A DNA stretch of 64,000 nt from Telopea speciosissima (taxonomy: Eukaryota; Streptophyta; Magnoliopsida; Proteales; Proteaceae): the NCBI RefSeq assembly GCF_018873765.1, contig NC_057924.1, positions 7,626,001 through 7,690,000 on the forward strand, given 5' to 3'. A program made the translations under genes and the position numbers. The notes beneath the pieces were generated by a model, which ran no database searches, had not been told where the DNA came from, and saw only the letters and a list, made by a program, of their open reading frames with translations. This document shows, piece after piece, positions 1-64,000 of the stretch (its first letter is position 1; each line of letters begins with the position of its first letter).

Positions 1-640
1 TTGTTTACTTGACATGAATAGGATAAGTAGATTTGCTTTCATTGAGTGAATTCCATGCATGCTATGTCTAGCCAAGTTAGAGTAATTTAGCCATATATTG
101 ATGTGATTAGATTGTATATATATTCATCATTTTCTAATTAGCTTAATTGTTTGTTATATCGATTTGATACCCTAGAGTAGAATGATAGAGGAATTTGGTT
201 TAGGCTGTAAATCTTCGTACATAGATACCTAGTCTTAGGTGTCCAGTTTTAGGATGACTTAGATCTAGAATAATTAGTTTTAGGGTTGCAAGCAAGACTT
301 ATTCAAGCAAATGGTCAAAAGAAGGATGACCGACTCTAGGCCGGGCGGACTGGGTGTCTAACACCTTCCCAGTCCGGAACTTGACACTTACCCGATGATC
401 TGGGTGGACCTCAACCTTATCCCTTGAGTCATTAGTCTTTCCCCCAGTGGGAACACTTATGGGTCCTAGACCTTTTCTAGGTTGCAGCTTCAACTCACCC
501 ATTTGCCCTCTTAAGAGGGATCAGGGTCCTTGCTTTAGGGTTCACCGGTGAGATCCGGTTCGCATCGAGAAAAAGACAACCCCCTGTCGGGCGGATTTGG
601 ATTTTTGAAATCCATGGTTCTTACACTACCACAGGCCTCA
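1..640 (+). mobile_element. Tail of a Tat/Ogre-like Ty3 LTR (fossil)
   Basis: This stretch has no credible gene. Around 350-375 it carries the phrase GGGTGTCTAACACCTTCCCAG, followed by G-rich text with a CCCCCTGTCGGGCGG block near 580-595. I recall this wording from the downstream part of plant Tat/Ogre-type Ty3 LTRs. The element enters from outside the window, so its start is unseen, and the end at 640 is nominal. It is a decayed fossil. The family call rests on remembered LTR phrases, not on an alignment. Confidence 0.4.
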
Positions 641-3117
641 TTTCCAAGCCGGCTACGACATCTAGTCTAACAATCACATTCAGCATACAATATTCAACCA
701 TAGATTCCAACAGTTATCACAATGTTGTTTTTAGAATTTCAAGATTCATGAATTTAAATATACAACACAGTACCATTATGATAAGAATCATATCAGCATA
801 TTAATTATGTTACATTTACATACACGATGACATTTCACTCACCTTGGTCTGGTCCTACAGGTTCAGTTGCTGGTTCAGTTCTGGCCGGTGTCTGCCTATT
901 CATTGATGAGCACATTAATGTGTGAAATCTTAGGGTATATGAGCATGCATTTTTATACTTGGAACGGAGCTACTCGAGGTTTTTGTTTGTGTTTTCAGGT
1001 TTTAGGTGAATTCTTGTGAAAATGAAGCAAATGATGCTAAGGAAACATTTTTAAGTTGTTTAGTGGTGTTTGGCAGTAGTCGGAAGCGCCCAAGAGTTGA
1101 GAAAATCAAGTTTGGATTGAACAATGAAAGAATCATGCCAATTAGTCAAATTTGAAAGTGAATACAGTGGGTCCCTTATCATATTTTTGAGGTATTAATA
1201 GTATGGATGCGTAGCCCGTCGAGTCAGCTTCGCAACGGTTCAAACGGAATTTGATTCCAAGTTGAAAAGAAGAAGTTACAGCCGTTTCCGTAACAACACG
1301 CGGAAATGGCATGCCACTGTTTCAATTTTCATGACAGAGGTTTGTTTGTAATTATTGACAAACGGCCGGTGACAAAGTGAAGCGGAAGTTTGGATTCGAG
1401 GGACCATATTACAATTATCAGAAGTTATCTTTTTCTGTTAACCGAAAGATTCCATTTGGAAGGCTCTAGAGCAGTCCAACTTCAACTTGAGATATCTTGG
1501 GCTCCCGAACTCCAAATTGGACGAAATTTGGGTCTATTTTGGGTAATTTTTTGCAAGGAAAACAATAGTGAGGCCTATTTAAGCACCCCATGATCCACAT
1601 TTTTTGAAGGACAGAATGGGTATTTTATTTATTGTGAGTGAAATCCTAGTCATCACTCTCTCTCTCCTCCAACTTTCTAAGGGTAATTTTGGGATTTTAA
1701 TTTGGATAGATTTCTTTGAAGAAGATTCTCTCATCCTTGGAAGGTTGAAAAGTCAAAGATGTTTTGATCACATGACTTAGAGAAGACTCCTGTAAAGAAA
1801 AAGAAGCACAATAATAGAATTAGAAAGTCACTTTTTGAAAAATAGAAGGTTTATGTAGCTAAGATTTTTATCTCTCTTAGTTTTTATTTTTTCTTTTTTT
1901 CTTGGCGTTCAAGCTTTTTGTAAAGGAAGGAGAAGGGATTATTTCTCCTACCTCTTCTCTCTTCTCCCTTCTCCTCTCCTTCCCCCTATAAATACCCCTT
2001 GCCCTTTGGGTTGTAATTAGTTAGTTTTTAGTTAATTCTAATTCAGTTTTGAGTCCAATTTTTAGTGCAATTTTTAGTTCAATTCATTAATGAAATTTCT
2101 CTCTTCTTCTTTCAATTGTTGGCTTTCTAAGTTTCTAGTTTGATTTATGAGCTTAGTTTAATGATTATAATAGGTTTAATTCTTGCTTTAATTTCAATTT
2201 ATGTCTTCAATATAGTTGTAATCCTTTAATTCTAATTTGGTTTTAAAGCTTTCTAGTCTAGGCTTCTAATCCTTGTGAGAAGAATTAGAGACTTGGAAGA
2301 GGAAGTCATGCAAGGATTATTCAAGTGTTCAAGCTTCATCAAATTACATTCATGCAAGGCCTAATTAATTCATGCATTTTCAACTTTGGTAGAAAAGAGT
2401 ATTAGTTCTTAATTTTATTTATAGTTTCTTCTTCTTCTCAATCTCTTATTTTTATTTTTAGTTTCTTCTTTTTCTTAACCTTCTTATTCCTCTATTATTT
2501 TTATTTTAATCAAATTCTCACCACCTCTAATCCCTCCATTCTATTAGGAATTTTTATTCTTCATTATTTTTATTTTCATTCTCATTCTCTATCTCTCTAA
2601 TTCAATCATGGTTTTAGGATTTTATTTTTTAGTTATTTTATCATTATGCATTATGGTTGGATTTTAATTTAATTATTTTTGTTTTAATTTCAGATTAGGA
2701 AGCACCATTTCAAGTAGTGAAAGCATGCAATTTCAATCCGGTTGAAGCACCTTCGGGTTTTATCTTTCTAATCTCTTAGTCTCATTCTCCCTCTCTTGTC
2801 TCTTTCTTTTGTTTGGTTTTTTTTATGTGGTTGTGGTGTGTGGCTGTGATTTATTCCCTCCAATCCGCGTTAGTATTGATAGGTTAGATGGATATGTGTT
2901 AAGACGCCAATTCAATTCGTTAGATACGTAATTTCGCTAAATGCTTATGAGTTAGGATACATAATTTCGCTATATTCTTTCCATACCTCTCTTTGTCAAG
3001 GACCATCTCAAGACAATCCTTAAGCATGAGTTCAAATAAAGATATCCCTCTCACTCGCTTGGAATCATTAGAAGCTGGAGTGGCTAATGTAGAGTGGATG
3101 TTATCTAACCTGACGGT
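641..3117. other. Gene-free repeat debris before the solo LTR
   Basis: No host gene is visible. 1600-2760 is T-rich, with a TATAAATA box at 1987-1994 inside a CT-rich leader. That combination is typical of an LTR or promoter, but no paired ends or target duplication were found. 2880-3117 continues without a seam across the solo LTR into 4435 onward, so it is older sequence into which that LTR inserted. It probably derives from a retroelement; family unknown. Confidence 0.4.
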
Positions 3118-3122
3118 CATGG

Positions 3123-4429
3123 TGTTAGGAAAATGGTCCTACACTCTATTTCCTCTAAGTCATCCCTATGATGATGTTTTGATGATAACAAATAAGACTT
3201 GGACTAATGCTTATGTTCTAAGTGTTTTAGATTCAAAGCATAGCATTAAGTGAGGGAGAGCATATACAAGTGTTCAAAGACTACTTTCAGAGAAGATTGA
3301 AGCTTGGAAGTCAAAGACATATGTTTAGAAGCTTAAAGCATTGAAGAATTGAAGACTTTTGATTGAAGACTTTGTCTATTTACAAATATGTAATTTCCAT
3401 TGTTTCTTGAGTCACATTCGACGTAATGCACATACACACGCATGCATCCATCTAGAATGACCTTAGGAGAATATTTGAACTCTTGATCATGTGACCAATT
3501 GGGTTTAAAATACCCAAAACAACCCCTGAGGAAATTAGACTAAATTATACTGTAATTGTCCAATCCGGCATACCGGATTAATGGGTGTCTTAGAGAAACA
3601 CCTCCAGTAACCCTTTTTACCTATGCTGGATACTGATCTGGCATACCGGATCCTCTCTTGGGTGTATTTTGCCCTGATCCGGCATACCGGATCCCAATCC
3701 AGCATACCGGATCAGTGCTTGACTAATTAAATATGGCCGTTATTCTCCTATCTCTTAAGGAAAGTAGGTAATCCGGCATACCGGATTCCCATCCAGCATA
3801 CCGGATTACTTATAGAATGTGGGATTCTTTTCTTAATTGGATTCCAAATTGGTTCTAAGCCTCTAGCCTATAAATACCCTCTTGATTAGTGTTCTAAACA
3901 CTACAACAATCATCAATCAAGAACTCTAAGCAATCAAGCACTCCCTTGTGAGATTATTCTTTTAAGATCAAAGAAGATCGAAGAAAATTCAATCTCATTC
4001 TTGCTCCCTCATTGCATACTTGCATGCATGCTACATGGACTAAGAGGTAGCACTCATTCTACTAAGTTTTAAGGTAATCCTAAACTACTTAGTACTTTAC
4101 TTAAAATTGTTGTTGAGTCCTCTTGCTCCAAATCAAGAGAAGGAGTCCTCTTGCTCATTTCTCAAGAGTAGTCATTTGAGTCCTCTTGCTCATATTTTTT
4201 AAGAGTAGTTGTATGAGTTCTCTTGCTCACTCAAGATTCATTATAGTGAATTCTCTCTAAGGTGAGAGGAGTGGACGTAGGCACATTTTGGTCGAACCAC
4301 TATAAATTGTTTGTCTTTTTACATTGCATGTCTTTACTCTTTTCAATCTTTATTGTTTGATTTTATTTTCGCATAGTTATTTTAATTTTTGAACCTACAC
4401 CTATTCACCCCCCTCTAGGTGAATTCACA
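3123..4429 (+). mobile_element. Solo LTR, SIRE-like Ty1/copia (fossil)
   Basis: A 1307-bp block starts TGTTAGGAAAATGG and ends TTCACA. It is bracketed by the 5-bp target duplication CATGG (3118-3122 and 4430-4434). Just inside the start is the phrase GATGATGTTTTGATGATAAC. Near the end is CTATTCACCCCCCTCTAGG. Both phrases are familiar from SIRE/Angela-type copia LTRs. A TATA box (CTATAAATAC) lies near 3869-3878. No internal region follows, so this is a solo LTR left by LTR-LTR recombination. Boundaries are strong; the lineage is inferred. Confidence 0.82.
3563..3806. repeat. Six copies of the palindromic motif ATCCGGCATACCGGAT
   Basis: Inside the solo LTR, upstream of its TATA box, the 16-mer ATCC[GA]GCATACCGGAT (once ATCTGG) occurs at 3563, 3636, 3677, 3697, 3771 and 3791. 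Each copy is a 6-bp dyad around CATA. Two pairs (3677/3697 and 3771/3791) have the same 20-bp phasing. In each of those pairs the second copy carries the G-to-A change, so the pair was probably duplicated as a unit. The location in U3 suggests enhancer-like repeats; that role is an inference. Confidence 0.85.
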
Positions 4430-4434
4430 CATGG

Positions 4435-7299
4435 TACAAAAGTTAATGGGTTCATACAAGTTAGTGCAGATTTCGGATCAAAGTCACTTAAGATTTTTTG
4501 CTCAGACTTAGCTTTGAAGAAAGGAGAGGTTAAGGTGACAAATCCTGATCATACTGCGGAAGTGCTTGAAATTGAAAGGGGAAGCATTAGATCCGAAAAG
4601 TTCGGGACATGCTTTTAAGGATGCCAAAGGGAAAGAAGTCGAAAAAGAAATCATGTCAGAAATTTAAGCATCCATTGTATGGTCATCAAAGGGACTCAGG
4701 GGATGAAATTCATAATATGTCAAGTCAATTTGGCTTTGAGATCGGTATTCCCGACCCCGATTCCGGTCAAGGACGCTCAAATTAGAAGTCATGTACAAGC
4801 ATCAGGTGATCGTGCAGAATGATGTTGAGTCAGGGAGTGCATTGGTAGCAGGAACTTGAGGTAATAAGGTTTGGAGCTGATAATTGCAGAGCTTTTGTGG
4901 TCATGTTTAGACTTGAGCTTGTTAGAGTTATAGGCAGTCCAGTGGTCAAGTTTTCTTCTGTTTCTCCTCCTTTTGGAGATGTTCCGTTTTATGTTGAGTC
5001 AGTCCCAGGCTGGACCGAGTCTGATGTGAATACAGATTTGAGTGAGTCTAGTTATCAAGTTTTCGTCAGTTTCTCCTCCTGTTGGAGATGTTCCGTTTTA
5101 TGCTGAGTCGGTCCCAATCTAGACCAAGTCTGATGTGATTACAAATTTGAGTGAGTCTAGTTATCAAGTTTTCTTTAGTTTCTCCCCTTGTTGGAGACGC
5201 TCTGTTGAGTCGGTCCCAGTCTGGACCAAGTCTGATGTAATTACTCCTTTTTTTCAATGAAATGAGTGTTTCCGGGCATATTGACTCCTCTTCCTTTTCC
5301 CCATCTTCTGATGATGAATCTTGCGATGGTCTGTGGCTTAACTTGTTTAAAAAAAAAGAGACAAAGAAATGAAAAGAAAGAAAGGAAGGAAAAGTTCAAC
5401 AGTGATCATTCGTTCATTGTTGGTGTCAGTCTCTTGATAGTAAAAGACCTTGAGCTTTTCATACATTTGACCCACTTCAAAAGAGCAAGGAGCTTAAAAG
5501 AGAATCTTACCTCATCTAGCCTATTAAGGGAGGCCATCCTTGGCCGCTTGCTATCTTGAATAAATCCTGGAAGCATTTAAACTCCAATAGTTACCCTCTT
5601 TGAGCCTTAGCCTCTTCTTTGGAAAGCCTTGTCATGGCCCACCCATAGCTCACCACCAGAATACCCTTCATCTACTTAATCCTATCAACTCCAAAGGTTT
5701 GACTCGGAAATGTTATGCCAAAGTCCAAAGTTGCCTGCCAAGGAAAAGGAAAAGTTCACTTGAAAATGAAAAAAAAGAAATGAAAAGAAGAAGGGCAAGA
5801 ACAAGAATTTCAAAAAGAAAAAGAATTTGAAAAAGAGAAAGAAGAGAAGGCAAGAACAAGAATTTCAAAGAGGAAACAGAATTTGGCAAAAGACAAGAAA
5901 AAAGAAATTTCAATCTGAGCCCAAACAGGGGCAAAAGAAAAGAAAGAAGAAAAAAAAAAAGAGAAAAAGACAATGTTAGTTCATGAGCCCAAACAAGGGC
6001 AAGAAAGAGGAAGTCCTCACAAAAAAGGATACTTGGTGGCAAAAGTTGTCAAATTCCAAGTAGACTCTAGGAACGTACTTTGAGCCTTTTACCTTCCTTT
6101 GAAGCCAAGTCCTAAGCCCCATTACAATCTAAGAAAGTCCTCCTAGGCTAGATGCGGTGAGATTTCCTTCGGTAGCTTCGAGCTCACTCGGCTATGATGT
6201 AATTTAACTATCAAGATTTTAACACTAGCATATCATCTGTGGCAGGAACTACGTCCGACCTGATTCCTGATTTATTCAGGATACGTAGGCAGCCTGAGAA
6301 GTCAACTTCAGGCTCGACCAACCATTGTTTGAGCTTTCCTTCTCGAAAGGGTTCAGAATGTCGCTACTTTTATCATCAGAAGATGGTCTGCTCAGATTGA
6401 AAACTCTTTCTACCATCTATCATTCTGGCGGATTTCCAAGAGTTTTACCTCTTAGTCCTTCTTTTCTATGCTAATCCTTCATTGGCGTGATTTCTCTTGT
6501 GAGCTCGCCATTCTCAAATAATAGCGTTGTCTTCTTTTCAGGTCATTTGTGTTCATGTCATCCAGAGTTCAAGTACAGACATGACCATTGGCCATTTCTC
6601 TCGTGATTCCAATACTATCTATTATGTTGTAAGATAGCCAAAAAAAACAAAGAAGAAAAAAAAGAAAGAGAAAAAAAAGAAAAAAAAAGAAAGAGAACAA
6701 AAAAAAAAAAAAAAAAAAAAAAACAGAAAAAGAAAAAAGAAAGCATAAAGAAAAAGGAAACAAGGTTGCAAGGGGCAAACCTCTCATGAGAAGTTCAATA
6801 TCATGTATGAATCTAGATACCCATTGATAGCAGAAGAATGACATCCTTGTTGACGGGGATGGTACAATAAGAGAGTGTAGGAGCATGCTTGCAATTTCGG
6901 TTCAGATTGGGATGATTCTGTTGAAGAGAGGAAATACTTGTCTCATCTCACTATCAAACTCATTCATGCATAGCATCCAATCATCAAAACCTTTAAAGTT
7001 CATTGTTGTGAGCCTTTTGTCCACCACCAACTCACCTAGAGAGCCATGAACTAGTCCTCTTTGATTTTTTACTAGAATGTTGCCAAGTTGAAATCATCTC
7101 GAGTGAAAAGCCAAGCATTCACCCTTGTTTAGGTCGATTAATGACTATGAGATATAGTCATTTGTTCTTGTCTTTGAACCTAGAACCAAAACCAAAGTCT
7201 AGAATCAGAACCTCAGAATTAGTAGCCAGAGTGTTCCCTCATAATTAGGAGCCAGAGTGTTTCCCCATAATTAGGAGTTAGAGTGTTCCTCCAGAATCA
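4435..7299. other. Retroelement-derived stretch, purine-rich tracts
   Basis: No host gene is seen. 5340-5400 and 5740-5990 are A/G-rich (AAAGAAATGAAAAG style), as is 6640-6760. All of these give long lysine- or phenylalanine-rich open frames that look like composition artefacts. Near 6245-6300 lies GGCAGGAACTACGTCCGACC followed by GGATACGTAGGCAGCCTGAG. This phrase pair is common in the untranslated parts of plant Tat/Ogre Ty3 elements, from memory. The stretch is best read as decayed internal sequence of such an element. Confidence 0.4.
4930..5250 (+). repeat. Tandem repeat of about 113 bp, nearly three units
   Basis: Units start near 4935, 5052 and 5161. Each carries TCAAGTTTTC, then GTTTCTCC, TTGGAGA, GAGTC[AG]GTCCCA and CTGGACC[GA]AGTCTGATGT. 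The third unit is shorter. The repeat lies in the presumed internal region of the Tat/Ogre-like debris. Open frames here exist only because of the repeat. Confidence 0.75.
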
Positions 7300-7560
7300 G
7301 AATCAGCACCACAGTCAGAATCAATACTAGAACCAGTCAGAATCAGAATTAGAATCAGCACCAGAAATAGTCAGAATCAGAATCAGAATTAGCATCAAAG
7401 TCAGAGTCAGCACCAGAACCAGTCAGAATCAGAATTAGAATCAGCATCAAAATCAGGATCAGAATTAGAATTAGAATCAACATCAAAATCAAAATCAGAA
7501 TTAGAATTAGAATCAGCATCAGAATCAGCATTAGAATCAGAACCAGAATCAGAATCAGCA
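7300..7560 (+). repeat. Degenerate CAGAATC/CAGAATTAG short tandem array
   Basis: The words TCAGAATCAG, AGAATTAGAATCAGCA and AGCATCAAAATCAG alternate for about 260 bp with a 6-bp rhythm. The minus strand reads as a Leu/Ile-rich frame, which is an artefact of the period. The array directly precedes the 76-bp satellite. Confidence 0.75.
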
Positions 7561-7574
7561 CTCAGAATTAAAAG

Positions 7575-8310
7575 CTTGGAAATTCTAGGAAGCCAGTAAA
7601 ACTTCCACGGATTTTTGGAAAATCTCAGCTAAAGTTATTTATTTTTGTCCCTTGGAAATTCTTGGAAGCCAGTAAAACTTCTACGGATTTTCAGAAAATC
7701 TCAGCAAAAGTTATTTATTTTTGTCCCTTGGAAATTCTTGGAAGCCAGTAAAACTTCCACGGATTTTCAGAAAATCTGAGCAAAAGTTATTTATTTTTGT
7801 CCCTTGGAAATTCTTGGAAGCCAGTAAAACTTCCACGGATTTTCAAAAAATCTGAATAAAAGAATTTATTTTTTGTCCCTTGGAAATTCTTGGAAGCCAG
7901 TAAAACTTCCATGGATTTTCAGAAAATCTGAGCAAAAGAATTCATTTATTTTTTCCCTTGGAAATTCTTGGAAGCCAGCAAAACTTCCATGGATTTTCAG
8001 AAAATCTCAGCAAAAGAATTTATTTTTTGTCCCTTGAAAATTCTTGGAAGCCAGCAAAATTTCCATGGATTTTCAGAAAATCTAAGCATAAGAATTTTTT
8101 TTTTCTTTCCCTTGGAAATTCTTGGAAGCCAGCAAAACTTCCACAGATTTTCAGAAAATCTCAGCAAAAGAATTTATTTATTTATGTTTGCCTTGGGAAT
8201 TCTTGGAAGCCAGCACACTTCCATGGATTTCCAGAAAATCTCAGCAAAGAACCTTTTCCCTTGGAAATCCCTTGAAGCCAGAGTACTCCCTCAGATTTTC
8301 GGAAGCATTT
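7575..8310 (+). repeat. Satellite array, about 76-bp monomer, nine full copies plus a partial
   Basis: CTTGGAAATTCTTGGAAGCC recurs with starts near 7575, 7651, 7727, 7803, 7879, 7957, 8033, 8110, 8191 and 8259. The period is 76 bp at first and drifts to 68-81 bp toward the end. Each monomer continues with AAAACTTCCA, GGATTTTCAGAAAATCT and a T-rich tail before GTCCCTTGG. Early monomers are nearly identical and the last ones diverge, so expansion was probably recent at the left. The array ends about 300 bp before an LTR start at 8605. Plant Ogre-type elements are known to carry such arrays in their 3' untranslated region. Confidence 0.92.
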
Positions 8311-8604
8311 CATTTTTGCCTTTCATTTTGCATGTGCATCCTTAGTTCGATCAATACCAGTGTGTATTAGTTGACTGTGGCAGATTATCGATCACAGTTG
8401 CACACGTACTACTTGATTTTGCATGAATTGTCGATCGATTTTTTCGATTTTGGTTTTATCATTCGATTTGCATTTGCATTTGCATTTGCACCTCCGCCAT
8501 CCCCGAGCAGGATGTCGGCAGAACATGCTCTGAGTGACAAATTATGGTGATTCTTGTCTTTGCCACTCGACCGGTACACAGGTCTCGGTCAAAGAAGGGT
8601 ATTC

Positions 8605-10200
8605 TGTAGACATCTAATTTTTGTCACCCTCCCTGACGATGATGACACATGGAGGACCGGTGACCTCTGTCTCAGACACACCAAGAAAAATAAAAGAGAG
8701 TGTGTGGGCTTGGCCCATGGAAAAGCCCATGGGTGCCAAGTCCATAAGAGGGTGTCATATGGCATCCAAAAGAAGAAAGAAAAGAGAGAAAGAAGGGTAA
8801 AAAAGGAAAAATAATAAAACCCTAACTTATTAAAGGGGGAGGGTAGAAAGGGAAAGTAAAAAGAAGAAATTAAACCTTAAAAATAATGAGAAATTTGTTT
8901 AAAGGGGTAAAAGGGTAAAATACCTAAAACCCTAAAAAGAATGAGATATTTGTTTGAAGGGGTATAAGGGTAAAATAACTAAAACCTAAACTTAGGTGAG
9001 GGTTTAAAAGGGAAAGAAAGGGAATTTTTAGAGGGGAGCAGCCGTCATTGATGAGGGGAGAGAGAAATCAAAAAAGAAAAGAGAGGAGAGTGAAAACGGG
9101 GAACAAGCCGTCTTTATGGGGGGAATTTTCTAAACAGAGAATGGCCCCAGAAAGAGAGGAGAGTCAGTGAGGCAGAGGGAAAAGGGAAAACAGAGAGCAA
9201 AAAGAGAGAGGAGAGGGAAGAAAAAACGGATTTCAGAGAAAAGCAAAACAGAGAGGGGTCATCGTCGTTGGGAGAAAAACCACAGAGACCAGGAAAAAAA
9301 AAAAGGAAAATGCAGAGAGAATAGGGGAAGGCAGAGAGGAAAAAATGCAGAGAGCAAAGGAGACAGAGAGTGAAAAACGGAGAGAAAAGAGAGATAGAGA
9401 GAGGAAGAAGGAAAGAAAAGAAACAGAGAAAGATGGAAGAATCCATCTGAGACAGTGAAGCCCAGACTTCTCTGAGCCGGAGAAGACGCCCAGCCAGTGT
9501 GATTCTTCTTCTTCATCTCGATTTTTTTCATTTTTTATTTTCTTCTCTTTTGCTTAAACTCCAGCCATGGTAATCAGCCTTCAGTGGCCGTTGTGACCGA
9601 ACCCCCACCATCCCATCTCCATCTCCCATTTCCCATTTGATTTCAAAAGGTTCATCCGAATTTTTCCCATTTTATTTCTAATTTGATTGCTGCCAGTGCT
9701 GCTACAACAATGGTGAAGCTCATCTTTGATATTTATTTTCTCTTATTCTTTTGTTCCATTTAGTTTTGTGTAACGGGATTGTAATAATTTTATTTTTATT
9801 TGATCTGCAATTAAATCCCCTCCCACTATAATCCTTGGTCTGTAATAAATCCCTCCCCCTGTTACTTTGATCGATCATCCATCGAGTTGCTCAGTCCGTG
9901 ATAAGTCTCCACTGGAATCCATCATACTGCCGTGAGTCCCCAATCTCCTTCTCAGGTAATGGTTTCTATTTCCCATATCTTGCTTTTGTTTATTTCATTC
10001 TCCCGTAATGGTTTCTATTTCCCATATCTTGCTTTTGTTTATTTCATTCTCCTGTTATGTTATTATTACTATGTCTAGCATGTGTATTCCCTTGATTTCT
10101 ATATCCTGCTTGCGTTTCATGTTGTCTGCTTAATTGCTGATGTGAATACCTTGCTATGCTGTCTGCAACTCTATGATATGGATGGTATTGATGCATGATG
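8605..10200 (+). mobile_element. Start of a Tat/Ogre-like Ty3 LTR (fossil; end nominal)
   Basis: After the purine-rich stretch AAAGAAGGGT, the text TGTAGACATCTAATTTTTGT begins. It matches the usual opening of plant Tat/Ogre LTRs (TGTAGACACCTAATTTTGTC), from memory. Downstream are GGCTTGGCCCATGG, AAACCCTAAC-type leaders, and a long GA-rich tract (9050-9440) that produces artefactual charged frames. A distal LTR end or target duplication could not be placed, so 10200 is only nominal. The element is decayed. Confidence 0.5.
9956..10053 (+). repeat. 49-bp tandem duplication
   Basis: The stretch starting GTAATGGTTTCTATTTCCCA at 9956 is repeated almost perfectly from 10005. This is a recent local duplication with no coding content. 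Confidence 0.9.
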
Positions 10201-11037
10201 GAATTTTGTTCTAAATCCGGTGTTTAAAATCAATTCCAACAGTAGATTTTAAGGTTAATGTGTGACCCATTTCAGTTTTGGAGTTCGAAGCATGGTTTAT
10301 TGGCTGGGATTTGATCTAATATGCTTGCAAACAAACTGTTGAATAGAATTCCTTGGCTTTTAGGTTCCAATTCAAGTGGAGGTTATATCTTTATCTTCAT
10401 TTAGACCATGAGTGGCAGTTTTGGGCCTGAATCGGATTTAATTATTAACCTTTGGCCCATATTAGGCCGAGACCTTGATCAAAGGGGGAAGGGATTTGGT
10501 CGAACCATGAATTACTGTAGGACCGTTTTTGTTTTTCTGGGTTATTTGAAGCCCGTTGTAATGAAAGATCATGGGATGGTTTGATTTTGATTTTGAGTGT
10601 GGGCCATATTTCATATTTGGTCCCCTGACCGATGGGCTTGGGCTTAGGGTCCAATTTGAAACCAACATAGGTCATTGGACTTGGTCTCAAGATAGATTCA
10701 GTTTGGACATGGGTCCATAGGCCAGGCCCATTTGGCTCGAAGCTCTTCAATGGCTTCCTTTTTATTGAAAAATGTTTTGGTCAAGCAATGGTAACGTGAA
10801 TTGGACTTCCTAGGGTCCATTTTGATGCTCATTTATTAAAGCAATTGACTTTAGATTTGGATCGGCCCATTGTGAATGGGAATGAGCCTTTTTTAGATAA
10901 TGGACTATGTGGACCCAATTTAGGCCCATATTGATTTGGAGCCAATTGGTCTTGATTTCAGTATGGGCATTAACCTATCAACCAAGGTTAGATCGAACCT
11001 TCTTATAAGACTCAAAGCCTCAACTCCTCAACGGTGT

Positions 11038-11137
11038 CGACTCGGTTCCTCCTCTTCTTCTCCATCTCCGTTCGGTTGCAGCGGCAACGACTCGGTTCCT
11101 CCTCTTCTTCTCCATTTTCGTTCAATTGCAGCGGCAG
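11038..11137 (+). repeat. 50-bp tandem duplication (CTCGGTTCCTCCTCTTCTTC)
   Basis: CGACTCGGTTCCTCCTCTTC occurs at 11038 and again 50 bp later. Each copy runs into TTGCAGCGGCA. The duplicate differs at a few sites. Confidence 0.85.
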
Positions 11138-11240
11138 TTTCCTTAAGGATCCCTCCCTCGCCAACTTTCTCTTGCAGCAATTACATTCGTGTAAGAATCT
11201 CTTTCATTTCATTCAAATTGTGCATTTAATTTATATCTGG

Positions 11241-11665
11241 TTCTCTAAGATGGGGAACGAGGTCTGTGAATCAGAATTTTTTATTCTTTTTTCTCCCTCT
11301 TCTTGACTTTCATATAAAAACCTCTTTATTAATTTTTTTTTGCAGTGTAGATCTGCTGCTCCTCTCTGCTGCTACTACTCTAACAGCCTAACAGGCTTGG
11401 TTCTCTCTTTTGGAAGGTATAGCCGAAACCCCCTTGTATATCTTCTCTTTTCAGCTCTTGTGTTGCTTGTGAGTTGTGACACCTTAATGTGATAGTTTAA
11501 TAGATTAGAAAATTGTTTATTATGATATTGTGTACAATTTTTATCTGTGGCTTTTGAATTGAAATCTTCTCTAAGATGGGGAACGTAGTCTGTGAATCAG
11601 AATTTTTTATTCGTTTTTTCTCCCTCTTCTTGACTATCATATACAAATTTCTTTATTATTATTTT
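11241..11665 (+). repeat. Dispersed direct duplication of about 97 bp
   Basis: TTCTCTAAGATGGGGAACG at 11241 and at 11567 opens two copies. Both continue with GTCTGTGAATCAGAATTTTT and CTCCCTCTTCTTGACT. The copies are 326 bp apart and about 90% alike by eye. The intervening 230 bp is unrelated CT-rich text. Confidence 0.85.
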
Positions 11666-11682
11666 TTATATGATAATAAAGA

Positions 11683-11915
11683 GGTCAGGGTCAGGGTCAG
11701 GGTCAGGGTCAGGGCCAATAGGCCAAGCCTGGCCCAATCAGGGCCAATCAGGGCGGGCTTGGGCTGGGCTTGGCCCGTCAGGGTCAGGTTCAGGGTCAAG
11801 GTTTTTAGGCCCTGAGTCAGGGTCAGGGCGGGTCTGGGCCGAGCTAAGGGGACTCAGGGTTGGGCTAGGGTTTTAAAAAGCCCGATCCAACCCGACCCTG
11901 TTGCAGCCCTAGCCC
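11683..11915 (+). repeat. GGTCAG microsatellite in a GC-rich GGGCC-type repeat
   Basis: Five GGTCAG units start at 11683. They are followed by degenerate AGGGCCAAT, GGGCTTGGGC and CAGGGTCAGG words up to CCCGACCCTGTTGCAGCCCT near 11915. Base composition rises sharply compared with the flanks. The unit resembles GC-rich dispersed repeats seen in several plant genomes. Boundaries are approximate and no clear terminal inverted repeat was found. Confidence 0.6.
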
Positions 11916-12674
11916 CATCCTTGGCTTCCAAAATTCCAATCCCAAGTCTTTCTTTTTAAGGCTGGACAAATTAGGAAGGGTCCGGATAAGAATCTTCAGA
12001 ACTCAAACAAAATGTTAGATTTGTTCACGCTGTAAGACTGTTTATCTCATCTTGAATATAATTTCTCTCCAAATTTTTAGCTTTTTGTTTGAAAGAAAGA
12101 AAGAAAAACTTTTCTTTTCAGAACCCATTCTTTTCTTCTCTCTGGATGATGATCTGTTCTCAATTTTCAGATCGAGGTTTTCGTTGAGCGTTTCTTAATG
12201 GCAAATCTGGTTCGTTTCTTAATGGCAATTCTAGTTTGTTCTCTTGGCAGCTCCATCCCAAGGAGCTCTCATCTTCCTAATCATCTCTTCTCTGTGAATC
12301 TCTTTTTTCTTCATCAAAGTACAAGGGTCTGTTCTATATAGGAAGGGAGAGGAAATCAGATGTTGGATGGGGGCGTGAGGAAGATACTGAGACGGCAAGA
12401 GAATGGATGGGGTATGGTGTGTGAGTGATATAGAGAAGGAGAGAAAGACTGAGGTTGCAGGTGCTGGAAAGAAGAATCTGTTTTTTTTTTTTAAAGAAAG
12501 AAGATGAAGGAAGAACAAAAACATGGAATTGAATATTAAAAAAATAAAGAACAACGACAAAGCACAAGAGTGCGTTTCTAGAGTGGGTTTCCGGTTTTGT
12601 ATGAACCACATGTCAATTCATTACCGTGCAAGGAGAGTCCTCTCCCTCCTCGTACGAGGAGCTGAGCCGGATTG

Positions 12675-12772
12675 GGAGTAATAGATCAGGTCTCCGTTTT
12701 CTCTGCAACCCAGGAACGAAGCAGGAGTAATAGATCTGGTCTCCGTTTTCTCTGCAACCCAAGAACGAAGGA
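12675..12772. repeat. 49-bp tandem duplication
   Basis: GGAGTAATAGATC[AT]GGTCTC begins at 12675 and again at 12724. The copies differ at about four positions. Confidence 0.9.
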
Positions 12773-15108
12773 GGAGAAGTGAAAGGGGACAGGAAGAAGA
12801 AAATGGGAGATTGGGGGGGTTGCAGGGGTTGAGGCGGAAGAGGAAGATAGGAGATTTGTGGGGGAGGGAGAATGAATGGGGTGGTTGTAGGGGAAGGGGT
12901 GGGGAGCCGATGAGCAGGGAATGGTTGCAGGGAAGAGGGTGAGAAGAAGACGAAGAAGAATAAGAAGAAGAGAGGGGGAGTGGGGCTTGACTTTCTAATA
13001 ACAAAATCGAATGACGTTTTTACCCCCATTTTTGTGACATATAAGCACATGTTCATTTACATTGAGCGAAAAAATAGAACAAAAATAGCTTTTGGCCAAA
13101 ACACAAAAATGGATCAAGAGTAGTTTTTGGTTTTTGATTTTTTCAATCTTTTTTAAATAGAAATAAGCTCCATAAACAATACCAAACACAATCAAAAACG
13201 TTTTTTAAGGAAAAAATAAAAAATAAAAACTATACCAAAGATAGCCTCATCACCTTTCCCTTGCGTTTCTTAGTCAAAAACATTTAGAGAACCACTTCCC
13301 GCGGCTACCACTCTTTCACCGGAGAAATCGCCGGTGGTACTTGCGTCAACAGTCGCCCTCATGTTAGTCTCTCTCTCTGATTTCTGTTATACTTCTTCAG
13401 ATTTTTCGACTTGCCGTGGAGTTTCTCGGTTAGCACCCCCGTTTGGAAGAATTCTTTATCTATAGAGGTAACTCTCTCTTTCTCTCAATAGATTATCACT
13501 GGCCATTGATCTTGCTACTCTTTTTCTCTCCTGCAACCGAGTGGTGGCCCAAGCAAGTCCACTAACAAGCTAGACCAGGTGAATTTTTTTTTTTTAAATA
13601 AAACCCATTACACACGCTCAGGGTGGATTTGGCTCCTGTCCAGCCGTGGCGGGAGCTGGACCGTCTAGCACCCCCCTAAGATGTTGCCACCTAGACAGAA
13701 GAACATCCAACGGCCTTAATCTATACTACTAGCTTTAACCCATTTGGCTCCCCTTCGTCATCTCTCACCCGATTATAATAACAAACCCGACCCGATGGAC
13801 TAGAGATTTTGAAACCAACCTCAAAACCCACGCCCCTCTTTTGTCTTCCCCCTTTTTGGTTTCTCCATTTTTTTGCTCTTGAACTTGCGACGAACCTTAG
13901 CAACGGCGAACGTCGAACCAGGTAATGTGACTTTGGATCTCCCCTCTTCTTCTCTCTCCTTTTCTCTCTCACTCTCTTTCATTTTCGTTCTGAAACCCTA
14001 ATCAGGGGAATTTCGTTGTTGGTACAGGGGATTTACTCATCTTATTCAAGGGATTTGAGCACGGCGAGGCTAATCAGGTAACCAGGCTAACCTGGAACTT
14101 CGTTTTTGTTCTTTATAATGGGCACTACAGGCTTTTCTCTCTCAATCTCCACCCTTACAGAATGTCTTAGGAATTGGATTTTTAGGCCATTCTGGTAGTT
14201 CGAGTCAAGGATATTAAAATTGTCTGGTAGTTCTTCATTTATTTTGGGCCTTTCTTTTAGAAGGGAGTTGGGGGATCATGAGACCGAAAAGGTTGATTTC
14301 CCCCAGAAGGTTTTCCCTTTTAAACCCATTTCAAAATTTCCTACTTCCCAGAGAATGTAGTTTTGCCTCTCAGGAAAACAATCCTGACATTATATCTGAT
14401 TTAATCTGTATGGTTTTGGTAAGCTTCATTACCTCGTTTAGGTGCTCTACTCGACCAAACCCAGAGTAATCCATGAACCAAGTGCATATTTTGGAGCTAT
14501 CACAAGTACTCAACAAGACCGCTAAACACACCTCTCATGGTGTTGGCAGCTGTAGTTTTCATCCCAACATTCATCAGGTAATGTTGGAGGAACAACTTTG
14601 TAAAGGCTCTCTACTATCCTACATTTATCAAACCCACATGAATTCAAAATTTCAAATAGCTTAATCTAGAGTTCCAGGGAAAGCAAAAGAACCTTTGAAC
14701 ACTGCACAACACCTGTAATCTACCATTGTATATGAGGATTAGAGGTAAAGAACTGTGCATCCTCCTCCAGAAAGTAGAACCAATCAATCAAACTGAACAT
14801 TATTCACCATATTCCCACATCTCTGCTTCTTATGGTTACTATCCAACACAGTGGTCCAGGATGTAAATCACTCATGCTTCCAGAGAGCAACCCTTTTGAA
14901 TTGAATGAGCCTAAATTTGTTACTAGATATTGTGTACACTTCTTTGGATTGTTCTGTAGGAATCCATCCAAATTCATTCCATCTTAAATTACTGCAATTA
15001 TCCTCCAGAAGAACTCAAGTTTAAGTTGCCATCACAAGAGGACTGATCTGGTCCCATTTGCAAACTCTTGTCTGTGTAAAGGGTAAACAACTCTGAATTT
15101 AAGATATG

Positions 15109-16421
15109 GCTATCATAGTTCTCATCATCATCTTTCCTGACATTCTTGATTGTGATATTGTTGAAGAACTGACCTAAGTTGAAGCCCCACCCATCTGCAT
15201 CATCTGGCCAGTCAGGGTCTTCCTCATCCACAACTAGAGGGTAGGCTAGAAGTTTCTCCATTTTCTTTCTCCTTTCTACTGGGTCTTCCTCCTCTTCAAC
15301 ATCGGGGTTCTTGTCGATCACCTCTCTAATTTTCTTTCTTCATTCCCGTCTTTCTTCTTCATCCATTAGTATCGGTTCATCTTCATCATCCTGATCACGG
15401 AATTTATCTTCCTTATCTTTCTGCCCACCATCAGAACCAACTTCCTCTTCAATTTTAGAAGCTCTCAACCCCGTTCTCCTCCTACAATTACCCTCCTGCT
15501 CATAGGTTACCATAAGTCACAAGAAAAGTAACTAACTATATACAATTAAAAAATTATAAGGATTCACTCCTGGAATGATTTTAAATGTAAAAGAGAGCAA
15601 CAGAGGCATACCACCAGAGATAAGTTGGAAAACTTTAGAGAGGGTATCGTAGAATTGTTGAATCTCGATGAAGAAACAGAGGAACAAGACATCTGCGTTG
15701 GTTTGAAGACAATAATAGCTCCAGCGAATGCAGAAGGAAAGACCGAAATGCACCCTTCTTTTGGAGACGTAAGAAAATGTTGTAATCTCAGTGAAATTTG
15801 CAAGGCCATATCTGGAATAACAAATGCATTAACCTATCTGAAAAACTATAAATTAGAAAAGAATAATAGCAAAAATGAAAACCTAGGAACTTCTCTTCCG
15901 ATTCAACAACTGAAAAGATCCAGAAGCTAGTACATTTTTCTTCTGATTTTATTTAAAAAATCATGCGGCTAGTGGCTACTTATTAGCAGGTGAAGACGGG
16001 TTATCAGGTTATAAGGCCATGACTACGAACAAAAGTCGAAAAATCAAAAGAGAAAAGCAGCACGAAATACGGTCTTCTACAGGCGCTGGTGCAAAAAATT
16101 TCACTTAATAGATAGCACATGTTTAACAAAAATTCTCTATTAGTAAGAGAGGAGAAGAGCAAACGACAGTACCAATCAATAGATATACGAGTTGCAGAAC
16201 AGATTCTTCGTGAACTCAATTTTCTTCCAGTTGTTTTGATTGGGCAATGAAATCTTTGTCTGCGTCGTGTTAAAACCCTACTAGAACTCTAAAACCCAAA
16301 CATAAAAAAGTATGGTTCGAGGAGCAAAGAGGACTGAAAGTTAGAACTTACAAGCTTTCAATTTTCCTACTGGGATAGACCCGGTCTGTTCCAGCTTGGG
16401 GCCCTAGGTTTTAAGAATCGT
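15109..16421 (-). pseudogene. Truncated inverted copy of the MRL7-type gene
   Basis: Read on the minus strand, the ATG at 15809 opens the same MALQISLRLQHF exon 1 as the intact gene. Intron 1 and the acidic exon 2 follow, up to 15109, where homology stops. Exons 3-5, which hold the C-terminal thioredoxin-like domain, are absent. In exon 2 the Trp of the REW motif has become a TGA (plus-strand positions 15340-15342). One Asp codon before YPLVV is also lost. The 5' flank is retained, so it may still be transcribed. It is a fragment of a host gene made by inverted duplication, not a retrocopy, because intron 1 is present. Confidence 0.9.
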
Positions 16422-16903
16422 GAATCGGCCGTGACCGATCCTGATTTCCACCGATACGTTCGACTGACACCCAAAAATCCTAAAAACCTTATTTATCTTT
16501 GGATCTGAGGACTAATTCTAAGTAGGGATGTAAATGGATGGGATTTGGCTCGGATATGGATACGAGTCCAGATGTGATAAGATCCGGATATTTCTTGGCT
16601 GAATATGGATACCTTTAAATGGATTTGGATGCGGATCGATACATCTCTCTGTCTTGTGTAGCCTGGACCTTCCTCCCCTTAACGGATACAATTTAATCTC
16701 AATACATATCTCGTAGATCATGATTCTCTTTTTCTCATATTCTAGAACCTGTTGAATCTTCAAAACCTTGAAGATAATTATTTATTTAATTTTTTATTAT
16801 TAAGTATTCAGATTTTCTTTCGAACGGATTTTTATTTGAGTAATCAGATTTTTTTTCTTCTGGAGATCTCTAAACGAATACCGATGTGCCTAAACCTATT
16901 CAT
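16422..16903. other. Spacer of the inverted duplication, with a MITE-like fragment
   Basis: This 482-bp loop contains TAGGGATGTAAATGG near 16525, followed by GGATATGGATAC-type words. They resemble one end of the hAT-type MITE at 52487-52756. No matching far end is seen, so this is a partial or decayed copy. Flanking words such as GTGAATCGGCCGTGACCGATC belong to another AT/CGGT-type repeat. The spacer may hold the junction of whatever event made the inverted duplication. Confidence 0.45.
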
Positions 16904-17513
16904 GATTCTTAAAACCTAGGGCCCCAGGCTGGAACAGACCGGGCCTATCCCGGTAGGAAAATTGAAAGCTTGTAAGTTCTAACTTTCAGTCCTCTCTGCT
17001 CCTCTAAGCATACTTTTTTATGTTTGGGTTTTAGAGTTCTAGTAGGGTTTTAACACGACGCAGACAAAGATTTCATTTCCCAATCAAAACAACTGGAGGA
17101 AAATTGAGTTCACGAAGAATCTGTTCTGCAACTCGTATATCTATTGATTGGTACTATCGTTTGCTCTTCTCCTCTCTTACTAATAGAGAATTTCTGTTAA
17201 ACATGTGCTATCTATTAAGTGAAATTTTTTGCACCAACGCCTGTAGAATACCGTATTTCATGCTGCTTTTCTCTTTTGATTTTTTGACTTTTGTTCGTAG
17301 TCATGGCCTTATAACCTGATAACCCGTCTTCACCTGCTAATAAGTAGCCACTAGCCGCATGATTTTTTAAATAAAATCAGAAGAAAAATGTACTAGCTTC
17401 TGGATCTTTTCAATTGTTGAATCGGAAGAGAAGTTCCAAGGTTTTCATTTTTTCTATTATTCTTTTCTAATTTATAGTTTTACAGTCAGGTTAATGCATT
17501 TGTTATTCCAGAT

Positions 17514-20500
17514 ATGGCCTTGCAAATTTCACTGAGATTACAACATTTTCTTACGTCTCCAAAAGAAGGGTGCATTTCTGTCTTTCCTTCTGCATTCGCT
17601 GGAGCTGTTATTGTCTTCAAACCAACGCAGATGTCTTGTTCCTCTGTTTCTTCATCGAGATTCAACAATTCTACGATACCCTCTCTAAAGTTTTCCAACT
17701 TACCTCTGGTGGTATGCCTCTGTTGCTCTCTTTTACATTTAAAATCATTCCAGGAGTGAATCCTTATAATTTTGAATTGTATATAGTTAGTTACTTTTCT
17801 TGTAACTTATGGTAACTTCTGAGCAGGAGGGTAATTGTAGGAGGAGAACGGGGTTGAGAGCTTCTAAAATTGAAGAGAAAGTTGGTTCTGATGGTGGGAA
17901 GAAAGATAAGGAAGATAAATTCCGTGATCAGGATGATGAAGATGAACCGATACTAATGGATGAAGAAGAAAGACGGGAATGGAGAAAGAAAATTAGGGAG
18001 GTGATCGACAAGAACCCCGATGTTGAAGAGGAGGAAGACCCAGTAGAAAGGAGAAAGAAAATGGAGAAACTTCTAGCCGATTACCCTCTAGTTGTGGATG
18101 AGGAAGACCCTGACTGGCCAGATGATGCAGATGGGTGGGGCTTCAACTTAGGTCAGTTCTTCAACAATATCACAATCAAGAATGTCAGGAAAGATGATGA
18201 TGAGAACTATGATAGCGACAAAGAATTGGTTTGGCAAGATGATAATTACATTCGTCCAATAAAAGACATTACCACTAAGGAATGGGAAGAAACTGTATTC
18301 AAGGACATCAGTCCTCTGGTCGTTCTGGTGCACAATCGATATAAAAGGTTTGTCTTCCACTTGTTCATCTACTGATGGTTCATATGTTCTTTCCATATTT
18401 GAACTAAATTACTGAATCCGGTTCCCTTCTCACATTGAAAAAATAAAAAATAAAGAATATGAAGACCTCTGCTGAAGATGACATGGAAAGTCTTGTCTCT
18501 AATTAAAGAGAAAGCAGGTATATTCTCTTTTTGGCAAAATGTGGATGCTGAATATAGCAAAAAGATTAACGACCTTCATTCAAACCTATATTTCCGGCCT
18601 GATTTTGGCTAAAAAATGGTCATTGATTTGCCTGTTCCAATCATCTTCTCTTTGATCAGATGACCCTGGCTAAGTGCACAGATCTGTGATGCAGGTTCTT
18701 ATTTCACGGTATCTATGGTGGGCTTCTCTCAATGTCCTTATGATTTCAAGCTTCGTTTAGTATTTCTCATTTCCATGCAATATACAGTCATTCACTGATG
18801 AGATCTTCATTGAAACTTTTTTGGGGTTTTCAAAAAGCTGCGTCCTCTTTTCTTTTTCCCCCATACTTTTTCTTCCATCGTTTTGATGAAGTTGAGACTT
18901 GAGACAAGTTCAAGAATTTCAAATATTTCACTCAACCTTGGAGTTTTAACAATCTTTTCAGCATCATATACAACGGCTTTTAAAATCATAGAGATCTTCT
19001 AAAAACCATTACATTGTTTCTATGTATGTATTTTAAGTCCGACTATTTGTCATTTGGCGAGAGAAATTTGAAATATATATTTTTTTTAAACCCTTAAGTA
19101 GAAAGCTTTTCAGAAACACCCTTACATTGTCGATGTCTTTAATTCAATTAGAAAATTTAGCACTGAGCTCTAAAATTTATTAGAACTGAAAATAAAGGTC
19201 CACTTTTTTGGTAAATCAGTAATGTGTGTGTTTTCCTGCCCTGGAAAATCTACAGAGCTTTGAGGAACACCTTCATGTAGTTCACATGCCTGCCTTTATG
19301 ATATTTTCTGAATTCACCATGGTTCTCACGACTTATTTGTCTTGTTGGTCAGGGATGGACTATAGAAGTTAATTCCCATGATGAATTATTTTTACAAGTT
19401 TCATGATGCAATTCATAGTTGTCAAGGCAGCGCCTAGGTGACCCTTTTGGCATCCAGGTGCTTACTGTCGCCTTGGTTGCCTAGACGGGTGTTTTGGTTG
19501 CCTTGTTGGTTTTTCCTTGCGTCCAGGTCCTCTCCAACGCCTTGGTTCGCCTAGCTGCCATGACAACTATGATTCAGTTGCATTAGACATTAATCCCCTA
19601 TGCATGCCTATATGTAACTAAGAAGGCCCCAAATAGTGGTTAAATCCAATGGGCTGAAATTAAGCTTTGTGCCTTTTATTATCTTTGGTTTCATTAGAAT
19701 GGGCCTAATTCATAAGCTCATAACGTGGGGGTAAAGTTGGCACACAAAATTAGTGTCTTAAGTGTTTGAATTATATTATGATATTTAATAGCTTTTAAGA
19801 GTTCTGTTTTGAGTCTATTTACTTTTAAGTCAGTATAAGAGGGTGATTAGGAGTCCTTTAATGAGTCAATTTAGGAATTTTAGGAGGTCTTTATATGTTA
19901 ATACACTCATCAATTAAGCATGATTTGAGTAAATAATCGAGTTTTTTTTTTTTTTTTTTTTTTTCATAAAGAGTTTTAGAGTGGTTGACCTTGGCATATG
20001 GGATTGATTTCTTCTCTTGTCTACTCTTCTTTTCTTCTCCATTGATTACAAGGTTAGTGTCTGCAATTCTCTTCTCTCTTCATATCATTTTCTAGTTCTG
20101 ATTCTGTTCTTAGCTTAAAAATCTTTTTTATTTTGGTTTCTTGAATTCCTACTCCATATAGGAATTTTTTGAAACTTCAAATCTAACCAAGGGATTTTAA
20201 TTCTGCTTCCCTGCTTAGCAATTGGTTTCTATTCTGAAGTATCGTACAGTGGTTTCAAAATTCTATCTTTTTAACAAATTTCTGTTTTTCAATTTCAAGT
20301 CTTATCAACCTGATTTTCAAGTTCTATTTTCATTTTCTGATAATCAGTATAACTGTTATGTTGTGGTGAAAGCCTGAAATTGATTTCGAAATTGGAATTT
20401 CTGAAATCTCCATCGATTCTCAGATTTGAAAATTCCTGCGCTAAGTAGGAAACTTCAGATCCTAAGAAGCCGACTATTGGATCAACCTGAGATTTTAGTA

Positions 20501-21922
20501 TTCTATTCTTCCCCATTAAATATACCTTCGACCAGAGTTTGGGGACCTAACAGAGTTGCTGATTTGAATTTATTGAAATTCTTCCTAATCTGGTTTCTAA
20601 GCCATTACTGCAATTCTGGTTTTTTCAAAGGGATTTCTGAATTCCCAAGCCTTGGGAGATTTAGAACCCCATTATTTCAATTGCTTCCAGATTTACCAAG
20701 ATGTCACTGTTTCTGGATTAAATTTTTTTGATTGTTCTCTTTCTTCTCCTTCTTGAATTACCACTATGTTAGTCATCTTCACATAATCTACACATCTCAA
20801 TTCTCAGGAGGGTAAGCTCTCTCTGTCGTTCTAAGTTTGAGGTGCGACACCTACTCCAAAAGGGTAGTGAATTGTCCTAATGCTGATTTCGGACTGCATC
20901 CTAAAGTACTTTTTTTTATTTTTTATATCAAGATGATTGTACTAACCATAACTCTATCCAAATCAGTGATAACAGGAAAACTCTCTGATCAGCTGAGAGG
21001 GAGGGTGGGGGAGATGAGTTACTAGATGTCGTGCATTTAGAGTTTCAGGACCTATACATGAATAGGTCCCACTGCTAAAGATGATACAGAAAATAATCAG
21101 TGAAATTAGATGATTTTCAACCATGTGATGTAGATGCAACTCCTTAGAACTTTTTGAAACTCAGTCGTCCAAGTTGGAGTGATCTGTTTGGGCTGCATTT
21201 TGTTCTATATGATCTTTTAGATGGGACCCACTTAACACTGGAACCCAAAAAACTCAAACCTTCAAGCACATTGCGTATTATATAGCCCCCAGAATTAATG
21301 TAGAATGGTCTTGGTATATATCCAGACCTAGTACTTTGCCATAACAAATCATACTTGAATTAGGTCAATAGTTTATTAACACCGTAAGTATTTGTACTGA
21401 AAGTTCTGATCGATGCATCTTAGACCCCGGGAGAATGAAACAGTGCGGGGCGAATTGGAGAAAGCAGTCCACGTCTTTTGGAACTCCAGGCTGCCTTCAC
21501 CAAGGGTTAGTGAGGCCATTTCATCATCTGTTCTGTGGCTGCCTCTTTTTATGAACATATCTCTTTTCTAACATTGTCATGTTGTATGCAACAGTGTATT
21601 GCAGTTGATGCTGTTGTTGAACTTGATCTGGTCTCTGCTTTGAAAGTCTCTGATTTTCCTGAGATTATCTTCACTAAAGCTGGGAAGATATTATATCGTG
21701 AGAAAGGTATTTGTCTATTAATGCAATCACTGTAATTTTTGGCACTACCTTTGCTTAATTTTGTTTCTTGCCATGGTTTTATGTTCAGCAATTCGAACAG
21801 CAGATGATTTGTCGAGGATAATGGCATTCTTCTACTATGGAGCAGCCAAGCCACCATGCTTGAGTAATTTTGGGGGAAGTCAAGAAGTTATTCCCTCTGT
21901 ACCAAGCAACAAGGAATGCTGA
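17514..21922 (+). CDS. MRL7: MRL7/SVR4/RCB-type thioredoxin-like chloroplast protein
   Basis: Five exons: 17514-17711, 17827-18347, 21424-21505, 21595-21706 and 21789-21922 (1047 nt, 348 aa), all GT-AG and in phase. Residues 1-60 are Ser-rich and basic, like a transit peptide. Residues 67-150 are charged (DEDEP, EERREW). The conserved block DPDWPDDADGWGF starts near 160, followed by WQDDNYIRPIKD and FKDISPLVVLVHNRYKR. The thioredoxin-like C-terminus includes SPRCIAVDAVVELD and FPEIIFTKAGKILYRE, then MAFFYYGAAKPPC. There is no CxxC active site, as usual for the family. Family members act in plastid-encoded polymerase function and chloroplast biogenesis, and some are dual-targeted to the nucleus. 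Intron 2 is 3.1 kb. The start was chosen because it opens the transit-like segment after a possible leader splice site (TTATTCCAG). The paralogue MRL7L/NCP is the alternative identity. Confidence 0.9.
18348..21423 (+). other. MRL7 intron 2 (3.1 kb)
   Basis: The intron runs from donor GTTTGT to acceptor CTTAG. It contains a T-run of about 24 bases near 19941-19964 and a CATAGTTGTCA-type MITE (19414-19571), and is otherwise AT-rich without a recognisable gene. 20000-20830 has CT-rich, leader-like stretches that look like old repeat. Exon 2 here extends beyond the duplicated arm, so the duplication breakpoint lies inside exon 2 and not in this intron. Confidence 0.8.
19414..19571. mobile_element. 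hAT-type MITE, CATAGTTGTCA family, copy 1
   Basis: The ends are CATAGTTGTCAAGG and GCCATGACAACTATG, an 11-bp terminal inverted repeat. The flanks ATGCAATT and ATTCAGTT agree at six of eight positions, consistent with a decayed 8-bp target duplication. The interior is rich in GCCTAGG and GGTTGCCT words, like the copies at 40146, 40975 and 41124. It lies in intron 2 of the MRL7 gene. Confidence 0.8.
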
Positions 21923-22440
21923 ACCAAGCAAAATGTTGTTGTGCATACTAAGCCCTAATTGTATATTGTTGCCTAAACAGAACAGATGAAAAAAGTTGTG
22001 ACGGAATGTGAGTATTCTCTGCGACAAAATGTAAATCAGTAGATGTGTGATGCAGATTTAAACAGGACCCTAGGATGGTCTATAGATTTTGAAACAAACT
22101 CTCCCACGCCCCTCTTTCGTCTTCCCCCCTTTCTGGTTTCTCATTGGTTGGTTTTTTTCCTTGCGTGTATTTACTAACTCTTCTCACGTACATCAACCTT
22201 TATTTGTAGAACTATAAACCAGTGTCTGTGTCACTGTGGAGCAAAGAAAGGAATCGAATTACTACCATTGCTGATAAAAGAAGCAAGCTTAGTTACAGTA
22301 CGTGTAAGAACACTATCGATCCAAACAAGAAAAACATCCCCCAATTTCCCTCTTTTTTCGTACAAAGAAGATCCAAAAGAAGAACACCTAGCCTCATCTG
22401 CAACCTCTCTCCTCCATTGTCCTCTCAACCTTAAAAAAAA
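21923..22440. other. Short intergenic region between MRL7 and the first NHL gene
   Basis: This holds the 3' untranslated region of the MRL7 gene and the promoter and leader of the next gene. 22074-22143 (AGATTTTGAAAC, CCACGCCCCTCTTT, TTTCTGGTTTCTC) matches 13792-13868 in the same orientation, so a small repeat of about 75 bp is shared across the inverted duplication. No TATA box stands out. Confidence 0.55.
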
Positions 22441-23055
22441 ATGTGCGAAACTAGAAATTTTTATCTATGGCTCATCCAAGTTGTACTCCTCACAGTAATC
22501 CTTTTCCTTCTTCTATGGTTTCTCTTACCACCCAGAAGCCCAAAATACACCATTAATGACTTCTATGTTCCAGCCTTCAATGAAGCCATGAACACCACCA
22601 CCACCACTAAAGAGATCTCGATTCGTAACACAACCATCATCTTTCATCTGGAAATTGAGAATCCAAACGAAGATAATACTATTTCTAGTGATGCAATAAA
22701 GGTAACATTGTTCTATGGTAATGATAGTCTTGGTGAAACCATATTTAATCAAATTGTTTCTTTAAACAAAGGGTCTATTATAGAGAATGGAATTGTGAAT
22801 GGTGATCGACAATTACTTCAGAAAGCAGTTTCAGGGGTTGTTCGGAACCGGATGACGACGAAGACGAAAACCGCGGCGGCCACAGCTGATTTAAGAATGG
22901 ATTTGGTTACTGGAGTTAAGTATAAAATGTGGTTTTGGAAGAGCAAGCATCATGGGGTTAACATGGAAGGTAAGGTTCCAGTTGGTAAAGATGGAAAGAT
23001 ATCAGCTAAGAACAAGAAACTAAGGCTTCATCGTTCTCCCAAGAAACACAAGTAA
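22441..23055 (+). CDS. NDR1/HIN1-like (LEA_2) membrane protein
   Basis: Intronless, 204 aa. A short cytoplasmic N-terminus (MCETRNFY) is followed by one transmembrane anchor at residues 9-30 (LIQVVLLTVILFLLLWFLL). Then comes the family hallmark NDFYVPAFN near 40. The LEA_2 beta-domain covers about 55-185, with possible N-glycosylation sites at NTT and NDS. The C-terminal signature YKMWFWKSKHHGVNMEGKVPVG and a basic tail KKHK agree with NHL proteins of about 200-215 aa. NHL proteins are plasma-membrane glycoproteins linked to pathogen response, plasmodesmata and sugar export; the specific role here is unknown. The start is the first ATG of the frame and gives the expected length. A related gene lies 2.3 kb downstream on the same strand. 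Confidence 0.9.
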   Translation: MCETRNFYLWLIQVVLLTVILFLLLWFLLPPRSPKYTINDFYVPAFNEAMNTTTTTKEISIRNTTIIFHLEIENPNEDNTISSDAIKVTLFYGNDSLGETIFNQIVSLNKGSIIENGIVNGDRQLLQKAVSGVVRNRMTTKTKTAAATADLRMDLVTGVKYKMWFWKSKHHGVNMEGKVPVGKDGKISAKNKKLRLHRSPKKHK

Positions 23056-23394
23056 TCAGTGTTCTTCATTAAGTAATTACTTTTTTATATTTGTAATTAG
23101 ATCAGGTATGAAGAGTAAGAGAGAGATCAGATGGGATTAAAACTAGTTTTTGATGTGCTTCATATATTGGGTTTTTTTTTTCCCAAGATTTATTATGATT
23201 TTTTCAGTAAATAATTATTTGATTGCCATTGGAATCTAATCATAATTTCTTACTAAATGGTAGACATAGAGGAGTTCATGTGATAGAGGACTTCACGTCT
23301 ATCTATCTATCAAGATTGAAACTGATATGATGCACTAGTAAATTTTCTTCTTTTTCTTTTTAAAGGGGACAAACCCCCATTTTCATGATGGGCT

Positions 23395-23523
23395 GATGTT
23401 CTCTGTGCTGCAACGCAGCCTGCGCCCAGACACATGGGCCTGCTATTCTAGGGGCAGGATGATCATGTTGCTCACACCCGTGTGTCTAGGTGCAGCCTGC
23501 ACACCCGGCACAGAAAACATTCT
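23395..23523. mobile_element. Foldback MITE, about 129 bp
   Basis: The left arm GATGTTCTCTGTGCTG runs into GCAGCCTGCGCCCAGACACA. It pairs with the reverse complement of the right arm, GTGTGTCTAGGTGCAGCCTG to CACAGAAAACATTC. About 45 bp per arm form an imperfect hairpin with a short loop. No target duplication was recognised. Confidence 0.7.
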
Positions 23524-23630
23524 CCCTTCTGTTGAATGATGACAATGTTTTTGAAACCGGATTGAATATCGAATTGAGAAAGGGCTTGATCAAACCAATC
23601 AGAGAACTATAATTTAAATATGGGAAAAAA

Positions 23631-23784
23631 AACTTTGTCCAGGAGTGTGGCCTACGCTAGCACTCTCATGAGTCTATCTCTCTCCTCCCCATATGAAAAG
23701 ACACCTCGGCCCCCCTTGTTTTGAGGAAGAGAGAGATAGACACATGGGAGTGCTGACGTAGACCGCACTCTCAGACGGAAAACT
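23631..23784. mobile_element. Foldback MITE, about 154 bp
   Basis: The left arm CCTACGCTAGCACTCTCATG, then TCTATCTCTC, mirrors the right arm GAGAGATAGACACATGGGAG, then TGCTGACGTAGACC. Arms are about 55 bp. The loop carries CCTCGGCCCCCCTTG. It lies 110 bp after the previous foldback and is unrelated to it in sequence. Confidence 0.75.
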
Positions 23785-23906
23785 ACTTCTCTTAAAATAT
23801 TTAAAATGTGTTGAAACAAATCCTATCAAGGACCCATAGGCCACTAGAGGCTGGCATCCCAACTCCCAACTCAAGGAAGGGTGGCCAGGGGTAGGGGTAC
23901 AGGGGA

Positions 23907-24127
23907 TTAAAATCCTCTGTAGTGCACCCAATCTGGTGGTGCACTGGTGTGGCCTTGTGAGCTCGACACATGGATGATGCGACATCCAATGGTGTGAGCT
24001 CATTTGCACTTCATTTTTTTTTCCTTCTTGAACTTAACACCGTTGGATATCACATCATCCACATGTCGAGCTTGTAAGATCGCACCGCATTGCACCGCTA
24101 GATCGGTACATTGCAAAGGATTTTTTT
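23907..24127. mobile_element. Foldback MITE, about 220 bp
   Basis: The ends AAAATCCTCTGTAGTGCAC and GTACATTGCAAAGGATTTTT are inverted. The inner arms GAGCTCGACACATGGATGAT and ATCATCCACATGTCGAGCTT also pair. The hairpin covers nearly the whole element with a T-rich loop near 24010. Confidence 0.8.
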
Positions 24128-25352
24128 CGTAGCAGCAACCAATACTCCAAGAGGTACTTCCCCTACCCGCATGACATAGCACACTTATTGGTGAGATATA
24201 TCACATAGCACTTTGCTTAATTCTTTTTTATGAGGCAACACATCAAGCTGAACCATCCAGTTTTTGAGAACCGGCCAATTTTATGTAAACCAAGCAGTTT
24301 GATTCCGATTTTGGGGAGTCTTGTTTATAAAATAACCAAAAATAGTTGTGATTAATGTGTAACTTGCTTAATTTCTTTCTTAATCTATTGGCAAAAGGAG
24401 TCGCAATTCCGCATTGAAGTGCGCTGTACGGTAGTGACGTAGAGAATCTAAGATAGGGTTATGTCATCTCTCTACTCTGTGGGTCCTGACTCCTGTCGGA
24501 GACTGGGAGTGGGACATTATAGTGGAGTAGAAGAGACAAATCCATGAGTTCGGATCGGTGAATCGGGTAAAACAGTAAAGAACGTTTACTAATCGGATCG
24601 GTGAATTTGGATTGGAATTCGCAGTGATCAATCCCCATTTCCATCGATCCGATACAATCAATTCATATAAGAAAACCTAGAAATTCCTCAATTTGGATCC
24701 TCTAGTATCGAGGTGCCCGATAGAATCTTATTGTCAAGATATAGTAAGACAAAAAATGACCATCTTACCTTTTATCAAAAAAAAATTGACTATCTTAACC
24801 TTGCTCGAAATTCCTTGTTTTGAAGCTGAGGACCAATTTTATGGTTCTAGAACATCAATCCAATCGATTACAATCCGAATTGCCATTCACCGATTCCGTC
24901 CTCAATTCCGCGTTTTAAAACCTTGATAGAAACCTGACTCGTATTTATCATTGCAACCACACCATCTATAAGCATGGACCCCATCAATAATCGATTCAGG
25001 AACAGGACATATTCGTTATTGTTGAAAAAAAAGAATTCCTCCACCAGCGGAGAAATGTCAAAAGTAGGGAAAAAGAATTCTGTCCCCTACGCCAGTACTT
25101 TCTTGAGTTGATGTGTTACAGAAGAAAAAAGGAATTAACTTTATCAATAAATAAAATGAAAAAAAAAAAAATAGGAACAGAAATTCCTGCTCACCTTTCC
25201 TTTCTCGAGCTTCTTCCTCACTTTGACACCTTTCCTTTCTCTCACTCAAAGTAAAAATTCTCTCACTCTGCTTCTTTCTTCTCCGATTTCTTCTCTTCCT
25301 TTCCATTTTGATTAATTTCTGTAGTTTTTTTTCTTCTTAAACATACAAATCA

Positions 25353-25988
25353 ATGTCGGAGTCTATGAGCTGCTGCAAGTGTTGCCTGAGCTTCATTTTC
25401 TCAGTGGGACTCACCGCTCTCTTCTTGTGGCTTAGCTTGCGTCCTTCCCCACCCACCTTCTCCATCCAAAACTTTTATGTCCCTGCCCTAAACACCACCA
25501 CCACCGGCGGCGGCACCACCGTAGCCATCGATTTCATAATCGACAACTCCAACAAGTTCAAGGGAATTTACTACGATGACCTAAACATCACTCTTTATTA
25601 CGCCCCAAACCTAAACAGCTTCCCCGTTGGAAACGGTTCCATTACGGGGTTCTATCAGGGACATAAGAAGAAGGCCAACAAGAAGACAACCCTTCAGGAA
25701 GTGAAGATTCCTTGGGCAGCGGCGGTGAAGACGGTTTCGTCGAACGGAACGGTGAGTTTTAGGGTGGATTTGGCGACGAAAGTGAGGTATAAGATCGTTA
25801 GTCGGAAGACCAGACGACACAAGATTAAGGTACAGGGTGATGTCAGTGTCGACAAGCAGGGAAAGAAAACCCACAAGAAATCGATTAAGCTGAAATCTGC
25901 CGCGCACGGCGGCGGCCGGCACTGCTTTTATAGGGTTATGGCTTCTCTCTTTGTTTTGTTTATTTCGGATTCTTTTGGTGTACGATAG
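25353..25988 (+). CDS. NDR1/HIN1-like (LEA_2) protein with an extended C-terminus
   Basis: Intronless, 211 aa. A Cys-rich N-terminus (SCCKCCLS) leads into one anchor at residues 11-30 (FIFSVGLTALFLWLSL). The hallmark IQNFYVPALN follows near 38-47. The LEA_2 domain runs to about 175, with several possible N-glycosylation sites (NTT, NIT, NGS, NGT). The signature VRYKIVSRKTRRHKIKVQGD is near 150. Family members usually end soon after the KKSIKLKS-like segment. Here a Gly/His linker is followed by a hydrophobic stretch (VMASLFVLFISDSF). This could be a GPI-type or second membrane signal, or an extension from loss of an earlier stop. It is related to the gene at 22441 but quite diverged. The specific function is not known. 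Confidence 0.88.
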   Translation: MSESMSCCKCCLSFIFSVGLTALFLWLSLRPSPPTFSIQNFYVPALNTTTTGGGTTVAIDFIIDNSNKFKGIYYDDLNITLYYAPNLNSFPVGNGSITGFYQGHKKKANKKTTLQEVKIPWAAAVKTVSSNGTVSFRVDLATKVRYKIVSRKTRRHKIKVQGDVSVDKQGKKTHKKSIKLKSAAHGGGRHCFYRVMASLFVLFISDSFGVR

Positions 25989-27480
25989 TATTTACCACTC
26001 TCCATGGAGACTGTTTGGTTTTCATTTCTTATTTATATTTTTACTTTCATTTTTTTAATTCAAAAAAGAAAGTTCCATGAAGAAGATGGTAAGTTCTTCC
26101 TCTAATCATGGAGTTTTAACAAAGCTGCAAGCCTGCAACAATGGATAGTGTGGAAATGAATCGCTCAACACAGAATTTTTTTTTTTAACTTACTTTGCAG
26201 AGTAAGATGGACATGGATTTTGGTTCGTTTGTGTTCTCTTGTAATCTTCAGCTGTAGAGTAATAAGATTTCAGATTTCAGATTTCAGATTTGAGGTGAAA
26301 ACATTTCCATGGTAGTAACTACTAATTGAACAAATTTGATTCACCAAACCCAAATTAAATAAAAATAGGGAGAAATAATAGAGTTGAAAAGAGAGATTTT
26401 ATAAAGAAAGAACATGAATCTGACGACTTTAATAATTGTTCTCTTTTTCTTTTCGCTTTTCTTTTCTTTTGGTCGCTGCGCATGTTCCTAACCAACAAGA
26501 GGAAGTCATCCGAAATTCCTAATTAAGTCATGGGAGTAGACTCCCACAGCGCGGGGGCAATTCAGACCCTCCACTGCGCGGCTGCCCCAAGGGCCTGTGC
26601 AGTGCAAACACAAGGCAGTGCGCCTAGCCCATGTTGGGGTAAGGCGATCATTGCGCATCACCTTGTGTCTGTGCAGTACAGGCCGCTGGGGGTAGCCGCA
26701 CCATAGAAGATCTGGATTCGCACGGGTGCAAAGATGTGGGATTTATGGTGTGATGTGAGAGGGCACGTGTAAGAAAATTTTTCTTAAACTAAAACCATAA
26801 GGGTAAAAGAGATTACAGATATCAGAACGAAGCCAAGGAGAGACAAAATGAGGACAAGAGTTTTCCCACAACTGATTTGATTGAGAAGAAGCTCCATATC
26901 CCGCTACTGCAATCACCATGAAATTCCCTTTGTGAAGGGTAAGGCCGTAAGGGTCTCAAATGGTCTGTTATCGGTTAAATGGTTCGATTCGATTTAAACC
27001 ATTTAATTAAACGGTCTCAATTTTGAAATCATAAGCTATCAATTTATTAGACGGTTTCATGATTTCGATTTTAAATGGTTTCGATCGGTTTCAGTAAACA
27101 GTTTTTGTTTGATTTTGGTACATTTATGTATATTTAGGAGTGTTAAACGGTTTATTCGGTTAGACGGTCCTGTACAGTTTAAACTGTTTAATTAAACGGT
27201 CTCAAGTTTGAAACCATAATTGAACCCTTTCTTTGCAAGAAGAGCCTGATTCATTAGTTCAGACAGCTTGATATTAAGTCCTCCACATCTTTTTAGCTGA
27301 CAAATCGTGCTCCAACATATAGTACAAGAGCTAGCCCCACCTTCTTTTGCCCACAAAAACATTCTGCTGGAACTGGAATGAAATCTTCCCTTAGATTAAT
27401 TTTCCAATCCACTTACCACATAACAAAAAGAAGTGCTCATTCAAAAACAAAAATTGTATTCATTGGAAACCCAGCCCATG
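25989..27480. other. Intergenic, repeats only
   Basis: The first 200 bp is the presumed 3' untranslated region of the NHL gene. 26275-26295 holds three TCAGATT units. 26546-26730 is a foldback element. 26955-27225 is filled with words such as TTAAACGGTCTCAA and AAATGGTTTCGATCGG in both orientations, a low-complexity plant repeat without clear ends. No gene was recognised. Confidence 0.6.
26546..26730. mobile_element. Foldback MITE, GATCTTCTATGGTGCGGC family
   Basis: The left arm GCGCGGCTGCCCCAAGGGCC, with TGTGCAGTGCAAACACAAGG, pairs with the right arm CCTTGTGTCTGTGCAGTACA, then GGCCGCTGGGGGTAGCCGC. Outside these the pairing continues more weakly to about 26730. The right end CCATAGAAGATCTGGATTCG is like that of the element at 60620-60824, so they are one family. 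Confidence 0.75.
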
Positions 27481-27490
27481 AATCAGCACA

Positions 27491-27718
27491 ATGGGCCGAG
27501 GCACAAACCCATTATTTATCCATTAAGAGCAAATGCTAAGCTCATTGTATAAAGATTTAAGGCCCAACCCAATTCAAAAACTGGCCCAATGAATTATGAT
27601 TCTCCTACACCTGTACGGCGGCTATATCCCAAAGTAACCTCAACGGTTCAACCTCACCTCCTCTAACTGAAGACTCACAAAACCCTAATCTTATTGACGA
27701 ACAGAAACTCTATAAATA
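27491..27718 (+). promoter_or_regulatory. Promoter with site II motifs, telo-box and TATA box
   Basis: Site II-like GGGCC/GGCCCA motifs occur at about 27491, 27561 and 27583. A telo-box AAACCCTAA is at 27680-27688. TATAAATA is at 27711-27718, so transcription should begin near 27745. In plants, site II plus telo-box marks promoters of ribosomal protein, translation-factor and snoRNA genes. No protein exon follows, but a box C/D-like RNA does. Confidence 0.6.
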
Positions 27719-27955
27719 AAGACCGATCCTTCTTCTTCCATATCTGTTCTGTTCTACGTCTCTGCGGCTATTATTTGTTATTCCAGAGCTTTTTATTTTC
27801 CAGGTTTTTCTTTCTCTTCTGATGGATTTTTTTTTTGTTCTCTCGTTCTTGAGATCTTTCATCTTTTTTTGTCTTCTTCTTTTTGATTAACCCTTCACCA
27901 TCTGCGTTTTTCCTCTCTGTGTTTGTGTTCAAATTTGTATTTTTTAGTATATCTG

Positions 27956-28040
27956 TGCGGTGATGAAGCTATTGTGGACTAGAGTTTCTGATCTGGGCAT
28001 TGCCCTGAATCTGAAGACAAACCCTTGGCTGTCTGAGCAA
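27956..28040 (+). ncRNA. Candidate box C/D snoRNA
   Basis: A C box GTGATGA at 27960-27966 and a D box CTGA at 28033-28036 are 66 nt apart. They are closed by a short possible stem (TGC before, GCA after). A D'-like CTGA lies at 27988-27991. The size of about 85 nt is normal. The gene lies about 210 bp after a telo-box/site II/TATA promoter, as plant snoRNA genes often do. No rRNA target was worked out, and the C' box is weak. Chance occurrence of these short boxes cannot be excluded. Confidence 0.38.
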
Positions 28041-28728
28041 TCTCTTTTTCCATCTCCTCCGTATCTGTTTGTGCCCTAATCTTATCTATTCTATAAACCC
28101 ACCAGCTCTAACAGTTGATGATATTTACCTGAATTTATATATATATTTTTTTTGGTTAAAAGGAAAGGAATTGCGCCCATTACCAATTCTGGGGGAGAAA
28201 AATGTTCCTCTTGGTATAATGGCTTGGGCGCTAGATCCAAATTGTGGCTATCCTGATCTTTGGCTTTATTTTCCATGCCATTTGATCGTGGAAACACCTC
28301 ATACATTTTGAACATTGTGAATACTGATGACTAGTTCACCGCCCAATTGGGAGAAGAAAATAAGAAATCCACAAAACAAGTTCCCAACTTTTCATAACTT
28401 GGGCTAGTGACGAGATTGAGATAGGGATAGCCCTAAAATCTTTTTCTGTCACAATATACTACAAGCAGAATTCGTAATCCACCTCCATGGATTCTGATTT
28501 GGTTACAGAAATCAACTTGAACCCTAAAAATCAGTAATCAATCAGAATAATCATGAATCCTTAAAAAACTGATTTTTTTAAAATAGAGATTGATTAGAAA
28601 CAAGAATACTTGGATATAATTGTTACAAATCAGAGCCAATACAGATAAAAAAAAAAAAAAAAAAAGGACCTAGTGCCGGAGAGGGCAGGAAAGAGGCCGG
28701 CGAGCTGAGTTTCGAGAATTGGAGGTGC
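28041..28728. other. Downstream of the snoRNA candidate, no gene seen
   Basis: The sequence includes a small open frame (28069-28311) without family resemblance, and an A-run near 28650-28670. It may be transcribed as the tail of the locus with the promoter at 27.5-27.7 kb. Further C/D boxes were looked for and none with good spacing was found. Confidence 0.4.
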
Positions 28729-29708
28729 AGTGACAAGCCGTTTTGTGAAATCTTAACCGACCCACTATGGAAATCATCTGGGTTTCGTGAATATCCAAAT
28801 CCCTTGCCAAAACCGAGCTTTTCTCTTGGCCTCTTCTGCTAGGGTTTTTTAGAAGATGGATTGGTCTCTCTTTCTCTCTCTCAATGTTTATTTGGTATTA
28901 AAATAAAAACCAGATGAAGAGATCGATTGGATTTAATTTCTCACGACGGTCATCTGAGACACTACTGTGTCAATATTGATGTATAATCCAATGTATTCTG
29001 ATGGCTTTTCTCATCTCTTGAATTTGTATTTTATTTTTCTTTTTTTTCGGAATTTTACGAGTGAGTATAATGATGATGATCTTCAATCTACCGATGCTTT
29101 CATGATTGGATAAAATCCTCCTACTCATTCTGAATATTCACTCACTCAACATATAGTTAATGGTGCTATGGTTTGGTCCTTAGTTTTTTTTTTTTTCTTT
29201 CTGTTTGGATTTCAAGTAATCATATTTTCAATTCAGTACAATGAGGAGAAATTGAACTCGAAGCATGAGCTTGAAAGATCCATGATATTGTCAAAAGCAA
29301 TTTAGTCCTTTTCATTCCGAGTGCCACTCTTTGTATTTTTTTTCACATTTTCATGGTGAAAAATAATCCCTTTTTTCTCATCGATTTTTCCCCTTTTTGT
29401 TGCAATTTTCTCCTAATCAAATTGAAGCCCTAAAAAAACAATCCAACAATCTCTGTTCTAATCAAATTGAAGCCCTAAAAACGGCTTGTAATTCCATTAT
29501 TGCTGCTGGCTACAACCTTCTCGAAATTCTGTTGCTTTGCTAATTCAATTCCCAGCTCTAATCTCCACTTTTGTGGCCTCATTCAGCTGGAGTTTTAATT
29601 GCATAAGAGGTCAGGAAAAAACTTGGATTTCATTAGAGAGTTGGGTATTCACGAAACCCATTTGATTTCTGTAGTGGGGCGGGTAAGATCTCAAAACGGG
29701 TTGTGATT
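28729..29708. mobile_element. TIR element, about 980 bp, possibly MULE-derived
   Basis: The terminal inverted repeats are about 70 bp and near 80% identical by eye. The left (28731-28800) has CCGTTTTGTGAAATCTTAAC and GGGTTTCGTGAATATCC. The right (29637-29706) has GGTATTCACGAAACCC and GATCTCAAAACGGGTTGTGA. The interior has no transposase. A target duplication was not found. Long TIRs and size fit a non-autonomous Mutator-like element; this class is an inference. Confidence 0.65.
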
Positions 29709-29735
29709 TTGTGAAATGAGTCTGCACATTTGAAA

Positions 29736-30254
29736 GGGTTAAATATGCATACCCCTTAAAATGCATTCAATATTCTTCATACCCCCTAAGATTCTGACAA
29801 GTCCATACGCATCCCCTGAAAATTTCACATATCATCTCTATTTTTCCACTTAAAGTCATTTAAGTCCACATTAAGTGTTAAATACTAAATAATGACCAAA
29901 CTACCTTTTCTTCTATCTTTTCTAAAAATTTGAAAAGACCTAATTGCCTTGACCTATTTGCTAACATTTGAAAAGATCAAAATGCCCTCATCTTCCCCAA
30001 ATTATCTTTTTTGGTCTTTTCAAATTTTAGCAAATAGGTCAAGGTAATTAGGTCTTTTCAAATTTTAGAAAAAATAAAAAGGATCGAAGAAAGGATAGTT
30101 TGGTTATTTTTAACATTTAATGCATGGTGTGAACTTAAATGGCTTCAGGTGGAAAAATAGGGGTGGTACAAGGTATTTTCAGGGGTGCGTGTGGACTTTG
30201 TCAAAACTTTAAAAAATATTGGGTGCATTTTAGGGGCTATGCCTATTTAACCTC
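29736..30254. mobile_element. Long palindromic element, about 519 bp
   Basis: The outer ends GGGTTAAATATGCATACCCC and GGGGCTATGCCTATTTAACC are inverted. The centre is also folded: AGACCTAATTGCCTTGACC near 29937-29955 pairs with GGTCAAGGTAATTAGGTCTT near 30037-30056. TTTGAAA flanks both ends and may be part of the target duplication. Nearly the whole element can form a hairpin. No coding content. Confidence 0.78.
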
Positions 30255-31703
30255 GTTTGAAACTATGTGCAACAATCTTCAACTCTACGATTTGTAGTTG
30301 TCATGTGGCACTCAACGGAGGCCACACCGCCATTGCAATGCCAAATCTTGTATTATTGAGGACTTTTATCCTTGTGAACCCTAGGATGGTGGGTGAACCG
30401 TCTTTTATGGGTCGAGGGGAAAAGTGAACTGTCCTGATTCAAAAAAATATGTAAAAATAAAATTTAAACCCATATCATAGCACGGATATCATAGTCAGTG
30501 AATTTGTCCTTCCAACCTTCAGAGATTGGATTCTCAGTTCATCCTCGCACCCAAACTTATCATAAAGATCACATAATAGAATCAAGGATTAAGTTATCCT
30601 TATCTTCTCCAATAATAGTGAACTGAAGCAAATTTGCCTATACACTATCGAAACCTTGGCTGAACATATTAATTCTTAAAACAAAAGACGAATCCATTTC
30701 CCAACTAAAAAATTTGGTACATTCGCTGAACATATTAATTGATAAGAAAACCCAGCCAATACTCAAAATATATGGCATTTCTATTGCCAAACATCATGAG
30801 GGTGATCGCTAGTTTCGAAAGGAATTCATGTCTGAAGGTGTTGTTTTTCATTTTTCTGAAGCAAAAGTTACTATCTTAAAATTGGCTAGCAAACCATTTT
30901 GGAAGCACATTCCTTTATTTTTACTTGGATAGTTCATTTTCTATGCAGATGCTTTAAATCCACTGCAGGTAAGTCCTGGTGATTTGCAACCACCATTTGA
31001 TTAAATATGGTAAGGATACAAACAAGATGAAACACAAAATTCAGACAATCAAATGAAAAATTATGTAAGTTATGCACCTCTCCACAATTCACATTTGAAG
31101 ATGGTTCGATTCAGAGGATAACCAATATGTCATACCATAACCCAAGTCCTGTGCTCCAGAGTCCAGATCCAATAATTTGAACAGGTTCCTAAAACTCTTT
31201 TTTGGGGGTTTAAAGTTTTCAATCCTTCAAATTATTTGGTCACTCCTTCAAAACATGATTGCCACACAAAGCTCCACTGAAAAACTTATCCAGAGCCATC
31301 AACTTGCAAGACAGAGGACCAAATGTGGCCCAGGAATATTTCCTGTCTACTGTAATATTTTATGAGTTGTTGTAAGTACATAGATCCTGCAGCAAATGGC
31401 TTATTGGATCAACTTCATCCCAGCCTTCAGCCTCGTAAATGGCACTAAAAAAGCAAATCCAATTTTAATAGATACAGGCCACATGACAATATGTTAGTAG
31501 TGACAGGGTAGAAGGATTCATGAATCAACTTTAATTGGACTAAGGTTTAGCTCAATTGATTTGGTTTTAATGTACAATGAAGTGACGGGAAACCTAGGAA
31601 ACAAAATGCTAGATTTAAGTAATTTAAATCTGTAGATTAGAAGAAATGTTTAACAAAACTATGAAGGAAAAAAAATGCTTAAAACACACAATAAAGTGTT
31701 CAA
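30255..31703. other. Convergent intergenic region at the GPAT9 3' side
   Basis: Nothing recognisable was found. It should include the 3' untranslated region and poly(A) site of GPAT9 (minus strand) just below 31704. No clean polyadenylation signal could be singled out. Confidence 0.45.
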
Positions 31704-34700
31704 TCACTTTTCCTCCAGGCGCTTCAGTACTGACTCAGCAAATATCTGTTGTCTGAAAATGTACAAGAAGCAGAAAGATAAGATGCAGTTTTCTCTTTGG
31801 CCTACAAAATTATAATTTATGACCTGCCCACAAGAGGAAATACGTAGAAGACCAATATAAAGTTAAATTCTGCATATTGTTAGCTCTAATATATTCTAGC
31901 AGTCGGTAAAATAAAGATGAATGCAGAACAAAACTACGCCACAATATAGATCCGGGGGGACCATCCTTTTTTTATGGCGGTATGCTCCTCTGATTTATGG
32001 ATTTGGAGGGGGCCAATCAGGTTAAAAAACCAACACCAAACCCTATATCCTTTTGCCATGGCACTAATGACTTTTTCCTCTTTCTCCAGAAGTCGAGGTT
32101 AAATATGGTCTTACTAAACAAGTCACAATGGCCTAAAGCACATGACCTAAACCTTCAATTTCATCTGGAGGTGCTACTATAATTGCTAGACAAAGATCAA
32201 GATGAAACAGTGATCCAGGTGAGGTTTTGGCCCCAGCATGCCTTAATCTTACATGCTTTTGGTGTTAATTTGGGATTTACCCCTTATTGCCTACAGCAGT
32301 TTTGTGTCAAAACCTGGGGGGGTTAATTAATCCTCAGAGAAGAGCCCACCCAAACCCCCTAGAAAAAGGCTACTTAAATGAACACACAATAACCACAGAA
32401 GAGTAGATATAACTATTGACCAGGCTGTCAATCATGTGCAGTAATGTAGGTTTAAATCATTAATAGGCTTATGTATAAACCTCCACCACCGAAAAGGAGA
32501 ATTTTTCTCATATGGCGGGCTGCATCATGTCATGCATTGAAACCAACATTGTTGTGTATAAGACCAGAATAACCAAACCAGATATTCTGTAAGTTCTGAT
32601 ATACAGCCAATTTAATTAATTTGATATTTTCAGCTTAAAGCTTGTTGGATGACTCTCTAAAGTCTAAAATAAATGTGGTGGAATCAGAACAAGATGGCAA
32701 AAAATGGATAGTAGAAAACTATACAAAGATAAAGGAGATGTTTAACATACTTTCGCTCTGTATGCTTTGGGCTAGGGCGAGAGTACTTCAGATACCCATC
32801 CCAAGGGACCTTTTTAAGACCTGCTCGAACTGAAATTATGTCCCTGACTCTGCATTGAAATAAAAAATTCAATAGACGAAAAGTCGTCACTAACTGAATA
32901 TGAAACAGAGAAAAAAAAAATATTTTTTATATTACAAGTTAGATCCAGAAGCTCACATTAAAATTTAAATAAAAGAAGGGCTAAATATCAAGTATCATCA
33001 AATAGAAAGTACATAGAGCAAGAAAAAGGTTTATCACCTCTCTGCAAATTCGATGGATGTCTCTCCAGGTCTTAGATTTTGTGGCTCCAAGTACCACACA
33101 TCACAAACAACAGCCCATGATGTCATAAGGCGCAGCAGATGCATGGTAAATGATTGTCTGCACAATTGAAGCATTCAAGATCATGCCTGTGCTATCAACA
33201 GCATAGTCATAAACTGTGCACACGTACAAAAGGTAAACCAACCATTTAATGGCTCGTGTGAATTCTGACTTCTAAGCAAGTGTTTTTGGAAGAGAACCCA
33301 CTCTAGAAATTTCAATAGAATTGAATGACAAAACAGGAATAGTGTAGCTAACCCCATTTAGTTGGAATAAGGCTTTGTTAAGAATCTAAATTTTTCAACA
33401 ATCCAAAATATTGTTAAATCAAATAGTTAGGATAATCTGATAACAAATTATCTGTTTAGAAATATTTCCCCGGCTGGGATGCATCAGATTACAAGATTAA
33501 CTCCTTGCATTGATTCCACATGTATAAGTATAATCATGCTCTTGAAGACTGAATTGTGCAGCAGACGGGTAGCAATAAGAGGTTGTTTTTTCATGATACT
33601 TGTTGGGACACCACTGCTAAGCATTAAAAGCAGGGTTTGACTTGGAATTTGTAGTATTGATCACCATTCTGGAAGACTGACTCAATAGAATGATGCAGTA
33701 CCAAAGTTAAAGTTGCTCAGAGGTATGACAAGGCTTTGCAACTTTTGCCCATTGCATCCAAAAGTCTTGTGAACAAAGACTAATAATTCATTAAATATTT
33801 TCAAATGGATGAATTATATCCATGTTGTTTCATACGACCTTAACAAGGTATATAACCTTATCTGTAAAGCAGTAATACAACACTATCACCATATGAAGGC
33901 AGAAAACCTTTGTTAACCTCTGGGATCCCATGCCCAGTATCCACCTTGTTTGGTCATGGCTCAGGATGTTGTCTGTAATTATATTTAGTAGTAAAGACTC
34001 ATAATCATTAAGCATTTGTCAGTCTTCTTTTTGGGGGTCAATATTAATAATAGAGCATTTTTGCATGGGTGTTAATTCTCTTTAACCTTGAGGCATATTT
34101 TTGGGTCTCACTGGATGTTCACCGAACCTAGTGAACTTGGTAACATTCATCAACATTTTTTTTTTTCTTTTTTTTTGATGATTAGATGGACATGGATCCT
34201 CTGTCAAATGGACCAGCCCATTTCTGACATAGCCACCACAAGGCAGTTACTGAATGTCACCAAGTTAACTAACTTTGATGAATTTGTAAAGGGATTAAGG
34301 GAACATGTTATGATTTTTCTTGAATGAACCATTTCATTTGAGGGGTCTCTAGGTTTCTACCTTTGATAGCTCTCTCCCTTTTCCCCTTGATTGTTGGCCT
34401 TGTCATGTAATGCCTGAACGGGTTCAACTTTGAGCATGGACCATTCTGGCAGACACAACAAACCTCTATCTGATGGCAGATAAGTATTTCATATTGTGGC
34501 TTTTACTTCTTATATTCAAATCAGCAAGTTCTTGTAGTATAATCAGCAAGCACAACAATTCAATAAACCAACCCGACTATTTCTGATTGACCTGAAATTG
34601 TTATATTATTGGAAGGTTGATGAAGATATGTGGCTGCCAAGTGTATTCTGTCTACTCCTTTGCTAGCCCACCAGACAAATGTCACAAATCTGCATTTTGA

Positions 34701-37700
34701 CTATTCTATACAACTTAGCTAATTGATGATTTGTGCTTGAAGTTATTTCTAGTATCACTTCATGACTTAAAATCGAGTTGAAGCCGAAGCAGTAGTTGTG
34801 TAACCAACCCAAACTCAATGGGATAGGTTTAGTTGTGTTGAGTGAAGATCTTTGAATTTTCATTGGGTTCTGAAATTAGTTGGCTAGTTTGACATTAAAC
34901 CTTAAGTCGGAAGTATGAATGGGGTTTTTAAAATTGACCCTAACTATGGAAGTGAGACTGTCTTTTACCGAGGGGGCAACTATTTGGCAGGAGGGCAAAT
35001 TTTCTTAAAACCTCTCCAGTCATGAAAATATGATGGTTCTATTAGCTTAAGAAAATTCAACAAACCAGAAGATTACAGAAATAAGAGATAGATTCATTAC
35101 AGAGGCTGCTGTGCATAATGAGCTGTGTTCAAGGGGAGAAATGTTGAATGCTTAACCATTTCTTTTGACATTGCAATAACAATCAAAACCTCTCAGTACC
35201 ACAATAAACAATTGAAATATGTTATATCAGCAACAGATTTACAGCTAACAAGCAGAAAATTGCAACATAAGCAAATCCTACATATATCTGAATTAGAACC
35301 AAAGGAGATTCTTACTTCCTACTGTTCCAGAAAGCATCCACAAAAATTTTGTTGTACTTAATGGCTATTGGGCAAACAGTGCACCCGAGTTCAAAAGCAC
35401 CCTGGACATACAAAAGAATGGCATCTGTCAAAGACGAACTCCTTAAGAGAATCTAAGTAAACAAAGTTATCGCAATAAATTCTCCAATATAACATATTCA
35501 TAGATACATGGTTTGGAGGAGTGCAATAGGAGACCAAATTGGAATCAGAAAACCCCAAACCCTGACCATAGTTGTCATGGTGACAAGGCAATCAAAGGCG
35601 GTGGCGGAGGGGGGGAAACCAAAACAACTATGGTCTGGGTTTGGACCAGTCGACACTTGAAATGAGGATGCCTTTTCCTATGTTTTGGGAGGGGGAATAG
35701 AGGAGTGGGGGAATGCATTTTATCTGAAGAAATTATACAAAGAAAAGCAGCAAACCTTCTTGAACATGACCGTATAGTGGTTATTTACACAGGTTCCCTC
35801 TGGAAAAATAAGAACAGGATTGGTGTCAACCCCTTGAATGTGTTCTCTTAACCTGAAAAATGTAGGCCCAGGATGATTAACTATGTTGCGCAACAGAATA
35901 TACTCAAAGTTTATCATGCCAAGAACGTAATGCTTACTTTCTCGCAACAATTTCACGATCTTTTGCTTCGGAGCGGTTGAACCAGATACAACCTACACTC
36001 TCCAAAATAGTGCTTTGTAGCAATCCTATTCACAAGTATAAACAAGTAAACAAACAGGAAAATTTTTGTGGCTATGCAAGACAAAACTTATCACCTTTGG
36101 CAGGTTGCTAAGATTCCTAGTTCCAAAGTTTCTAATTTTTGTCCCAAATGGACATCTATAACTATCACCTCCCAATGAGTCATTCAAGAAGTTCCTGCAG
36201 AGATGTCATTTGGTAACAAACCCCTTCATAGATGTCATTCAATAATTTGAAAATCTACCACTTACATCTCTGCAGGTATCTGTAAAGAACAAACTTCAAA
36301 ATAAAGCTTGATCCTAAATGGAGCTGTTACTTACCAACCCATCCAGGATGCTTTTGCATAATAACAGCAAATGGAGTCATCTGTTCTAGAATTATGAAAT
36401 CTATCATGGAAGTGTGATTGGCCACAAACACCTGTCCAAACCATGAAATCATAGATTGGATGTGTCAACATATAGAGAACAACATTGGAGACTGAAAATC
36501 TGGAAATATTTAAGTATAAACATATGTAAACAATGCAACAGAACTAAGATGATAATTTATCATACTTGTTTGGGTCGCATGCTAGGTCGTGGCCCATGAT
36601 ACTTCACAACCCCAGTCCATGATGCAACAAAGAAGCTACACATTAACTCCACCAAGTACCTCTGAAGAGAAAAATAACCAGGAAAACATAAATGAAAGAG
36701 ATTAAAATTATAACTGGAGTTGAAAGCAAAGCACCAAATCATTCACATCATATAATATATATTTACTATTCCAAGTAGCAGCACACCTCAGGCCCTGCTA
36801 AACTCACCTGATCAGGTTGGCAGCCTAAGCTGTTTTTTTCAGCCCATGGATGGCTTAGATCTAAAAATTCTCAAACCAATGTCAGTTTTGACTAGGTTAT
36901 CTTGGGTTAACCCAGGCAGCCCGAACATATACAACATGATACATCTAAATATACAGAGTGATAATTCATCTAGTATAACTTACAAGATTATATGATTAGC
37001 CTATATTAGTAGGATAAAAGATTGAATTTATGCAATTATGATAAGTAGATCATAGGTTTGTATTTTGGCCCATGTTGGAAGAGCGAACTGATGCAACCCA
37101 GTCAATCTAAAAGATAGGTTATTAGTGCCATGTTAAGATGAACCCAAACCCCAAAGAAAGCAGGCTTCATTAATGTTAGGGAACCTAAACCTGAGGTTGG
37201 ACTGGGCCGGGTTACGATTCTGAGAATGTACCCTCTGTCTGAACAACAGTTCAAACCATTACAAGCCAAACAGCCAAAGTTGCACCCCTAATCCCAAATT
37301 CCAGGAACTAAAATTTTGCCACTAATGAATAGCCCAAAATTTTATAAGAAACACAAGACATGGAAATATCATATTATGCCTACTAAAAAAGTTGATAAAT
37401 TCTTCTTAAGTTTTAAGAACAATAAGAATCTCAATGCTCCTACAACCATTAGAAGTAACTTTGTTAACCATCTTAATCAACTTTGGATAACCAACAGCAT
37501 TTAATTCTTGCCTCAGAAGTGTGCTTGGTTACTTGTGCTAACTGCAAAAAAGTTTAAGGAAGGGATATGGATACAGGATCTGATGTACATCAAGAGAGAT
37601 TCCGGCACAAGTATTCACACCAGAACAAGCCCAAATCCAAATCTAATGGGTTAAATAAGTAGCCTAATAGGTTATATTGATCATGGGCTGAGAATTTTAT

Positions 37701-40700
37701 ATGTTTTCTATTGTAATTCGCCTATTTTGAAAGCCCATTTATGAAGGATAAGTGGCTCATACGAATTTAACTAGTTAGTTGTATCTAGTCCTCTAAAATT
37801 GTGAGGTCTTGGGGATATCAATAGGTTCTTGGGGATCGCAATAAGTTAGTTTCAATGTTAGTTGTGAAAAACCTTGAAAATGTAAGATTCATTTAATATC
37901 TTTAAAAGAGTCCCAATGTAAGTCATAGGAAATGTACCATTAAGTCTAGGAGGAAGTACCAATAAGGCTCTAGAACCATCCCAACCTCTATAAAAGGAGC
38001 TGCCTGTAAGGATTTGAAATCAGAATTTGAATGAAATTGAGGTTATACAATTCTTATGTGAGAAACAGAGATGCGGTGATATTCTGCTCCTGGTGAGAGG
38101 CTGGGATGGTTAGTGAGATACTAGCCTATTCTTGATGCAGAAGCCGAAACCATGATTAATTTGGCTGTTCTTTGATTTTTTCGTTGGAGCCTTTTTATGT
38201 GTTTGTTCTTTTAGCCTAGGGTTAAAACAGTCTTTTTCATGATTTATCTTCTTAGTTCCCCTCCACGATTTTAGAGGGATTAGTATTTTATTTTATTTGT
38301 TTTAGTTGTTTACACTTATACTCCTATTTCGAGTATAAGTCTATTCTATGTTTTATAATTAGGATTCAGATTAGGAATCCCAACTCCTAATCTGATTAGG
38401 ATTGCTTTAGATTGATTATTTGTAAGGCCTTTAGGCCCCCCTTTATTATTATAGATAGTAGAATCGTGGGAGGCTCCCCCACCTATTATGTTTGAAATTT
38501 TGTTTCTTCTTGCTGCTGCCGCCATGACTGCTGCTGCTTCTCTGTCTTGTGTGTCATATCAAGACCCCTTGTGAGTAATATCAAGGGCTAGGGCTGGAGT
38601 AATCCGGCGACTCCTTGCATCTTGCAGATCGGGAGGTTCGTCTTCTTCTTCCTTCAAGTTCTTCAAGGTTGCTGCTGCTGAAATTCTGCAATTCCAGTAA
38701 GAGTTACAATTTCCTGCAACTTTATCATCTCTTCTTCTTACTTCCATCTAACCTAATCGACTTCCCCAAACCCTAGCTTCATCTACATTCATCACAGCCC
38801 TATTCCCTCATCAGATTACACTCAAAACCTAACCACAGGTCCATCACAGTAACCCTCCCACTCGATCTCAGTTGCAGCCTCACCTATCCACTACAAACCC
38901 TAAATCCCTCCCTCAACATAAAAACCCAGAAACCCTAAGATCTGCCTAGGCCTAACCAGCCATCAAAACCCCACCAAAGTCCAGCCGAACCACCCCCTCT
39001 CTGCTAGGAAAACTCGACCTAAAGCCCAGCCCCTAAATCTGCTCCTAAACCCTAGTTTCAGCTTAGATCCTAAATCTGAAAACCCAAAACCCTAACCCTA
39101 ATATTTCTGAATTTCTATTTCTTATTCAAACCTCATTAAAACCTATTCTAATAGACTCCTAAAATTCTGCAGACCATTACCCAATAAAACCCTAACTCAA
39201 TCTCCCATTCCTAACCCTAATTTTGCCCTAGTTACCCTAAACTGCCCATTCGGCCAACCCTAAAACAGAACCTGGTCCTAAGTGAGATTTATTTCACCTA
39301 GGCTACATCAATTCTTGGGGTGGACCCTTCAAGCCATATCCATCTTCTATCTTATTTCCTGTATTCTGTCCATGCAATGTCAAGTAAGTCTTGAAGTTGT
39401 TCAGTTGTTCTATCATTTATTTAAAGGTCAATTGAAGATATTCACTGTTGTGCATCATCTCTTATTCAAATCTGAAGTTTCTCTTAAATCTGATAACTTT
39501 TGGGTGCTGAGATCCTGTTATCTTGGACTGGTTTTGAAGCTTATTATAAGATTAGACCAGTCTCCATTAGGATCCTTGTCGGAAATGGGTTTTCTTAATT
39601 TTTTTATCAGCGATCAGAGTATTTTTATATCCAAGTATATGAGTGAAGTTTAGAACACTTTAACAGTATCAAATAATGAGAACATTTAAAAAAAATCATT
39701 TCCAATATTAAAAGATTCAGCTGTCAGCTAAGTCTGACAACCTGTAATAGCACCTTGTTAATACAGCATATTAATGATGCTTTTTATTAATAGGAAACTA
39801 GTTGTGTTAAAGAATTAACTCTTACAGACGGGAAGAATTTTCTCTTACAGACAGGGAAAAAAACTCAGAAACCTAGGCAAGTACAAATTCTCAAACAGGT
39901 GGGTGAAGGCGCCTGGTCCATACTGAGAAGCAAGGGTGTCACGCATCAAACACTTGGGCCTTAAGGTTTCTTTTTTGGGTGATAAGTAGGACTATTATTC
40001 AAGTGAAGGGAAAGGTCCCCAATCACAAAGATCAAAATACAAAAATATACTTTACAAGGTGTCCAAGTATAAAGATAACAAGATACCTATATAAGAAACC
40101 TGCTTCAGTCATTTCATTCCTATTTCTAGTTTCCACAATACAAATCATAGTTGTCACAGCGTCTAGGAAACCCAAGGCGTTGGAGGGGGCCTGGACGCAA
40201 GGTGACACCAACAAGGCACCTAGGCACCTGCCTAGGCGACCAAGGCGCCTGGACGCCTGACACCTAGGTGGCGCCTCGACAACTATGATACAAATAAATA
40301 ACAATGGTAAGTACTCTTCATCAATCCAAAAGTTGGTGGGAAGGAAGGGTTCATGATAAGCCTACCATTACCATTCGTGCCCAAAACCTCAACTATAATT
40401 ATTGCAATCAATTTTGGTGCAAAAGATGCAGAATTTCATAAGTGGTGTGAAAGATAATGTTCACTTTAAGGGATGAATGAGATCTCAATTCCAGCTACGG
40501 TTTCATTAGCTATCTTACAACTAGAATCCCTCTTTTTTCCGATCTGGTTCCTCCACCACCGCAAACTCCAATTAGATTCAGACATGATACACTTCTTAGC
40601 AAAGGATCCAACAAACAGCCTTATCCCAACTTAATGGGGTCGTCCACACGGATCAAAACAAAACAAAGTAGGGAAAACTGAGGTCTAAACAAAAAAGGGA

Positions 40701-43700
40701 ATGAAGAGATGAGCAATGAAAACTGGAAAATGACAAATAAAAGACAGAAAATAAAATGAAAAATGTAAATGGTGTTAAGAGGAATGAGGCTCAGCCCAGC
40801 CAGTCAGGAAAATCTCAGCTAAATGGAGTCTGCCACATGGATCTTTGCCCTCCAAAAGGCTCTATCCATGGTCATACTTGGTACAAGCCCTAGACTGTGC
40901 ATGTCCTTCCCCACAACTTCTCCTATGGTCATTTTAGGCCTGCCCCTAGCTCTTTTGACTCATTCAATCGAGATCATAGTTGTCACGGCATCTAGGCGAC
41001 CTAAGACGTTGGAGAGGGTCCAAAAAACATGGTGATACCAACAAGGCGACCAAGGCGCCTAGACGGCATCTAAGCGTCGCCTAGGCGACGCCTTGACAAC
41101 TATGATCGGGATCATATCACTCCCATAGTTGTTACGGCGGCTAGGTGAATCAAGGTGGTCGAGGGGGTTAAAAAACAAGTCGACACCAACAAGTCGACAA
41201 GGCATTGCCTAGGCGACACCAGAAATCAAGGCGCGAGCAAGACGCCTTGACAACTATGATCACTCCTCCTTACGAGGGCGTCCCTAGGCCTCCGTTGAAC
41301 ATGACCATGCCACCTCAAACGACTTTCTTGAAGCTTGTCAAAAGATCCATGCATGCCAAGTTATTTGCTTGAAAGAGTTCCCCCACTTAGAGGACCTCCC
41401 GTGTCAATCACTTCCATTCCCCTCATCAGGCCATTTGTAGCACTGGGGTTCTCTACCCCAGTGGGTGGCAAAGGGTATCTCTATTACCAGCACGCCAAGT
41501 TATGCAGCATGGCACATTGAAAAGGCTGGAATTTTGTAGACAGATAGACCCGAAGGTCTCCTGCCACATGTCAAGTTTCAATTCGAACGAAGTTTGCCAA
41601 CAAACAAGACTACCCTTAAAATTCTAAACGTGGAGAAAGAGTGCATAGATATACATTGGAGGTTATGTGATGCATACCAGTAGGATAGATACATTAAAAA
41701 GTACCAACAGAGAACGAAAACTCAACTCGCTGATTCACAAAATCAGTGAGTTACAATTGGGCCAGCAACTAAGTGAATTACTCAGTTAGAATGGTGTTCT
41801 CATTCACCATAACAACCAGGTCGTGGGCTGCTATTTAGGGTCTGTTTTTTTATTGTTTTAATAGTTCTTTGTAAGGCTGGAATACTCTTTATAAATTCCA
41901 TGCCAGTTTTATGTTTATTTATTAGTAATCCTAGTTAAATTAGGACTACTCCTACAGAATTATGTGGTAGTTTATTTTAAGTTGTTTTGTTTATTTTAAA
42001 TTCCTTTTATGAATAGGAATTTAAGTTGTTTTGGTTTTAATCTCACAACGAAGTTGTTATGTTTATTTTAAGTTGTTTTGCTATTCTATTGCCATTAGGA
42101 TTCAGGTTTGTAGCTATCTATTTGAACATGCAAGTCTCTGGAGACCCCCCATGATTTATTGAATAAAGGTATGGCTTTTTCTGTTCTTATGTGGGACTCA
42201 GAAACTGGTTGTGAGATTCAACTACTCTATTCCACTACTGTTGGTGGGACTCCAACAAGTTCTCAGTGGGAAGCTGAGTTCAGATCCCTTCTTCATTCTT
42301 CTTCTTCATTAATCCTCAAGCAAGTGCAATTCTTGTTCTGTCTATAGTATCCAAATATCTTGAAACTCGTCAATTCTTAGGTCTATACATCTGAGATTTC
42401 AGATCTGATCTCAGATCCATCAACCGCAGGCCCTTCTAAACCTACCTACAGTTTCAGTTTTCAGATCAGAAGTCAGTTGAGTACAGCCCCGTAAATCTGG
42501 AACTCATTTCTGTCAATTCTGTGCCTAATTAAGCCATTAACTTCCTGGTGTAATCACATATTAGTTGCTGTGAGTTGTCAACAGATCTTTTACTGTTAAA
42601 TCATTATTAATTGCACTTTGAAATCTGGTCCATTTGAATTATACAGTAACTGTTCTTAGCTCCCAACGATCTCAGGGATTTAGGTATCCTATTCAAGTGA
42701 CATTCTATAAGAATATTATGTTCATCGATTTGTTGATCTACTGTTATCAATTTTTCTTCAATTCTGGTTGAGTTTCTGAAACCTAATCCTTTAGGCTTCT
42801 AGAAACCCATCAGTATGCTATTAAATGGGAGAGTATGATTGAATCCGACTCTGAAATTTGATGTGTGGCCAATTCACTTCATTACCTAGATATCCATATG
42901 ATTGAAATTGCCACATCACCTGTGGCAAAAACATTTGGGTTCTGTTGTAGAGATACCCTCTACACCTGGCTGGTGTAGAGAAACGCTTCACTTTTGGGGA
43001 CACTTACTACATAATTTTCTGCTGGGGTTTTGAAACAAGCACCAAAGTAAATAAAACAAAGATCTCACTCAGAAGTTATATTTCCTGGAATCAATAAATA
43101 AAGAACACAAGTAATGACTATGATAAGACAAGGTTCTAAATCTCGGTGCCGAGGCTGGTTCAACCAACCAGGCAAAACTCAACATGTCATGTGCTGTCAA
43201 AACTGGTCGAAACTTGGTATTTTTTTGGTCAAAACTATCGAATTGTGCGAAATATGGTCTAAAGCAAATCAAAACCAGTTGAAACCTGACATTTACCAAG
43301 TTTCGTTTCGGTTTCTTGGAAAACCGAGATATCTTGGTCAAAACCACTGGTTTCGACCGAGTTCTTGAACCATATTAAGCACAAACTATACACAGTGGAG
43401 CAGGTTTGATGGCTCTAAAAACTAAAGCAGATATGTTGATTAGTAAGGTATTCAGTGGACGAAGAATCTTGCTGCAGAACCATGGTGTTACACTCACTAC
43501 ATTAGACCCAATATTTCATCTCCCAAAGGCGCTTTCTCTTTCAATGGGAACCTAGATCTGCTATGAAGTGGCCAATGATCTGGTGAAACAAGGGGTTGTG
43601 AGCCCAAGGTTATTGTTGTAATATGGGGTACAAGGGTATACTTGTCCAGTGGGGTTTAGTTTGTGTTGCCCCAAGGGTATTATTGTCCACTTGTACTTCA

Positions 43701-46700
43701 TTATGATTATTATAAATAGAGAGGACCTGTGTCTCATTGACACAAGTTCAATTCCCCAAATATTCCCTCCAAAAGTATTTGGGTGTGTTGCCTTTGCCCG
43801 CAATCACTATGCGCATGGCAAGCTTGATTCGAGGGGTCTTTGATGCATTTTCTTGGGCTATTCTGCCACTCAGAAGGGTTATAAATGCTATCACCCTCCA
43901 TCACAACGGATGCATGTTTACCATGAATGTGCTTTTCTAGGAATTTCCATATTACTCCTCTCCTACATCTCATCAGGGGGAGTTTAGGACTTCAGGTGAA
44001 GAGATGCAGTTTGTGATTGCCCCTATGAAGCTACCCATAATGGAAGATGATATCGAAGTTGCAGATGGTGTTACTGGTCAAGAGCAGCAGCCCATGGTAG
44101 AGGAAGAACAAGCTCCCCTCCAGCTCCTCCAGCCCACGGTTCAGGGGGAGCCTCAGCCCACGGTTCAGGGAGAGTCTCAGCTCAAGGTTCAGGGGGAGCC
44201 GTAGCCATCTCTTCTTTCTCCTCTGAAGATGTTTGTTCGTTCTCGAAAAAATAAAAACAAAGAGCATGCTACTAAGACCACCACCATTTGTCCTCGCCGA
44301 TTGGACTTACCGGATTCAGGTCTACCATGTGCCCCTAATGTGTTTGGTGAGTCTTCCAGTGATCCATCTCTAGACTTACCCATTGCTGTTAGAAAACAAA
44401 AAAGGTCATGTATTCAACATCCTCTTTCTAATGTTGTGTCGTATAACTCTTTGTCTCCTTCCTTTCGTACCTTTGTCTCTTCCCGGTCGTCTGTTTCTAT
44501 TCGTAACATTTGGCAGGAAGCACTGGCTCATTCTAAATGGAAAGAGGCAATGAATGAAGAAATGCAAGCTCTTGGAAAGAATGACACATGGACACTGGTG
44601 TCTCTTCCTCCAGGAAAGAAAGTTGTAGGATGTAAATGGGTGTTCATAGTAAAGCACAAAGCTGATGGTTCTGTGGACAGGTACAAAGCACGACTAGTTG
44701 CTAGAGGATTCACCCAAGCTTATGGAATTGACTACCAGGAGACTTTTGCACCAGTAGCCAAGATGAATACTGTGAGAGCAATCCTATCATATGCTGTGAG
44801 TCAAGGATGGGACCTTCAACAGCTAGATATCAAGAATGCATTCCTACATGGAGAACTTGAGGAAGAGGTATAAATGGACATTCCTCCAGGATTTGCTTCT
44901 CAGAAGACTCAGGGGAAGGTGTGTAAACTCAATCGTGCCCTGTATGGTTTAAAGAATCTCCAGAGCCTGGTTTAGGAGATTCCATAAGGCAATGGTGTCA
45001 ATAGGTTTCAAGCAGAGCAATGCCGATCACACTCTCTTCATTAAGAGATCTCCTCCACATATTACTATTTTGATAGTTTATGTAGATGATATTGTTATCA
45101 TTGGGAGTAGTGTAGAGGAGATCTCCTCTCTGAAAAAATTCTTGGGACAGGAGTTTGAGATTAAAGACCAAGGAAAATTGAGGTATTTCCTGGGTATTGA
45201 AGTTGCATATGCTGCTAAGGGTATTTCTCTCTCCCAAAGGAAATACACCATTGATTTATTAACAGATACAGGAATGTTGGTTTGCAAGCCTGCTGACACC
45301 CCTGTGGAACCCAATTCTCATCTTCGAAGTAAGGAAGGAGAACCGGTTGACAAGGCTAGTTATTAGAGGCTGGTTGGGTGACTCATCTATTTATCCCACA
45401 CTCGCCCAGATATTGCATTTGCTGTAAGCATGGTGAGTCAATATAAGCATGATCCATATTCATCCCATTTGGATGTTGTGTACCGGATCTTACGTTACTT
45501 GAAGGCTGCTCCTGGAAAAGGTGTCCTTATCTCATCTCATAATCATCTTCGTATTGAGTCATATACAGATGCTGATTGGGCAGGCTGCCTTGATGATAGA
45601 TGGTCTACTTCTGGTTATTGTACCTATGTTGGTGGCAACTTAGTTACTTGGAGGAGCAAGAAGCAATCTGTAGTAGCTCGTTCCAATGTAGAAGTGGAAT
45701 TTCGTGCCATGCCCCATGGTATTTGTGAGTTACTGTGGTTACGGAGCTTACTTCAGGACCTTGGTGTTCTATTTGAGCTGCCAATGCGTCTCTACTCTGA
45801 CAGTAAATTTACGATCAGTATTGCACATAATCCAGTTCGGCACGAACAAACCAAACATTTGGAGATTGATCGCCACTTTATCAAGGAAAAACTCGATCAA
45901 GGTCTTGTTTGCATTTCGTTTGTCCCTTTGAGTGATCAGTTGGCTGATATATTTACTAAGGACTTACCTAGTAAGAACTTTGTTTCAGTTGTTAGCAAGT
46001 TGGGCATGGCTGATATTTATGCACCAACTTGAGGGGGAGTGTTGTATTATGAGGTACAAGGGTATAATTGTCTAGTGGGGTTTAATCTGTGTTGCCCTAA
46101 GGGTATTATTGTAATTTGATTTTCAGTATAATTATTATAAATAGAGAGGACCTATGTCTCATTGACACAAGTTCAATTCCCCAAATATTCCATCAGTTAT
46201 GTTATGGGGAATTGTATGGCCTTATGGTTTTTATTTTTTGGGCTTTCTAGGAACTGGTGGGATTTCAATGTCTCAGCTGATTATTCACTTCTTGTAGCAT
46301 CTATGCTGCTCTATTTGTAAGGCTTATTACCTATTGTTTTTGTAGCTGCTGCACACTACTTTGTTTCAGGTTTTAGCTAATCAATAAAATTTCTGTTGTT
46401 ATATATCAAGCAAAAAAACTACAAAAAGGAAACAGGAAAAGATGAAGGTGTACCTCTATTTTTCTCTTCCGCTTATCATTCCCATTCATTAAAAAATGTA
46501 CTGGGATGAAGGATGACAGGAATACTATCCAACCCATTGTCAATACCAGAGCTCTGCAGATTTAAAACAAAACACATCAAATTGGTGAACAATTGTCACA
46601 ATAAGTCTAATATGATGTATAGGAAGGCAAGCATGATATTGCAAGTTTATTATGATGTGTAAGTATAATCTCCTAAGGATCCTATTTATTCTAGGGACAT

Positions 46701-49700
46701 CCAACAAGAGGTCAATTCATTGTTATGGTTCTTTCTTGCTCATGGCATTCGTAAGGAAAGGGTAGATCAGGGCCCAATATTTATAGGTTCCTACTACTGT
46801 CAGAAACCTAGAGTTGTAAACATCCAAAGAAGAAACCCCGGAGGGGAGAGAAGGGAAAAATTCCTGCTAAAATTCAATATGATTCAATAAATTTTGACAA
46901 TCTGATCTGTTTACAACCTTAAACATGCTCATATTGTGCCTACTAATCATATTTATAATTTTCAAGACCATAATACCCTTACTGAAAACAAGGACATACT
47001 AGTCCATTAGTACCAAAACATTCAAAAGGCATATGAAAGGATAATGTAGGTCCTCATCGTATTTAATCAGTGTATTCTTGACCAGAATAATAAATAAAAT
47101 AAGGAATAAGAGCTAGGAGGGACTGTGGACGCGAAAAGTATCCTAATTGCAATAGGACTCTGTTTACACTCACTCTTGACTCTTCCCACATTAATCCTGG
47201 TTGGCCAATATTATATTTTCGGATGTTTTGTTGTAGCTAATATGGCATGTGGAAACAATGCTCTACGCTGAAAATCAGTCTGACAATATTGAGAGGACAA
47301 ACAACTGCTAAATGCACTCTTGGTGCTTAAAGCCTCTAGTTCTTACAGTCCCGATTCTCCCAAGTCCCAACCAATCCAATTAACCTCTTAGTTCTATACC
47401 TCTGTCTTCCATCAAAATCCAAGAAACCTGCTGCCAGAACAAACCAATTAATCTGAATAATATGATATGGCAAAAGAACTGAAACATCTCAGATCCCTTT
47501 TCTTCAGTTTTGATCTTCACAATCAATCCCATCAAATCTGGTCCCTTATGGTTAATTGACTCTAGTTCTACGGACCACATGACTAGTAACTCAGAGGTCT
47601 TCCGTACCTACTCTCCTTACTCTGGCCGGGATAAGGTACGTGTTGCCGATGGGTCCATGTCCTCCATTTTGGGTAAAGGTTCCGTTTCCTGTTCTCCCAA
47701 TCTTTCTCTTCCTTCTGTCTTACATTTTCCCAAGTTATGTGGCAATTTATTATCTATTTACCACTTGATTAGTGAGTTGAATTGTTATGTTCACTTCTTT
47801 TCCACTCATTGCTTGTTTCAGGATCTGGTGACGAGCGCAACAATTGGGTATGGTCGGGGTCCATGATGGTCTCTACTGCTTGGAGTCTCCACCAACAGTA
47901 CCACTCCCATCCTCAGCTCACACCCTTTGTTCTGATAGTGCATTGACCAAGCTTCACCATTGGCATCGTCACTTAGGACACCCTTCTTTTCATATTTTGC
48001 GTTCAATGTTTCCAGACTTAGTTAAACTTTGTGGTTTAGAACAACTTAATTGTGATGTGAGTGAATTTGATAAACACACTCGAGATTCTTATCATGTCAG
48101 TGATGTTAAAAGTGATGTTCCTTTTTCTATGATTCACTCAGATATATGGGTCCTTCTAGGACCGTTGCCCACAATGGTTTTCACTGGTTTATTACATTTA
48201 TCGATAACTGCACTCGTCTCACATGGGTTTATCTTACACAATAAATCTGATGCTTTTTCCTGCTTTCAATCTTTCCATGCCATGCTTCACACTCAGTTTG
48301 ATGCCACTATTCAGGTTCTTCGGAGTGCTAATGGTACAAAATATACTGATGGTAGCTTTCAACAGTATCCCCTTTCCCATGGCATTAACCTCTTGTGTAC
48401 GGACCCTATAACAGAATGGCATTCCTGAACGGAAAAATCGTCACCTCCTGGACGTGACCCGTGCCTTGATGTTCACTACTAGTGTCCCTAAAACCTATTG
48501 AGTCGATGTTGTCTTTATTGCTGACTACCTTATTAATGGGGTTCTCTCTAGTGTCCTAAATTTTAAGACACCTATTTCTTTCCTCCCGGACCCTACCAAT
48601 GCCTCTTCTCTTCCTCCTAAAATTTTTGGATGTGTTTGTTTTGCCCATAATTCCTCTCCCTCATGGTCCAAACTGGATTCCCATGCTATTCGGTGTATTT
48701 TCCTTGGGTTATTCGGCCTCCCAAAAGGGCTACAAGTGTTATCACCCCCTTCTCGTCGTCTTTATGTCACCCTGGTTGTCACTTTTCATCATTTTTGAAC
48801 CATATTTCATGACACCTCTTCAAGGGGAGAGTCTTGAGGAAGAGCTTCCGTTACCCACTCGGGTGATTGATAGTCTCCCTGTTCAAGGGGAGACATCAGC
48901 TTCGGCTCCACCTGTTCCTATTACACTGCCACCTCCTGTTGCTCCAGACTTGATAATTTATACTCGGAGCAGAACCAAGAGAAAGGATATCATGGACAAC
49001 TACCAATCATTACCCATTGTGGCGCTTCTACCAGATCAACTCTCACCATCAAATAACATCTCTCCTATCCTTGATTCTATGCCTGATGTTACTAATGTTC
49101 ATGATGACCGCCCAATTACTCTTAAAAAAGGAGTTCATTCATGTACTCAGCATCCCATTAACCACTTTGTCTCTTATGAGTCCCTATCACCCTCCTATCA
49201 GGCATTTGTATCCTCTTTGTCTTCTGTGTCTGTTCCACAGGATTGAAAGGAAGCCATCAAGGATCCAAAGTGCAAGGCTGCCATGGTAGAAGAAATGCAA
49301 GCCTTAGATAAAAATGGTACCTGAGAACTTACTCCTCGTCTTGAAGGGAAGAAATTGGTTAGATGCAAGTGGGTATTTACTATCAAGCAATGGGTCGATG
49401 GCACTGTTGAGAGATACAAGGCACGTCTGGTTGCAAAGGGCCCACCCATTGGATCGTCTACTAAGAAACCTTTGCCCATGTAGCAAAGATGAATTAAGTG
49501 AGAGCGTTACTGTCTAGTGTTGCCAATTTGGGTTGGAATCTCCAACAATTGGATGTCAAAAATGCCTTCCTAAATGGGGATCTTGAAGAAGTCTAAATGG
49601 ATCCGCCTCCTGATTTCTCATTCCCATTTGTTGCTGGTCATGTTTGTAAGTTGAAGAAGTCAAGCAATCTCCTAGGGCTTGGTTTGGTCGTTTTCTGAAT

Positions 49701-52700
49701 GCCATGCAGAAGTTTGGATATCGACAAAGTTATGCCAACCATACCTTGTTTGTGAAAAGAGATGGAACAAGGATTACAACCCTCATCGTGTATGTTGGCG
49801 ACATAGTGATCACTGGGAATAGTGATGATGAAATTTCCCATCTAAAATCACTACTTGCAAAGGAGTTTGAAACTAAAGATCTGAGATCCCTTCAATACTT
49901 TCTTGGGATTGAAGTTGCAAGGTCAAACAAGAGCATTTTCATCTCCCAACAGAAGTATGTCTTAGATCTTCTCCAGGATACCGGCATGTTCGGATTCAAG
50001 CCTGCAAAGTCTCCTATTGAGGTCAATCATCAGTTGTATAGTGACATGGGTGACCCTATTGACAGAGAGCAGTACTAGAGACTCGTGGGACGACCGATTT
50101 ACCTGTCTCCTACTAGACCCGATATTGCCTATGTTGTGGGTACCGTTAGTAGGTTTCTTCATGATCCCAGGACATCTCACCTTGAGGTAGTGCATCATAT
50201 ACTGAGGTATTTAAAATCTGCCCCTGGGAAGGGAATTCTCTTCTCCAATAATGGGAACTCTAAGTTAAGGCTTGAAATATTCACAAATGCCAATTGGGTT
50301 GGATCCATTGATGATAGGCAATCTACTTCTGGTTATTGTTCCTTCCTTAGACAAAATCTTGTCACGTGGCGTAGCAAGAAACAATCAGTCATCTCTCGCT
50401 CCAGTGCAAAAGCCGAATTTCGTGCCATGGCACAAGGGATTTGTGAACTTATGTAGCTCAAGAGAATATTGAGTGATTTGGGAATCGTTTATAAAGGTCC
50501 CATGCGTCTATACTTTGACAACAAGGCTGCCATCAGTATCGCTCACAATCCTGTCCAGCATGACCAAACAAAACATGTTGAGATTGATAGACACATCATC
50601 AAAGAGAAGCTTGAACAATGAGTGATCTGCATACCTTTTGTTAGTTATGTTAATCAATTAGCTGATTTATTCACCAAGGGCTTGAATTTTAAGGTGTTAC
50701 ATCCACTGATCTCCACGTTGGGCATGTTTGATATATTTGAACCAACTTGAGAGGGAGTATTGAGAACCGTGGGATTAGAATATTATCGCTTTACCTTAGG
50801 TTACTTTAGGGTTTTTCTTATTTTTCCCTCTTTACTGTTTTGCCCCTTGGGTTGTAATCTTCAGCTATGTTTGGTATGCATTCTTGGAATGCATTCTATG
50901 TCAATTTTGCATTCTCGGATGTTTTAACCATCCGAGAATGCGTAATCGACCTAGAATGCATACCAAACACTGCCTTCATTATAAATAAAGTGGACCTCTG
51001 TCATTAATGACAAATCACATCATTCTCATTTGCTGATTCCGAACTACCATTGGTCTGAATTTTACTCCATGTCCTAAACAAATAATTGGTGGTTTATAAC
51101 CCATCAACTGACAAAAGAGAAAAAAGTATGTTGATGAACAAGAATTCATAATTAAATAAGATGTTGTTAAGGATAACAGAATAAGCAAAAGCAAAATCAA
51201 AACAAGAATACTAATTTTTTCCTTTGCAGAGAAGATAGCAATTGCCATCCACGGATAAAGAGATCTAACCTTACTGGAAAAATAATCCCATATCTAACTA
51301 CCAACCCACAGCACCAGAGAGGAAACAAGTATATATTCCAATTCCAGGGTTCTGGAGGATTTGATTTGAAACAACGTGTGAAAGAATCCTGCTCATCAAA
51401 AGAAGAATTTCAATAGATTACATGTAAACATGGAAAAATAATAATAGCAATAACCTTAAGATATTGAAATAACATCTAAAGTTGTAAAGAAGAAAACATG
51501 TGCCATGACCTTCTAGGGCCAAAGGTGCAAGGCACAAAACAAGGTGCATATATCATGAACTTATTAAAAGACTTAAGAATAATGCATAACCTGCTTAAAA
51601 AAAGATGACACTTTAGTCTTTCACAGCTTGGTTCAAATCAATCAAGCAATCCTTTCTCAATTTGTTCTCTAATTCATTTTCCCTTCTCTAAATTTTAAGG
51701 CCTTGGTTAGGCTATGGTTGAATAATTTTTCTTGATTTCATTACTTTTCTGAAGCAGAATGCAGTCCCAAACTTTGGTAAATCATTAGGATTAGATTATT
51801 TGTTTCTCATGAGATGGGGTTGACCCAAGCTCAACCAACATAGCCTGAGATCCAGCCTTGGCAGTGACTACTTGTCTCCAGTAGTGGACATATCACCCAA
51901 TGTAGGACTAAATCTATTTGGCAGTTTCCTCAAGGTTTTATCTCTTTCAGTCATTCCATTCTACTGGAAACAGCCTCTCTGCGAGAGCAGGGGTAAGGCT
52001 GCATACATTATGACCCTCCCCAGGGCCCAGACCCCGCAGTGGCCGAGTAGCGGGAGCCTCGTGCACTGGGTATGCCCTTTTTTAGTCACTCCATTCTACA
52101 ATGACAAATCACTGCCATCAAAATCATATAATCCATTGTTTCTTAAGCATAAGAATCCTAAGAATTCAAGTATCACCTAATCAAAGAGAAGTTACATTCA
52201 AGAGTAATACTGCCCTCGTCCAATATGCCGCTTTTGCTTTCCCTACTAAGTAGCCATTGGCATCCAACAGTATAAGGAAATCTCTTCTTGTAAGGGAATT
52301 CATGAAGAAGTTTTACTCCCACTTTCACCTTTACAAAAGTTGAACAAGTACCACTAGCCATTCTATATTCAGTTGCATACAGGTTTTAAAAAAAGATTTT
52401 AAGAACAATCATCATTGTCAAAAAGGTTTACTGACATCAAGGACAACAAGCAAAAGGTGTGTCAAACCACATCACCTATCTATATGTAGGGATGTAAATG
52501 AATAGCCGAAATCCGTTTCCGTATCCGTGTCCGCATCTGTTTAGCACTATCCGAATCCGTCCGAAAGCTAAACGGATACGGATACGGATAGGCTATAGCT
52601 ATCCGAAAAGCTATATTTACATGTAAACGGATAAAATATCCGATCTGTATCCGTATCCGTATCCGTTTAGCACTATCCGAATCCGTCCGAAAGCTAATCG

Positions 52701-53922
52701 GATGTGGATGCGGATATAGCACTATCCGAGCCGAATCCGACCCGTTTACATCCCTATCTATATGTTCCCCCAATTGGATGATATGAATAAGAGCTAAGCA
52801 CCCAAAAAGAAGTGGACCCATGACAATGAAGGGAGGGGAAAGAGAGGTAGCGCATGCAACACAGATCATTTGAGGATGTACCCTTGGCCTGAGAAAAAAA
52901 AAAACTTAGCAAACAAAATAGTCGGTATTCATATTTGCGATGGTAGTGCGGAGTATCAGAAAGGTCCATTATGACATTTCTTCCCTTGGTAAGATAAACC
53001 CACAAAATATAACCTACTTGAAAGAATTACTTTCTCCATGAAAATGTTCATTTTCCCTGGTCAGGCTAGAAGTTATAACTTCAAGTGGAAGACTAGAGCT
53101 CTCACTGCATTTCCCCCTAAACCCAGTTAAATGACACAGTGTTCTGCCGCCATCTAGGAGGAGCTAATTTCATCTTGAATTCCCAAGTCATTCATGTGAT
53201 GCGTCGATTTAATTGTTTATTAGTGTCAAAATATAAATGGTGTCATTCAAGGTCTTTTTTGGAAGGTTTCTGCAAAATGAAACCTTCTCCATCAGTTACT
53301 GATATTTTAGTGCTGAATGGAAATACCCATATTTCTATGCACGTTCATGCAATGTATAAATCACAAAGGAAACATTTTGTTCAAGGTAATTACCAAGCAC
53401 AGGCTACATAAGCAGACCTCATCCTGCTTTTGTAGCCTTAATTTATCGAGACTAAATACTAAAACAGGTATACATGAACAGTGTCGTACTTTTCTCAATC
53501 TCGAAATCACTGCATAAATAAATTACGACCCCATTAAGGATCTCAATTGAAAAGCACCAGAACACCAAATAAGGGACTGAGAAGAATAAGAAGAAACATA
53601 CATCGATTATAGCTCCAGCAGCCTCTGTCAAAGCAGGCGAAATGTCGAGCAAATCGCGCCTGATCACCGTATTTAAAACAGGGTTAAAAAAATATATATC
53701 AAACAAAAATCAAAAGGAAGAGCTGATGACGATGGCGAAGATTAAGAAAAACAAAAGAACGAAATAATGACGATGAAAAATAATAAAATTGGAACAAGAG
53801 ATGGAAGATTATTACAGGCGAAGCTTCTCGTGAGGTTCTTGGATGGAATCGGGGGGAAGGTATTCTTCTATGTTTGGTCGATCTAAATCTATTTCCGAGC
53901 TCGACGAGTTAAGCCCACTCAT
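31704..53922 (-). CDS. GPAT9: GPAT9 glycerol-3-phosphate acyltransferase, ER
   Basis: Twelve exons in minus order: 53922-53816, 53659-53602, 51388-51270, 46553-46454, 36661-36566, 36431-36335, 36025-35938, 35852-35756, 35401-35316, 33157-33038, 32849-32751, 31752-31704. All junctions are GT-AG and in phase: 1116 nt, 371 aa (Arabidopsis 376). The N-terminus has [14 protein letters not shown]. Two membrane segments lie near 74-95 and 96-115. Acyltransferase motifs are intact: NHTSMID (165-171, catalytic His/Asp), [16 protein letters not shown] (238-246) and VCPIAIKYN. The C-terminus contains [17 protein letters not shown] and ends LEEK. GPAT9 transfers acyl-CoA to the sn-1 position of glycerol-3-phosphate, the first step of membrane-lipid and oil synthesis. 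The gene spans 22 kb; intron 4 is 9.8 kb and intron 3 is 4.7 kb, each with an antisense copia fossil. The coding sequence looks fully functional. Confidence 0.97.
33158..35315 (-). other. GPAT9 intron 9 (2.2 kb)
   Basis: AT-rich, with no element ends or coding resemblance recognised. Short open frames occur but match nothing. T-runs near 34156-34178 are simple sequence. Confidence 0.6.
35555..35644. mobile_element. 90-bp foldback in GPAT9 intron 8
   Basis: The ends CCAAACCCTGACCATAGTTG and CAACTATGGTCTGGGTTTGG are inverted over 21 bp with one mismatch. Inside the arms is the CATAGTTGTCA word of the hAT-type MITE family. Here the inverted symmetry extends beyond it and no direct target duplication is seen. 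It may be a derivative of that family or a copy inserted into its own kind of target. Confidence 0.6.
38750..39270 (+). repeat. Cluster of AACCCTAA (telomere-like) words
   Basis: At least eight near-telomeric words (AAACCCTAA, AACCCTAACCCTAA and similar) occur within 520 bp of C-rich, G-poor sequence. They are scattered and not in strict 7-bp tandem. The stretch follows LTR-like text, so it is more likely a retroelement leader than an internal telomere remnant. Confidence 0.6.
40146..40287. mobile_element. hAT-type MITE, CATAGTTGTCA family, copy 2
   Basis: 142 bp. It starts CATAGTTGTCACAGCG and ends CTCGACAACTATG. A perfect 8-bp target duplication ATACAAAT flanks it (40138-40145 and 40288-40295). 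The interior is GC-rich with CCTAGGCGACC and AAGGCGCCTGG words. No coding capacity. Confidence 0.93.
40975..41104. mobile_element. hAT-type MITE, CATAGTTGTCA family, copy 3
   Basis: 130 bp, with ends CATAGTTGTCACGGC and CCTTGACAACTATG. The flanks ATCGAGAT and ATCGGGAT match at seven of eight positions. Internal words GGCGACCAAGGCGCCTAG are shared with copy 2. Confidence 0.9.
41124..41258. mobile_element. hAT-type MITE, CATAGTTGTCA family, copy 4
   Basis: 135 bp, with ends CATAGTTGTTACGGC and GCCTTGACAACTATG. A perfect 8-bp target duplication ATCACTCC lies at 41116-41123 and 41259-41266. It begins only 19 bp after copy 3 ends, with its own duplication. This was therefore a separate insertion and not a tandem copy. 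Confidence 0.95.
43132..43371. repeat. Possible inverted-end repeat, about 240 bp
   Basis: GGTTCTAAATCTCGGT at the left and ACCGAGTTCTTGAACC at the right agree at 12 of 16 positions when inverted. The interior has GGTCAAAAC and GAAACC[TA] words. No target duplication was seen. It resembles other GGTT/CGGT-type plant repeats here (24540, 61545). Confidence 0.4.
43614..46195 (+). mobile_element. Ty1/copia fossil A, inside GPAT9 intron 4
   Basis: Both LTRs are present: the left near 43614-43766 and the right 46040-46195, starting TGTTGTA and ending CA. The target duplication is GTTAT (43609-43613 and 46196-46200). Before the right LTR is a purine tract, TTGAGGGGGAG. Recognisable parts are the end of integrase, reverse transcriptase ([10 protein letters not shown]) and RNase H ([10 protein letters not shown]). 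The element is incomplete and broken several times. The LTRs differ by roughly 8-9% by eye, so the insertion is old, probably a few million years. It lies antisense to GPAT9. It resembles fossil B in intron 3. Confidence 0.92.
47500..51040 (+). mobile_element. Ty1/copia fossil B, inside GPAT9 intron 3
   Basis: Recognisable parts in order: protease region near 47540, integrase (WHRHLGHP) near 47960, reverse transcriptase near 49250-50080, and RNase H near 50200-50740. A purine tract (TTGAGAGGGAG) then leads into a 3' LTR-like segment from about 50757. No matching 5' LTR or target duplication was found, so both boundaries are approximate. The element is heavily decayed, with many breaks. Its wording is like fossil A, which suggests the same family but an older insertion. 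Antisense to GPAT9. Confidence 0.82.
50868..50969. mobile_element. 102-bp foldback MITE nested in copia fossil B
   Basis: The ends TGTTTGGTATGCATTC and GAATGCATACCAAACA are a perfect 16-bp inverted repeat. Inside, GCATTCTCGGATG and CATCCGAGAATGC form a second perfect 13-bp pair around TTTTAAC. It interrupts the 3' LTR-like region of fossil B and so is younger than it. Target duplication unclear. Confidence 0.85.
51965..52083 (+). mobile_element. Au-type SINE fragment (3' part)
   Basis: CTGGAAACAGCCTCTCTGCG, GGGTAAGGCTGC, GACCCTCCCCAG, GCGGGAGCC and GTGCACTGGG occur in order and end in a short T-run. This is the wording of the plant Au SINE downstream of its box B region. The 5' tRNA-like head is missing or unrecognisable. 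No target duplication was identified. It lies antisense to GPAT9. Confidence 0.8.
52487..52756. mobile_element. 270-bp hAT-type MITE with 8-bp target duplication
   Basis: The ends are TAGGGATGTAAATG and CGTTTACATCCCTA. The perfect duplication TCTATATG flanks the element (52479-52486 and 52757-52764). The interior is built of GGATACGGATAC/GTATCCGTATCC words in both orientations. A 33-bp direct repeat begins TTTAGCACTATCCGAATCCG, about 125 bp apart. No coding capacity. Eight-base duplications point to the hAT superfamily. Confidence 0.94.
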
Positions 53923-55124
53923 GTTGTCTTCTGTGTCTCGTTTTCTAACTACCAATCTGTAAATATGAGATAAGGAGAGGGAAGCTGTCACAGCTCTTCC
54001 GGGCTAAACGCTAAATTGGAGAACGAAGCATCTCTCTTTCATGCTTTGCTTAGATTCTCTGGCTCTGAATTCTATACAATAAAAACGCGCACCAAAACGA
54101 TTCCACACGCATTGACACTTGCCCATCCATTGAAAGTCGAAGAAATTGAGAGAGCTTGAGATGATGACGAAGCTGTAAATCTGTAATTTCGACAAGGGAA
54201 TAGTGAATACTGCGTCACTTTGAGGGAGCGTAGACGTTAGATTCAGATATCACATCGATGAGGAAATTTAAGGATTCGTTTCGCTACTTCTAACATTTTC
54301 GTTGAAAATTTCACCCCTTTTAGACTGTTTTACACGCAAAATTATCCCGTATTTCAATGATTTGGACATCTATAATTGTGTTTGGTTAGAAGGAAATTGA
54401 CAGAAAAAAACAACATAATAATAATACAAAAATTAATAATAAAATTGGAGAAAGAGCGATACCTGGTTGCGTGTGGTGTGCGGCCCTGTGACCAAATACA
54501 AGGCCACGCAAAATGACCACTGCACCCCCATGGAAAAATGAAAACCGGGGTCATCTCGTGCCATCACGTGGCCCTATGTTTGGGTGCAGGACCGTGCATC
54601 GCACACGACCAGGTAGCATTCTTTCTACAATTCTACCTAATAAAAATAAGGTCAAAAAGTTTTGTGCACGATCATGCACGAGCACTCACAAGACCTTGGA
54701 TAGGGACAAAGTGTCCATTGAAATGACAAAACAATCCCCTTTTTTTATACAGATAGTCGATGGAATTCATGTGATCGACTAACCCTGCATGAATCCCTTC
54801 CCCTAAAAAGAATGGTTAGTATAGATGTTTTTCTCTTCTTTTTTTTTTTTTTCTTAAAAAAAAAGTTATCCACAACTAATGTACCATACACCGTCTTACA
54901 TGGGTTTTTATATTATTTTCTCTTTCTTGTCTCTAATCATTTAGGCCCCGTAAGGATGATGTCGTTTCTTGCACTACTATTGGTGTGGCGTGGATGATTC
55001 TCCACACCACTAAAACAATGAATCCTAGCTCTCCTCACAACTATTTACTCATGACAATTTAAATCTGTCATAGCCAACCACATCAACAAAACTAGGTGGT
55101 TCCATCTCATTGAATTACCCCATA
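53923..55124. other. GPAT9 promoter side and spacer
   Basis: The first 250 bp upstream of the GPAT9 start (minus strand) is presumed leader and promoter; no clear TATA box was found. 54449-54627 is a foldback element. 54840-54865 is a T/A run. The rest shows no gene up to copia fossil C. Confidence 0.5.
54449..54627. mobile_element. Foldback MITE, GAATGCTACCTGG family
   Basis: The left arm GAGCGATACCTGGTTGCGTG, with TGGTGTGCGGCCCTG, mirrors the right arm that ends GCACACGACCAGGTAGCATT. The loop-proximal parts AAGGCCACGC and CACGTGGCCCT also pair. A single matching end occurs at 61180-61215. Confidence 0.75.
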
Positions 55125-55129
55125 AACAT

Positions 55130-58100
55130 TGTTGATGTTACTAATCTTCCACACTTTCTTTATTGGCTTTCAACCTAGATATATTACAAGAGATGTAACA
55201 AACTTTAGAATCTAATAGAAGCTTCTAGAGTTGTATAGATAGTGACACGTAACCACTAATCTAAACAAGTATAGATAACAATAGGTATATAAGTCACTTC
55301 TCCTTAACACACCCCCGCAAGCGTAGGGGGTTAGCGACCACAAGCTTGCCACGAAGAATAAAGAAGCAAGTACGACCCAAACCCTTGGTGAGGACATCAA
55401 CGGTCTGATCCAGTGTGGAGACATAGTGAACATGCAGCTGTTTGGATGCCACAAGATCCCAGACAAAATGAAAGTCTATCTCTATATGTTTTGTCCAAGA
55501 ATGAAAAATAGGATTCGCCGTCATGTAGGTAGCCCCTATGTTGTCACAAAACAGGACCGGAGCCTGAGGAAGAAAAACACCAAGCTCACCCAGTAAGGAG
55601 CGCAGCCAAACAAGCTCCGTCATAGTGGTAGCCAAAGCTCAATACTCAGTCTCGGTTGAGCTTCGAGAAACCGTGCATTGTTTTCTAGAGCACCAAGAGA
55701 CAAGATGACTACCAAGAAAGATCTCGTACCGAGTAGTGGATCGGCGATCATTTGGACAACCAGCCCAATCCGCATCAGAATAAACAGTAAGGGCAATAGA
55801 AGAACAGCGATCAAAGAACAATCCTATGGTCATTGTACCACGCAAATAGCGTAAAATTCGTTTGACAGCTGACCAATGGGCATCCATCGATGCATGCATG
55901 AATTGGGCTACTTTACTAACAGTGTAGCCAATGTCCGTACGTGTGGCTGCCAAATACTGCAGGCCCCCAACTATTTGACGATACAAGGTCTCGTCCTATA
56001 AGGCAACACCCGTAGTAGAAGAGAGCATAGGACCATGCACAACAGGTGTTGAAATAGATTTGGCACTATCCATTTTAGTCTTAGCCTACAGATCTATGAT
56101 ATATTTTTGTTGAGTGAGAAGAAGGCCCATTGATGTGCATTGTGCCTCAATGCCTAGAAAATAGGAAAGATCCCCAAGATCCTGAAGAGCAAACACACCA
56201 GATAAGGCCCAATAAAGATTTGAAATTGCTGCAATGTTATTGTTCGTGATGAGAATATCATCCACGTAGATAAGAAAATATATCACCACAGTCTGAGACC
56301 GATAAACGAACAAAGACGTATTAGTGCGCGAAGCCACCAATCGATGAGAAATAATAAACATGCTCAACTTGGTGTACCATGCACGGGGTACTTGTTTAAG
56401 CCCATAAAGAGACTTCTGTAATCGACAAATATGCATAGGAAAGGTTGAATCAATGAACCCCAAGGGTTGAACCATATACACCATTTCGGTGAGATCCCCA
56501 TGCAAAAAGGCGTTGGAGACATCCAACTGCCAAACCGGCCAATCATGTGTTACAACAAGAGATAAAACTATGCAAATAGTGGCTGGTTTCACTACGGGGC
56601 TGTAGGTCTCAACGAAGTCAAAATCCGGGCGTTGGTGAAAGCCCTTAGCCACTAGACGGGCTTTATAACACTCTACTGAACCATCAGGTTTTTGATTGAC
56701 CCAAAAAAACCATTTGCAACCGATTACATTTTGAGCAGAATCAGAGGGTACATGAACCCATGTTCCATTATGTAGTAAGGCATTGAACTCATCCTGCATA
56801 GCTAGACGTCAGTGAGAATGGCAAGCAGCCTGAGTATAACACGTGGGCACAACGTAGATTCAACTGTAGCAAAGGTATCAGCAAGATGGATGTTTAATCT
56901 CGTTGGGGGTGGCTTCAAGGAGCCAATTCGAGAACGGGTAACCATACAAGAAGCATTCTGGTGCCCAGGCCCATTAGTGTGTTCATTAGTTTGTCTATTA
57001 GCATGTGCATTTGGAGGTACAAAATGACAAGGAATAACAACACAATGCCCAACACCATCTGACGGTGGCGCACCAACAGAAACAACAAGCCCACCAATGG
57101 CACCACTTACAGGCCCATCAGTTACAGGCCCACCAATAACACTAATCTGAGGCTCAACAGTAGCACTTATGCCAGGCCCACCAGTAGCAATGATATCAAA
57201 CCCATCAAAAGTAATATTACCATTCCTAGTAGCAGCAATACCAAGCCCAAGAACAGAGGCAGGAACCGAAAGAGAAGAACAAGGAAGTAACACAGGAGAT
57301 GGAGCTAAAAACCAAGTAGAAAATGGAATAAAAGGAGGACGAGAAGATTGTAAAGTAATATAAGGAAACTGTTGCTCAACAAAAAGGACATGATGAGAAA
57401 TGTGAACCTTTTGGGTTGTTGGATTGTAGCACAGATACCCCTTGTAGGATAGAGAATACCCCATGAAAATGCAAGGAGGGGAACAAGGACTGAGTTTAGT
57501 TTTAGCATAAGGTCTGAGCCAAGGATAGCACAGACAGCCGAACACACGCAGATAATCATAATCAGGAATAGAATGAAATAACCTCTGAAAGGGAGACTCC
57601 TGATGAAGAATAGGTAAAGGAATTCTAATCATCAAATACACAGCAGCCTGAAATACTGTAGTCCAAAACAGTCTGGCATTCCAGCCTGATAGAGAAGAGC
57701 AAGACTAGATTCTACGATGTGCCTATGCTTAAGCTCAGCTATCCCATTCTACTCTTAAGTATGGGGGCAGGAAAAATGATGGGTGATGCCATGGGTGGCA
57801 ATGAAGGGAGTAAGCTTAACAAATTCTCCCCCCCCCCCCCATCCTATTGCAAAGAAGTAATGGAATAACCAAAATGGTTTTCCATAAGAGCTTTAAATTG
57901 AATGAAAGCAGCAAGAACATCGGATTTATTTTTCAGAGGATAGATCCAACAGTATTTGGAAAAATCGTCTATGAATACAATGTAATATCTAAAACCATCA
58001 AATGAAACAATAGGTGCAGGACCCCAAAGGTCACTGTGAACTAGCTCAAGTGGTCTATGACTAATAGAAGAAGATGATACAAAAGGTAAGCGATGACTGT

Positions 58101-59975
58101 GAGAACATCTACATGCATCACAGGTGTGAATTGTACCTGTAGAAGGAGCAGCTGGAATGATGGAAAGAATCCGATGAACCTGAGAAAAGGCTGGATGACC
58201 AAGCCTCTTATGCCAATCAGTAATTGTTGGAACAATAGAAGTTGAAGCCGAAAATACAACAGAAGAGCATGAGATAGCTAGTGGTAGAAGATACTGGCCA
58301 TTATCACTCTGGCCTTGACAGAGAATCTGATGCGTCCGATAGTCCTTGACAACAAAGGAGGAAGAATAAAATTCAAAAGAAACATTGTTATCAGCAGAGA
58401 ACTGTGAAACAAATAAGAGATTGCAATGTATATTAGGCATAAAAAGAATGAGGGACAAAGCAAAGGAATGAGAAGAGTGAACAATAGTTGCAGATCCAAT
58501 ACAAGAAATGTGGAGAGCATTACCATTTCCAATAATGACATGATTAGAACCTGCATAAGGCTCACTAACGACAAGATTAGAAAGGTTTGCAGTGACATGG
58601 TTATTAGAACCACTGTCCAAGATCCAGAGAGTAGCTGAAGAAGGAATTGAAGGAATGGAAGAAGAATAAACAGAGGAGTAACATCTCTTACCCAAGTACG
58701 CATGATTGAAGCGTTGAGGACACTGAGATGCAAAATGACCCTCCATCCAGCATATCTGACAGTTCTCCCGAGGTGAATTGATGAAAGAAGGGGAAGAATG
58801 CTGAGACGATGGAGAGGAATCTTGAGAACTTTCGGAGCCACCACGATAACCACCAGAATGACCACCAGAATTGCGATAGCCTGAGTTACCTCGAGAACCA
58901 TTAGAACCAGAGCCACCATGGTAGGCAGAGTGATTGGAACCAGAGTTACTACAGTAGCCAGAGTTACCATAGCCTTGGGACCAATTTGATGGTCGGCGAT
59001 AATAATTAACCACGAGAGGATTTGCAAATGATCAGATCCATGAGAGGTAGCAGTAACATTTGCTATCAGAATTCCACTCACAGTTGTCGTAGCCAAAGAA
59101 GACAGGTAGAGCTTCTGACTTAAGAGCAAACCAGAGAGATCTAGAAAAGATATCGGCTCTGCGCGAAGGCGTATAGAGGTAGCGAAATCTCGATAATCCT
59201 CGCCAAGGCCTCGAAGAACAGCCGTACAAGATCCTCGTCAGATAGCGGATTATTGATTGCCGCCAGAGCATCAGTAATGGATTGAGTTGCTAACAGAAAC
59301 TCTGCAATTGTTGAAGAACCTCTCTGCAATCGCAGAAGGAGGTCTTTGAGATCCATAACCCTGGATCTTGAAGAAGGAACAAAAACTTGATTTAGGGTTT
59401 CCCAAGCTTCGGGCGAAGTTTTGGCACAAATTATATGAGGCGGAGTCTCTCAAGACAAGGAAGAAATTAGCCACTTTTGATCCTGGAGTTTCCACAGAGC
59501 AGAGAGAGAAGCATCATCAGCAGTAGATGGTTGAGGAAAGCTTCCATCTATGTAGCCAAGAAGATTATGGCTGCGAAGCAGAGGAAGGAATTGAGTAAGC
59601 CAAAGAAGAAGGTTTGTAGAAGAGAGCTTGAGTGGAAGGGAAGGATGAACATTCAGAGAGACTAGAGAAGAAGAGGAAGGATCAGTGATGGAAGGCGAAC
59701 TGACTAGATCAGACGCCATGAGAGACAAAGCTCGACTCCACCAAGAAAAAGAAAACCAAGAACTCGTAACAGACTAAGCTTTGGATACCATGTTGATGTT
59801 ACTAATCTTCCACACTTTCTTTATTGATTTTCAATCATATATATATTACAAGAGATGTAACAAACTTTAGAATCTAAGAGAAGCTTCTAGAGCTGTAGAG
59901 GTAGTGACACGTAATTAACCACTAATCTAAACAAGTATAGATAACAATAGGTATATGAGTCACTTCTCCTTAACA
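55130..59975 (-). mobile_element. Ty1/copia fossil C, both LTRs, Ale-like
   Basis: 4.85 kb on the minus strand. The LTRs are 55130-55309 (180 bp) and 59791-59975 (185 bp), starting TGTTAAGGAG and ending CATCAACA on the element strand. The target duplication is AACAT (55125-55129 and 59976-59980). The primer site TGGTATCC abuts the 5' LTR and fits initiator tRNA-Met. A purine tract GCGGGGGTG precedes the 3' LTR. Parts in order: gag (from about 59728), zinc knuckle CQICWMEGHFASQC near 58760, protease (WILDSGSNNH), integrase (WHKRLGHP), reverse transcriptase (YVDDILIT) and RNase H (DADWAGCPND). All expected parts are present, but it is broken in a handful of places. The LTRs differ by about 5-6% by eye, so it is younger than fossil A. 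Short LTRs and size suggest the Ale lineage. Confidence 0.95.
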
Positions 59976-60619
59976 AACATTACACCGACCAATTTTAAGC
60001 AAAATAATAATAATAAGTTTCACTCCCATAAAAGGGAATGTTTTTTTTTTTTTTTTTATTTTTTATTTTTATAATGGAAAAGAAAAACTTAATAAAATAG
60101 AAAAGAGTCAATGTCATAGTTCACCAGCCGAGAAACCCTATTCCCCACATAGGGATAAGCACAAAGCCATATACAGTTAACATATATAGTTATTTCAACA
60201 TGGATAGATTCAATACAATACATCCATATGTATAATTTCATAGTCGAATTTATTATTATATGCACCAACATGCATTTTTTATACATTTATTTTCACATTC
60301 AAAACAAAAATAGGATCCATTCCCACATGCCCATGTTTTATTGCATAACTCAAATTGGGCTAAAACTTAATTGGGGACATTTCCCTCAACCCAGGTACGC
60401 CTCCTTAGACCTTAGGTCCTATCTGCTGTCTAGACAAGTATCCTCAGCCACATCTACAAGCACATGTAACTGGAATTAATGGTTGGGTGGACATGAGTGG
60501 TTTTAATGTCGTTTAAAGGTACATTACAATTCTGAAAGATTGCCATCTACTTCTGGTTCACCTTCAACATCGGTTCTTTGAGGAAAACAATGCCATGTAT
60601 TGGATTGCTACTTATGCCA

Positions 60620-60824
60620 CATCTACGTATCCAAATCTTCTATGGTGCGCAGCCCATAGCGTCTTGAGCGGTGGCGTCCAAATAGGGCACAGAGTAATGA
60701 TCACCTTATCCTTGCCTGAACACCTTGCCCAAGCGGGGTAAGGCGGTCATTGCACCATACCTTATTTGTGCGCCGCTCAGGCTGTTACGGGCAACGCATC
60801 GTAGAAGATCACGATCCCACATCT
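60620..60824. mobile_element. Foldback MITE, GATCTTCTATGGTGCG family
   Basis: The left AATCTTCTATGGTGCGCAGC pairs with the right CAACGCATCGTAGAAGATC. The inner arms GAGCGGTGGCGTCCAAATAG and TTATTTGTGCGCCGCTCAG also pair. The wording GGTAAGGCGGTCATTGC near the centre matches GGTAAGGCGATCATTGC in the element at 26546-26730. Confidence 0.78.
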
Positions 60825-61179
60825 ATTAATCGATCTTTTTTTTATTTATTTGTTTTAGTTCAACCCAACCAAGGTTTATTTATTTATTTATTTTTGGTAA
60901 AGACTCCAAGGTTTAATTCAACCTTTTGAAACTTGACATACAGACACTCTAGAGTCTAGAGTCATACTTTTATCCAAGGATAGTTTTTCTACACCATAGA
61001 GTAGGGTTCAACTACATCTTTAGCGTCATTAAAACTCTCGGTCTCTCCTTGTTGTACGAAGTTGTTAATACCCCCAAATGTTCCCAGAACTATCTTAACA
61101 CCATCCATCCAAATGCCTCGGCTAATGGATTCTCCCTTGGCTGTGATTAAAGGAAAACCATCCTTTTTATCTAATACTA

Positions 61180-61215
61180 AATGAGAAAGAGAATGCTACC
61201 TGAGCATGTGCGATG
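61180..61215. repeat. Lone MITE end, GAATGCTACCTG family
   Basis: GAGAATGCTACCTGAGCATG, followed by TGCGATGCAC, matches the right end (inverted) of the foldback at 54449-54627. The opposite end is not found within 300 bp. Probably a truncated copy. Confidence 0.6.
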
Positions 61216-61867
61216 CACTACTGCTATACCCTAACACAGTGGCATATGAAATGATTGCCGCACCCCTGAGAACGCATGTAACTTCCTTCTCCCTACATAA
61301 ATAAAGTCAGTTTCCTTTTCTTTTGATTAAACGAAAAAAAATCTAGCCACTTCCGTTGTGAATCAGGCACAATGGGAAACTACTGAACGAGTCTTGAATC
61401 GAGTTCAGATCTGCAATCCACATGAGGACTGATCTGAACCCTCCATGGGGGTGTGGGACCCATGCCCCATGGAGGGGTCAGATTTGTCCCTACCCGTCCC
61501 CATGTGGGCAGCTGATCTGGAATCGAATGAATCCCGATCATAGTTTCAAGAACCGGATTTGGATTGGTCAAATCGTCCGATCCAACCGATTCATGCCAAT
61601 GTTTGAGTTCTGACCGATTCGATTACAGATTAGGCGGATTAGCAGTTTTGATTCATTTGAACTCCTGATCCCGATTGGGCATTCACTGATTCACGACTCT
61701 CGGGTCCTGTCATCTGGATTTTTCTGCAACTCCGATGAGAACCAGAGCGTAGAGAAAGCGAGGAGGAACTTCTAAAAATGGGCAACTAGGGTTTTCAGAT
61801 TGCATTGTTCAAAGTTGGAAGCTTTCTTTCATCATACTCGAACTCCCGAAGTGGTTTTTTGGTGGTT

Positions 61868-63682
61868 ATGGCAGTTCCTTTGCGAAAGTTTACCGCCATC
61901 TTCTCTACAAGGGGTGTCGGTCATCGCATATCTGAGGTGGAATGGTTCCATCGCCTCCGTGCTTCTTATTCTTCTTCCTTGGGGCCTCGCTCTTGTCTCA
62001 GCTGTCGGCAATTTTCGGAATCTACATTTGATCGAGTCGGCCCAAGAGCTTCATCTGCCAATGTTGGTGAGTCTGCAACATTTTCCATCTTCATTGGTTA
62101 CTTGAAAACACCCTAATCGACCTTTGCGTCCTTCTTACGACTCCGTGCTGATAGAGAGAGTGCTTTTGTTTTGGCATACGCATAGGGTGAAGCATACTTA
62201 AACGAGTAGTACAGGGTAAAGTAGTATTTAGGCAAATACTCACGCATTAGTGGTTACCGTTGCAAAGGAAGAATATCTAATATAAGTGAAGTACTGTGTT
62301 CCATCTTTTCTCTCCTGCATGGTGTTTACGGTTCATTCATTTAGGTTCTCATTAATTCACCACTATGCTGAATGTAAATAAAGGGTGCTTGTACTGTTCT
62401 TTGCGTAATTGAGCTAGATATTTTATCCATTTGTTTTCAACTTTAGTGCCCAAATGATTTCTGGGGATTTTGATGATCTCATTTTGCTTCATTTCACTAA
62501 TTAAAATCTGCAAATGCTGCAAATTTCAAGATTAGATGATGATGCTAGCATGGATTATACGGAATTCAAGAAGTGGCATAACGGAGGTGGCTTTTTCCAC
62601 AAGTCAGCCTGTATTGATTCAACTACAGTTATAGAAATCGGTGCAGTAGTTCATCCAAAATCTATACTTGGTGCTGATGTTCATATCGGTTCAGGTGCTA
62701 TCATAGGGCCTGCAGTTACAATTGGGCCATTGACAAGAATCGGGTATATTATTGTTTGAATTCAAAATATATTTGTCTTTGTGATTACATTTTACGCGTT
62801 ATATATTTGTACAATTTCAGTACGGCATCAAAACACTAGAATTAAGAACTTTTGTGTTCACTATTTCTCTCTCTCTCTCTCTCCCTCCCCCGGGCATCTG
62901 GTGGGATGTTTAAAAGAAAAGTAGAAGATTTTAAAGAATAGAAGGGAAACTCAGAGGTAGGTGTTTCTGATTTTCTCTCCCTGTTAATCTTTTAATTGCC
63001 TCTATAGGTTCTCAAGTGATTATTTTCTAGGTTCTAACTCAGATTCATCAATATACATAAAGAACTGCCAATGAAATATTTGCTTGTGGTTCCTTTTTCT
63101 TAGTCCGAACTACTTAAAGACACACTCCATGCCTTTCTTTTGTCATTTTCCCCTAACTTAATTCATCCCATGCTGACCAATACTATTAGTTAGACATATA
63201 ATGTTTGTGATCCTAATATGTGTGTTATCATTCTATCCCATTGATAATTTTTTTTTGTTGGGGGAGGGGGTGGTTTTTTTTTTTTTTTTTTTGAGCTTTA
63301 TGCTTCAGATATGGTAGTTTGATTTTTCCCTCAGAATGATCACAAATTCCTCTGGATCTTTGAGACCTCTTTCTAAACAATTTTATTGGTTGTAGGGTTT
63401 CTTTGTGACCTCTTTCTAAACAATTTTATCGGTTGTAGGGTTACATTAATTGTTGTCTGAAGCTTTATAGTACTAGTTATTGATTATTGGATTAATGCTA
63501 TGATGGCTAGTAATTTAATTGTCATGTTTTGTGGAAGTGATTTATTATTCCATTTTCCTTATCTTGGTCTTTGTTTTTCTCATAGCATGATTGACCATTC
63601 TGCAGGTATAATTCTGTTCTTAGTAATTGTTCTATCGGTGAATCATGCATTATCCACAATGGAGTATGTGTTGGTCAAGATG
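61868..63682 (+). CDS. LPXD: LpxD-type UDP-3-O-acylglucosamine N-acyltransferase, mitochondrial, 5' part
   Basis: Three exons are seen, 61868-62066, 62536-62743 and 63606-63682, and the gene continues past the window. Junctions are GT-AG and in phase (161 complete codons). Residues 1-60 are rich in Arg/Ser with few acidic residues (MAVPLRKF, FHRLRASYSSS), as in a mitochondrial presequence. EFKKWHNGGGFFHKSACID follows at about 76-94. Left-handed beta-helix hexapeptide repeats then run from about 98 (VIEIGAVVHP, ILGADVHIGSGAIIGPAV, NCSIGESCIIHNGVCVGQDG). Plant LpxD acts in the mitochondrial lipid-A-like pathway after LpxA and LpxC, adding an N-linked acyl chain to the glucosamine nucleotide. 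The exon 2 acceptor (AAGATTAG) was chosen because it alone keeps the frame. The start is the first ATG giving a targeting-like N-terminus. Which of the paralogues it is cannot be told. Confidence 0.92.
62866..62882 (+). repeat. CT dinucleotide run in LpxD intron 2
   Basis: A short uninterrupted CT run, followed by CCCTCCCCCG. Intron 2 (62744-63605) otherwise shows no element. Confidence 0.9.
63364..63449 (+). repeat. 43-bp tandem duplication in LpxD intron 2
   Basis: GACCTCTTTCTAAACAATTT occurs at 63364 and 63407. Both copies run into GGTTGTAGGGTT and differ by a single base over about 37 bp. Confidence 0.9.
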
Positions 63683-64000
63683 GTAAGGCGCTGGATATTG
63701 TAACGTGGCAAGTTTAATGTTGTTTTCTGAGAGTAGCATTCTTAATGAGAAACACACCCATTCTTCTACCTGTTCTTTATACCTTTGGAATGATAATGAA
63801 TTTTAATGTTCAGAATCTTTGTAATACCTTCTGGATTCTATGAAGTTTTGCTTGTTCTACTGGTATCTATATAACAATAGTGAGGAAATTCTGTGGTCCA
63901 TATTGGCTGGACTTCACACTTGGTAATATCTTTTCTTAACTATTGTTAGGACTTTCAGAAATTTACAATACCTTTTGCCGTCAATCCACTTACTTTCCAT

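Follow-up and report, generated by a model that had tools for sequence, protein, structure and literature searches.

In Arabidopsis Cvi, a deletion has left 50 bp of non-palindromic sequence between VIM4 and VIM2, and 5′-extended transcripts that cross this gap give rise to small RNAs and non-CG methylation, whereas the Col allele, in which the two genes lie 2.8 kb apart, is without the Cvi-specific small RNAs (PMC13213937). In soybean, the I locus (GmIRCHS) is a tail-to-tail repeat whose arms are 78 bp apart and transcribed from an external DnaJ-gene promoter, and dsRNA was detected (PMC13051633). A minority read-through transcript of PAI1-PAI4 in Arabidopsis Ws also leads to dsRNA (PMC3203196). 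Here we describe an inverted duplication in a window of 64 kb (the whole stretch of DNA that was analysed) and compare it with these systems.

The window contains a genuine inverted duplication. Two arms were found both by find_repeats and by self-BLASTN (E = 0) and are 97.2% identical over 1,323 alignment columns, in agreement with the original prediction of two mirrored 1.3-kb arms that are a few percent apart. Self-BLAST of the window showed that they are its sole long high-identity inverted pair. The alignment places them head-to-head, with the 5′ (promoter) sides inside and facing each other. They differ by 33 substitutions and two indels, one of 1 bp in intron 1 and one in-frame deletion of 3 bp in left-copy exon 2. 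In each arm, some 620 bp of 5′ flank and leader precede exon 1, followed by intron 1 and 390 bp of exon 2 (521 bp in full). An extent from the promoter side over exon 1 and intron 1 to most of exon 2 had indeed been predicted. The coding part inside the arms amounts to 588 of 1,047 nt. The predicted outer ends, 15109 and 18216, are exact, but the spacer measures 466 bp and not 482 bp. We set the inner ends near 16428/16895, since extension to 16434/16889 brought in almost only mismatches. Apart from a short piece of dispersed repeat at 16523-16556, with 88% similarity to 52723-52756, the spacer is unique. Repeat search and self-comparison recognised no transposon ends at the arm breakpoints, and the window contains no Ns. 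The features of the locus are listed in Table 1.

Table 1. Features of the inverted duplication and its surroundings (positions within the window).
Feature	Position	Strand	Basis
Leader-like sequence with consensus donor CAG/GTAATG at its end; would read toward the left arm, antisense	13783-13922	+	weak, inferred
Post-break sequence; 36 unrelated codons in the left-copy frame before a TAA	15001-15108	-	ORF/translation, Pfam
Left arm: the MRL7L 5′ part as a partial, inverted and truncated copy	15109-16428	-	repeat search, self-BLAST, alignment
Premature stop of left copy: parent TGG (17980-17982) to TGA	15340-15342	-	alignment
Left-copy exon 1, open, start codon at 15809	15612-15809	-	alignment
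Spacer, unique, between the promoter sides of the arms	16429-16894		repeat search, self-comparison
Right arm: same sequence within the intact gene	16895-18216	+	repeat search, self-BLAST, alignment
MRL7L/NCP-type gene, intact (five exons)	17514-17711, 17827-18347, 21424-21505, 21595-21706, 21789-21922	+	manual gene model; PDB 6NE8 match

The right arm runs on into a five-exon gene (17514-21922) of 349 codons including the stop and without internal stop, and the left copy breaks off at 15109 within exon 2, after which the sequence is unrelated. That one arm enters a complete gene and the other ends sharply in exon 2 was thus correctly foreseen. The gene model was built by hand, with the exon 1/2 junction picked from several in-frame options, and its introns are all GT-AG. 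Among proteins of solved structure, the sole confident relative is the thioredoxin-like domain of Arabidopsis MRL7L (PDB 6NE8; 81% identity, 112 of 138 residues; E = 5.6e-71). The alignment reaches the C-terminal tail SQE.IP.V, and the predicted protein has a non-catalytic thioredoxin-like C-terminal domain matching NCP. MRL7L is another name for NCP, and MRL7 is RCB, its paralog (PMC6570768). Because the closest solved protein is MRL7L/NCP and the predicted length of 348 aa is nearer to NCP (350) than to RCB (331; lengths from PMC6570768), the parent gene is probably MRL7L/NCP and not MRL7/RCB, the latter weighed by length only. The name MRL7, under which the gene was originally predicted, would then be that of the paralog. 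Loss of NCP in Arabidopsis leads to tall albino seedlings, and NCP is active in the nucleus and the plastid (PMC6570768). A scan of IMG/VR with the predicted protein gave no relative.

The MRL7L locus is flanked by an 87-bp dispersed repeat with 82% identity on the same strand (13783-13865 and 22060-22142); its left copy makes up part of the leader-like sequence at 13783-13922. Downstream are two + strand LEA_2 (NDR1/HIN1-like) ORFs (22435-23052 and 25341-25985), of which only 25341-25985 is above the Pfam cut-off. The region 27951-29133 encodes four + strand snoRNAs (snoZ157, snoR80, snoZ161/228 and snoZ105), all above the Rfam gathering scores, which form a plant polycistronic snoRNA cluster. 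A 516-bp palindromic element at 29737-30252, with halves that are about 75% complementary and TIR-like ends GGTTAAATATGCATACCCC, resembles a long foldback MITE. Copia-type retroelement sequences with RVT_2 matches are found at 44205-50453, which looks like two degraded tandem copies, and at 55130-59978, which has a 92% LTR pair (55130-55312 and 59791-59978). Lastly, about nine units of 76 bp are repeated in tandem (7575-8304) beside a CAGAAT-rich stretch (7292-7568).

The left copy keeps exon 1, the start codon and intron 1 with its splice signals. Since intron 1 is present, the duplication took place at the DNA level and not from mRNA, and a retrocopy origin is ruled out. With the intron retained, an end inside exon 2 and a TGA at 15340-15342, the left copy has the properties of an unprocessed truncated pseudogene. 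No Pfam match was found in the open 36-codon run past the break, which probably arose by chance; it would be a chimeric ORF if the stop is younger than the fusion. A chimeric functional gene made from the left copy is ruled out, as the stop precedes the fusion. Neither terminal nor further repeats that would point to capture by a transposon of the Pack-MULE or Helitron type turned up near the left arm in the self-comparison; a left flank without Pfam match keeps some room for this origin. An Rfam scan of the arms gave no miRNA or other RNA family, and a scan with bacterial promoter and terminator models, which are not relevant to a plant, stayed at or below chance.

Between the arms, 7 of 585 coding sites differ versus 26 of 734 noncoding sites (Fisher P = 0.007). 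The lower coding divergence fits a constrained parent and a free copy. With one constrained and one free copy, 10-13 coding changes are expected (P for seven or fewer = 0.05-0.19), and the counts are no demonstration of constraint on the left copy. Five coding changes are nonsynonymous (stop included) and two synonymous, which is too few for a firm ratio and lacks an outgroup. From the noncoding divergence of 3.6%, and if 1.5e-8 to 2.5e-9 substitutions per site and year are assumed, the duplication would be roughly 1.2-7 million years old, or older still if the arms underwent gene conversion. At their exon 2 ends (15109-15327 and 17998-18216), the arms have no substitutions in the last 219 columns and one in-frame 3-bp deletion (end-gap P = 0.004, any-gap P = 0.08), which could reflect gene conversion or constraint. 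In this respect the original interpretation finds support: we are dealing with a genuine and recent duplication near its parent gene.

We consider it fairly probable that the locus represents a partial, segmental head-to-head inverted duplication of an MRL7L/NCP-type gene, of which the left copy is now a truncated unprocessed pseudogene, without strong silencing. A break upstream of the parent was probably mended by copying the adjacent stretch, from the promoter side through exon 1 and intron 1 to most of exon 2, in inverted orientation, and we infer that this went through fold-back or a template switch. The left copy is a pseudogene, as it breaks off within exon 2, runs into unrelated sequence and contains a premature stop. 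Its default output, if any, would be divergent sense RNA with no protein possible, likely cleared as a nonsense transcript. The parent is intact, and occasional spacer-crossing transcripts may yield some siRNA. Strong silencing of this essential gene seems unlikely, because about 1.2-7 million years is a long time to tolerate it given the albino phenotype upon loss (PMC6570768). Points against this pseudogene account are the CG/CHG bias discussed below, the substitution-free exon 2 end and the precedent of siRNA from a head-to-head repeat (PMC13213937).

An active head-to-head hairpin is a serious second explanation, possible but ranking behind the truncated pseudogene. Spacer-crossing transcripts would be diced, and the siRNAs would methylate the promoter sides and/or cut MRL7L mRNA, with a mild or tissue-limited effect. 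The locus has long, near-identical arms that contain exons 1-2, and + strand RNA over 15109-18216 is predicted to fold back at -2462 kcal/mol with 1,292 arm-to-arm pairs. In the left copy, 127 of 178 21-mers of exon 1 and 269 of 370 of exon 2 match the parent perfectly. This arm identity and the near-perfect predicted foldback argue for a hairpin, as does the VIM4-VIM2 precedent for head-to-head repeats. However, the internal promoters point outward. Since the promoter sides face each other, each promoter by default would drive outward sense RNA and no antisense of the other arm. Hairpin RNA needs a transcript from the left flank or from within an arm that would cross both core promoters and the spacer, and the geometry thus seems to argue against such a transcript as the default output. 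The crossing would involve a 466-bp spacer plus the core promoters, whereas VIM4-VIM2 required a deletion leaving 50 bp. In favour of transcription from outside, the left flank contains three good splice donors on the + strand and zero on the - strand; this bias could reflect antisense transcription toward the left arm. No gene was recognised in the left flank. Against an active hairpin, the intact parent, an essential gene, has persisted. Judged from sequence, hairpin-siRNA silencing of MRL7L is therefore plausible but unproven.

The contexts of the arm-to-arm transitions bear on the same question. Over the whole arms, 12 of 20 transitions lie in CG/CHG (null 0.28-0.32; P = 0.002-0.008). The bias is concentrated in the 5′ flank and leader (11 of 13, expected about 30%, P about 1e-4), and the exon 1-exon 2 part has 1 of 7; both tests are post hoc and based on few sites. 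Of the 11 CG/CHG transitions of the 5′ flank, 5 have the C/G in the right arm and 6 have it in the left. Because the C/G state is split in this way, there are hints that both arms lost cytosines, as methylation of both would leave behind; inverted repeats that produce siRNA are methylated in their arms. Methylation of the left arm only fails to account for the near-equal split, so a methylated pseudogene arm alone would not produce the pattern, which favours an active hairpin. On the other hand, CpG is not depleted: its observed/expected ratio is 0.57-0.71 in the 5′ arms and 1.07 in the spacer, compared with 0.46 in the window. The LTR pairs were too short and C-poor to serve as methylation controls, so the transition test, itself post hoc, is without a proper control. 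The bias may be taken as a hint that raises the silencing idea without settling it. Contexts of arm-to-arm transitions nevertheless offer a cheap sequence test for past methylation of inverted repeats. A further speculation, which we regard as quite unlikely, is that rare spacer-crossing transcripts give siRNAs by which both facing promoter sides become methylated and MRL7L is dampened. The promoter of this gene, essential in light signalling and for chloroplasts, would through the duplication have become a self-limiting unit, a natural greening rheostat maintained over at least a million years.

It is unlikely that the left copy expresses a sense transcript with a role of its own, as a truncated protein or as RNA, e.g., a decoy. 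In favour of this, its exon 1, start codon and intron 1 splice sites are intact and the probable core promoter beside the spacer was duplicated with it. The predicted protein of about 117 codons would have a transit peptide and an acidic region without the thioredoxin-like domain. Because the duplicated part extends well past the stop, the transcript is expected to undergo nonsense-mediated decay, and the 5 nonsynonymous versus 2 synonymous changes also speak against a functional product. An assembly artefact, by a mis-joined alternative haplotype or a chimeric read, is very unlikely: the arm divergence of about 3% is within the range of plant heterozygosity, but the sequence is gap-free with 33 substitutions scattered along the arms, a unique outer flank, a stop and a sharp in-exon end set the left arm apart from an allele, and a palindromic chimeric read would give near 100% identity, which makes it unlikely because the arms are divergent and the outer flank and spacer unique.

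Returning to the known systems, the truncated MRL7L copy shares with unprocessed pseudogenes from local duplication the kept intron, the truncation, the premature stop and the intact parent next to it. Those copies lie in tandem, whereas the MRL7L copy stands head-to-head with its parent across a short promoter region that both share. The original prediction pointed to the inverted chalcone synthase loci of soybean. This analogy is not supported: GmIRCHS likewise has inverted gene-fragment arms of about 1.1-1.3 kb near a homologous gene and a pseudogene copy, but it is tail-to-tail with a captured promoter outside the repeat, whereas the MRL7L arms are head-to-head with their promoter sides inside. 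PAI1-PAI4 is also an inverted duplication of an endogenous gene, but its arms are tail-to-tail, it is heavily methylated and a heterologous promoter is fused to it upstream (PMC3203196). SULF of Antirrhinum and YUP of Mimulus are, like the MRL7L repeat, young taxon-specific partial or inverted duplications of a protein-coding gene; regulatory small RNAs with phenotypes were demonstrated for those two loci (review PMC12371187).

VIM4-VIM2 is a better precedent than GmIRCHS. Both VIM4-VIM2 and the MRL7L locus are head-to-head with first exons facing and with exon 1 and intron 1 in the arms (PMC13213937), and both would fold back only if a 5′-extended transcript crosses the gap. They differ in that the VIM genes are near full-length and 99.86% alike, compared with a truncated copy at 97.2%, and in that small RNAs, antisense 5′ ends and non-CG methylation were measured for VIM4-VIM2. 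The MRL7L gap of 466 bp is not very short and lies between the 50 bp of Cvi and the 2.8 kb of Col. A silent MRL7L copy would be just another young gene fragment. One that makes siRNA would add a natural head-to-head hairpin locus to those known and bring an essential regulator of chloroplast biogenesis under self-directed control by RNA, and in comparison with VIM4-VIM2 it would help to define the longest promoter-containing gap that permits hairpin formation.
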